Shown here one piece after another: positions 1-35,285 of a DNA stretch of 35,285 nucleotides. How positions within the stretch are numbered: position 1 is the stretch's first letter; every line of letters starts with the position of its first letter. Below the pieces are notes generated by a model that saw only the letters and a program-made list of their open reading frames with translations, did not search any database and had not been told where the DNA came from. The stretch comes from an uncultured bacterium (GTDB lineage Bacteria > Patescibacteriota > Minisyncoccia > Phycocordibacterales > CAIJYI01). Location of the stretch: NCBI GenBank assembly GCA_903824855.1, contig CAIJYI010000033.1, forward strand, positions 1 through 35,285. Reading direction: 5' to 3'. The translations under genes were made by a program, and so were the position numbers.

Positions 1-2
1 GT

Positions 3-108
3 CATCTGTCATCCGTTCGTCATTCTGAACTTGATTCAGAATCCACGTCATCATCTGTCATCCGTTCGTCATTCTGAACTTGATTCAGAATCCACGTCGT
101 CATCTGTC
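3..108. repeat. Tandem REP-like palindromic repeats (two copies)
   Basis: Two nearly identical copies of a unit with a 49-bp period, plus the start of a third. Each contains a perfect hairpin with 8-bp arms ATTCTGAA/TTCAGAAT around the loop CTTGA (arms at 22-29/35-42 and 71-78/84-91), followed by CCACGTC. The second copy also supplies the last codons and the TGA stop of the GIY-YIG gene read on the minus strand. The same family recurs at 425, 484, 687, 731, 15339, 15414 and 30425. Confidence 0.9.
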
Positions 109-389
109 AATTCTCCGTATAAATCCTTCCAGTCCGGATTTTCTTTTTCTATAAGTTTAATTTTCCAATCTCTTTTCCATCTTTTAAGTTGTTTCTCTCT
201 TTCAATCGCACCATTTATATCGTCTCCGCTTTCAAAATAAACTAAATTATGAATATTATATTTTTGAGTAAATCCAGGTACTACGTTACTTTTATGTTCG
301 CCGATTCGTTTTATTAAATTTGAGGTAACGCCGACGTAAAGACTACCATTTTTCTTACTTGCGAGGATATAAACGAATCCGGTTTTCAT
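69..389 (-). CDS. GIY-YIG nuclease family protein (YhbQ/URI-like)
   Basis: This is a small single-domain protein of about 106 residues in the GIY-YIG endonuclease family. The GIY-YIG core reads as VYILASKKNGSLYVGVTSN, followed by the conserved arginine region (LIKRIGEHK). The VPGFTQKY block and the AIEREKQLKRWKR helix carry the expected catalytic Glu. The LIEKENPDWKDLY tail is typical of the short bacterial family. I chose the start at 389 because the family begins at MKTGFVYIL. The open frame continues to 485, but that extension (RRHSELDSESTS) is the translated REP-like repeat. The C-terminal residues DVDSESSSE and the stop also come from a repeat copy, so both ends of the frame touch repeats. 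Family members cut DNA; some are reported to act on single-stranded repeat sequences. The cellular role here is not known. Confidence 0.88.
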   Translation of the reverse strand: MKTGFVYILASKKNGSLYVGVTSNLIKRIGEHKSNVVPGFTQKYNIHNLVYFESGDDINGAIEREKQLKRWKRDWKIKLIEKENPDWKDLYGELTDDDVDSESSSE

Positions 390-417
390 GAAGATTAATA
401 TTTTTACAATTACGAAC

Positions 418-538
418 GACGTGGATTCTGAATCGAGTTCAGAATGACGACGGGACGGGACGACGAAACTCGTTTTATTCGTCATTCTGGGCTTGACCCG
501 GAATCCACGTCGTAAAGTTTAACATGGATTCTGAATCG
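418..538. repeat. REP-like palindromes, types A and B
   Basis: This holds a type A hairpin (arms 425-432/438-445, loop TCGAG) and then a type B hairpin (arms 484-491/497-504) with arms ATTCTGGG/CCCGGAAT and loop CTTGA. The left half of another type A copy follows (528-538) and is then interrupted. Between hairpins there are short GACG-rich stretches. The stretch 390-857 has no believable gene; it is made of this repeat family and its GACGGGACG-type spacer. Confidence 0.85.
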
Positions 539-592
539 CACCACAAGAGTATTTCCATTTTTATAGTCGCTTTACTCCCTAAAAATTAGGTC
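539..592. other. 54-bp insert splitting a palindromic repeat
   Basis: An intact type A repeat reads GATTCTGAATCG directly followed by AGTTCAGAATGACG. Here the two halves are separated by 54 bp that do not look like the repeat family and are much more AT-rich than the GACG-rich surroundings. No target-site duplication and no terminal inverted repeat are evident. It may be an insertion into the hairpin loop, or a leftover of recombination between two copies. Confidence 0.6.
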
Positions 593-855
593 AGTTCAGA
601 ATGACGACGAAGTACGAACGACGGGACGGAACGACGACGGGACGGGACGACGACAGGACGGGACGACGGAACTCGTTTTATTCGTCATTCTGGGCTTGAC
701 CCGGAATCCACGTCGTAATGTTTAACGTGGATTCTGAATCGAGTTCAGAATGACGACGGGACGGGACGACGGGACAGAACGACGAAGTACGAACGACAGG
801 ACGGAACGACGGGACGGGACGACAGACAGACGACTTCGAGACGAGACGGCAACAC
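593..855. repeat. REP-like palindromes with GACG-rich spacer array
   Basis: The region starts with the right half of the interrupted type A copy, followed by about 70 bp of degenerate GACGGGACG-type tandem sequence. A type B hairpin comes next (arms 687-694/700-707), then a type A hairpin (arms 731-738/744-751), then more degenerate GACG-rich sequence up to the end of the neighbouring coding region. The B-then-A composite (from ACTCGTTTTATTCGTC through GATTCTGAATCG) occurs twice, near 474-538 and 671-741. The long open frame across 750-1010 on the plus strand is a by-product of this simple sequence. Confidence 0.85.
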
Positions 856-857
856 TA

Positions 858-3341
858 CTACCTCAACAACTTTCTTACGTTATCCCAGCCGGGGATAGTA
901 TCAATATTTGCTTCTTTCCAGTCGGTTGGTTTTCTTCGGAAGAGATCTTGCGTCCAGCGCGCTCTCGTGAGATTTTTTCCGTGTTTGATATCGACGTTCG
1001 GCGCTTCTGATTGATAGACTTCAAATTTATAAAAATCATTCCATTTCACCCTGCCGTGAGTCATCGGCTCAAATCCGATATGATAGGAAAATCCAATTTC
1101 TTCAACCATCTTAATTCTTTCTTTGTAGTGTTTGATGGCAATGTCACGATACACGCACAATCCGGAAAGAGGACTCGCATTGTAATGAAGCGCAAAACCG
1201 TCGGAATGTCGAAGGAACCAATAGTTGCCGTTGTAATACCAGACATTTCTATCAGTCGGATTAAATCTGAAATGTGACGGGTGGTAGAGGACATCATGTT
1301 CACAGAAGAAAACAATATCCGTATCGAGAGCTTCGAGTCCTGCAAGGATTTGTTTGAACATAGTTAAGTAACCACGTTCCAAAGGAAGAACGATATTTTG
1401 TCCGAAATCGATTGGCTTCAAAGAGACGCTGATGATTTTATTTATTCCCGCTTCACGCGATGCTTTACTGAGCTGTTTCTGACAGACTTTCATTATCTTT
1501 TCATCCATGAGATTGTCGGTGTAGTAGATGATACCTTTGGTGGGAGTAGCACTTGCAATCGTCGGCACTGGAGGTGTGAACGGAAGAGCTGCCGGAGTCG
1601 GCAAGACAGGAGAAATGGAACCAAGGTCATCTTCTTTTTGAGCGTCAATTATCGATGACACAATCGGTTCTGATTCAGGAGGAGGAAGTTCTTTTGATTC
1701 CCTTCTTGATTTCGGGGTTTGAAAATCGCTTGGACCCTGCACGTTTTTACCGTTTTGCAATGGCCAACCTTTTATTTTTTGGCGCATTTCTTCGGTCCAT
1801 CCGGGGATTGGCCAGAATCTCTCAATCAGCCATGAAAGCGGGAGTGTTTGCAATTCCCATTTATTATCAAAGAAAAGTTCCCTCGCTGTTTTCTTTGCGT
1901 TTTCAACTTTTCGCCCCGGATTATGATAGGGAAAACCAAAATCCCCACCCTGTGTTCTAAACATGTGAGCGTACCAAGTTTTGTGATTGATGACTACCCT
2001 TCCGCCCGAAAGCCATGTTTTGCAGGCGACTTCTATCCCCTGTGAGCCCCACGAACCGAAGGCTTCGTCGCAGATATTCAATTCCCAATATTTGTCGCGT
2101 GTCAGCATAAAACACGAGCCTTGAATGGACATACTTTCGGTAATATCCCCCTTCCCTTCCGGTCGTTTTTTGAATTCGTTGAAATATTGGAAGTGCGGTT
2201 CTTGGTCAAAACAATAAGCGACGCTTTGCGGGTTTGTCTTTGGAATCCACACCACATCTTTCACCGTCGGTTTACCGCACCCTTCTTCTTTGCATGGACC
2301 GCTTGGACCTTGATAACGAATATGACCTTCGGGACAAACCCAATTGAATGCATGCAGATTTCGCATAACCGGAACCATCGTCCAATTATCCTGCATTTCG
2401 TTCATCATCTTCACATCAAATCCTTGATCAAAAGCGCAATGTGCATCAACCTTCAAAATATATTTTGCTTTAGAAAGTTTGCATGCCTGATTCGTGGCGC
2501 CGCGCTGGCCGAGACTTGTTTCGTTGATAATGACTCGGACTCTTTCGTCTGCAGGTAAAACAGGAAGTGCAATTTCATATCCGTCGAGTACGACGATAAT
2601 TTCCGTATTGCCTTCAATGTGTGAGAGAATATCTTCAATTGTTCGCGCGAGAAATTCTTCATTCTTTGCAGGAATGAGAATGGAAAGATCCGGTATATTT
2701 TTTAATGGCGTTGGTTTAGATAATTGTTTCGCTGTCTTTTTTTCCTCCGGTTTTATTTCTTGTGGTTTTATTTCTTCCTTTTTCACTTCCTCTTTTTGTA
2801 ATTTCTTTATCCACATTTTTCCCCGTCGTCCTTCATTTCTTTCCCAAGTATCGGGTCCTTCTTCTCCAAATGATTCGTTGACGGCTTTCTTCACTTGCCA
2901 ATAAGGGCGGTCATGTCCGCAAATTATTTTTCTTGCTTTCGGAAGCCACATTTTAATATCAGCGAGGACTTCATCATGAGCATGTCCGGCATTAATGAAA
3001 ACCATATCCACAGAATTGTCTTCAAACTGCCGTACTGCGGTGGCACTATCCATTTTTAAGACCTGAAGATTTTTAAAACCTCCGACGTTCTTCGTGAAAT
3101 CTTTTGATGTATTTTTTTTCTTTGCTTCGGCTTGAGCTTCCGCCCCTGTCGCACTATCCAAAAATTGATCAACGGAATACACCGTCCCTTTGCACCCGGA
3201 AAGCAAGGCGTGTGTGCTTCGGCCCTTCCAAGAGCCGATTTCAACAATACTTTCCATTTCCTTCGCAGTATCAAACAGCCACGAAAGATCCGTATCGTTT
3301 ATTTCGCCTTCGATTTTATTTTGAGAAACGTCGTATTCCAT
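858..3341 (-). CDS. Three-domain methyltransferase-GT2-GT-like fusion
   Basis: This 827-aa protein has three modules. Residues 1-178 are a class I SAM methyltransferase of the CmcI/Methyltransf_24 type (VEIGSWKGRS at 33-42, MVFINAGHAHDE near 113-124, GHD at 142-144). Residues 217-525 are a family 2 GT: DLSILIPAKNEEF, VLDGY, the DAH motif at 299-301 in the place of DXD, IQGSCFMLTRDKYW, and KTWYAH. A zinc-ribbon-like insert (C336, H340, C350, C355) lies inside this GT. After a Pro-rich linker (550-600), residues 602-800 form a GT-like domain (YYTDN, SVSLKPIDFGQNI, EHD at 681-683). That last domain matches the stand-alone proteins at 8449 and 9151. No membrane segment is visible. It is the last gene of the minus-strand block. 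It likely transfers and methylates sugars, but donor and acceptor cannot be read from sequence. Confidence 0.85.
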   Translation of the reverse strand: MEYDVSQNKIEGEINDTDLSWLFDTAKEMESIVEIGSWKGRSTHALLSGCKGTVYSVDQFLDSATGAEAQAEAKKKNTSKDFTKNVGGFKNLQVLKMDSATAVRQFEDNSVDMVFINAGHAHDEVLADIKMWLPKARKIICGHDRPYWQVKKAVNESFGEEGPDTWERNEGRRGKMWIKKLQKEEVKKEEIKPQEIKPEEKKTAKQLSKPTPLKNIPDLSILIPAKNEEFLARTIEDILSHIEGNTEIIVVLDGYEIALPVLPADERVRVIINETSLGQRGATNQACKLSKAKYILKVDAHCAFDQGFDVKMMNEMQDNWTMVPVMRNLHAFNWVCPEGHIRYQGPSGPCKEEGCGKPTVKDVVWIPKTNPQSVAYCFDQEPHFQYFNEFKKRPEGKGDITESMSIQGSCFMLTRDKYWELNICDEAFGSWGSQGIEVACKTWLSGGRVVINHKTWYAHMFRTQGGDFGFPYHNPGRKVENAKKTARELFFDNKWELQTLPLSWLIERFWPIPGWTEEMRQKIKGWPLQNGKNVQGPSDFQTPKSRRESKELPPPESEPIVSSIIDAQKEDDLGSISPVLPTPAALPFTPPVPTIASATPTKGIIYYTDNLMDEKIMKVCQKQLSKASREAGINKIISVSLKPIDFGQNIVLPLERGYLTMFKQILAGLEALDTDIVFFCEHDVLYHPSHFRFNPTDRNVWYYNGNYWFLRHSDGFALHYNASPLSGLCVYRDIAIKHYKERIKMVEEIGFSYHIGFEPMTHGRVKWNDFYKFEVYQSEAPNVDIKHGKNLTRARWTQDLFRRKPTDWKEANIDTIPGWDNVRKLLR

Positions 3342-3373
3342 TTTTTTATGCGATACTAATTTATTAACTTTCT

Positions 3374-3868
3374 TTAAAATGATATTTTATCCAAATTCCT
3401 AAAATTACTCACAACCGTTGTTCGAAAATTTCCTTGCACGTCATCATATCGATAATGAAAATGAGGCCAGGCTCTTTTATACTCAAAAACGGGTTCATAT
3501 TTTTCTTCAGTATCAGTAAGGATGATAAAGTCTGCATTGTTTTTGAACTTTATTGCATCGACAGCTCGTCTAAATTCCGGTCTATTATCAATCAAAATGA
3601 CCCCCCAATGTTTATCTAATTTTATTTCGTCCCAATTATTTATAAACACAATGTGATGATTACGACTTTGATATTGTTTTGCCATTTGAAAAAACTCAGC
3701 ATCATTTTCACAGGTAACCAATTCTCTCTTATTTTTTGCACATAACCAATGGAGAAGCGGGGTGCTAAAAACACCCGAACCAAGTTCCAAAATTGGACCC
3801 TTCGTTTCCAGAACCAATTTGAGCAACACCGGTAAGTGAGAACTCATTCTTTTGCTAAATTTCATCAT
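3374..3868 (-). CDS. Small class I SAM-methyltransferase-like protein
   Basis: This 164-aa protein carries the SAM-binding motif I as ILELGSGVFSTPLLHW (residues 26-41). An acidic strand end after strand 2 follows (VTCENDAEFF), and the motif IV-like segment reads VILIDNRPEFRRAVDAI. It has a Rossmann-like layout but is shorter than typical methyltransferases, with no extra substrate domain. It is a paralogue of the protein at 7409-7903, with the same length and the same STPxLHW and FRTTVVSNF/HTTILSNF ends. It starts 38 bp after the end of the 953-aa gene, in the same orientation. Two Met codons (3868 and 3865) are both possible starts. The substrate is unknown; a sugar hydroxyl is plausible from context. 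Confidence 0.72.
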   Translation of the reverse strand: MMKFSKRMSSHLPVLLKLVLETKGPILELGSGVFSTPLLHWLCAKNKRELVTCENDAEFFQMAKQYQSRNHHIVFINNWDEIKLDKHWGVILIDNRPEFRRAVDAIKFKNNADFIILTDTEEKYEPVFEYKRAWPHFHYRYDDVQGNFRTTVVSNFRNLDKISF

Positions 3869-3906
3869 ATTGTTTTACAAGATTTTGAACTCGATTTATT
3901 TACGCT

Positions 3907-6768
3907 TTATGGTTTAACATAAAACCAAGATGGTACCTTATCGCCACCCATAACAAAAAGCATCGGTACTTTTCGGTATGAACACCATGCCGGTACCGCA
4001 TATGCTACCGCATAACAATCCTGTCTGCTCTCGAAGAAATCGTGTCCTGCAATAATTCCGCCTCTTTTTATTTTCGGGCTCCATGCATTCAGGTCTTCAA
4101 TGACGTGAACATAATCGTGATTTCCGTCGAGATACAAGAAATCCAGAGATTCATCCGCAAATTCTTTTGCTGCATCCAATGACCAGGCTTTGAGAATTTT
4201 GAAATGATGCTTTTCTCCTCTGGCTACCGCTTGATTGTAAGCGTTTATTTCCAAATCATCTTGAGGATAGTCATTGTAGCCGTCATAAAATTTCCAAGCA
4301 TCGATTGCCGTTAGGTCTAAATCAGGAACATTTCTCATTATCACTTCCGCATATTTGCCTTTATATACTCCTATTTCGACGCCCTTTTTTACCCCAAGCT
4401 CCTTAAGAAGTTCTAGAAATCCGCCTTCTCTTCCAATCGTCAAAAAAGTCGGTGATGGTTTGGTGAGGTCAACATTAAATTTGGCGACGATATGTTCAAA
4501 TGCGTTCATTGGTTTTTTTTGTTCATTATTGTTTTTATAAAAATTATTTATGATGTCTTTTGCTTTTCCCCAGTACGGTATTTCTTCCGTTGGATTTGTC
4601 CCACGCGCTTTTCTTTCTCCGAGATATGCATAACCGATGGCATCCGGATGTGAAAATACAACATTCGGTATTTCCGTCATAAAACCTTCCGATTTCCGAA
4701 CAGTGACACCCAAAGCCTTCTCGTATTTCCCCGGTTCAGACCAACTTCCTAACGGGATGCTTTTTTCATCAGGATACTTCGCGAAACGCTCCTCCATAGC
4801 AGTTATAAACAAATCTCTCTCACAAATCAAATTTGACAGAACGCGCCTTCCTTTGTATGAAAATATCGGCGGATTTGACCAAGAATATATTGCCTGCACA
4901 CTCAAATTATATTCGAAAATCCCAGGCGCAGGTCTGTGTGCGAAATGTTCTGGCGAATAGAGAATATCGTCCTCCGCCATTACAATATATCTTGTTTTTG
5001 CCGCCTTTGCACCGATTAATGCCTGACGATAAATGTTAATGTATGATTGACCGATATCTCCAACGCAGATATTTTGACCGAGATCAATCGGTTTTTGAGA
5101 AACGCTGATGATGGGAATATTTCCGGCGGATTTCAGGAGTTGCTCTTTTGCATTTTGATAAAAATAATCACTGATTTTATTTGCCGTATAATAAATGATA
5201 GTCAAATCATTTTCAGGTTCGGCTTTTTCCCACTCAAAGTCTGTTCGAATAAAACAATCCGAAGATGTTTTTGCTATATTTCTGATATGTTCCCAAGACA
5301 GCCTTTCGCCATTCAAAAATCTTTCCTCCAACAATTTTGGTTCAACGCCAAAATTCGGAGTCGGAAACGCAGTTTGAACATTGTTAGCCTCATTGTTTAT
5401 AACTTTTGGCTCGTCGAAACACATCATGAGAGGTCTTGCCGGTGGGAATTTTCGAAGCCACCTTTCCATGTGATGCATGAGATTTAAATCACCGATTTTG
5501 AGCATGACGGGAAGAATATCTTCTTTTCTGAATATGGTTGAAGTCGTAGCCATCGGATATCCCCAACTGTGTTTTTTTCCTTGCCATTCCCATGTATTAT
5601 TTTTGCTCATCTCAGGTCTTCCTCGTCCGTAGTGATTACAGAGGCGAAGCGAAAGACAAAGGATATCCGGATTTTTCTTAAACTCTGCAAACTCGGGGCA
5701 CCTCTCATCAAAATGTTCAAGGATAATATCATCGTCTCCAAAAAACATAATATAATCTTTGGCAGATTTCAGCATTTCCAAAACTTGTTCCTTCAAATTT
5801 GTTTGCAAAATGAAATTAACCTTCGGATACATTTTTATCAATTTATCGTATCCGGCTTTGAATTCGGGGTCATAGGTGTAAATGACGGAAGAAGGCATGG
5901 CAAGATTCCTGAGTAATAAATCAAGCTGACACGCTCTATTCTTACTAAAGATAATGGTGGTAATCTCAGATGACCGTTCGGAACTCGAGTTTGGAAATGA
6001 TGAATTTTGTGAGTGTTCGTATTCGTAAGAAATTTTCAAGAAAGGTCTATCCGCAAAGACGGCCTCTTTCTTGATATGTTCAGCCGACAATCTTTCTCCT
6101 CCTAGAAATTTCTGTTCTAATTCTTCTATCGTCACACCCGCATTCGAACACAAATTCCATGTCTGAACCTGATTCGCAAGATTATTTATTATTTTCGGGC
6201 GATCAAAACACATCATCAAAGGGCGATCGATCGGATGTTTTCGAAGAACGCGCTCCAACTGATTTGGCATCGTAAAATCAAAATCTCCAATGCTTTTTAA
6301 GAGGTCTTTTTTTCTAAAAATATGAGAAGTTACCGACATGGGGTAGACCCAGTCAGGATGATTTCGGGTCGCTCTTGCTTCTCTCCATTTCCACGTATTA
6401 TTTTCGAGTACCGGCGCATGAGCATAACTCGGTGACATACGCAGACTCAGACAAAGAATTTGCTCATCCTTTTTGAATCGTTCAAATTCGGGAGTTCTTT
6501 CAATGTCGTCAAACGGTTCGATTACCACGTCATCATCACAAAAGAACAATGTATATTCTCCGAGATTTTCCATAACCTGTTTTCTGAAATCGGTCTCGCG
6601 TACAAATCTGATATTCGGATAGATGCCTTTTAATTTTTCATAACCGGCGGAAAATTTTTCATCGCAGGTATAGAGAACCATTGCGGGCAGACTAAAACCA
6701 CGCAACAATAATTCCAGCTGACAAGCTCTATTTTTACTAAATATGATTATTGTTATTTCCGAACGCAT
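3907..6768 (-). CDS. Four-domain GT-GT-GT-methyltransferase fusion
   Basis: This 953-aa protein has two tandem related GT-A-like domains, at residues 4-250 and 268-513. Each opens with ITxIIFSKNRACQL, has a DDD metal motif (78-80 and 345-347), and shares RPLMMCFD and the FLxGERLSxEHI end. A third GT-like domain follows (522-737; YYTAN, SVSQKPIDLGQNICVG, EDD at 599-601, YWG end), of the same family as the C-terminus of the 827-aa protein. The fourth module (780-953) is a Methyltransf_24-type methyltransferase (GVEIGVYKGKYA at 796-807, YLDGNHDY at 879-886, GHD at 908-910). The protein looks soluble. The first two domains clearly arose by internal duplication. Its start overlaps the preceding gene by 16 bp. 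Such a chain could add several sugars and a methyl group processively; that is inference. Confidence 0.85.
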   Translation of the reverse strand: MRSEITIIIFSKNRACQLELLLRGFSLPAMVLYTCDEKFSAGYEKLKGIYPNIRFVRETDFRKQVMENLGEYTLFFCDDDVVIEPFDDIERTPEFERFKKDEQILCLSLRMSPSYAHAPVLENNTWKWREARATRNHPDWVYPMSVTSHIFRKKDLLKSIGDFDFTMPNQLERVLRKHPIDRPLMMCFDRPKIINNLANQVQTWNLCSNAGVTIEELEQKFLGGERLSAEHIKKEAVFADRPFLKISYEYEHSQNSSFPNSSSERSSEITTIIFSKNRACQLDLLLRNLAMPSSVIYTYDPEFKAGYDKLIKMYPKVNFILQTNLKEQVLEMLKSAKDYIMFFGDDDIILEHFDERCPEFAEFKKNPDILCLSLRLCNHYGRGRPEMSKNNTWEWQGKKHSWGYPMATTSTIFRKEDILPVMLKIGDLNLMHHMERWLRKFPPARPLMMCFDEPKVINNEANNVQTAFPTPNFGVEPKLLEERFLNGERLSWEHIRNIAKTSSDCFIRTDFEWEKAEPENDLTIIYYTANKISDYFYQNAKEQLLKSAGNIPIISVSQKPIDLGQNICVGDIGQSYINIYRQALIGAKAAKTRYIVMAEDDILYSPEHFAHRPAPGIFEYNLSVQAIYSWSNPPIFSYKGRRVLSNLICERDLFITAMEERFAKYPDEKSIPLGSWSEPGKYEKALGVTVRKSEGFMTEIPNVVFSHPDAIGYAYLGERKARGTNPTEEIPYWGKAKDIINNFYKNNNEQKKPMNAFEHIVAKFNVDLTKPSPTFLTIGREGGFLELLKELGVKKGVEIGVYKGKYAEVIMRNVPDLDLTAIDAWKFYDGYNDYPQDDLEINAYNQAVARGEKHHFKILKAWSLDAAKEFADESLDFLYLDGNHDYVHVIEDLNAWSPKIKRGGIIAGHDFFESRQDCYAVAYAVPAWCSYRKVPMLFVMGGDKVPSWFYVKP

Positions 6769-7322
6769 ATCTGAAAATTTGGATAAGTATCATGAAGAAT
6801 GAAATCTGTACGCGTCCACACGTAGGTAAAACCGGCACGTTCAAGAATTTCTTTCAAATATTCGGGAGTATATCCCCACCAGTGTGTTCGTCCTTCAGCT
6901 GCGTGATCACAGTAAATCAAACGCATAGCCCATTCAATTTCTTCGTTTGTTTCAGCCCTCGTCAATATTTCCGCCTGTTTTTTTCGGTCATCGACATCAA
7001 TAATCAAAGTCCCATTTTCCTTTAAAACTCTTTTCCAATCTTTAAGCGTTTCAAGAAACTCGTCTTTCTTCATATGATCGACAAGGTTGACGCACAAAAT
7101 TTCATCGACGGTATCATCCGCAAAATCTAATTTTCGCACATCCATAATGACATCGGTAACATTATTATCTTTATTTCCGCGAAAAGGAAATTTATAATAA
7201 TTTTCTATCGTTGTTCTATTATGTTCGGCAATCTCCGGAAAATCCTTCGCCAGCTTTCCTGACATATCGACGTTAATCCAGCCATCTAAATATACCGTCC
7301 CGTTTCCAAGATGTAATTTCAT
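6753..7322 (-). CDS. SAM-dependent methyltransferase (COG4627-like)
   Basis: The protein begins MKLHLGNGTVYLDGWINVD, the usual N-terminus of a family of predicted SAM methyltransferases found in polysaccharide clusters. The normal LGCG is LGNG here. It continues with MDVRKLDFADDTVDEILCVNLVDH, the acidic motif and post-motif helix of Methyltransf_11-type enzymes, and then WKRVLKENGTLIIDVDD. I chose 7322 because the family starts at MKLHLG. An in-frame ATG at 7397 would add 25 residues with no family match. The 3' end overlaps the 953-aa gene by 16 bp, which suggests translational coupling. The substrate is unknown. Confidence 0.82.
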   Translation of the reverse strand: MKLHLGNGTVYLDGWINVDMSGKLAKDFPEIAEHNRTTIENYYKFPFRGNKDNNVTDVIMDVRKLDFADDTVDEILCVNLVDHMKKDEFLETLKDWKRVLKENGTLIIDVDDRKKQAEILTRAETNEEIEWAMRLIYCDHAAEGRTHWWGYTPEYLKEILERAGFTYVWTRTDFILHDTYPNFQICVRK

Positions 7323-7408
7323 AAAGCATTTAGTGATTAAATTTTTTAATTTTTTACCTTTTACTGTAGATAATATTTCAGCACTTCGCTGACTCATATA
7401 ATTTTGAA

Positions 7409-7903
7409 TTACACTTCAAAATTAGTGACATCTACAAAATTACTAAGAATGGTGGTGTGGGGACGGGATTTAGTAAAAGTGTATTTATATTTGAATGAAG
7501 GAAAAACTGTTGAAAAATGATAATTGTGGTCACTTCTTCCTTCCGTATCGTGGACAACAATAAATCTGGCGAGATTGGCGAGTTTCTTTATATCCACGAT
7601 TCTTCTTTCAGATGGACCGTGATCAACAAGTACGACATCCCACGGTTTTTCAATATCCATACTATCCCAATCATCCACAAAATGCACCTCATGAAGGCCT
7701 TCCTCATATTGCTTATTCATGTTGAAATATTCAGCGTCATTATCGTACGAAACCAATTTTCTTTTATTGAAACATGCCCAGTGGAGGAATGGTGTACTGT
7801 AAAGTCCCATGCCAATTTCCAGAACATCACCTGTTGTCATTGATATGGCCTTAATTAAAAGAGGTAAATGTGTTCCCCAATTCTTCGATATTCTCATTCC
7901 CAT
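7409..7903 (-). CDS. Small class I SAM-methyltransferase-like protein
   Basis: This 164-aa paralogue of the protein at 3374-3868 has motif I as VLEIGMGLYSTPFLHW (27-42). It also has the acidic YDNDAEYF segment after strand 2 and VVLVDHGPSERR as the motif IV region. The equal length and the shared start (KxWGTHLP versus KRMSSHLP) show a duplication within the block. It lies 4 bp downstream of the 170-aa methyltransferase gene, so the two are almost certainly co-transcribed. No zinc site or membrane segment is visible. Confidence 0.72.
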   Translation of the reverse strand: MGMRISKNWGTHLPLLIKAISMTTGDVLEIGMGLYSTPFLHWACFNKRKLVSYDNDAEYFNMNKQYEEGLHEVHFVDDWDSMDIEKPWDVVLVDHGPSERRIVDIKKLANLARFIVVHDTEGRSDHNYHFSTVFPSFKYKYTFTKSRPHTTILSNFVDVTNFEV

Positions 7904-7907
7904 AAAA

Positions 7908-8420
7908 TTATTTTTTTACGTATGACCAACTCGGCGAATGATCACCTTTCCAAATAGTCACATCCTCGTTTAATTCACCCACGGCTTCGATGACACCATA
8001 CCCATTTTTTTTCACGTAGTCATGGCCGGAAACGATTCCTCCTTTTTTGACTTTTTTTGACCACTCGCGAATATCTTCTTTTGTTGATTCATATCCGTGA
8101 TTCGCATCAATGTAAACAAAATCGAGTGATTCATCTTTAAAATCTTTTACGGCGTCCATACTTAATTTTCGAATGAATTCACAATGATATTCATTCATAC
8201 GCTGTTTGGATTCCTCGAAAAATGAGTCGAGCTTTTCTTGAGTGACATGGTCGCGATATCCTTCCGTCAATCCCCAAAAATCTACGAGATATAATTTGTC
8301 GGATGTTTTTGCAATATTTCGGGAAAACATGGCGCGCTCGACGCCAACTTCAGCACCGACTCCGATGAAGAGTTTTGCCAAGTCGTTTCTTGTTTTTTCT
8401 GTTTCTTCTTTAATTTTCAT
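7908..8420 (-). CDS. Class I SAM methyltransferase (Methyltransf_24/CmcI type)
   Basis: This is a 170-aa single-domain protein. The SAM loop reads GAEVGVERAMFSRNIAK (22-38), the central acidic motif is LDFVYIDANHGYE, and KKGGIVSGHDYV closes the fold. The same signature appears in the proteins at 11412 and 12026 and in the fusion domains of the 827- and 953-aa proteins, so this is the commonest methyltransferase type in the block. The conserved aspartate and the GHD motif are usual for metal-dependent O-methyltransferases of this family. The target here is probably a sugar or another small hydroxyl acceptor. Confidence 0.82.
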   Translation of the reverse strand: MKIKEETEKTRNDLAKLFIGVGAEVGVERAMFSRNIAKTSDKLYLVDFWGLTEGYRDHVTQEKLDSFFEESKQRMNEYHCEFIRKLSMDAVKDFKDESLDFVYIDANHGYESTKEDIREWSKKVKKGGIVSGHDYVKKNGYGVIEAVGELNEDVTIWKGDHSPSWSYVKK

Positions 8421-8448
8421 TGTATTTTTACTTTATTTTTTATCCGTA

Positions 8449-9126
8449 TTATAAAAACATTTCTTTTTTTAATTTTTCTATGTCACCCCAATATTCTAAA
8501 TTTTCTACCGGTTGTATTTTATTATCTATTCTGGTATTTCGCTGAACGCCGAAGTAGGTTTTGAAACTCAGAACGGGATTTTTTGATTTCCATATATTAT
8601 TCTCGTTTATGACAAAACGTGGGTGCAGGGACTTCGGTTGATCATCCTTTGTGTACCATTTTTCTTCATAATTTTTTCCTTTTGAAATTTGGTCAAGCCA
8701 AAAATCTTTTTTTACCATCTGTGCACCATCTGAATATAATTTGAAATAAGCTTTTTTTTGCGCCCATGCGTTACGATTTTTTTCGTGACGAACAAAGTGA
8801 ATCCAGACATTTGCATAGTGATAATAATCGGCGTCATCCGGTTGAAATTGAAAATATTCCGGCGGATACAAGAAATCAGCCTCAGCTGTTAGTACGTATT
8901 TAGTCTTTACTTCCTTGAGTCCAATCTCTATTTGCCGAAATTCGTTTCCGTAGCAATTGTATTGTTTCCCGACGCAAATATTTGTTCCAAAATCAGGCGC
9001 AGGTTCTTGCGTAACAGATACCAACGGCAAATCACCCTTGCTCGCAAGGATTTTTTCCCGAATTTTCGTTTCGAATTTCGGATCTTCTGTATTTGCCGAG
9101 TAATATAAAACTGTTACATCGTTCAT
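8449..9126 (-). CDS. GT-like protein of the EAD/EDD family (stand-alone)
   Basis: This 225-aa protein matches the third domain of the 953-aa protein and the C-terminal domain of the 827-aa protein. Shared landmarks are TVLYYSAN near the start, VSVTQEPxPDFGxNICVG (37-53), NEFRQIEIGLKEVKTKYV, the acidic motif EAD at 82-84 followed by FLYPPEYF, and YWGD near the end. The layout (nucleotide-binding fold, acidic motif after a hydrophobic strand) suggests a GT-A glycosyltransferase, although I cannot assign a CAZy family. It is a tandem copy of the gene at 9151-9831, 24 bp away. Confidence 0.7.
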   Translation of the reverse strand: MNDVTVLYYSANTEDPKFETKIREKILASKGDLPLVSVTQEPAPDFGTNICVGKQYNCYGNEFRQIEIGLKEVKTKYVLTAEADFLYPPEYFQFQPDDADYYHYANVWIHFVRHEKNRNAWAQKKAYFKLYSDGAQMVKKDFWLDQISKGKNYEEKWYTKDDQPKSLHPRFVINENNIWKSKNPVLSFKTYFGVQRNTRIDNKIQPVENLEYWGDIEKLKKEMFL

Positions 9127-9150
9127 ATAAGTAATATTTCACTTTTTTCT

Positions 9151-9831
9151 TTACGAAAACATTTTATTTTTTAATTCCCCCATGTCTCCCCAATAAGGAA
9201 AAGTATCCTCCATAATGACTTTACATTCAATATGTGTTTTTCGTCTCACTCCATCATATGTCTTAAAAGTAATAACGGGATTTTCAGACGTCCATGTATT
9301 ATTTTGATCTGTCCCCATATGAGTGTGTTTGATAAAGCTTGCTTTGTTTTCTTCCGTATACCATTTTTCCTCTTCACCAATATCTTTCTTTATCGCATCC
9401 AACCAAAAATCTTTTTTAATAATTTGGGCACCATCGGAATTTCTTTTGAAATAGGCCGTTTTTTGCGCCCAAGCGTTCCATGATCTTTCACGCCTGACAT
9501 AATAGACCCAGACATTATTGAATCGATAATAATCAGCATCACCGGGTTGGAATTGAAAATATTCCGGCGGATAAAGAAAATCCGCTTCGGCTGTTATTAC
9601 ATATTTTGTTTTCACTTCACGAAGACCAAGTTGAATTTGGCGATATTCATTTCCGTAACAATTAACCTGTTTACCCACGCAGATATTTTGACCAAAATCG
9701 GAAACCGGCTCTTGAGTAACGGAAATCAAAGGCAAATCGCCCATATTAGCAAGAAGATTTTTCCGAATATTCGCTTCAAATTTCGGGTCTTCCGTACTCG
9801 CGGAATAATATAATACGGTTACATCATTCAT
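9151..9831 (-). CDS. GT-like protein of the EAD/EDD family (tandem paralogue)
   Basis: This 226-aa protein is a close paralogue of its neighbour at 8449-9126. The first 10 residues differ at one position at most, and EAD (82-84) with FLYPPEYFQFQP is identical. The two diverge in the last third (residues 140-215), where acceptor specificity often lies in GT-A enzymes. There is no signal peptide or membrane helix. The gene starts 4 bp after the end of the broken GT2 gene at 9836, so it is probably read from the same transcript. Confidence 0.7.
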   Translation of the reverse strand: MNDVTVLYYSASTEDPKFEANIRKNLLANMGDLPLISVTQEPVSDFGQNICVGKQVNCYGNEYRQIQLGLREVKTKYVITAEADFLYPPEYFQFQPGDADYYRFNNVWVYYVRRERSWNAWAQKTAYFKRNSDGAQIIKKDFWLDAIKKDIGEEEKWYTEENKASFIKHTHMGTDQNNTWTSENPVITFKTYDGVRRKTHIECKVIMEDTFPYWGDMGELKNKMFS

Positions 9832-9835
9832 ATTT

Positions 9836-10573
9836 TTATTCTTTTAGCGGCTGAGGAACTTCCTCTTGGCTTAATGAATGAAATAACCCCATCGGATTCA
9901 AATCGCCTTTTACGTGATATCTCCCTATCGGAAACATATAAATTTTTGAACCTTCAATCGGCAGTATTCCCAATTTTACGGCATAGTGATTCCATGCTGT
10001 ATTAAAAACACAGTCTTCCCCTTTCCTTGATTTTGCGTGATGACCAAATGTACAGTTCCTTGGATTATATCCCCCAATCAAATCGAAAGTTGTTTTTTTG
10101 ATGGAGTATGTGTTGCCATGAACACTTGCATAGAGGCCTCTTCTGGTATTAAGTCTGGACATATCCATTCCATATTCTTCAAGTACCGCCGGGTCTTGAG
10201 TGAATGTTCCGTCCTCAAGAAGAACTCCGAAATATCTTCGAAAAACCATTTTGTCACCCGTAAAATTATAAGCATCCATAATCGCTTCTTTGGAAAGAAT
10301 GTGATCAATGTCGGTAAGAAGAAGATATTCACCGGTCGCCATTTTTGCGGCTGCATTACGAGCCAACCCTTGAGTCCACGGACGTTTGTCGTTAGTGTGG
10401 ATGAGGCGTAGATTTTTCAAATGATAATCTTCAATTTTATGCGCAGGAGTACTTCCATCATCAACAAAAATAAATTAAATGTCGTCAGGCAAATTCATAG
10501 AGGCAAAGTGTTTGACTTGCCTCGCAACAATAGGGTGACTGTTATAAAAAGCAATGATTATTGATAATTTCAT
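9836..10573 (-). pseudogene. Family 2 glycosyltransferase interrupted by in-frame TAA
   Basis: From an ATG at 10573 the frame reads MKLSIIIAFYNSHPIVARQV to LPDDI and then hits a TAA (10475-10477) at codon 33. It continues in the same frame with FIFVDDGSTP, RPWTQGLARNAAAKMATGEY, the DXD motif in LLLTDIDHIL, and about 190 more residues. Joined, this is a classical GT2 start: strand 1, then the VDDGS loop, then DID. A one-base change such as GAA to TAA explains it. A TTG at 10420 could restart translation, but it would lack the first nucleotide-binding strands. The ATG overlaps the TGA of the upstream gene (ATGA), so the original coupling is still present. It could be a true pseudogene or an assembly error. 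Confidence 0.8.
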
Positions 10574-11397
10574 ATAATTTCTTTTTTTTCTTGATAAAAG
10601 AATTGCGGATATTTTTTTAAAAATGCATCCATTGATTTTGGTTTTGTTTCGCTTATATCAACAATTCTCAATCTGTTACGCCATCTCGGTCTTCCAAATA
10701 AATCTTTCTGATTTTCCATTTTTGTGATAATTTCATCTCGTGTGCCAAGTTTTGGTAAAACTCCATTTGATTCATATATGTTCTCAGCCTTTTCTATTAT
10801 TTTATCCGGATCACCTCCTGATAAATAACTATAATGCCATCCTGAATGTGTAATTAACTGGTTTGTGCCCGGACCGACATATGAGGAGTTTCTTTTTGAA
10901 AATCTTCTGAGTTGTTGAGGTTCATTAAATGCACCATATTCAGCTATCGCCGTACCTCCCCATGGTGCGGAAACTGCACAATTCACATAATAATAAAACA
11001 TGTCCGGCTGAAAATAATACCAGCCTGTTTTACCAAGAAAGAGATTTACTATTTCAGTCCTTGGGATTTCATCAATGTCCGATACCATAATTTTATCGCC
11101 TTCTACAGCCACTCCAGCAAGTCCTCTCATTATTGCATTACGATGGAAATTTTCAATAAGATAAACGGGATCTAATGTAAATTTTGGACAATCATCGACT
11201 TTCACATAAATAACTTTGTCGAGATATTGTTGAAATCTTTCTTTATTCTTTTCAAAAACAAAAGGTTTGGGTTTTCCTGTGTGAGATGAATTTGCCTCCA
11301 CGAGTACAAAATAATCAACAAAATCGTATAATTCCATGAAACGAAGTTCAAGAAGTTCCAGTTCGTTAAAAAAGATAAAACAATCGAAAATTTTCAT
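10570..11397 (-). CDS. Family 17 glycosyltransferase
   Basis: The 275-aa protein starts MKIFDCFIFFNELELLELR, the hallmark of GT17 (bisecting beta-1,4-N-acetylglucosaminyltransferase-like proteins). FVLVEANSSHTGKPKPF, ENFHRNAIMRGL and the metal motif DID (107-109) in MVSDIDEIPR follow, then HSGWHYSYLSGG near residue 184. I chose 11397 over the upstream ATG at 11442 because the family begins at MKIFD and the longer form would overlap the preceding gene. The transfer of an N-acetylhexosamine is known for eukaryotic members; the donor of bacterial ones is less certain. The stop codon overlaps the start of the broken GT2 gene. Confidence 0.88.
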   Translation of the reverse strand: MKIFDCFIFFNELELLELRFMELYDFVDYFVLVEANSSHTGKPKPFVFEKNKERFQQYLDKVIYVKVDDCPKFTLDPVYLIENFHRNAIMRGLAGVAVEGDKIMVSDIDEIPRTEIVNLFLGKTGWYYFQPDMFYYYVNCAVSAPWGGTAIAEYGAFNEPQQLRRFSKRNSSYVGPGTNQLITHSGWHYSYLSGGDPDKIIEKAENIYESNGVLPKLGTRDEIITKMENQKDLFGRPRWRNRLRIVDISETKPKSMDAFLKKYPQFFYQEKKEII

Positions 11398-11411
11398 AAT
11401 TAATATTCTCT

Positions 11412-12014
11412 CTACATCTTCACATACATCCAGCTTGGGCATCTGTCTTTCCAGATAAAAAGAGGTTTGATTTTATTGGTATCGCACCATGTATCGACAG
11501 CTTCAATGACACCAAAAGGAAATCTTGCACTCTTTACGTAATCATGGCCGCAAACCAATCCGCCTTTGCGTACTTTTTTACTCCACGCGGCGATATCTTC
11601 CGAAACATGTTCCGTGTCATGATTCGCATCAATAAAAACGAAATCCAGCGACTCATCCTCAAATTGTTTTACTGCTTCCATGGATGTAGCTTTAATGAGC
11701 GTAACATTACGTCCGGAAACTCTCGTTTGAGCTTCAGTAAAAGTATTTTCATCCAATTCAGCAGTAATGTTGTCATTATATCCATCGTATTTAGTCCATG
11801 AATCAATCCCAAAAAGGTGCAATTTTGGATTAAAAAGTGTTAAATACAAAGTAAAACTTCCCTTAAAAACACCGATTTCAGCGCCTTTTGTGAATCCGAG
11901 TTCTCTGAAAAGACGGGGCATTGCGCGCCACCTACTCCAGCCAATAGGAACAATGTACTGATTTTCCGTCAGTGTGATATCATATTTTTTTAATATATAA
12001 TCTAGAGTATCCAT
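11412..12014 (-). CDS. Class I SAM methyltransferase (Methyltransf_24 type)
   Basis: This 200-aa protein carries GAEIGVFKGSFTLYL (about 44-58), FGIDSWTKYDGYND, LDFVFIDANHDTEHVSEDI and KGGLVCGHDYV. The last helix and strand (LFIWKDRCPSWMYVKM) match the ends of the proteins at 7908 and 3907. The DSW...YDGYND segment is nearly the same as in the methyltransferase domain of the 953-aa protein, so these two are closest within the block. The N-terminal 35 residues resemble a short lead-in also seen at 12026. It sits 14 bp upstream of the GT17 start. Confidence 0.84.
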   Translation of the reverse strand: MDTLDYILKKYDITLTENQYIVPIGWSRWRAMPRLFRELGFTKGAEIGVFKGSFTLYLTLFNPKLHLFGIDSWTKYDGYNDNITAELDENTFTEAQTRVSGRNVTLIKATSMEAVKQFEDESLDFVFIDANHDTEHVSEDIAAWSKKVRKGGLVCGHDYVKSARFPFGVIEAVDTWCDTNKIKPLFIWKDRCPSWMYVKM

Positions 12015-12025
12015 TTTTCTATCAT

Positions 12026-12715
12026 TTATTGTTTAACCCACATCCAGCTTCGTTCATTCACCGTCAGTGCTGAATTCAAAATAAACCAAGGATTAATCCT
12101 TTTTGCTTTTGTCCATGCGCGGACGACCGTCTCAACACAACAGAATAAACTTCGCGGACTATCTCCAAAATCATGACCTGAGATAATTCCACCGACACGA
12201 ACTTTCTTTCCCCATTGGGCAATATCTTCTGTTATATGCTCAAAGTCATGGTTCGCATCAATAAAAACAAAATCTAAAGATTCATCGGGAAACATTTTTA
12301 CCGCATCCATACTCCACTCCTTGATTATCTGACAATTTTTGTATGGAGCAAGTTTTTTCTGTGCCTCATCATAAAAAATATTATACTGCCACTGTCTTCT
12401 TCGATTTTTGTATATCGGGTAGACTTCCCATTTGTCCACTGAATAAAGTTTTAAATCAGGATTAGTCTCACAAAGAATCGCAGAATATATTCCGTCCAAT
12501 ACTCCGATTTCTACACCTTTATTAAAACCAAGTTCTTTAAATAAAGTCGGCAAAACCAATTTTCGGCACAAATCTAATTCGAACGGTTCAGTAGGCGAAC
12601 CCTTAGATAGATCAAGGTTATATCTCTTTGCTATAAAATCAATTGTTTTTTGCGCGGGTGACACTGCTACAGTTTCGTCGTTTTCATTTGCCATAGTATT
12701 TTTTTTTATTTCCAT
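12026..12715 (-). CDS. Class I SAM methyltransferase (Methyltransf_24 type)
   Basis: This protein of about 229 residues has the signature GVEIGVLDGIYSAIL, LYSVDKWEVYP, LDFVFIDANHDFEHITEDI and GGIISGHDF, ending SWMWVKQ. It has a longer N-terminal lead (KTIDFIAKRYNLDLSKGSP) that parallels residues 757-772 of the 953-aa protein. Three in-frame ATGs are possible (12730, 12715, 12694). I list 12715 as a compromise. The start at 12694 would avoid overlap with the GT2 gene that ends at 12706, and no ribosome binding site decides the matter. Confidence 0.8.
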   Translation of the reverse strand: MEIKKNTMANENDETVAVSPAQKTIDFIAKRYNLDLSKGSPTEPFELDLCRKLVLPTLFKELGFNKGVEIGVLDGIYSAILCETNPDLKLYSVDKWEVYPIYKNRRRQWQYNIFYDEAQKKLAPYKNCQIIKEWSMDAVKMFPDESLDFVFIDANHDFEHITEDIAQWGKKVRVGGIISGHDFGDSPRSLFCCVETVVRAWTKAKRINPWFILNSALTVNERSWMWVKQ

Positions 12716-13563
12716 ATTCGCTCTTTCCAATCACTGGGCCAATGTGGAAGCGGGGAGAATTTTTCTATTAAAGTGATAAAGAAATCTTTATTTTTGTTTA
12801 TCCAATAATCATAAGAATACTGATAACTTTTTTTATTTTCATCCTTGCTCATGTGCCACATCGTTCCATATTTTTTTCCTTTGTGAAGATGCGCATACCA
12901 AGTATTTTTATTCGTCTTCACTTCCCCGCCATTTTTCCATGTTTCAAAACTGATTTCCTCTGCTTCTTGCCCCCAACCCTGATATTTTGTGTCCATAAAT
13001 CCTCGTGCCTTGAACCAGTCTTTGGTCATAAACCAGCAGGAACCTTGGAATGTGATAGTGTCGTCTATCATTATATTTGCTCTTTCGGCTGTGCGCAAAT
13101 CCCACCTGAATCCATGAATGCCGTCGTCTTTATTCAATAATTGTTTGAACATAATATATTCATAATCAATCGGGAGTCTTTTTTCTTCTGATTCTTCGAT
13201 GCACCATTTTTCGGCATCCAACCTTTGACGCCTCGGAATCTGTACCCAATTTGGTTTATGATCTTTCGCAAGTTGTTCATCAAAACCCTTCGCCATCATG
13301 CAGTGAGCATCTAAACTCATAACATATTCGCCGTGACATTGTTCAACCATCATATTGATACCTTGTCGCTTATGACATTTTCCATCACCTTTCGGAATGC
13401 GAAGATAATGAACGCGGGAATCATGAACAATCTCTTCCTCCGGAATTTCATATCCGTCTAAAATAGGAAATATTTCTATTTCACCTGTCGCTTTCAACAA
13501 GACGTCTTCAATCGTCTTTTTTAAAAATATTTCGTTCCGGCTTGGAATAACAATAGATAACAT
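12706..13563 (-). CDS. Family 2 glycosyltransferase
   Basis: This 285-aa GT-A protein starts MLSIVIPSRNEIFLKKTIEDV and has PILDGYE for the base-binding loop. A CHKRQGINMMVE helix precedes VMSLDAHCMM, in which DAH takes the place of DXD. TFQGSCWFMTKDWF, YQGWGQEAEE and NTWYAHLHKG form the acceptor and catalytic half. A WxP-rich end (PLPHWPSDWKERIW) recurs in the paralogues. The enzyme looks soluble, without membrane helices. It is closely related to the gene at 14432-15304, with a different GT2 between them, so a duplication followed by insertion or an ancestral triple is likely. Confidence 0.88.
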   Translation of the reverse strand: MLSIVIPSRNEIFLKKTIEDVLLKATGEIEIFPILDGYEIPEEEIVHDSRVHYLRIPKGDGKCHKRQGINMMVEQCHGEYVMSLDAHCMMAKGFDEQLAKDHKPNWVQIPRRQRLDAEKWCIEESEEKRLPIDYEYIMFKQLLNKDDGIHGFRWDLRTAERANIMIDDTITFQGSCWFMTKDWFKARGFMDTKYQGWGQEAEEISFETWKNGGEVKTNKNTWYAHLHKGKKYGTMWHMSKDENKKSYQYSYDYWINKNKDFFITLIEKFSPLPHWPSDWKERIWK

Positions 13564-13570
13564 TCTTTTT

Positions 13571-14344
13571 TTATTTAAATCTTTCGAAAAGCCAGTCGAT
13601 GTTGTGAATTCTTTTTTCCCAGCGATTATTCAACCAAAAATCTCTAGAATATGCGTTGCCTGCGAGGACTTCTGTACTGCTTACTTTGTGTGTTCTCCCA
13701 AATTTTCGATGTTGGTGAGCGTACCATGTTTTTTTATTCACCATAACCTTTCCTCCACCGAGCCATGTTTTCAGAGCTATCTCAATTGGTTCCTGAGTGA
13801 AAGTTCCATATCCTTCTTCCTGTAATCCACCGAGAAAATCCCAATGCTTGCGCGACATAACCCAACAGGAGCCTTGAAAAACCATATTTTCATCTATAAG
13901 AACATCTTTCCTTGCATTCATCCGACTTGTCCAATGAAGACCGCAGATTCTATCAGGATTAAGTGATAATTTTTCATAGTCTATAGGATTCGGTTCATCC
14001 TCACAGATTACCCATTTATCGGTATCAAGTTTGTACCGTCTCGGAATAACCACCCAATTATCTTCAATATCGGCAAGAAGTTTTACATTGAACCCTTCGT
14101 CAAAAATACAGTGGGAATCGCATTTCAGAATATACTCACCACGAGAAATTGCCACACCTGAATTAACACTATCACGGAGGCCCCTTCTATTTTCATTATG
14201 AATTACTGTCGCACCCGTCACCGGCATTTCGCAACCATCTAAAATAACGATGATTTCAATTTCACCTTTAGCATTTTTACGAATATCATCAATTGTCGGT
14301 TGAAGATACTGATCTCGGTATGAAGGTATGATGATGGATAACAT
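13571..14344 (-). CDS. Family 2 glycosyltransferase
   Basis: This 257-aa GT2 protein has MLSIIIPSYRDQYLQPTIDDI, VILDGCEMP, GLRDSVNSGVAISRGEYI, and the metal motif as DSH (KCDSHCIFDEGF). These are followed by FQGSCWVMSRKHWD, EPIEIALKTWLGGG and KTWYAHQH. It belongs to the same DxH subgroup as the genes at 12706 and 14432 and the middle domain of the 827-aa protein, but is shorter by about 30 residues at the C-terminus (ends NIDWLFERFK). It lies 7 bp upstream of the next gene in transcription order. Confidence 0.87.
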   Translation of the reverse strand: MLSIIIPSYRDQYLQPTIDDIRKNAKGEIEIIVILDGCEMPVTGATVIHNENRRGLRDSVNSGVAISRGEYILKCDSHCIFDEGFNVKLLADIEDNWVVIPRRYKLDTDKWVICEDEPNPIDYEKLSLNPDRICGLHWTSRMNARKDVLIDENMVFQGSCWVMSRKHWDFLGGLQEEGYGTFTQEPIEIALKTWLGGGKVMVNKKTWYAHQHRKFGRTHKVSSTEVLAGNAYSRDFWLNNRWEKRIHNIDWLFERFK

Positions 14345-14431
14345 AATGTTTGAAGATGAAAATTGATAATAGAAAATAAATAATTTGAATTAAACTTCTA
14401 TTTTATTGTCGGGCTATTCTTAATTCTCAAT

Positions 14432-15304
14432 TCACCATTTCCTATCTTTATACCAAATTTGTTCTTTCCAGTTTTCGGGCCAGCCGGGAATTGGCATAAA
14501 TCTTTCTATTAAGCTTATGAAAAAATCTCTGTTTTTATTGAGCCACAGGTCGGCGGCATATATCTGACTTCTTCGCTGGTCATTTTTATTCATGTGGTAC
14601 ATTCTTCCATATTTCGGTCCTTTATGAAGATGTGCGTACCAGGTATTTTTATTGGTCATGACTTCCCCTCCATTCTTTCTTGTTTCAAGATTTATTTCTT
14701 CCGCTTCCTGACCCCAGCCCTGATAGCGAACGTCCATAAATCTTCTTGCATTGAACCAATCTTTCGTCATAAACCAGCACGAGCCCTGTGATGTAAGCGT
14801 CGGATCTATCGGAATGTCCGCGCGATCACGAGATCGTTTATCCCATTTAAAATCATGAATACCTTCGTCATTTTTTAAAAGGCTATCGAATGGAATATAT
14901 TCATAATCGATTGGTGGACGACTATCCGCCTGCACTTGCAGACACCAATTTTCAGCATCCAATCGATGCCGTCTCGGAATCTGCACCCAATTTGGTTTGT
15001 GGTCTTTCGCGAGTTGCTCGTCAAAACCTTTTGCGACCATACAATGCGCGTCCAAACTCATGACGTATTCGCCATGACAGAGTTCAACCATCATATTAAT
15101 ACCTTGTCGCTTATGGCATTTTCCATCACCAAGCGGAATACGAAGATAGTGTACGCGAGGATCATGAACGATTTCTTCTTCGGGCGGTTCATATCCGTCG
15201 AGTATGGGAAATATTTCTATTTCTCCCGTAGCATTTTGCAAGACATCTTCAATTGTCTTTTTAAGAAAAATTTCATTTCTACTTGGAATAGCGATTGATA
15301 ACAT
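14432..15304 (-). CDS. Family 2 glycosyltransferase (first gene of the block)
   Basis: This 290-aa protein is nearly the same as the gene at 12706 over the first 120 residues (MLSIAIPSRNEIFLKKTIED, PILDGYEPPEEEIVHDPRVH, SLDAHCMVAKGFDEQLAKDH). It differs more in the middle (residues 125-160), where the acceptor loop is expected. It has TSQGSCWFMTKDWF and NTWYAHLHKGPKYG. It is the first gene of the minus-strand block. Only 24 bp separate its start from the nearest palindromic repeat, so the promoter must lie in or beyond the repeats; I could not identify a convincing one. Confidence 0.87.
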   Translation of the reverse strand: MLSIAIPSRNEIFLKKTIEDVLQNATGEIEIFPILDGYEPPEEEIVHDPRVHYLRIPLGDGKCHKRQGINMMVELCHGEYVMSLDAHCMVAKGFDEQLAKDHKPNWVQIPRRHRLDAENWCLQVQADSRPPIDYEYIPFDSLLKNDEGIHDFKWDKRSRDRADIPIDPTLTSQGSCWFMTKDWFNARRFMDVRYQGWGQEAEEINLETRKNGGEVMTNKNTWYAHLHKGPKYGRMYHMNKNDQRRSQIYAADLWLNKNRDFFISLIERFMPIPGWPENWKEQIWYKDRKW

Positions 15305-15329
15305 TGTTGTAATAAAATTATTAAAACGT

Positions 15330-15535
15330 ACAACGTGGATTCTGAATCAAGTTCAGAATGACGGACTGTGATGACGGACAGGGCGGGTGACAGTGGCCGA
15401 TGTCTTGTTTGTCATTCTGGGCTTGACCCGGAATCCACGTCGTAACGTTTAACGTGAATTCTTGAATCAGGTTCAGAATGACGGACTGTGATGACTGACT
15501 GTGATGCAGACAGGGCGGGTGACAATGGACGATGA
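15330..15535. repeat. REP-like palindromes on the right side of the GT/MTase block
   Basis: There is a type A hairpin (arms 15339-15346/15352-15359), a type B hairpin (15414-15421/15427-15434) and a degenerate type A (15458-15466/15472-15479) with one extra T in the left arm. The spacers contain a different short repeat (ACGGACTGTGATGAC and CAGGGCGGGTGACA), present twice. The B-then-A composite with CCACGTCGTAA.GTTTAACGTG is the same as at 474-538 and 671-741. The 340-bp space 15305-15644 has no gene; besides these repeats I see only a weak terminator. Confidence 0.85.
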
Positions 15536-15583
15536 ACAAACGATGAGATATTGGGCTCGGTTTTGTTCTGCAATATAATAAAA

Positions 15584-15606
15584 AAATACCTCTGTATTTG
15601 GTATTT
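15584..15606 (-). terminator. Weak Rho-independent terminator candidate
   Basis: On the minus strand the arms AAATACC and GGTATTT (7 bp, 9-nt loop) are followed directly by a T-run. It lies 39 bp after the stop of the zinc-ribbon gene at 15645 and would end the Tat-locus transcript. The stem is short and AT-rich, so efficiency is doubtful. Confidence 0.4.
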
Positions 15607-15644
15607 AAACACAAACGTATACGACTTTCAATATTGTAGAATTG

Positions 15645-16346
15645 TTAAATATGTGTCAGATACATCATTGACGGCATAAAATAAATGCAATTTGACGCAA
15701 GAGCCCAACCCACAGGCTGTATAACCTGGTCGGTCCCTGACGGACGTAACTGAGTAAGTGTACCCGTTGAAATATCCAAATAAATAAGACCTGCTGTTCC
15801 GGGACCTGTTGACCAAGCCCAAGCATCCAAGCGAAATACCCCGTGGAGCAAAACCCTTTTATTTCCCGTTCCTGAGTCCATCGCCAAGCCGACACAAGGC
15901 GCCGTCGCACTGGTTGTCGCATTCGCGGCAGCAAGAAAACCATTCGCTTTCATAAACAATGGTGCACCGATTCCTTGAACATTCGTTTCAATATCAGCGC
16001 CGATAATGAGACCGGAAGCAGTGGCATCAACCGACGGACCGTTCATCAATTTAATTCCGGCGATGCTATTCATCGGAAGTTCTCCCATATCTAAACGATA
16101 TCGAGAAATCTTAATAGTTTGAGTACCGACTTTCAGGTCACCGCAATTCAGACACGTAAAAAGGAACGTTGGAACGTTCTTTCCTTTGTCGTTTCCGACA
16201 AGAGGAACCCATTTGTGAGTAACACATTCTCTGGATTCTTCTTTTTTGACGATTTTTGTTGGTACCGCTTTTGAAACCTTTTTTGTTTTAGTTGCAGGTT
16301 TTGCTGTACTGATTTTTTCTGTTTCTTTTGGCTTGTTTTTTTTCAT
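15645..16346 (-). CDS. Zinc-ribbon protein with phage-decoration-like C-terminus
   Basis: This 233-aa protein has a Lys/Thr-rich basic N-terminus (1-38), then a likely zinc site made of a Cys-x2-His pair (CVTHKW) and a CxxC pair (CLNCGDLKVG). The TIKISRYRLDMG segment follows. The last 90 residues (VLLHGVFRLDAW, GLIYLDISTGTLTQ, PSGTDQVIQPVGWAL, IYFMPSMMYL) resemble a module I recall from phage tail or capsid-decoration proteins. I chose 16346 because its ATG overlaps the TGA of the upstream gene (ATGA). The frame is open to 16403 but has no support there. It could be a domesticated phage structural protein or a surface protein. No signal peptide is seen. Confidence 0.68.
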   Translation of the reverse strand: MKKNKPKETEKISTAKPATKTKKVSKAVPTKIVKKEESRECVTHKWVPLVGNDKGKNVPTFLFTCLNCGDLKVGTQTIKISRYRLDMGELPMNSIAGIKLMNGPSVDATASGLIIGADIETNVQGIGAPLFMKANGFLAAANATTSATAPCVGLAMDSGTGNKRVLLHGVFRLDAWAWSTGPGTAGLIYLDISTGTLTQLRPSGTDQVIQPVGWALASNCIYFMPSMMYLTHI

Positions 16347-16627
16347 GTTCCTTTGTCGATCTGAAAGATTTCTTCTCCTGATTTGTCGTAAATGGATAAG
16401 CATTTTTCATCTTCGACTACTTTAAAAAATGGTGAAGAACTTTTTTTGTTGAAGGGGTCGGTCAACTCCTTCTTAATATCATTAACCGAGTTGTCTAGAC
16501 GTTTTGAAAGCTTCACGAAGGGATCTTCCAGACGCTTCGAAAACAGTGGACCCATCACTTTCCCCGCGAGAAGTGATCCACCGCCGATGACTATTATTTT
16601 TAGAAAGGTTCTTCTTTCCTTGTCCAT
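16343..16627 (-). CDS. Small protein with twin-arginine (Tat) signal
   Basis: The 94-aa protein starts MDKERRTFLKIIVIGGG, which fits the Tat consensus (S/T)RRxFLK with Glu in the first place and both arginines present (5-6). A moderately hydrophobic, Gly-rich h-region (IIVIGGGSLLAGKVMGPLF) follows, with no clear AxA cleavage site, so it may stay as an anchor. Residues 35-62 form a charged, possibly coiled segment, and the end reads FFKVVEDEKCLSIYDKSGEE. It lies 20 bp downstream of a TatA gene and is translationally coupled to the zinc-ribbon gene. That makes it a likely dedicated Tat substrate of this locus. Its function is unknown. Confidence 0.75.
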   Translation of the reverse strand: MDKERRTFLKIIVIGGGSLLAGKVMGPLFSKRLEDPFVKLSKRLDNSVNDIKKELTDPFNKKSSSPFFKVVEDEKCLSIYDKSGEEIFQIDKGT

Positions 16628-16647
16628 TTTACAAATTTTTCCTAACG

Positions 16648-16833
16648 CTATTTCGTATCCTTCTCCGCTTTCTTAGTTTCTTTCTCCATCTCAGCTTTTC
16701 CTCTTTTGAATTCCCCGGTAAATCTTCCGAAGCCCCTTGCTGTTTCAGAAATTTTGTCTCCGCGGAAAAACAAAAAAGCGATAGCTACCAAAATTATGGC
16801 GAGCTCGGGGATTCCCAATCCAAATAAATGCAT
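16648..16833 (-). CDS. tatA: Sec-independent translocase subunit TatA
   Basis: This 61-aa protein has the TatA layout: FGLGIPEL, one transmembrane helix (about 9-23), the hinge FFRGDKI in place of FGxKKL, and an amphipathic helix SETARGFGRFTGEFKRG with the GEFK motif. A charged tail follows. TatA oligomers form the transport element for folded twin-arginine substrates together with TatC. It is the second full TatA in this locus, and it directly precedes the twin-arginine protein. Compared with the copy at 17063 it has a single amphipathic helix. Confidence 0.9.
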   Translation of the reverse strand: MHLFGLGIPELAIILVAIAFLFFRGDKISETARGFGRFTGEFKRGKAEMEKETKKAEKDTK

Positions 16834-16875
16834 ATGAATTGTTTTATCTTATAATACTATTGTTAATTTGCAAGC

Positions 16876-16983
16876 TTATTCTTTAGGAGGAGTAGGTGTT
16901 TTTTTTCTTCCGCTCCAGAGAAAATAAAGTACAACAGCTGCGAGAACGATAATGACGATTTCTTGAATTCCAAGACCAAACAT
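16876..16983 (-). CDS. 35-aa TatA-like membrane micropeptide
   Basis: This short frame starts MFGLGIQEIVIIVLAAVV and ends YFLWSGRKKTPTPPKE. The first 20 residues align with the TatA start (FGLGxPEI plus one transmembrane helix), but PE is QE and the amphipathic helix is absent. The topology is probably one transmembrane helix with a short basic tail. It sits between the two tatA genes. A 53-bp stretch (16937-16989) is identical to 17436-17488 in the 28-aa frame, and the copy extends upstream in weaker form (the TTCGACCT block). The conserved frame and its place in the operon argue for a real gene; no ribosome binding site is evident. Confidence 0.65.
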   Translation of the reverse strand: MFGLGIQEIVIIVLAAVVLYFLWSGRKKTPTPPKE

Positions 16984-16989
16984 AAATTT
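16937..16989. repeat. 53-bp direct repeat, copy 1 (micropeptide 5' part)
   Basis: It is identical over 53 bp to 17436-17488 and covers the start codon, the first 16 codons or so, and six upstream bases of the 35-aa micropeptide gene. Weaker similarity extends upstream to about 17030. Confidence 0.9.
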
Positions 16990-17062
16990 AAAATTTTTAT
17001 TTTACGATATTCGACCTCTTAAAAATTAATAATTTGAGAAACACACAGAATGGTGCCCCCTC

Positions 17063-17347
17063 TTAAAATATTTCCAGTTCTTTAATCTCCTTAATTTCAC
17101 TCTCTATCTCTTTTTTCGTTTTTTTGAATTCACCCTTGAATGAACCTATGCTTCTAGCAATTTCGGAAACCTGTTCCTGTCTTTCATTTCTAAAGACTTC
17201 ATTCTCAGCTTCCTCTTTACCTCTCTTGAATTCACCAGTTGCGCGACCAAGACTACGAGCGACATCTGAAACTTTATCCCCACCGGAAAACATGACCATC
17301 ATGGCCACTAAAATCAACACAATTTCGGGAAGTCCTAATCCAAACAT
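17063..17347 (-). CDS. tatA: TatA with duplicated amphipathic region
   Basis: This 94-aa TatA has FGLGLPEIV, one transmembrane helix (about 6-20) and a FSGGDKV hinge. The amphipathic segment VSDVARSLGRATGEFKRGKE (26-45) is followed by a second, very similar one, VSEIARSIGSFKGEFKKTKK (60-79). Ordinary TatA proteins carry one such helix. The rest is a charged, probably coiled tail. It lies between the two micropeptide genes. The duplicated helix may change how TatA rings pack or how they contact the membrane surface; that is inference. Confidence 0.87.
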   Translation of the reverse strand: MFGLGLPEIVLILVAMMVMFSGGDKVSDVARSLGRATGEFKRGKEEAENEVFRNERQEQVSEIARSIGSFKGEFKKTKKEIESEIKEIKELEIF

Positions 17348-17395
17348 ATTCTTATTATATTATTTGTTTCGATTTATTAAATCAATGACGAACTA

Positions 17396-17482
17396 TTATT
17401 TTTTTCTCCCATTCCAAAGGAAGTAGAGAACTACTGCTGCGAGAACGATAATGACGATTTCTTGAATTCCAAGACCAAACAT
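17396..17482 (-). CDS. 28-aa TatA-like membrane micropeptide
   Basis: It starts MFGLGIQEIVIIVLAAVV and ends YFLWNGRKK, so it is the shorter sister of the 35-aa frame. It is essentially a TatA transmembrane helix with a basic stop and no amphipathic helix. It lies between tatC (53 bp away) and the long TatA. In transcription order the locus reads tatC, micropeptide, TatA, micropeptide, TatA, so the pair [micropeptide + TatA] appears to have been duplicated. It is below usual gene-calling limits and would be missed. Confidence 0.62.
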   Translation of the reverse strand: MFGLGIQEIVIIVLAAVVLYFLWNGRKK

Positions 17483-17488
17483 AAATTT
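17436..17488. repeat. 53-bp direct repeat, copy 2 (micropeptide 5' part)
   Basis: It is identical to 16937-16989 and covers the start and most of the transmembrane helix of the 28-aa micropeptide. Downstream of the repeat the two genes differ mainly in silent positions and in the length of the tail. Confidence 0.9.
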
Positions 17489-17534
17489 CACAAATATAGA
17501 TTCTAATAATTCGACCTATAAATTAATATTTCGA

Positions 17535-18293
17535 CTATTCCAATTTCTTAGAAAAATGATATCCGAAATAGTAGAGTAGCATCATTGGAAGAAAAAGCAT
17601 CAACATGGTAACACCTGTTCCGTCTGGAGTAATTATAGCAGACACGATTAGGAATAGCAAAACTGCGTGACGCCATTTGCTTTTCCAATATCGTGATTTG
17701 ATTATTCCGATATAACTTAACAATATCATAAACATCGGAAGCAAGAACATCACGCCAACAGCCATCATCAGACTGAAAACATAAGAAATAAATTCATCAA
17801 GGGAGAAATACGCCACCGCTCCAATGAGAGTCGCATACGGATAAAACATGCGAAAGGTTGTCGGGACGATAATGTAATATGAAAATGCCGAACCGCACAT
17901 AAAGAGAAATATCAACGGCAGAATTATCCATATTACAGCCTTTTTTTCACGGGGAAGGAGTGCCGGAGAAAGATAAACAATAAGTTTATACAAAAAATAC
18001 GGCAAAGTAATCAAAAAACTTAAAAAAACGGAGAGTAAAACCTGCGAGACAAAAGCACTCATAGGGTTAGTAACGACCAATTCTACATCCGGCGGAAGTA
18101 GGTCAATACGGACCTTATTGAAAAACATGATAGAAAAAGAGTTTACGTTAAAAATCGGGAGAAAATATGTCTTTCCCATAAAAAAAACTTCGCCGGGACC
18201 AAAAGCAAACACAAAAAAAGCAGTAGCAACAAAAACATACACCCAATAAAGTATACCTTTCCAAAATATTATTAATTCATCAAGCAAAGTCAT
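17535..18293 (-). CDS. tatC: Sec-independent translocase subunit TatC
   Basis: This 252-aa polytopic membrane protein has the TatC pattern. It opens with a short cytoplasmic TLLDELI start and a first helix. A long outer loop and the NPMSAFVSQVLLSVFLSFLI segment follow, then the conserved LPYFLYKLIVYLSPALLPREKK block. The ITPDG turn and a final hydrophobic helix (MLFLPMMLLYYFGYHF) close the protein. TatC binds the twin-arginine signal and forms the receptor complex. The usual HLxELR start and the Glu of the LLYE end are not obvious, so the protein is divergent. It begins 9 bp after the stop of the secreted protein at 18303 and heads the small-gene series below it. Confidence 0.87.
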   Translation of the reverse strand: MTLLDELIIFWKGILYWVYVFVATAFFVFAFGPGEVFFMGKTYFLPIFNVNSFSIMFFNKVRIDLLPPDVELVVTNPMSAFVSQVLLSVFLSFLITLPYFLYKLIVYLSPALLPREKKAVIWIILPLIFLFMCGSAFSYYIIVPTTFRMFYPYATLIGAVAYFSLDEFISYVFSLMMAVGVMFLLPMFMILLSYIGIIKSRYWKSKWRHAVLLFLIVSAIITPDGTGVTMLMLFLPMMLLYYFGYHFSKKLE

Positions 18294-18302
18294 TTTTGTA
18301 GT

Positions 18303-19382
18303 TTATTGCCCTTCATCAAATTCTAAAATCGGGTTGTCTGTTGTGTCGTACATGATGGTCGTTGACGCATCAATTTGCTTAAGTTTAAATTTATTATTAA
18401 AAATAAGGGCTGTCTCGACGATGATATTACCTCTCCCGATTGGGGTTACTCCGACATCACAACTACCTCCGGAGCAAACCCAGAGATTTTCGTTTTGCAT
18501 TCGAATATTTCCGCCGTTTCCACTATTCGATGAAAGCAAAACATCACCGAGAGGATCAACGTAAAATTCACCAAATACCGTGCCTGATTGACTAACTCGT
18601 AATTGAGCGACACTATCGGCTCCGACGACATTGAATTTACTACCCGGTGCTGACGTACCGACACCGACGTTTCCCGCCGTATTTACGATAAAAGAAGTGT
18701 TTCCTCCCGATGGCCCGACGGCGAATGTTGATGAGGCAAAAATTCCACCCAAAGCATCAATTGAAAAGAGATGATTTAGATTAAAGTCTTGTATCTTAAA
18801 GATATCGGCAATTTGACCGGCGAATGAACGAATAGAAACAGGGGTTGCCGTTGAGCTCGTGGCCTCTATCGTCACTACTGCGTTACTTGAAGGGGTTGTC
18901 GTTCCAAAAGAAGATTGACCGACACCGCTCACCGCTCCTGCAATCTGCGCAAAAACGGTTGATGATATTCTTTGTCTTGGTGTGAGTGTTTCAAAGGTAA
19001 CGTTGTTTGAAGAAACTTCTACCTGAAGGTAAATATCTTTTTCGGTATTGAAATTAAAATTTAAGGCGTCAGGATATCCATTGGCGGTATCTCCGATATT
19101 GGCATTGAAAACACCTTGTTTTACTGTGGTTGTGACAGAAGAAGGACTTCCTGCCGGCCAAAGCTGACTTCCTGAACCAACGGTTTGGTTGTTCCAGATT
19201 GAATATTTAAAATAGTATGTTGTACCGGAACCCCCGACGAGATCTCCTGCCGAATTCGTGAGTCTTCCTTGATAGCTAAAAATTAACGGTGTACCCGCAG
19301 CAAAAAGAGCGCCGGAAACGGACGAGAAAAAGAATAGAATTGCTATCTTCAATATTAAGATTTTTCTATTTTTTATATTCAT
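18303..19382 (-). CDS. Secreted stalk-like surface protein
   Basis: This 359-aa protein has a signal peptide (KILILKIAILFFFSSVSG to ALFAAG, 1-30). The FSYQGRLTNSAGDLVGGSG segment, frequent at the start of secreted Patescibacteria proteins, is followed by a beta-rich domain up to about 150. Next comes a Ser/Thr/Ala-rich stretch with NVGVGTSAPGSKFNVVG, a motif of phage tail-fibre and trimeric stalk proteins. No peptidase S74 chaperone domain is seen at the C-terminus. It is the first gene of the transcript that includes tatC, with a promoter candidate upstream. It probably forms an extracellular fibre or stalk. Export would be through Sec, because no twin-arginine pair is present. Confidence 0.65.
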   Translation of the reverse strand: MNIKNRKILILKIAILFFFSSVSGALFAAGTPLIFSYQGRLTNSAGDLVGGSGTTYYFKYSIWNNQTVGSGSQLWPAGSPSSVTTTVKQGVFNANIGDTANGYPDALNFNFNTEKDIYLQVEVSSNNVTFETLTPRQRISSTVFAQIAGAVSGVGQSSFGTTTPSSNAVVTIEATSSTATPVSIRSFAGQIADIFKIQDFNLNHLFSIDALGGIFASSTFAVGPSGGNTSFIVNTAGNVGVGTSAPGSKFNVVGADSVAQLRVSQSGTVFGEFYVDPLGDVLLSSNSGNGGNIRMQNENLWVCSGGSCDVGVTPIGRGNIIVETALIFNNKFKLKQIDASTTIMYDTTDNPILEFDEGQ

Positions 19383-19407
19383 TGTGCACGGATTAACGAG
19401 TATATTA

Positions 19408-19434
19408 ATTATACTATAAAAAATAGGATATCAA
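19408..19434 (-). promoter_or_regulatory. Candidate promoter of the Tat-locus transcript
   Basis: On the minus strand TATAAT (19408-19413) is preceded by TTGATA (19429-19434) with a 15-bp spacer, or by TTCTTG with an 18-bp spacer. The -10 box lies about 25 bp upstream of the start codon at 19382. Confidence 0.5.
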
Positions 19435-19444
19435 GAACTTAATA

Positions 19445-19465
19445 TGTGCATTAAGTGTGCATTAA
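19445..19465. repeat. Tandem 10-bp direct repeat upstream of the promoter
   Basis: TGTGCATTAA occurs twice in direct tandem (19445-19454 and 19456-19465), directly upstream of the -35 region and overlapping the stop codon of the MFS gene. It may be a binding site or a simple duplication. Confidence 0.5.
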
Positions 19466-20652
19466 CGAAAAACGTAACGCGACGTTAAAGTGAGAGCAAT
19501 AACGGCGATAAACGAAATAATCCCGCCAAAGAAAAATGGTGCACTTGGGCTAACTTTTTCCCATATAATACCTGCGATAAGACTAGCGGGTAAAGAGACG
19601 AGCCCAATTGATGTGTTGTAAATACCGTATGCCCTTCCACGATGGTCGGCAGGTACCATATCGGCAATAAAAGCCTTCGCCACGCCTTCGGTGGTGGCAT
19701 AATACAAACCATAAAATGCAAACAAAAGCCATATCTGATATGAAGACGACGCAAAAGCAAACCCGAAATAAGAAAGCGAAAATGCCAGCCATCCGAGGAT
19801 AATTACTTTTTCCCTGCCGATACGATCCGAAAGACTGCCGAGAGGAATTGATGCGGAAGCATAAACAAAATTAAATAATGCGTAGATGAGCGGAATGGCA
19901 AGAATAGCTACGCCGACATTTTGAGCTCGGAGTACGAGAAAAGCATCCGAGGAATTTCCAATACTAAACAAAAGTATAATCGAAAGAAAAATATAAAATT
20001 TTCTCGGCAAAGAAACCTTAAGAACATTTATGTCCGTTTTTACTGCGACAGGTGTTTCTTTTACTTTATATTTGAGAATAACAAAAGTGAAAAAAAGCGG
20101 AACGGTCGTGAGTAATAAAATAATATGATAGCGAGATGGATTATCTCCTAATACATATAATAAGGCAAAGAGTACGAGAGGACCGACAACAGAACCAAAA
20201 GTATCTAAAGTACGTGCGATTCCAAATTCTTTTCCACGTGTTTTTTGAAGAGCGGAATCGGCAATGAGAGCGTCTTTTGGGGAGTCTTTCATTCCTTTTC
20301 CCACGCCATCAAGAAATCGCAGACTAAGAACGGCTGTGGCCCCGGTGAAAACTGCAAGAAGGGGTCTCGCAAGAAACGAGAAGAAATACCCGAGAAAAAC
20401 AAACGGTTTTCTTTTGCCAAATTTATCGGAAAGAAACCCTGCCACTAGCTTGAAAATGCTCGCTCCGCTCGTCACAAGCCCTTCTGAGATACCGATAAAA
20501 ACCTTATCCAGGCCAAGAATGCTCGTCATATATAACGGCAAAATCGGAACGAATATATCCTGACTGATACCGCCAAAGAAACTGATGAGTCCGACATAAA
20601 AGACATTTCCACGTTTCGGTTTTTTTAATTCCGGTTCAATTTTATTTTCCAT
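19462..20652 (-). CDS. Major facilitator superfamily transporter
   Basis: This 396-aa protein has about 12 hydrophobic helices and MFS motifs: the loop 2-3 motif GFLSDKFGKRKP, GSLSDRIGREKV in the second half, and RGRAYGIYN. The segment GKGMKDSPKDALIADSA followed by FGIARTLDTFGSVVGP is typical of a bacterial MFS subgroup of presumed drug or metabolite exporters. The substrate cannot be told. It follows the PAS protein by 39 bp on the same strand, so the two may be co-transcribed. Its stop overlaps the tandem TGTGCATTAA repeat. Confidence 0.85.
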   Translation of the reverse strand: MENKIEPELKKPKRGNVFYVGLISFFGGISQDIFVPILPLYMTSILGLDKVFIGISEGLVTSGASIFKLVAGFLSDKFGKRKPFVFLGYFFSFLARPLLAVFTGATAVLSLRFLDGVGKGMKDSPKDALIADSALQKTRGKEFGIARTLDTFGSVVGPLVLFALLYVLGDNPSRYHIILLLTTVPLFFTFVILKYKVKETPVAVKTDINVLKVSLPRKFYIFLSIILLFSIGNSSDAFLVLRAQNVGVAILAIPLIYALFNFVYASASIPLGSLSDRIGREKVIILGWLAFSLSYFGFAFASSSYQIWLLFAFYGLYYATTEGVAKAFIADMVPADHRGRAYGIYNTSIGLVSLPASLIAGIIWEKVSPSAPFFFGGIISFIAVIALTLTSRYVFR

Positions 20653-20691
20653 AAATTTTACAGACGTAATCTGAAAGTTGACTTACTCTCA

Positions 20692-21534
20692 TTACTGTTT
20701 TTCTTGAATTGTTTTTTTTAATTCTTCTATCTCTTTTTTCAGTTCCACCATTTTCAGTTCGCGCCCTATCATATGTTGATTTAATTTTTTTAATTCTTCC
20801 ACGCTTGTTCTCGTATTGGTAATATCCCAATTAGTACCAACCATTCGAATGACTTTTCCCGTTTCATCACGTTCAACAATAGCGATAGCCCTAATGTATC
20901 TTACTGTTCCGTCAGGCCAGAGTACTCGAAATTCGGTATCAAACTCTTTTTCACCTTTTATCGCCATTTGTATTTCTTTATCCCCTCTCTCTTTGTCTTC
21001 AGGATGAAGTCCACTTTGCCATGCGTCGTAGGCCCCACTAAATTTATCTGAGGTTACTCCATACAGACGATACATTTGTTCGTCCCAGACCAATTTATTG
21101 TTGATGACGTCATATTCCCAAATACCCACACCTCCGGCACGAGTAGCAAGCTTGAGGCGATCGACGGCTTGGGATAGTCGTTCCTCGGAGAGTTTGATTT
21201 GTGATATGTCTTTCGCAACTCCAAAAAGTGCTGGTTTACCGTCCCATGTTCCGTGAGTAATCCTCGTTTCCACAGGAATCTGCATTTCGGACTTTGTAAT
21301 AATCGGTACAGGGCAAGACTTAGCTTTTCCTGCAATCATTTCCCCTACAATTTTCATGGCTTCATCCCGACGCTCTGCCTGGTGAACCATAAGTACGGAT
21401 TTTCCGACCAATTCTTCCATTGTATATTGAAGACGATTAATGACGGTATCATTTACTGTTATTATGTTTCCCTCCATATCCAGAACAAAAAGAAAATCGT
21501 CGATGGAATTAAAAAAGGCTTTATAGTTCTCCAT
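20692..21534 (-). CDS. PAS-PAS sensor with MxGRE coiled-coil tail
   Basis: This 280-aa cytoplasmic protein has two PAS domains. The first spans about 1-115 (FFNSIDDFLFVLDMEGNI, then VAKDISQIKLSEERL). The second is of the PAS_3 type (124-242; GGVGIWEYDVINNKLVWDEQ, HPEDKER, WPDGTVRYI). A short charged helix follows with LNQHMIGRELKMVELKKE (251-268). There is no histidine kinase, GGDEF or DNA-binding domain. I chose 21534 because MENYKAFF begins the PAS fold; the frame is open to 21582. It is divergent from the sensor at 21711. It probably senses a small ligand and acts by pairing with a kinase, which is inference. Confidence 0.78.
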   Translation of the reverse strand: MENYKAFFNSIDDFLFVLDMEGNIITVNDTVINRLQYTMEELVGKSVLMVHQAERRDEAMKIVGEMIAGKAKSCPVPIITKSEMQIPVETRITHGTWDGKPALFGVAKDISQIKLSEERLSQAVDRLKLATRAGGVGIWEYDVINNKLVWDEQMYRLYGVTSDKFSGAYDAWQSGLHPEDKERGDKEIQMAIKGEKEFDTEFRVLWPDGTVRYIRAIAIVERDETGKVIRMVGTNWDITNTRTSVEELKKLNQHMIGRELKMVELKKEIEELKKTIQEKQ

Positions 21535-21596
21535 AAAAATAAAATAACGATAATAAAATAATACAATATAACTATACCACAAATAACAGCCATGTT

Positions 21597-21648
21597 CTGT
21601 GGAAAAGATTGGAATAACAATGGAATATTACAAAAAAGATTTCCACAG
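21597..21648. promoter_or_regulatory. Inverted repeat between divergent sensor genes
   Basis: CTGTGGAAA (21597-21605) and TTTCCACAG (21640-21648) are perfect 9-bp inverted arms, 34 bp apart, in the 176-bp space between the two divergent sensor genes. They could be a paired operator. They resemble DnaA boxes only loosely. Confidence 0.4.
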
Positions 21649-21710
21649 TTGACGTATCTATTGAATGATATTTGCTGTATTATAAAGGTAATTATAATTC
21701 TTTAATTATT

Positions 21711-23084
21711 ATGAAAATACGAACCCGGCTCTTTCTTAGCTTTTTTTTCATTGCAATATTTCCCATCGCAATAATTTCTGCGATATTTTATTATGATATA
21801 AAGGCGACACTGATAAACGAACAAAAAACGGCGCTTGAGACAATCACAAAATTAAAAATAGATGGCATAAAATCATATTTCGATGCTTCATCCAAAGAAA
21901 TCAGGGTTTCTGATGAACGAATATCATTCCAAGCGACAATTCCGATAATTTCAGCATTATATACAGAGCCCAAAAATCCTCAGTATCAATCGGCTATTAC
22001 TTTATTAAATAGTCAGATATCCTCACTTACAAAGATTCAGACCGAAACAGAAAATGTCCTATTCGTTAATCCTGATGGAATAATTTCCTATTCCTTTACA
22101 AAAGAAGGCCTATTAAAAAACTTTGCCGAACAATTTCCGGAGGTAGGAAAGCTCGTTATGGAAAATGGGAAAAAAGGTTCGTACCAATCCGATCTTTTTC
22201 TTCATAGCATCCACAATGGATCCGATTTCTTCGAAGGAATTCCATTTTATGATTCATCGGGAAAATTTATCGGAATTCTCGTTACAGACATGTTGACAGA
22301 CAAATTGTTTTCTACAATCCAGGGTACTGACGGAATGGGAAACACCGGCGAAACCCTTCTTGTTCGTCTGATTTCCGGCACAGAGTCTGATGCAAAATTA
22401 AAAAATAATTTTAATCCTAAAGGTGATACAGTTTTATTTATTAACACCCTTCGATTCGACCCAAATTCCTCATTTAAGAAAACCATCAAGATTGGAAGTC
22501 AAAATGGCACCGCCGCACAGAACGCAGCACTGGGAAAAACAGGCTCGGGCATAGGCGTTGATTATCGAGGAGTCCAAGTACTCACAATATATAGAGATTT
22601 ACCGGAATATAATTTGGGATTGGTTACTAAAATCGACATGTCGGAAATATTGGTTCCCTTTTATGCTCTTCTAAATAAATTATATATTGCACTTATTTTT
22701 ACTCTCTTAATAGTAATTGTCCTCTCTATCATTTTTTCTAATTTGGTATCTTCCCCAATCCGAGAGATCACGGAGGCTGCGATAAGAATCGGTAAGGGTG
22801 AAAAAAATATTTCCTTCAGTAAAAAACTGACGTCATCTCAAAATGAAATTGGGGTGCTCGCCTCAACGTTAGCTAATTCAATAAAAGAACTTGATTCTCT
22901 TAATGCTGATATCGAAAGAAAAATCACCGAAAGAACGGCGGATGTGACAAAAAAAGAAAAAGATATTGAAGAAAAATTTGAAAAAATTGCAACCATGAAT
23001 AAAATGATGGTCGGGCGAGAATTGGAGATGGTAAAATTAAAACAGGAAATTGAGAAATATAGAAGATCATCTACAAATACATAA
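21711..23084 (+). CDS. Membrane Cache-type sensor with HAMP and MxGRE tail
   Basis: This 457-aa protein has a first transmembrane helix at about 8-28 and an extracytoplasmic sensor of about 290 residues of dCache appearance. NVLFVNPDGIISYSF, FFEGIPFYDSSGKFIGILV and GETLLVRL are the usual landmarks. A second helix (324-345) and a HAMP domain starting SSPIREITEAAIRIGKGE follow. The cytoplasmic end is a coiled coil with MMVGRELEMVKLKQE (432-446). There is no catalytic output domain, so signalling must pass to a partner, probably the kinase 31 bp downstream in the same operon. The start at 21711 is chosen over 21672 because it gives a normal basic N-terminus before the helix. Confidence 0.8.
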   Translation: MKIRTRLFLSFFFIAIFPIAIISAIFYYDIKATLINEQKTALETITKLKIDGIKSYFDASSKEIRVSDERISFQATIPIISALYTEPKNPQYQSAITLLNSQISSLTKIQTETENVLFVNPDGIISYSFTKEGLLKNFAEQFPEVGKLVMENGKKGSYQSDLFLHSIHNGSDFFEGIPFYDSSGKFIGILVTDMLTDKLFSTIQGTDGMGNTGETLLVRLISGTESDAKLKNNFNPKGDTVLFINTLRFDPNSSFKKTIKIGSQNGTAAQNAALGKTGSGIGVDYRGVQVLTIYRDLPEYNLGLVTKIDMSEILVPFYALLNKLYIALIFTLLIVIVLSIIFSNLVSSPIREITEAAIRIGKGEKNISFSKKLTSSQNEIGVLASTLANSIKELDSLNADIERKITERTADVTKKEKDIEEKFEKIATMNKMMVGRELEMVKLKQEIEKYRRSSTNT

Positions 23085-23115
23085 AATATAAGGCCTGAAA
23101 AAATATACGCCTCTT

Positions 23116-24609
23116 ATGAAAATCAAAATAAAAATAGTTCTAATTTTTTTACTTTTCGCTATCTTCTTCCTGACGGCGGGAATGATTTTCCTTAATTTTA
23201 TTCAATATATTTCTTTTCCTACGTCGATGATTATTCTATCATCGTTGATTATATTTGTTTTGGTTTTAATAATTTATTTCTATATAACAAAAAGTTCTCG
23301 ACACACGGATAATTCCGAGGCTCCGACATTACCGCCATCAAATGACGTTGAAAAATTAATTGACGCAAAAACAGAACAAATTCATAACGATGAAGTTACT
23401 ATTGAAGACCAACAAACGGCCATTCTTAATGTTTTGCAGGATGTACAAAAAGAGAAAGATATTTCAGAAGTTTTAGCGAAAGAATTGGAAAAATTCAAAC
23501 TGGCGGTAGAGGGTGCCTATGACCATATCGTCATTACCAATTCTGATGGGGTTATACTATTTGCGAACCAAGGAGTTGAAAATATTACCGGTTTTACCAA
23601 AGAAGAAGTCATCGGGAAAAAAGTGGGAAGCAAGGAGACATGGGGCGGTTTAATGGAACCGGAATTTTATCGAAATTTATGGGATACCGTAAAAGTGCAA
23701 AAAAAGGTCTTTACCGGAAATCTGAAAAATCATAGAAAAAATGGCGAAAAATATGACGTACTTGCAAGTATCTCACCCATTTTAGATAACAACGGTAATG
23801 TTTTATTCTTTGTCGCCATTGAACATGATGTTACGAAGGAGAAGGCGGTGGACAAAGCAAAGTCAGAATTTGTCAGTTTGGCCTCTCACCAGCTTCGCAC
23901 ACCGGTTTCTTCAATAAATTGGTACACAGAAATGCTTCTTAATAGCGAAGTCGGCGCGATTAATGACGATCAAAAAAGGTATCTGAGCGAAATATACACG
24001 AGTAGTAAACGCATGGGTGACCTCATCAATTCCCTCCTCAATGTTTCTCGAATTGAGTTAGGGACTTTTGCCGTCGACATCAAACTCGTAAACATAAACA
24101 TTCTTGCAAAAAAAGTTATTGCAGATCTTGCCCCTAAGATTATGGAGGATAATATATCATTCAAGGAATCATTTGATGATAATATTTCTGAGATTAATGC
24201 GGATGAAAAGCTTCTGCGTATGATATTGGAAAATATTTTATCGAACGCCATCAAATATTCAAACAAGGGAGGTCAGATTAATTTTGCAATACATACCGCT
24301 GATATCGGTTCAGACTTTGGAGGAAAAAAGCTTGCTGAAAAAAACATAACTATACTCATTTCAGATGAAGGAATCGGGATTCCCATCGAGCAACATGAAA
24401 AAATATTTACCAGGCTCTTTAGGGCAGATAATGCCGCGGCATCAAGACCGGAAGGTACCGGACTAGGTCTTTACATCGTTAAATCGATTGTGGACCAATC
24501 AGGGGGGCAAATATGGTTCACTTCGGAGGAAAATAAAGGAACAACCTTTTATGTGACCTATCCAATGTCTGGAATGAAGAAGAAAGAAGGCACAAGGGCA
24601 TTGATATAG
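23116..24609 (+). CDS. Membrane PAS sensor histidine kinase
   Basis: This 497-aa protein has two transmembrane helices (about 5-28 and 37-58), a coiled segment (75-130) and one PAS domain (128-243; FTKEEVIGKKV, FFVAIEHDVT). A HisKA domain carries the phosphoacceptor in SHQLRTP (H258). The ATPase domain has N box LENILSNAIKYS, G1 DEGIGIP (417-423) and G2 GTGLGLYIVK (447-456). It ends SGMKKKEGTRAL, a tail shared with the 851-aa kinase. There is no extracytoplasmic sensor domain, so input may come from the upstream Cache protein through their coiled coils. The cognate receiver is probably the one at 24697 or 28519. Confidence 0.92.
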   Translation: MKIKIKIVLIFLLFAIFFLTAGMIFLNFIQYISFPTSMIILSSLIIFVLVLIIYFYITKSSRHTDNSEAPTLPPSNDVEKLIDAKTEQIHNDEVTIEDQQTAILNVLQDVQKEKDISEVLAKELEKFKLAVEGAYDHIVITNSDGVILFANQGVENITGFTKEEVIGKKVGSKETWGGLMEPEFYRNLWDTVKVQKKVFTGNLKNHRKNGEKYDVLASISPILDNNGNVLFFVAIEHDVTKEKAVDKAKSEFVSLASHQLRTPVSSINWYTEMLLNSEVGAINDDQKRYLSEIYTSSKRMGDLINSLLNVSRIELGTFAVDIKLVNINILAKKVIADLAPKIMEDNISFKESFDDNISEINADEKLLRMILENILSNAIKYSNKGGQINFAIHTADIGSDFGGKKLAEKNITILISDEGIGIPIEQHEKIFTRLFRADNAAASRPEGTGLGLYIVKSIVDQSGGQIWFTSEENKGTTFYVTYPMSGMKKKEGTRALI

Positions 24610-24615
24610 CACTGA

Positions 24616-24674
24616 AATATAAAATTAAAAATAAACACCTTCGTTTTGAAGGTGTTTATTTTTAATTTTATATT
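24616..24674. terminator. Long bidirectional Rho-independent terminator
   Basis: A perfect 27-bp stem with a 5-nt loop (GTTTT, 24643-24647). The core ATAAACACCTTC/GAAGGTGTTTAT is flanked by A-rich and T-rich arms, so it can act in both directions. It lies between the converging kinase (ends 24609) and receiver (ends 24697). Confidence 0.88.
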
Positions 24675-24696
24675 CTTAATTATCACGTCTCATCTA

Positions 24697-25077
24697 CTAT
24701 TCCATTTTAAGGGTCTGCTTAATTTTTATAGCGACGTCAGCGAGTTTCCAATCAGCTTTTATGAGATACTCTTCGTGTCCGAGAGAGCCAACCAATTTCA
24801 TCTTTTCTTTGTCATCGAGCGTCATATTGGTAAGGATAATAACAGGGACATTTTTTCCCCATTCATTTTCTGCTCGTAATTTTTGAAGCATGGTTAGGCC
24901 ATCCATTCTCGGCATGATAATATCAAGAAGAATCAAGTCCGGCTGAAATTTGGTAGCCTGTGTCAGACCCTCTTCTCCGTTTGCTGCCGTCTCAACCTCG
25001 AAGCCGTCTCGCGTAAATTTCTCCGTCATCGCTTTTCGCGCCGACACTTCGTCTTCAACAATAAGTAACTTTTTCAT
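24697..25077 (-). CDS. Single-domain response regulator
   Basis: This 126-aa receiver domain has all key residues: acidic pocket E8/D9, phospho-acceptor D52 in LILLDIIMPRMDG, T83 in VIILTNM, and K107 in EYLIKAD. No output domain follows. It would act as a phosphate relay or by protein contact, as in CheY- or Spo0F-like regulators. It is the last gene of a three-gene minus-strand unit (PAS protein, kinase, receiver), 40 bp after the kinase, which makes the 851-aa kinase its likely partner. Confidence 0.93.
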   Translation of the reverse strand: MKKLLIVEDEVSARKAMTEKFTRDGFEVETAANGEEGLTQATKFQPDLILLDIIMPRMDGLTMLQKLRAENEWGKNVPVIILTNMTLDDKEKMKLVGSLGHEEYLIKADWKLADVAIKIKQTLKME

Positions 25078-25117
25078 AAACGTATACCTTTAATTATCGA
25101 TTAATAATAAACTATTT

Positions 25118-27673
25118 TTATGATAAGAGTTCTACGGAACCTTCCTTCTTAATCATACCAGAAAGAGGTATTGAAAAGAAGAATGATGTCCCCACAGGAT
25201 ATTCCTTTCCCTTCTCATCTTTCCTCATAGTGACGGGGGAGGTAAAACCGAGTTTTCCATTCCAACTTTCTACTACGGACTTTGTCATATTTAGACCTAT
25301 TCCCGTTCCGTCAGAGTCTATTTCTTTGGCATTGTCTGATCTAAAGAGTTTGGTGAATATTTTTGATTGATCTTTTTTTGGAATTCCTATTCCATTGTCG
25401 GTTACATCGATTATTAGATTCTGGTCATCTTTCTTTACAGAAACGATAATTTTCCCATTCTCAGGAGTGTAATCCGATGAATTTGAAAGAAGATTATCCA
25501 TGACAATGTTAAAGAGTTTTTTGTCTATGTTGATTGAGGGCAAATTTTCTTCAACTGTAACTTCGTAAGATAAATTCTTTTTCTCAAACGATAATCGATA
25601 TGAACTAAGTATCTCGTCTATGACATTTTTGATTTCATAGATCTCAGGAGATATTATAAACGTCCCCATTTCAATTCTGGAAATATTCAACAACATAGAA
25701 ACAATGGACCACATTCTCCTGTTTGAATGAAAGAGTTCTTGCGCATAATCTTTCTGCTTTTCGTTCAATTCCCCCACCTCTCCGGATAACAACATTTCCA
25801 GGAACCATGCGGACGTGGATATCGGGGTGCGTAATTGATGCGATGCGAGCATGACAAACTCACTCTTAGCACTGTCTATTTTGCGCTCCGCTGTGGCATC
25901 GGAGAAAACAATGACGGCACCTTGCATTTTTCCTTCCAAATTCTTAATGGGTGAAATACTGTCGGAAATAGGAATAATAACGCCGTCTTTTTTACGCAGA
26001 CTCGCATGGAAACCCAATTTTTCAGTCAAACCGTTCTCTAGCGTTAATTTTATAAAGGAATTTCGCTCACTATGTTCATCCGAACAAAAGTACATTGTTT
26101 CAGAGAAATGTTTCCCTAGAACTTCAGATTTACTCCAACCGGTCAGATTCTCTGCGGCAGGGTTAAAAAATATTACTTCCCCCGCCATATTTACAACAAA
26201 AATTCCGTCAGCAATACTCGTGATGATAGCTTCGATTTTATTTTTTGATTCTTCGAGGTTCTTTTTCTCAAGAGAAAGGTCGCTCAAAATGGATACCATC
26301 GCCTTTCTCATTGCCTCCGTTCGTGAATCTTCAAGATTATGATAACTTATGATGTTATCAATAGCCACGACTGTTGAATCAAACGTATCTTTAGAAGTTT
26401 CGATATTACTCGCCTCGATAACACTCAAAGGGGTATACGCTGATAATTTTTTCTTTGTGGATTCCGCAAAGTTTAGCAAAGAATATAATTTACCTCTTTC
26501 TTTCGTTACATCTCTAAAATACCATACTCTTCCCAAATATTTATTATTTTCATCAATCAACGGCGATGAATAACGCTCGAAGATTCTTCCGTCTTTCAGT
26601 GAGATGTCGTCACGACTTTTTTTGGCCTTATTTTCATAGAGTTCCTTTACCTTTACCCTAAATTCATCAGGGTTTTCAAGTTTTTCTGAAACGTAGTTCA
26701 ATAAAAGTTCATCCGATTTTGTCGCAAGGACATCTTCCGGTATGGACCAGATTTGTGTAAAATTATGATTACAAGAAACAACTTTACTATTCTCATCAAC
26801 GACGAGAATCCCGTCCATTGAGGATTCCAGAACAGTCTTCAGAAGTAAGATACGAAATGATTTTTCTTGTTCTGCTTTTTTTTCTGCTGAAATATCTCTG
26901 ACAACAGCCTGCAGAGAGACATCTTTACCTCGATTAATTCTCGTAAGAAATACCATTGCGGAAAAATCTTCGCCGTTGTATTTTTTGTGAGTCCATTCAA
27001 AAATATTGCTTCCGTCATGAACCGCCTTCTCTATCATTTCTTTGGCTTTTTCTGAGGATAATTTTCCATCAGGCTGGTATTGGGGAGAAAGATTCCATGG
27101 TCCGATGGAAGTGAATTCTGATTCATCCGCTATGTTAAACATTTTAAAAGCGGTATCGTTTCCTCCGGTAAATTTCCAATCAGGCGGAGCCAAACGCATT
27201 ATTGCATCCGATGAATTTTTGTATATCGCGCTTATTTCCTGATCCTTTATTCGAAGGTCCTCCCACGCCATCTTCACATCATCCGATCCGACGAGTATCA
27301 TAAGTAGGATGTGATCCTTTTCTCCGATTCGCACACTCTTCGCATTGAGAAATGTTTTATACTCATCGCCATTTTTTCGTACAAAAGAAGTCTGAAAATT
27401 TACTACCTCGCCTTTCTCTTTCAAAATTTTTGATATTTCCAAACGATCATTTGGGTTTGAGTATGTAAGAAATATATCATCGGAAACATCTGAATTCTCA
27501 TTGTAGCCAAAAGCACGTAATAATGCTTTATTTACATATATCAGACTTGTATCATCAGCGACAATTCCAATCGGGTAAGGAAAAAGATCAAAAACAGCGG
27601 ATGCTATTTCACTACTCCAAACAAATGGATGATTGATTATATTTTTACCTATACTATTTTCGGGTAATATCAT
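25118..27673 (-). CDS. Soluble histidine kinase with four PAS domains
   Basis: This 851-aa protein has PAS-like domains at about 25-130, 145-265, 278-392 and 475-598. The last is the most typical (IADGIFVVNMAGEVIFFN, LTGWSKSEVLGKHF, SDATAERK). HisKA follows with SHQLRTP (H612), and then a HATPase with N box DNLLSNSSDYT, G1 DNGIGIP (759-765) and G2 GTGIGLNMTK (789-798). A helical stretch (395-475) sits between PAS3 and PAS4. There are no transmembrane helices. It ends SGMIKKEGSVELL. It lies 28 bp downstream of a membrane-anchored PAS protein and 40 bp upstream of its probable receiver. The ligands of the PAS domains are unknown. Confidence 0.92.
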   Translation of the reverse strand: MILPENSIGKNIINHPFVWSSEIASAVFDLFPYPIGIVADDTSLIYVNKALLRAFGYNENSDVSDDIFLTYSNPNDRLEISKILKEKGEVVNFQTSFVRKNGDEYKTFLNAKSVRIGEKDHILLMILVGSDDVKMAWEDLRIKDQEISAIYKNSSDAIMRLAPPDWKFTGGNDTAFKMFNIADESEFTSIGPWNLSPQYQPDGKLSSEKAKEMIEKAVHDGSNIFEWTHKKYNGEDFSAMVFLTRINRGKDVSLQAVVRDISAEKKAEQEKSFRILLLKTVLESSMDGILVVDENSKVVSCNHNFTQIWSIPEDVLATKSDELLLNYVSEKLENPDEFRVKVKELYENKAKKSRDDISLKDGRIFERYSSPLIDENNKYLGRVWYFRDVTKERGKLYSLLNFAESTKKKLSAYTPLSVIEASNIETSKDTFDSTVVAIDNIISYHNLEDSRTEAMRKAMVSILSDLSLEKKNLEESKNKIEAIITSIADGIFVVNMAGEVIFFNPAAENLTGWSKSEVLGKHFSETMYFCSDEHSERNSFIKLTLENGLTEKLGFHASLRKKDGVIIPISDSISPIKNLEGKMQGAVIVFSDATAERKIDSAKSEFVMLASHQLRTPISTSAWFLEMLLSGEVGELNEKQKDYAQELFHSNRRMWSIVSMLLNISRIEMGTFIISPEIYEIKNVIDEILSSYRLSFEKKNLSYEVTVEENLPSINIDKKLFNIVMDNLLSNSSDYTPENGKIIVSVKKDDQNLIIDVTDNGIGIPKKDQSKIFTKLFRSDNAKEIDSDGTGIGLNMTKSVVESWNGKLGFTSPVTMRKDEKGKEYPVGTSFFFSIPLSGMIKKEGSVELLS

Positions 27674-27701
27674 GATTATTAATTAGAGAATGAATATTTT
27701 T

Positions 27702-28331
27702 TTAGACAGTTTTCTTCCCCTTCAACTTCTCAATTTCACTCTTTAGTTTTTCGACTTCTTCTCTGAGTTCAATTACGCGCATCTCTCTGCCTATCATTAA
27801 ATCATTCATTTCGGAAAGTTCTTCAACTTTTTCATTGAGAGATTTTTCTATTTCTTTTCTCCGAGTAATGTCGTGCATAATTCCACAAATTTGAAACGGC
27901 TTCCCATCCTTATGAATAACGGATGTATTAATTTCAAGCATCAAAGGGACACCGTCTTTTCTCTTAATCTGTAATTCAACCGGATTTAACTCGATATTGT
28001 TTTGAACCTTAGAAAATAAAACTGAAATTCTGTTTCTCTCGCTTTCATGAATGAACGATTGAATATTTTTTCCGTTTACCTCGGACCCGACGAAAAGTAA
28101 TTTTTTTTCGGCAGACGGCGAATGATAGATTATGTTTCCTTTCAAATCGGCAAGAAAAGCCATGTCTTTGCTTACATCGACGATTTCGCGAAAAGTGAAA
28201 TCGCTCAACCCAAGCTTTTTTTGAAGATCTATTTTTTGTTTGAGGATATAGGTAATAATCAAAGAAAGCGCGCCTATAAGGTAGCCGTGAAATGCGTGAT
28301 TGTATATTATAAAATCAGTGATTGGAGACAT
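27702..28331 (-). CDS. Membrane-anchored PAS protein with MxGRE tail
   Basis: This 209-aa protein has an N-terminal transmembrane helix (about 13-30, ALSLIITYIL), one PAS domain (45-158; MAFLADLKGNIIYHSPSAEKK, RKDGVPLMLEI, GIMHDITRRKEIE), and a coiled-coil tail with MNDLMIGREMRVIELREE (175-192). As in the sensors at 20692 and 21711, no kinase or other output domain is present. It probably pairs with the soluble kinase encoded next to it. It is the first gene of the PAS-kinase-receiver unit. Confidence 0.82.
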   Translation of the reverse strand: MSPITDFIIYNHAFHGYLIGALSLIITYILKQKIDLQKKLGLSDFTFREIVDVSKDMAFLADLKGNIIYHSPSAEKKLLFVGSEVNGKNIQSFIHESERNRISVLFSKVQNNIELNPVELQIKRKDGVPLMLEINTSVIHKDGKPFQICGIMHDITRRKEIEKSLNEKVEELSEMNDLMIGREMRVIELREEVEKLKSEIEKLKGKKTV

Positions 28332-28346
28332 GAAAAATTTCTAAAT

Positions 28347-28352
28347 ATTATA
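28347..28352 (-). promoter_or_regulatory. Possible -10 box of the PAS-kinase-receiver operon
   Basis: TATAAT on the minus strand, 15 bp upstream of the start codon at 28331. No good -35 hexamer is visible at 16-18 bp spacing, and the sequence is AT-rich, so this is weak. Confidence 0.3.
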
Positions 28353-28484
28353 ACGTTTTTCTAAATGCTATATATTGATTATTATATAACAAATACACCA
28401 ATAATGCAGGTAAATATGTGAACAAGTGAAGCCATTATTAATGTTAAAAATTGCCAACAAAAAGCCGGATATGATTGATGATAC

Positions 28485-28516
28485 AAAAAACCTCGCAAAC
28501 ATGTGCGAGGTTTTTT
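28485..28516. terminator. Rho-independent terminator after the receiver gene
   Basis: The arms AAAAAACCTCGCA (28485-28497) and TGCGAGGTTTTTT (28504-28516) enclose the 6-nt loop AACATG and carry T-tracts in both directions. It sits 2 bp past the stop codon of the receiver at 28519 on the minus strand and ends the surface-protein/receiver transcript. Confidence 0.9.
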
Positions 28517-28518
28517 TA

Positions 28519-28890
28519 TTAGCTTATGTGTGCGATGGCGTTGTTTACTTTTTCTACAACCTCGTTTATAGGATGCTGTGATTTTACGAGATAATCGATG
28601 GCGCCCAATTTGATGGATTCTTTGATTTGATCGTCGCCGTCGAGATTAGAAACCATAATGACGGGAATATGTTTTACTTCGGCATCGGACTTTAATTCTC
28701 TTAAAATCTCCAATCCGGTTTTCTTCGGGAGGATAATATCAAGCAAGATAATATCCGGCATAAATTTCTTAACTGACGCTAAAACAAGGTCTCCCGTAAA
28801 GACAGATTCTACGGTGAATCTTTCGCGTTCAAATTTTTCGCGGAATACTTTGGATAGGGATTCTTCGTCTTCTGCAATGAGTATTTTCAT
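28519..28890 (-). CDS. Single-domain response regulator
   Basis: This 123-aa receiver has E7/D8 in the acidic pocket, D51 as phospho-acceptor (IILLDIILPKKTG), S81 in VIMVSNL at the Thr/Ser site and K103 in DYLVKSQ. There is no output domain. It follows the cohesin-type gene by 34 bp on the same strand and is followed by a strong terminator, so it may share the transcript of the surface proteins. Which kinase phosphorylates it cannot be told; both kinases nearby have the same SHQLRTP type. Confidence 0.93.
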   Translation of the reverse strand: MKILIAEDEESLSKVFREKFERERFTVESVFTGDLVLASVKKFMPDIILLDIILPKKTGLEILRELKSDAEVKHIPVIMVSNLDGDDQIKESIKLGAIDYLVKSQHPINEVVEKVNNAIAHIS

Positions 28891-28924
28891 GGCCTATTAT
28901 TGAATTAATGGGTAATAATTATGT

Positions 28925-30376
28925 TTATTTGCGGGCAATATCCCGAATATTGTCGACGATATATTTCTTTGTCTTCCCTGCTTTTTCTTTGATTTTCTTG
29001 GCGGTAAAAATAACTTCGTTCAAATCTTTGGCTCCAATTTTTCCTTCCTTGGTCAGCGCTAAAATCTTATCTGCGTCATTTCCCATTATATCAAATGTAT
29101 CTCCAATGTCACGCTCGGCAATAAGTATTCTTCTTTCCAGCTGTTTATTCCACATCATGTATGAATACCACCATAATCCAAATATCAGAACAAGAATACA
29201 GATTATTATAACAAAAAATTGTGATTGCGTAAGAGTGAATGAACCGATAGCAACATAGACGTTCTCTAAAATCGTCATGTTAATTGAAGTGCTCGTTTTA
29301 TTCCCTGCCATATCAGCTGCGGAGACTGTGACTAGGTGCTTTCCTGATGATAACGGAGATAATGTATATGATGTGAGATTAGTCGTTGTGGCATCCTTTC
29401 CATCGATAGAAACGAGATACGATGCGACGCCGGAAGGCTGGTCATTTGTTTGAAATGAGATAGTTGGTGATAGGACGCCGGTAGTTAGTCCTTCTTTCGG
29501 TATTACATTAAATGACAAAGGAGGAACCGTATCTATACCAATCTGGTAATCGGCGACTGTTCCCCAGCCGACATCGTTTTTGAATCTTACATGAAGATAC
29601 CAGACGCCATCGGTCAGATGGTCAAATGTTTTATTATTGAAAAGTCCTTCGGAAGTTTTAACATCAGAAACAGGATTTTGATTGATTGCGGTTGCGACAT
29701 CGGTAACGTCCGTCGGGAGTTGCCAACGAACAATGAAGGAAGAGATGGTATTATACCAACCCTGTGATGTCGGATAAAGAGGAACTTCAATAACAGGTTT
29801 AACCGGAAGTTTTCCCGTCGGGACGGCAGGGCGACTAATTATTTGTACCGCAGGGATTTTCGGTGCAGGAATAATCAGTGAAGCTTGCTGTTTGGTAATA
29901 CTGGTAATATTCAAACCGGTCATCGTGGTTAAGACGTTGGTTCCATTTCCATCGCTCGCAGTAATGGCACCGTCTGTGAATGCAATATTTGCAGGGCCGG
30001 AACCGACTACTTTAAAAGTGACGCGAAGAATTTGGAGAGTTTTTCCATCAACTCCGCTCAATGTATCGGAACCGCCGATAAAAGAGACCTTCCCTGCCGT
30101 ATTATCTGCAATCGGATCCTGCAACCAGAAGGAGAAAACAGAATTTGCTTTGTCTGTTGATTTTTCCTGTAATACATTTACCGGGAAATTTATGGTTGCT
30201 TGCGCGGCGTTAATTCCGATATTTTCGCTATTGATTTTTACATCAACGGAAAATTCGTCACCTATGGCGAATTGCGTTTTGTCGGTAACGAGATTGAGCG
30301 TCCCGGCAAAAGCCGACGGAATCATCGCAAAAAATGCAATGGCACCGACTATGAGAAATCTAAAATGTTTTTTCAT
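28925..30376 (-). CDS. Membrane-anchored cohesin-type surface protein
   Basis: This 483-aa protein has a signal peptide (1-24, ending AFA). A cohesin-like domain spans about 26-160 (TLNLVTDKTQFAIGDEFSVD, INAAQATINFPVNVLQ, AGKVSFIGGSDTLSG, ILRVTFKVVGSGPANIAF, ASDGNGTNVL). A Pro-rich linker (165-200) is followed by two Ig-like domains (205-282 and 285-370; the second has PSGVASYLVSIDG and VSAADMAGNKTSTS). A transmembrane helix (386-409) precedes a charged cytoplasmic tail of about 74 residues. Cohesins bind dockerins in a calcium-dependent way. The neighbouring giant protein ends in a dockerin, so this is a plausible surface anchor for it. The sizeable cytoplasmic tail is unusual for a plain anchor and may bind a partner. 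Confidence 0.8.
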   Translation of the reverse strand: MKKHFRFLIVGAIAFFAMIPSAFAGTLNLVTDKTQFAIGDEFSVDVKINSENIGINAAQATINFPVNVLQEKSTDKANSVFSFWLQDPIADNTAGKVSFIGGSDTLSGVDGKTLQILRVTFKVVGSGPANIAFTDGAITASDGNGTNVLTTMTGLNITSITKQQASLIIPAPKIPAVQIISRPAVPTGKLPVKPVIEVPLYPTSQGWYNTISSFIVRWQLPTDVTDVATAINQNPVSDVKTSEGLFNNKTFDHLTDGVWYLHVRFKNDVGWGTVADYQIGIDTVPPLSFNVIPKEGLTTGVLSPTISFQTNDQPSGVASYLVSIDGKDATTTNLTSYTLSPLSSGKHLVTVSAADMAGNKTSTSINMTILENVYVAIGSFTLTQSQFFVIIICILVLIFGLWWYSYMMWNKQLERRILIAERDIGDTFDIMGNDADKILALTKEGKIGAKDLNEVIFTAKKIKEKAGKTKKYIVDNIRDIARK

Positions 30377-30417
30377 AATATTTTACTTATAATTAATTAA
30401 TTTTTATGACATCCCCC

Positions 30418-30457
30418 GACGTGGATTCCGGCTCCCAAGCCGGAATGACGTGTCGAG
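30418..30457. repeat. REP-like palindrome, type C
   Basis: This is a perfect 9-bp hairpin, ATTCCGGCT/AGCCGGAAT (30425-30433/30438-30446), with loop CCCA, framed by CGACGTGG and GACGTGTCG. It is the same family as the repeats at 3-108 but with different, compensated stem bases. It lies in the 83-bp gap between the dockerin and cohesin genes and has no adjacent T-tract, so it is not a classical terminator. Confidence 0.8.
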
Positions 30458-30459
30458 TT

Positions 30460-33400
30460 TTATTTTAATTTAAGAGTTCTCACAAAGATGCTTAAATCTT
30501 GTACATCTACTTTTCCGTCTCCGTTCAAATCATCTTTAATTCGTACTTTCGCATCCGTTGATTGCCATCTGACAACAAACATACTCCAGTCAGTTATATT
30601 TACAATTCCGTCTCCGCTAAAATCCATGTTCGGTGTGAAAATATTTACGACGGAGAATATTTCTTGAGGAGAGTAATCACTCTTTAATCCTGCAGGGCTA
30701 ATCTGTCTCGTGCGAATGGTGTGACTTCCAAAATCGAGTGCTACGGTCGGTACGAGTGCTTTATAGTGACCATTTGCATCTGCGGTGACCGTCGGCAAGA
30801 TTGGTTGATTATCGACTTCTATTTCAACCTTATAATTTGGCGCTGCTTCACCGCTTATCCCGAGTACATCGCCTTTGGTGGCTGCAGTCCTAGCGAGTGC
30901 GAGTGTCGGGGAAAGCAAGATTCCATTTACGTCGAGCTGGAGATTCGCATTGGCCATATTTGCATCAAATATTTTTACCTGTGTCGCATTATTGTTTTTA
31001 TCGATACCGACGACTGCATAGGATCGCGCGTTTCCTGTTAATCCATTGAATGATAGATTGAAGCTCGCTGTTGTATTAGCCACACCCGTCTGGTTTTGTG
31101 TTCCACCGGCACCACCGATAGCAATGACGTTTAAATTAGCTCCCGGGAACGCTTTTCCGGTGAAATGAATTCCGGAAATGGCAGGGTTATAGTAGACCGT
31201 TGTTCCACCACCTCCTCCGACACTCACGATTGGTGCGACGACATCAAAGGTGAGAGTTCTTGTCGATAAAATATTGAGTCCGGTGGAAGAGCTATCAACA
31301 AGTGATAGAGTTATTGTTTCAGCGACGGCATCATTGATATCAATCGTTCCGACTCCGTTGATGATAGTTACCACTCCGGCACCGGTAGCAGAACCGGTCG
31401 TATGAAGTGTGACATTATGATTATAGGTAGCATCGACATTTCCTGCTCCGTCTTCAGCACGGACAGTCACGGTAACCGGAATATTAACCGTTGAATTCGT
31501 TACCGGCTGAATAATGAATCGTGTTGCAACTATTGAGGATGAAGAAACGAGAACAGAATCAGTATCAGAAGTTATTGTTGGACCGTCTGATACGGTGATT
31601 GTCCATGTCCCGAGAGCTTCTTCGTAATACCAGACATGTGCTTCTGAATTACCTTCAGCGAAAACTGCGACTGAAGTAGTAAAACCTCCGGTTACTGCGT
31701 CGTAAAACTTACCTGAGGCTGACCCTGAATCGGTAGAGATATTGGCTGATACGATTCCTGAAGTAACAGGATTGTCGTATGCATCGGTGCGTGTAATTGT
31801 ATATTCAAGTCTCGTTCCCGCTGTCATGTTTCCCGGATGATCTATAAAGAATTTTGCAATCGCCCCGGGGAGAACGTTGAATGTTTTCGTCGCGGTGGCT
31901 GCTCCAATCGAGGCAGTGACGGTGACGGAATCAGCCAGTTCATCGTAATACCAGAAATTTACAGTGGAATTTCCGTCGAGAATATTTACCGTGGTCGGTA
32001 TAACACTTCCTCCGATTGCTGAATCATAGAATCTTCTGTTTGCACTGAGAGATGAAGTGTTGAGAGTGATTGGAGTGACTCCACTCGTAATGAGATTTCC
32101 ATATTGATCTTTACGCGTTACGGTGAATTGAAGGCGATCACCTGCTGCTGTATCTCCAGCCGTTACCAAGAATATTTGAGCAACTGTCCCCGTAGCGAAT
32201 ACAGCGGAAGCGGTTGATGAATGATCAAGTGTCGGGTGTTCGGTGTCAGAGAGAGAAAGGTTGGTTGTTTCTGCGGTGTGGTCGGAAATATCAATGGTAC
32301 CGACACCGAGATTCAATGGTACTGAACCATGTATCGGAGTAGCGGAACCGGTAGTGTTCAAGGTGACGTTTCCGGATATTGTGGTATCAACATTGCCGGC
32401 ATCGTCTACTGCTTTTACGGTGATAGTGATTGGACCATCAACAGTACCCGAGGCAATTGGTGTTTGAATAATAAGTTTTGTTGCAACAATCGGGGCTGGA
32501 TTTACCAAAACTGCGATGGTGCCGTCGGTGACACCAAGAACTCCGTTTGATGCGGTAACGGTGTAGTTTCCGGAAGTTTCTTCATAATACCAGAACGATG
32601 CGGAGGATGAACCATCAGCAATAGTGATGGAGGTGATGGAGGTTCCGCCGGTCGATGCATCATAGAAAAACCTGTTTGTGCCGAGTACACCTGCTGTCGT
32701 CGAAAGATTGAGAACTGAGGATCCGGAAGTAACAAGATTTGCAAATTGATCTTTGCGGACTACGGTATAACCTATTCTCGTTTTTGCTGTCATTGCCGGT
32801 GAGCCACTCAAAGTGAATGAACTAACGGCACCGGGAACTACAGAAAGAACATTAATGCCATTACTGATTCCGGACGTTCCGGATGCGGTAATAGTTATTG
32901 AACCGGGGGTTTCATCGTAATACCAGAAATTTACGCTCTGTTGTCCGTCGGGAATAATTATGGAAGTGATAACAGAACTTCCGGTTTCGGAATCGTAGAA
33001 TTTTTTATTTGCTCCTCCATTACTGCTCAAATTGACGGTGATATCTCCTTGTGAAGTGAGATTTCCAAATTGGTCTTTTCTTGTAACGGTATATGCCGCA
33101 CGACTTCCGGCAGAAAGCGGAGTCGGGCTATTCAAAGAGAATTGAGTGGTTGCTCCACCGTGGAATGTGACGTCGGCGGTAGAATCAACGTTAAGAGTCG
33201 TGTGCTCGGTATCAGAAAGTGAAAGATGAATTGGCTCGGCGACGGTGTGAGTAACCGATCTTGATCCTGTTCCTCCGGATATGTTTACAAGACCTGCGCC
33301 TACGGCGGAACCGTTTATCAATAATGTTACGTCATCGACATAACTCGTGTCGATTGAACCGTCAGCTTTTTGTGCTTGTACCGTAACAGTGACCGGTGAA

Positions 33401-35285
33401 TCAACGCTGTGTGTAGCATCGGTGAGGATGACAAATTTTGTTGCGGAATAGGTAACGCTAAATGAAACATAGTTTGAAACTCCACCGCCCGGTGCAGAAT
33501 TTGTGACGGTGATGCGCGCACTTGATGTAGCGAGAAGCATGTCCGATGCGGGAATAAGCGCGGTAAGTCTTCCTGTGTTTACAAAGGTTGTAACACGAGC
33601 ACCTCCATTAAAATTAACAGTAGATGAAGGTATAAAATTACTTCCGTTTACCGTAAGTGTAAAGTCGGGATCAGTAGTATGTTTCGAAGACGGGTCGATG
33701 GTTGAAATTACCGGAACAGGATTCACGAGTGTGACGGTTACAGGGTCGGAGGTGATGACATTATAATTTGAGTCACCGGCTTTTGTTGCGGTAACTCCAC
33801 ATGTTCCGGATACATCAGAGACATTTAATGTTGTACCTAAAGTAATATTACATCCGGTTGAAAGTCCGGCTGAGAAAGTAACATCGCCTGAGCTTGATCC
33901 TCCTAATGAAGACAATACAGCAGTCGAACCGTAAGCAACCGTTGATGGTGTTACGACGGCGGTAAGCGCCGACTGATTAGCTTTTTCTAAAGTGACGGAT
34001 GCTGGAGACGAAGTGATTTCATAGTAGTTTGCGTCAGCAGCCATAGTGGCAGTGATGGCACATGATTCGGAAGCATTTGAGACATTCAAGACTGTCCCCC
34101 CGGTAATATTACATCCCGTTGATGCTCCAACTGAGAATGTGACGGCACCTGTTCCTGAACCTCCGCTTTTTGTTAATGCTGCAGTGTTTCCGAACGTGAT
34201 GGTTGACGGAGTAACAATGGCCGTAAGCGGTGATTGATTAGCTTTTTCTAAAGTAACGAGTACCGCATCTGATGTTTTAGGTTCGTAATCTGAATCACCG
34301 GCTTTTGTGGCAGTGACAGAGCAAGTACCGGATGCGTTTGAGACATTTAATGTAGTTCCCAATGTGATATTACAACCGGTTGATCCTCCTGCTGAGTATG
34401 TAACAGTTCCCGATCCTGATCCTCCACTCGAACCGAGAGTAGCAGTCGAGCCATAAGCGAGGGTTGAAGGAGTAACGGTGGCAGTCAAAGTTGCTTGGTT
34501 CGCTTTGGTTAAGGTAACGGTTACGGGAGCAGAGTTTGCAACATTGTAATTTGTGTCAGCTGCTCTGGTTGCAGTAACAGCACAGGTACCGGAAGCATCT
34601 GAGACATTTAATGTTGTTCCCAAAGTAATATTACAACCGGTTGATCCTCCGACTGAAAATGTAACGGAACCTGTTCCTGAACCTCCACTATAAGTTAACT
34701 CAGCAGTTGTTCCAAAAGCAACCGTTGAAGGAGTGACAATTGCAGTAAGGGTCGCCTGATTAGCTTTTGCTAATGTTACCGAAGCAAGAGAAGAAGTGAT
34801 TTCGTTGTAGTTTGTATCGCCGGCTTTTGTGGCGGTAACGGCACAAGTTCCTGAAGCGTCAATTACATTCAAAGTTGTTCCTCCCGAAATGTTACAACCG
34901 GTTGAAAGTCCAACAGAGAATGTGACGGCACCTGTTCCTGAACCTCCGCTTGAAGATAGGGCTGCGGTTGTTCCATAAGTGACGGTCGAAGGATTAACAA
35001 TAGCGATAAGCGTTGCTTGATTGGCGGTAGTAATAACTCCGGTACTGATAGCGAACGGAACGGTGACGGTGTAGTTTGCCTGATCAGCGCCACCGAGAGT
35101 AACGGCAGAAATAGTAATCGTTTTTCCGGTGCCGGCAGTTGCCGTGTCGTAGGTTGAACTAATGGAAGCGACATTAACAGACTCGAGTCCGATAACTCCA
35201 CCGAGTGTTCCGCCTGAGAGATTGGCGGTGTTGTTTCCGTCGTATGGTTTGGAAGTTCCTGACATCGCGGAGACAGTGAGAGCAA
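30460..35285 (-). CDS. Giant repeat surface protein with C-terminal dockerin (5' partial)
   Basis: The frame runs off the right edge; 1601 residues are counted here from the ATG at 35265, but codons continue upstream (ALTVSA before it). It starts inside a YDG-type domain (SKPYDGNNTANLSGGTLGG). Five 87-aa repeats follow (81-515), each with two Cys 17 residues apart. An IPT/TIG-like domain (518-604) comes next, then alternating Ig-like repeats (608-703, 927-1024, 1246-1342) and four RKDQxGNL...FWYYDE repeats (from about 705, 812, 1026, 1135). After a Gly hinge (1349-1354) come two beta domains and a type I dockerin (1546-1601). Its calcium loops are D1548/S1550/D1552/N1556/D1559 and D1579/N1581/D1583/D1587/D1590. 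It is a fibre-like exported protein; the signal peptide is expected outside the window. Confidence 0.88.
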   Translation of the reverse strand, partial: ALTVSAMSGTSKPYDGNNTANLSGGTLGGVIGLESVNVASISSTYDTATAGTGKTITISAVTLGGADQANYTVTVPFAISTGVITTANQATLIAIVNPSTVTYGTTAALSSSGGSGTGAVTFSVGLSTGCNISGGTTLNVIDASGTCAVTATKAGDTNYNEITSSLASVTLAKANQATLTAIVTPSTVAFGTTAELTYSGGSGTGSVTFSVGGSTGCNITLGTTLNVSDASGTCAVTATRAADTNYNVANSAPVTVTLTKANQATLTATVTPSTLAYGSTATLGSSGGSGSGTVTYSAGGSTGCNITLGTTLNVSNASGTCSVTATKAGDSDYEPKTSDAVLVTLEKANQSPLTAIVTPSTITFGNTAALTKSGGSGTGAVTFSVGASTGCNITGGTVLNVSNASESCAITATMAADANYYEITSSPASVTLEKANQSALTAVVTPSTVAYGSTAVLSSLGGSSSGDVTFSAGLSTGCNITLGTTLNVSDVSGTCGVTATKAGDSNYNVITSDPVTVTLVNPVPVISTIDPSSKHTTDPDFTLTVNGSNFIPSSTVNFNGGARVTTFVNTGRLTALIPASDMLLATSSARITVTNSAPGGGVSNYVSFSVTYSATKFVILTDATHSVDSPVTVTVQAQKADGSIDTSYVDDVTLLINGSAVGAGLVNISGGTGSRSVTHTVAEPIHLSLSDTEHTTLNVDSTADVTFHGGATTQFSLNSPTPLSAGSRAAYTVTRKDQFGNLTSQGDITVNLSSNGGANKKFYDSETGSSVITSIIIPDGQQSVNFWYYDETPGSITITASGTSGISNGINVLSVVPGAVSSFTLSGSPAMTAKTRIGYTVVRKDQFANLVTSGSSVLNLSTTAGVLGTNRFFYDASTGGTSITSITIADGSSSASFWYYEETSGNYTVTASNGVLGVTDGTIAVLVNPAPIVATKLIIQTPIASGTVDGPITITVKAVDDAGNVDTTISGNVTLNTTGSATPIHGSVPLNLGVGTIDISDHTAETTNLSLSDTEHPTLDHSSTASAVFATGTVAQIFLVTAGDTAAGDRLQFTVTRKDQYGNLITSGVTPITLNTSSLSANRRFYDSAIGGSVIPTTVNILDGNSTVNFWYYDELADSVTVTASIGAATATKTFNVLPGAIAKFFIDHPGNMTAGTRLEYTITRTDAYDNPVTSGIVSANISTDSGSASGKFYDAVTGGFTTSVAVFAEGNSEAHVWYYEEALGTWTITVSDGPTITSDTDSVLVSSSSIVATRFIIQPVTNSTVNIPVTVTVRAEDGAGNVDATYNHNVTLHTTGSATGAGVVTIINGVGTIDINDAVAETITLSLVDSSSTGLNILSTRTLTFDVVAPIVSVGGGGGTTVYYNPAISGIHFTGKAFPGANLNVIAIGGAGGTQNQTGVANTTASFNLSFNGLTGNARSYAVVGIDKNNNATQVKIFDANMANANLQLDVNGILLSPTLALARTAATKGDVLGISGEAAPNYKVEIEVDNQPILPTVTADANGHYKALVPTVALDFGSHTIRTRQISPAGLKSDYSPQEIFSVVNIFTPNMDFSGDGIVNITDWSMFVVRWQSTDAKVRIKDDLNGDGKVDVQDLSIFVRTLKLK
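33721..35025. repeat. Five tandem 261-bp coding repeats
   Basis: Five in-frame copies of an 87-codon unit without any length change, starting with codons for ANQ (residues 81, 168, 255, 342, 429 of the giant protein). Each contains GCNI and a second Cys 17 residues later. The copies have diverged but keep exact length, so they are old or under selection. Confidence 0.9.

Follow-up and report, generated by a model that had tools for sequence, protein, structure and literature searches.

Short TatA-derived peptides without an amphipathic helix, probably an extra part of a TatB-less Tat system in Patescibacteriota

Members of the TatA family have been described as needing both a transmembrane helix and an amphipathic helix (PMC13186574, PMC6708511). 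Cryo-EM work published in 2026 indicated that TatA competes with TatB for three common sites on TatC, where E8 makes the polar contact. In the solved complexes only the amphipathic helix of TatB clamps the signal peptide, and a TatA1B2C3 assembly was proposed (PMC13323110). At a TatC site a single TatA-family molecule that carries the polar residue can be enough, and residues of the amphipathic helix matter across the whole TatA oligomer (PMC10092561). Whether the core must contain one subunit unlike the rest is a matter of dispute between two 2026 papers: one argues that it must (PMC13323110), the other that it need not, citing TatAC systems without such a subunit (PMC13186574). The Tat systems of CPR bacteria have been described as consisting of TatA and TatC (PMC9166423).

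The window, that is, the whole stretch of 35,285 nucleotides that was analysed, carries on its minus strand, in this order, genes for a 359-aa fibre-like protein, TatC, a 28-aa peptide, a 94-aa TatA, a 35-aa peptide, a 61-aa TatA, a small protein with an RR signal, a 233-aa protein and glycosyltransferases. The first-pass annotation had placed the series micropeptide, TatA, micropeptide, TatA between tatC and a candidate substrate; the series is present in the sequence, and the peptide lengths of 28 and 35 aa and their coordinates agreed on rereading. The peptides are called mini-TatA below.

18303..19382, minus strand: 359-aa predicted Sec-signal surface or fibre-like protein, conserved upstream gene; no Pfam family above cut-off
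17535..18293, minus strand: tatC, 252 aa, the only TatC of the genome (PF00902, E 1.5e-39)
17509..17516, minus strand: GGTCGAAT leader element before mini-TatA 1
17436..17488, minus strand: 53-bp identical stretch, copy 1, from comparison of the two modules
17396..17482, minus strand: mini-TatA copy 1, 28 aa, ATG start, MFGLGIQEIVIIVLAAVVLYFLWNGRKK; homologues in 8 other genomes
17063..17347, minus strand: TatA 1, 94 aa, two tandem amphipathic helices (PF02416, E 3.4e-13, 2 stretches)
17009..17016, minus strand: GGTCGAAT leader element before mini-TatA 2
16937..16989, minus strand: 53-bp identical stretch, copy 2, from the same comparison
16876..16983, minus strand: mini-TatA copy 2, 35 aa, MFGLGIQEIVIIVLAAVVLYFLWSGRKKTPTPPKE
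16648..16833, minus strand: TatA 2, 61 aa (PF02416, E 1.6e-7)
16343..16627, minus strand: RR-signal small protein, 94 aa, starting MDKERRTFLK; RR invariant in homologous loci
15645..16346, minus strand: 233-aa protein, conserved next gene (252 aa if read from the ATG at 16403)

The genome, of 1.1 Mb, has one TatC above cut-off, and its only PF02416 proteins above cut-off are the two TatAs of the window. Its size and gene content point to a member of the CPR (Patescibacteria). An Rfam scan of the locus gave no match. Between a glycosyltransferase gene and the 233-aa gene (window positions of about 15340-15500) lies a repeat around gattctgaatcaagttcagaatgacggactgtgatga, which resembles a dispersed intergenic repeat.

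All ten mini-TatA copies, the two of the window included, begin M-F-(G/D)-L-G-x-x-E8, continue with 15-17 apolar residues and end in a tail whose net charge is +3 to +4. The window peptides were earlier read as FGLGIQEI, a transmembrane helix and a basic tail without an amphipathic helix, and this is what is seen. By a simple residue rule, in which a glycine interrupts the TatA count in G340, the apolar helix after E8 has 15-17 residues in mini-TatA compared with 13 in TatA, and is thus 2-4 residues longer. Aromatic residues and lysines lie at its cytoplasmic end, and the tail is short and rich in Lys and Arg. All ten copies stop 3-11 residues past the helix, with neither glycine hinge nor amphipathic helix. 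A GTG at 17491 would lengthen copy 1 to 31 aa; all relatives start at ATG. Programmed frameshifting on the A-runs of the 28-aa copy was considered and rejected, as it would add few residues and give no fusion to TatA.

Residues 1-20 match the TatA and TatB models, although no copy exceeds any NCBIfam TatA or TatB cut-off, and with PF02416 the score is at most 14.1 bits, below the curated cut-off of 21. Like members of the TatA family, the peptides are encoded beside tatC and tatA. At the level of sequence, TatA descent of residues 1-21 is clear. The E8 of TatB is present and its long clamping amphipathic helix is absent; the E3/K8 pair of TatE is absent too, mini-TatA having G3 (D3 in one copy) and E8. 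PF22282 (CydS) was matched at E 2.7e-4 with 21.2 of the 25 bits needed, which is below cut-off, and the context is a tat operon.

Eight other genomes, from seven other families (G110, G256, G340, G378, G397, G428, G611 and G912), each have a single mini-TatA gene of 27-33 aa immediately upstream of tatA. This makes 10 copies in all, spread over 9 genomes and 8 families, every one adjacent to tatA on its 5' side at a spacing of 11-61 nt. Of the 10 base differences between the two window copies, 9 are synonymous and fall at the third position of a codon (binomial p 3.6e-4), and in four independent pairs of copies from different genomes pS was 0.61 vs a pN of 0.26 (Fisher p 3e-8). The synonymous excess persists after removal of the first eight codons. 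A peptide HMM run against the 397 genomes of the order found full-length copies in 5 (E 1e-16 to 1e-18), all of which carry the same type of TatC, and no further full-length copy; its remaining matches to Tat genes were full TatAs, aligned over residues 1-22 only, with E of at least 3e-11. Conservation in relatives and the balance of synonymous and non-synonymous change were the checks named in the first-pass annotation, and both came out in favour of the frames. Because they are kept in relatives, change mainly at synonymous sites and are specifically recognised by their profile, the mini-TatA frames are, as judged by comparative analysis, real coding genes under purifying selection.

Each genome with mini-TatA has one TatC and one TatA per peptide, and no TatB was detected in these genomes. 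Twelve related TatC loci are without mini-TatA, and 11 of them have an RR protein after tatA. Any TatC at all was found in 30 of the 397 genomes of the order, and none in the nearest genomes of the window's own family. One of the nine genomes, G912, belongs to the same phylum but lies outside the class. Its tatC locus lacks the peptide and tatA. These two genes stand together on another contig (L112), beside two tRNA-like sequences recognised by eye and a homologue of the 233-aa gene. The patchy occurrence of TatC, together with the place that G912 takes in the tree, points to horizontal transfer. Scans of viral contigs with the TatC alignment found no relative; phage records yielded distant TatCs only, some of them from bacterial assemblies in that collection, and one scan of genome contigs gave only distant TatCs of Flavobacteriaceae.

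The nine TatCs of peptide loci group together at a support of 82/72 in one tree and fall into two groups in a reduced tree (AU p 0.243). On these trees a single origin of the peptide loci is neither rejected nor proved. Repeated origin from the local tatA was rejected as an explanation, the peptides being no more similar to their own TatAs than permutation allows (p 0.11).

Two peptide-TatA modules occur only in the genome of the window; elsewhere there is one peptide per TatA. The two window peptides are nearly identical and their TatAs very different. Copy 2 departs from copy 1 by one residue (N/S) and by a 7-residue tail after an indel in an A-run. The 53-bp identical stretch reported earlier was located, and consists of 6 nt of leader and the first 47 nt from the ATG. 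The ten base differences between the copies are all confined to the final 40 of the 87 bases (about 4e-4 by chance), a clustering that points to gene conversion in the 5' portion. An element GGTCGA(A/T)T precedes 8 of the 10 mini-TatA starts at a distance of about 25-40 nt (outside the window in L008, L009, L013, L038, L039, L040 and L011); it also stands before tatA in G110, G256 and G340 and in the peptide-less G107. The sequence GGTCGAATTNNTA is nearly specific to leader-bearing loci (6 of 8 matches in 9 genomes). The sharing of a leader by peptide and tatA suggests that mini-TatA arose by duplication of tatA together with its leader.

The amphipathic helix of the 94-aa TatA is tandemly duplicated (residues 24-51 and 58-85, 14 of 28 identical); one operon hence encodes TatA-type proteins with zero, one and two such helices. 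Directly after the TatA hinge there is E or D in 10 of 10 modules (FFGGEK, FSGGDK, FRGDK, FGNEK), and in none of 11 TatAs from related peptide-less loci. TatC retains the contact threonine T208 and E103, the residue to which the second arginine binds (E. coli numbering). Just 1 of 238 TatC columns separates peptide from peptide-less loci by residue class: window F234, equivalent to E. coli A219, is F in all nine peptide loci and S, T or A in the 12 others. It stands at the beginning of helix 6, a single turn away from Q215 of the docking site. The key positions of the E. coli TatC sequence used for numbering fit the published numbering, and the A219-F234 correspondence agrees with PDB 9dzz_A.

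RR is invariant in the downstream small proteins of 20 of 20 homologous loci, with xRRxFLK in most. The family (L090-L109) is found after tatA or tatC in 19 related loci, is mostly 71-107 aa long and has a short conserved C-terminal motif resembling GEEIFQIDK; the member in the window matched no Pfam family above cut-off. The RR protein is likely to be a dedicated Tat cargo or anchor. No obvious cleavage site was seen in it, and it may stay as a membrane anchor. The host has TatC and TatA, and TatB was not found, as is expected of a TatB-less TatAC translocase. With RR, E103 and T208 all conserved, the TatAC translocase probably works and has a small protein as its dedicated cargo.

The 233-aa protein has a CxxH...CxxC N-terminus and a phage-head-like C-terminal domain, which weakly matches the phage family phrog_12121; in homologues there is a weak match to phrog_673, a head scaffolding protein. 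In G428 the homologous gene (L096, 7247-7848) appears to be split or frameshifted, in two frames. The predicted structures of the 233-aa and 359-aa proteins had pLDDT of 42-44 and were not used.

The explanation that we prefer, tentatively and with somewhat less than even confidence, is that mini-TatA is a TatA-derived third subunit of the TatB-less TatAC translocase, docked in the TatC groove and not clamping the signal peptide. By way of E8 its helix would dock between two TatC subunits, in the groove that the TatA and TatB helices occupy in the solved core complexes. Lacking an amphipathic helix it could not clamp, and it would thus fill one of the three TatC sites as a non-clamping subunit. 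The longer helix, with its cytoplasmic-end aromatics and lysines, may hold it in place. Full-length TatA would take the two clamping, TatB-like sites and also form the membrane-thinning pool. A two-component TatAC system would thereby hard-wire the asymmetry that E. coli obtains from one TatA and two TatB. That mini-TatA represents a new type of Tat component, an amphipathic-helix-free TatA paralogue fixing asymmetry in a TatB-less system, with TatA at the TatB-like sites and the peptide marking the cargo exit side, is a wider claim that we hold more doubtfully.

The F234 column supports docking since it lies near the docking site and tells the two sets of loci apart. Both F234 and the acidic residue at the TatA hinge may nevertheless reflect shared ancestry, and probably represent one or two evolutionary events. 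Several points tell against the docked subunit. Twelve related loci manage without mini-TatA, and TatAC systems of the Bacillus type function with no such part. The split locus of G912 keeps mini-TatA with tatA and not with tatC, and the longer helix could equally mean a role outside the TatC groove. A 2026 review holds that asymmetry is not required at all (PMC13186574).

The main rival is a cap or size limiter, in which mini-TatA would join TatA oligomers, pair its basic tail with the acidic TatA hinge, and stop their growth or reduce membrane thinning, as would suit a very small cargo. It draws on the acidic residue that follows the hinge in the TatAs of all ten modules and in none of the 11 elsewhere, on the travelling of mini-TatA with tatA, on a cargo of only 71-107 aa in most loci, and on a helix whose 2-4 additional residues would counteract the mismatch to which membrane thinning is attributed (PMC13323110). 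In known systems, however, E8 serves TatC docking, not TatA-TatA contacts, the discriminating TatC residue sits in the docking site, and the hinge correlation is limited to one group of loci; we consider a cap unlikely, though it deserves weight. The conservation of fibre-like, RR and phage-head-like proteins and glycosyltransferases around mini-TatA might point to a small membrane peptide with some other task in the locus, such as holding the RR protein or another surface-assembly protein. Such a task appears improbable given the TatA descent of residues 1-21 and the fixed place directly before tatA.

That place, kept at 11-61 nt even after relocation, would also suit a leader peptide whose translation controls that of tatA in cis. 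We give this little credence: the features that are kept (E8, helix and basic tail) are those of a membrane subunit, the spacing varies, Rfam gave no match, and tatA in related loci needs no leader. A minimal TatB, its helix alone sitting at the TatB site and helping to bind the signal peptide, would account for E8, for the weak matches of residues 1-20 to TatB models and for the lack of TatB in the system. The clamp is formed by the amphipathic helix of TatB, and in the system studied TatB-less complexes bind no substrate (PMC13323110), so that this possibility is a very slight one. Least credible are decaying, functionless duplicates of tatA, for all that the 5' part is homologous to tatA and a tandem duplication is present in the window; strong purifying selection that extends to the non-TatA tail contradicts decay, as do retention in 8 families with the same end point in all copies and the lack of any significant excess of similarity to the neighbouring TatA (p 0.11). 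The first-pass annotation had offered a regulator, a cap or a TatB/TatE-like part. Short TatA-like genes without an amphipathic helix are upheld, and sequence does not separate the options. A role simply as TatB is unlikely, since that protein acts by way of its amphipathic helix (PMC13323110), and the E3/K8 signature of TatE (PMC5777986) is lacking.

A literature search that left most subscription journals outside its range found no natural TatA relative without an amphipathic helix and no description of such a subunit. Mini-TatA shares with TatA (PF02416, TIGR01411) the FGLGxxE N-terminus, a single short helix, the place beside tatC and the HMM match of residues 1-20, but it has no hinge or amphipathic helix, a longer helix and a total of only 27-35 aa. 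With TatB (TIGR01410) it shares the glutamate at position 8 and the standing of a second TatA-type part in a tat operon; TatB, however, acts by a long, ordered, clamping amphipathic helix that mini-TatA does not have. Like TatE or TatAc of B. subtilis it would be an extra TatA-family paralogue joining a TatA-containing translocase, but TatE has E3 and K8 and retains its amphipathic helix (PMC5777986), whereas mini-TatA has G3 and E8. Small subunits of the CydS/CydX type are likewise single-helix accessory peptides of about 30 residues; the context and N-terminus of mini-TatA are those of Tat. The two-component TatAC systems of Bacillus also have one TatC, a presumably bifunctional TatA and no TatB, and we know of no third component without an amphipathic helix in them. 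Mini-TatA probably represents an additional component of the export machinery that has been overlooked. A natural TatAC system with a TatA-type subunit reduced to its docking helix would be a direct test case for the dispute over asymmetry, and descriptions of CPR Tat systems as TatA and TatC only (PMC9166423) would miss a part.

Follow-up and report, generated by a model that had tools for sequence, protein, structure and literature searches.

Two adjoining genes at a contig edge

The window, meaning the whole 35,285-nt stretch of DNA analysed, is one entire contig from an uncultured member of the Patescibacteriota and ends in a gene for a cohesin protein and a gene for a dockerin protein. 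Both lie on the minus strand and where the initial annotation had placed them, and signalling genes occupy the same strand beyond the cohesin gene:

24697..25077 (-), second stand-alone response regulator (PF00072, E = 2e-22)
25118..27673 (-), PAS histidine kinase (HisKA, HATPase_c and PAS domains)
27702..28331 (-), membrane PAS protein (PF13426)
28519..28890 (-), stand-alone CheY-like response regulator, the next gene after the cohesin gene and a recurrent neighbour (PF00072, E = 5e-21)
28925..30376 (-), cohesin anchor protein, 483 aa (signal peptide, cohesin, Ig-like domain, transmembrane helix, cytoplasmic tail)
28928..29149 (-), cytoplasmic tail of ~74 aa with an AERDI signature, of a family seen in the REC-linked subclass only
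29153..29218 (-), transmembrane helix, residues ~387-408, predicted from hydropathy
29270..29470 (-), Big_13 bacterial Ig-like domain, residues 303-369 (Pfam PF19077, E = 1.9e-6)
29897..30304 (-), cohesin domain, residues ~25-160 (AF2 model, PDB fold matches, profile match)
30305..30376 (-), signal peptide, residues 1-24, as read from the sequence (n-region KKHFR, hydrophobic core, AFA/GT)
30460..35283 (-), fibre protein of 1,607 aa ending in a dockerin, without its N-terminal portion (ORF open at the contig end)
30472..30627 (-), dockerin domain (PF00404, 25.7 bits; confident helices in an ortholog model)
30496..30531 (-), calcium loop 2, DLNGDGKVDVQD, from the sequence
30589..30624 (-), calcium loop 1, DFSGDGIVNITD, from the sequence
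33454..33720 (-), choice-of-anchor Z repeating domain of the fibre (NF058597, E = 5.9e-25)
33764..35022 (-), about five ~87-aa Ig-like (Big_3_5-like) tandem fibre repeats with a 261-nt period
35062..35283 (-), YDG domain of the fibre (PF18657, E = 1.1e-15), probably the final unit of an array that continued past the contig end

Is the anchor protein a cohesin protein? The Pfam cohesin profile PF00963 matched neither this protein nor any other in its genome, and a PDB sequence-profile search with the domain returned weak cohesin matches (E 0.05-0.35). The identification nonetheless holds, because relatives match the profile (9 of 24 members of the domain's family, best E 2.1e-7) and because of the fold. 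The AlphaFold (AF2) model of residues 25-164 reached a pLDDT of 94.8 and a pTM of 0.88, its top structural matches were cohesins (Foldseek, E 4e-9), and it scored Z 16.2 against 2w1n and 15.5 against 2xdh. By model and fold search the domain has the cohesin jelly roll, as had been proposed for residues 26-160, and the modelled fold is unambiguous. The signal peptide and membrane anchor that had been assigned to this protein are both visible in its sequence, as is the cytoplasmic tail, which follows the single C-terminal transmembrane helix for ~74 residues and is likely, judging from its sequence, to form a helical hairpin.

The dockerin of the neighbouring fibre is a borderline profile match. 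It exceeded the PF00404 (Dockerin_1) gathering cut-off of 22.9 in the genome search, at 25.7 bits, and fell just under the gathering score in a single-protein scan (21.2 bits, E = 3.4e-4). It does contain two duplicated calcium-binding loop-helix motifs, and the ortholog's domain was modelled with two such helices. Ligand positions 1, 3, 5, 9 and 12 are occupied in both loops (position 3 in loop 1 by Ser), in agreement with the initial annotation, which had called both loops complete. That annotation also described a giant fibre. The C-terminal dockerin is present; the contig edge cuts off the other end of the window copy, and fibre length and signal peptide can therefore be seen only in relatives; the full-length ortholog, in a sister species (G001), has 3,054 aa. 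A search of the window genome with the N-terminal 604 aa of that ortholog, run without a positive control, found no match elsewhere; this gap in the fibre counts against the docking reading.

Conservation and pairing of the two genes

How general is this arrangement? Cohesin and dockerin occur together in 61 of the 197 genomes of the order (p=5e-20); 14 have a cohesin only, and 20 have a dockerin and no detected cohesin, an observation that weighs against docking. Of 91 non-fused cohesin loci that could be tested, 85 are preceded on their own strand by a dockerin gene, with a gap below 60 nt in 70; only same-strand neighbours entered this count, two antisense matches of the iterated dockerin profile (L017 and L055) being spurious. 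Counted from the other side, 68 dockerin places have a listed cohesin on their contig, 67 on the same strand and 55 with the cohesin no more than 1.5 kb downstream. Elsewhere in the phylum, 67 genomes hold both domains (p=2e-10), and the same gene order recurs in 20 of 22 sampled same-contig pairs. The cohesin profile was found in 100 of 380 genomes phylum-wide and in 75 of 197 within the order. A C-terminal transmembrane helix is likewise a family trait, found in 25/25 single cohesins, 47/48 cohA and 47/48 cohB proteins. The operon is conserved across ~75 genomes, and the gene pair is widespread in tiny Patescibacteria that are probably host-associated.

Sequence divergence also ties the partners together. 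Distances among cohesins correlate with those among their dockerins (Mantel r=0.52, p<=5e-4), also within subclass (0.70 and 0.55), and in genomes with two systems each partner is closer to the same subclass elsewhere than to its counterpart in the other system. Nine ORFs, 239-287 aa long and two of them from overlapping loci, fuse a cohesin to a dockerin, an arrangement most easily understood if the two domains bind in trans. We also modelled an orthologous pair (L032) as a linked chain in AlphaFold, with stop codons read as Gly, a modelling device that corresponds to no real protein. Both domains folded, with the signal peptide contained in the artificial linker; since pTM was 0.55, the model gives no confident cohesin-dockerin interface.

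A single-cohesin subclass often beside response regulators

With its one cohesin, the system in the window belongs to a single-cohesin subclass. Of 25 such systems, 13 have a CheY-like gene on the same strand no more than 1 kb away; none of the 55 multi-cohesin systems does (p=1.7e-8). Two genomes, G158 and G189, possess just two response regulators each, and both of these flank the cohesin-dockerin system. The ~74-aa tail forms a distinct sequence family, confined to the subclass linked to CheY-like regulators: across taxa, REC-linked tails scored 23.5-67 bits with a model trained on other families, whereas no cohB tail exceeded 16.8 bits (the median was 6.0). The regulator at 28519..28890 retains E7/D8, D51, S81 and K103, and the PAS histidine kinase at 25118..27673 is a possible partner for it.

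These genes may control the pair beside which they lie, and the earlier suggestion that the tail could transmit signals gains circumstantial backing from the confinement of its family to the CheY-linked subclass. A refinement of docking in which the tail couples the fibre to the stand-alone regulator and PAS kinases, outside-in or inside-out, has in its favour the regulator counts, the two genomes whose regulators all flank the system and the unity of the tail family. Neighbourhood and likeness of tails do not, however, demonstrate contact; the regulators may instead work on transcription or pili through kinases, and the cohB tails of multi-cohesin systems are similarly long yet have no linked regulators. 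We regard such a regulated or sensing adhesin as possible, at well under even odds. The fuller picture, a sensory docking machine in which the fibre dockerin sits in the membrane cohesin, the tail talks to a dedicated regulator and PAS kinase and attachment is sensed or controlled, is tentative to a slightly greater degree. We met no description of a signalling use of cohesin-dockerin pairs in the literature searched; if one exists here, the defined tail and its regulator offer a handle on contact signalling.

Probable docking of a surface fibre and its relation to known systems

We consider it probable, at roughly 80%, that the two genes encode the plug and socket of a docking system for a surface fibre. 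The cohesin protein would be exported and retained in the membrane through the C-terminal helix, with the cohesin displayed outside. The long Ig/YDG-repeat fibre would also be exported; two calcium ions would fold the dockerin at its C-terminus, and this dockerin would bind the cohesin of the adjoining gene. The bond that keeps the fibre on the cell would thereby be non-covalent and calcium-dependent and would need no sortase, and the repeats would probably mediate adhesion, to another cell or to a surface, perhaps in host-bound use. The original proposal of a non-cellulosomal pair that anchors a long fibre is supported by the fold, by the conservation of the operon in ~75 genomes, by the joint occurrence of the two domains and by the modules that the dockerin proteins carry.

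What else might the pair do? The same two domains build cellulosomes, and two cohesins sit on one chain at a single locus (L037), features that a complex for polymer breakdown would share. Nearly every other anchor has one cohesin, however, and the three cohesin proteins of the window genome have one domain each, in place of a scaffoldin with multiple cohesins and a CBM. No glycoside hydrolase was found among the scanned ORFs of the window, as the initial annotation had noted, and neither a glycoside hydrolase nor any other hydrolase or enzyme on the 13 dockerin proteins examined, which carry Ig, fn3 (24 repeats in L041), YDG (12 stretches in L014) and beta-helix modules. The operon therefore reads as one for non-cellulosomal fibre docking, and a cellulosome-like role is highly improbable. 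Cohesins and carbohydrate-binding modules have a common jelly-roll fold, and this, with the linked-chain model that gave no predicted interface, leaves some room for a domain that binds glycan or another ligand while adjacency reflects co-expression of surface genes. The near-universal adjacency, correlated divergence and fused ORFs make that unlikely. Scarcely better placed is a linker between cells, in which the cohesin would take hold of dockerin proteins made by a neighbouring or host cell instead of, or besides, the cell's own fibre. Partner adhesion by such proteins has been proposed for ANME/SRB consortia (PMC10553843, PMC9012536); here each cell encodes the dockerin itself, directly upstream of a cohesin of matching subtype, which favours docking in cis.

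Cohesin and dockerin are already known outside cellulosomes, and the window pair resembles several described systems in part. Like the anchoring scaffoldins SdbA of Clostridium thermocellum and ScaE of Ruminococcus flavefaciens, the window anchor is a cell-surface protein with a cohesin fold (2bm3, Z 13.3; 2zf9, Z 11.4) that would receive a dockerin. Those scaffoldins are anchored by SLH or sortase, whereas the window anchor has a transmembrane helix and a long cytoplasmic tail, its cargo is a repeat fibre and no enzyme scaffold, and the partner gene adjoins. The closest structural matches (Z 16), the cohesin-like modules 2w1n and 2vo8 of Clostridium perfringens GH84/GH33 enzymes, sit on a glycoside hydrolase, unlike the window's. 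The non-cellulosomal cohesin 2xdh comes from the non-cellulolytic Archaeoglobus fulgidus and has a similar fold (Z 15.5); we know of no report of a conserved fibre operon in that organism.

ANME archaea and syntrophic SRB have non-cellulosomal cohesin/dockerin proteins for which partner-cell adhesion was proposed; these sets are variable and scaffoldin-like, and the portions consulted report no conserved operon of dockerin fibre and transmembrane cohesin (PMC9012536, PMC10553843). Southlakia epibionticum has SEML1_0315, a patescibacterial envelope protein with a dockerin that is reported to be essential; its authors speculate about host glycan targeting and leave cohesin unmentioned, and its likeness to the window fibre is by description only (PMC10633639). 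TMEM132 proteins, described as cell adhesion molecules, combine cohesin and Ig domains, are human or animal and, in the sections consulted, lack a dockerin fibre operon (PMC6030884). We found no description of a membrane-anchored, signalling-linked patescibacterial operon in the literature searched, which excluded subscription journals and preprints; it appears undescribed so far. Most of these ultra-small cells lack genetics; the docking reading, if true, would bear on how they attach to hosts and sense contact, and would shift cohesin-dockerin from digestion to attachment across the whole radiation.

Sortase-anchored adhesins do not fit the window's family, in which 0 of 4 genomes have a sortase. 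Across the order, sortase occurs in 28 of 75 genomes with cohesin and 58 of 122 without (p=0.18); since the two are not anti-correlated, cohesin is no simple sortase substitute, and the idea that it replaces sortase was set aside.

The further dockerins that the initial annotation had suggested counting come to one in the window genome, at L004:6599-7933 on another contig (C5), beside the two other cohesin proteins (L004:5677-6657 and 4536-5726). That genome offers two predicted orthogonal pairs, of a small soluble-domain type present in roughly 1/4 to 2/5 of sampled genomes and directly testable with recombinant domains.

The gene pair and the fold of its anchor

What do the last two genes of this contig (C33) encode? 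The 1.1-Mb genome includes all 35,285 bp as one entire contig, and the pair lies on its minus strand, the fibre gene first and the cohesin gene after a gap of 83 nt:

30460-35283, minus strand: dockerin-ended fibre protein, 1,607 aa, open at the contig end
28925-30376, minus strand: cohesin anchor gene

The 483-aa cohesin protein begins with a signal peptide and a beta domain, continues with an Ig-like domain and a single transmembrane helix, and ends in a 74-aa tail—a layout that bears out the initial annotation of a cohesin-type protein with signal peptide and membrane anchor adjoining a dockerin fibre gene. Its gene's closest named relative (79% identity) is from "Candidatus Parcubacteria" of Lac Pavin (locus L032), which places the genome in the Patescibacteria. 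The fibre ortholog of the sister species (G001) is complete, with 3,054 aa and a signal peptide. It has 12 matched YDG stretches, whereas the window copy, cut by the contig end, has one YDG followed by ~5 Ig-like repeats of 87 aa; repeat content thus differs between sister species.

Pfam made no PF00963-type cohesin call in the window protein or across its genome; 9 of 24 relatives of the window cohesin match PF00963. The AlphaFold model of the first domain, built with 24 relatives, reached pLDDT 94.8 and pTM 0.88. All 50 best Foldseek matches to the predicted fold were cohesin entries (best E 4e-9), and VIA-align gave Z scores of 16.2 to 2w1n, 16.1 to 2vo8 and 6kgc, and 15.5 to 2xdh. The cohesin-like fold proposed earlier is therefore recovered, and, judged by its modeled structure, the first domain is a divergent cohesin.

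Pairing across the order and two subclasses

How general is this arrangement? A profile search of 197 genomes of the order found dockerins in 81, cohesins in 75, and both in 61 (Fisher p=5e-20). Where the contig of a dockerin also had a listed cohesin, the two shared a strand in 67 of 68 places, with the cohesin 49-300 bp downstream in 44. Reading 112 cohesin groups locus by locus (a few overlapping or redundant) placed a dockerin ORF <60 nt upstream in 70, within 1 kb in 11, and further away in 4; the rest were fused cohesin-dockerin ORFs (9), edge-cut (12), or without a dockerin (6). The dockerin-then-cohesin order also occurs in other classes of the phylum. The fused proteins, which measure ~240-290 aa and occur in several genomes, resemble adaptors that could extend a chain. 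Small proteins with both domains lie at loci L058:3393-4112, L059:1740-2543, L089:1764-2519, L096:1752-2612, L100:1812-2564, L114:3339-4055, L117:699-1475, and L127:1761-2531; the L100 and L114 genes each have two response-regulator genes directly upstream.

The commonest locus order is dockerin, cohA (~300 aa), cohB (~590 aa); the window type has a dockerin and one cohesin. Both subclasses occur in the window genome, where the count of further dockerins suggested by the initial annotation turned up a second one, on contig C5:

L004:5677-7933 and 4536-5726: second cohesin-dockerin operon, a 445-aa Ig/dockerin protein then two membrane cohesins

The genome's two dockerins are 29% identical to each other, and each is nearer to its own subclass elsewhere, as are the cohesins. 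Distances among dockerins and among their cohesin partners are correlated (Mantel r=0.52; 0.70 and 0.55 within subclasses); thus, the two systems travel as matched units. The C33 and C5 pairs are predicted to be orthogonal, without cross-binding. The correlation supports binding of the pair but falls short of proof, because part of it reflects shared descent of linked genes. When the two G001 partners were modeled as one linked chain, both domains were well folded, but there was no confident interface (pTM 0.55), a result that weighs neither way on binding.

Other loci vary the theme. An 867-aa membrane protein with two cohesins (L037:6784-9384) is a mini-scaffoldin. At L015:5266-6991 and L018:7039-8352, dockerins of a third class, 334 and 194 aa long, adjoin a very divergent cohesin-like protein of ~234 aa with a C-terminal transmembrane helix and no Pfam match. 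Upstream of the C5 system, on the same strand, L004:8880-11984 encodes a >1,034-aa protein, mostly SPSxSPS repeats, open at the contig end.

Surface display

C-terminal transmembrane helices are present in 25/25 single cohesins, 47/48 cohA, and 47/48 cohB. In the dockerin proteins, the modules are Ig, fn3, YDG, or beta-helix, with no enzyme domain in the 13 tested, in keeping with the earlier proposal of a non-cellulosomal pair. Membrane anchors and repeat modules without enzymes fit surface display of fibres rather than digestion. We found no sortase in the window's family (0 of 4 genomes); across the order, cohesin and sortase do not exclude each other (p=0.18). A long run of glycosyltransferase and Methyltransf_24 genes (window 858-15304, minus strand) is likely a surface-glycan cluster.

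Cohesins and dockerins have already been described outside cellulosomes (PMC9012536, citing Peer et al. 2009). Adhesion has been proposed for ANME/SRB cohesin-dockerin systems (PMC9012536 and PMC10553843) and polymer breakdown for non-cellulosomal ones of Cloacimonadota (PMC8542988); they have also been proposed for a giant Omnitrophota protein (PMC10066038). The epibiont Southlakia reportedly has a dockerin protein that is essential (PMC10633639). The open papers searched contained no description of the dockerin-fibre and transmembrane-cohesin operon, its subclasses, or its response-regulator link.

Response regulators and cytoplasmic tails

Downstream of the window cohesin gene, a stand-alone CheY-like regulator comes first, then a membrane PAS protein and a PAS kinase, and finally a second regulator. 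A same-strand CheY-like regulator of this stand-alone type lies no more than 1 kb away in 13/25 single-cohesin systems vs. 0/55 multi-cohesin systems (p=1.7e-8), the 13 coming from ~10 families, so that counts are not fully independent. Eleven genomes checked had 1-12 response regulators each; G158 and G189 have just two, and both flank the cohesin-dockerin system.

Tails are mostly 3-24 aa in cohA and 66-92 aa in single cohesins and cohB. A profile trained on other taxa scored each regulator-linked tail at 23.5-67 bits and cohB tails at ≤16.8; by sequence, regulator-linked tails form their own family. This cross-validated profile is a stronger test than the AxRD tail signature, which was spotted post hoc. 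Given the regulator linkage and the distinct tail family, the earlier remark that the tail could transmit tension or signals becomes a concrete hypothesis, not a result.

One cohB anchor (L040:7875-9614) has a ~240-aa coiled-coil-like cytoplasmic tail vs. the usual ~80. More signalling genes adjoin the operon in the window (20692-25077), encoding a double PAS protein (minus strand), a HAMP/dCache-like sensor (plus), and a PAS histidine kinase (plus). A near-consensus promoter-like site (GTGACA-16-TATAAT with TG; 29085-29112, minus strand) lies within the 3' end of the cohesin gene and upstream of the response-regulator gene; such sites occur in the region in chance number.
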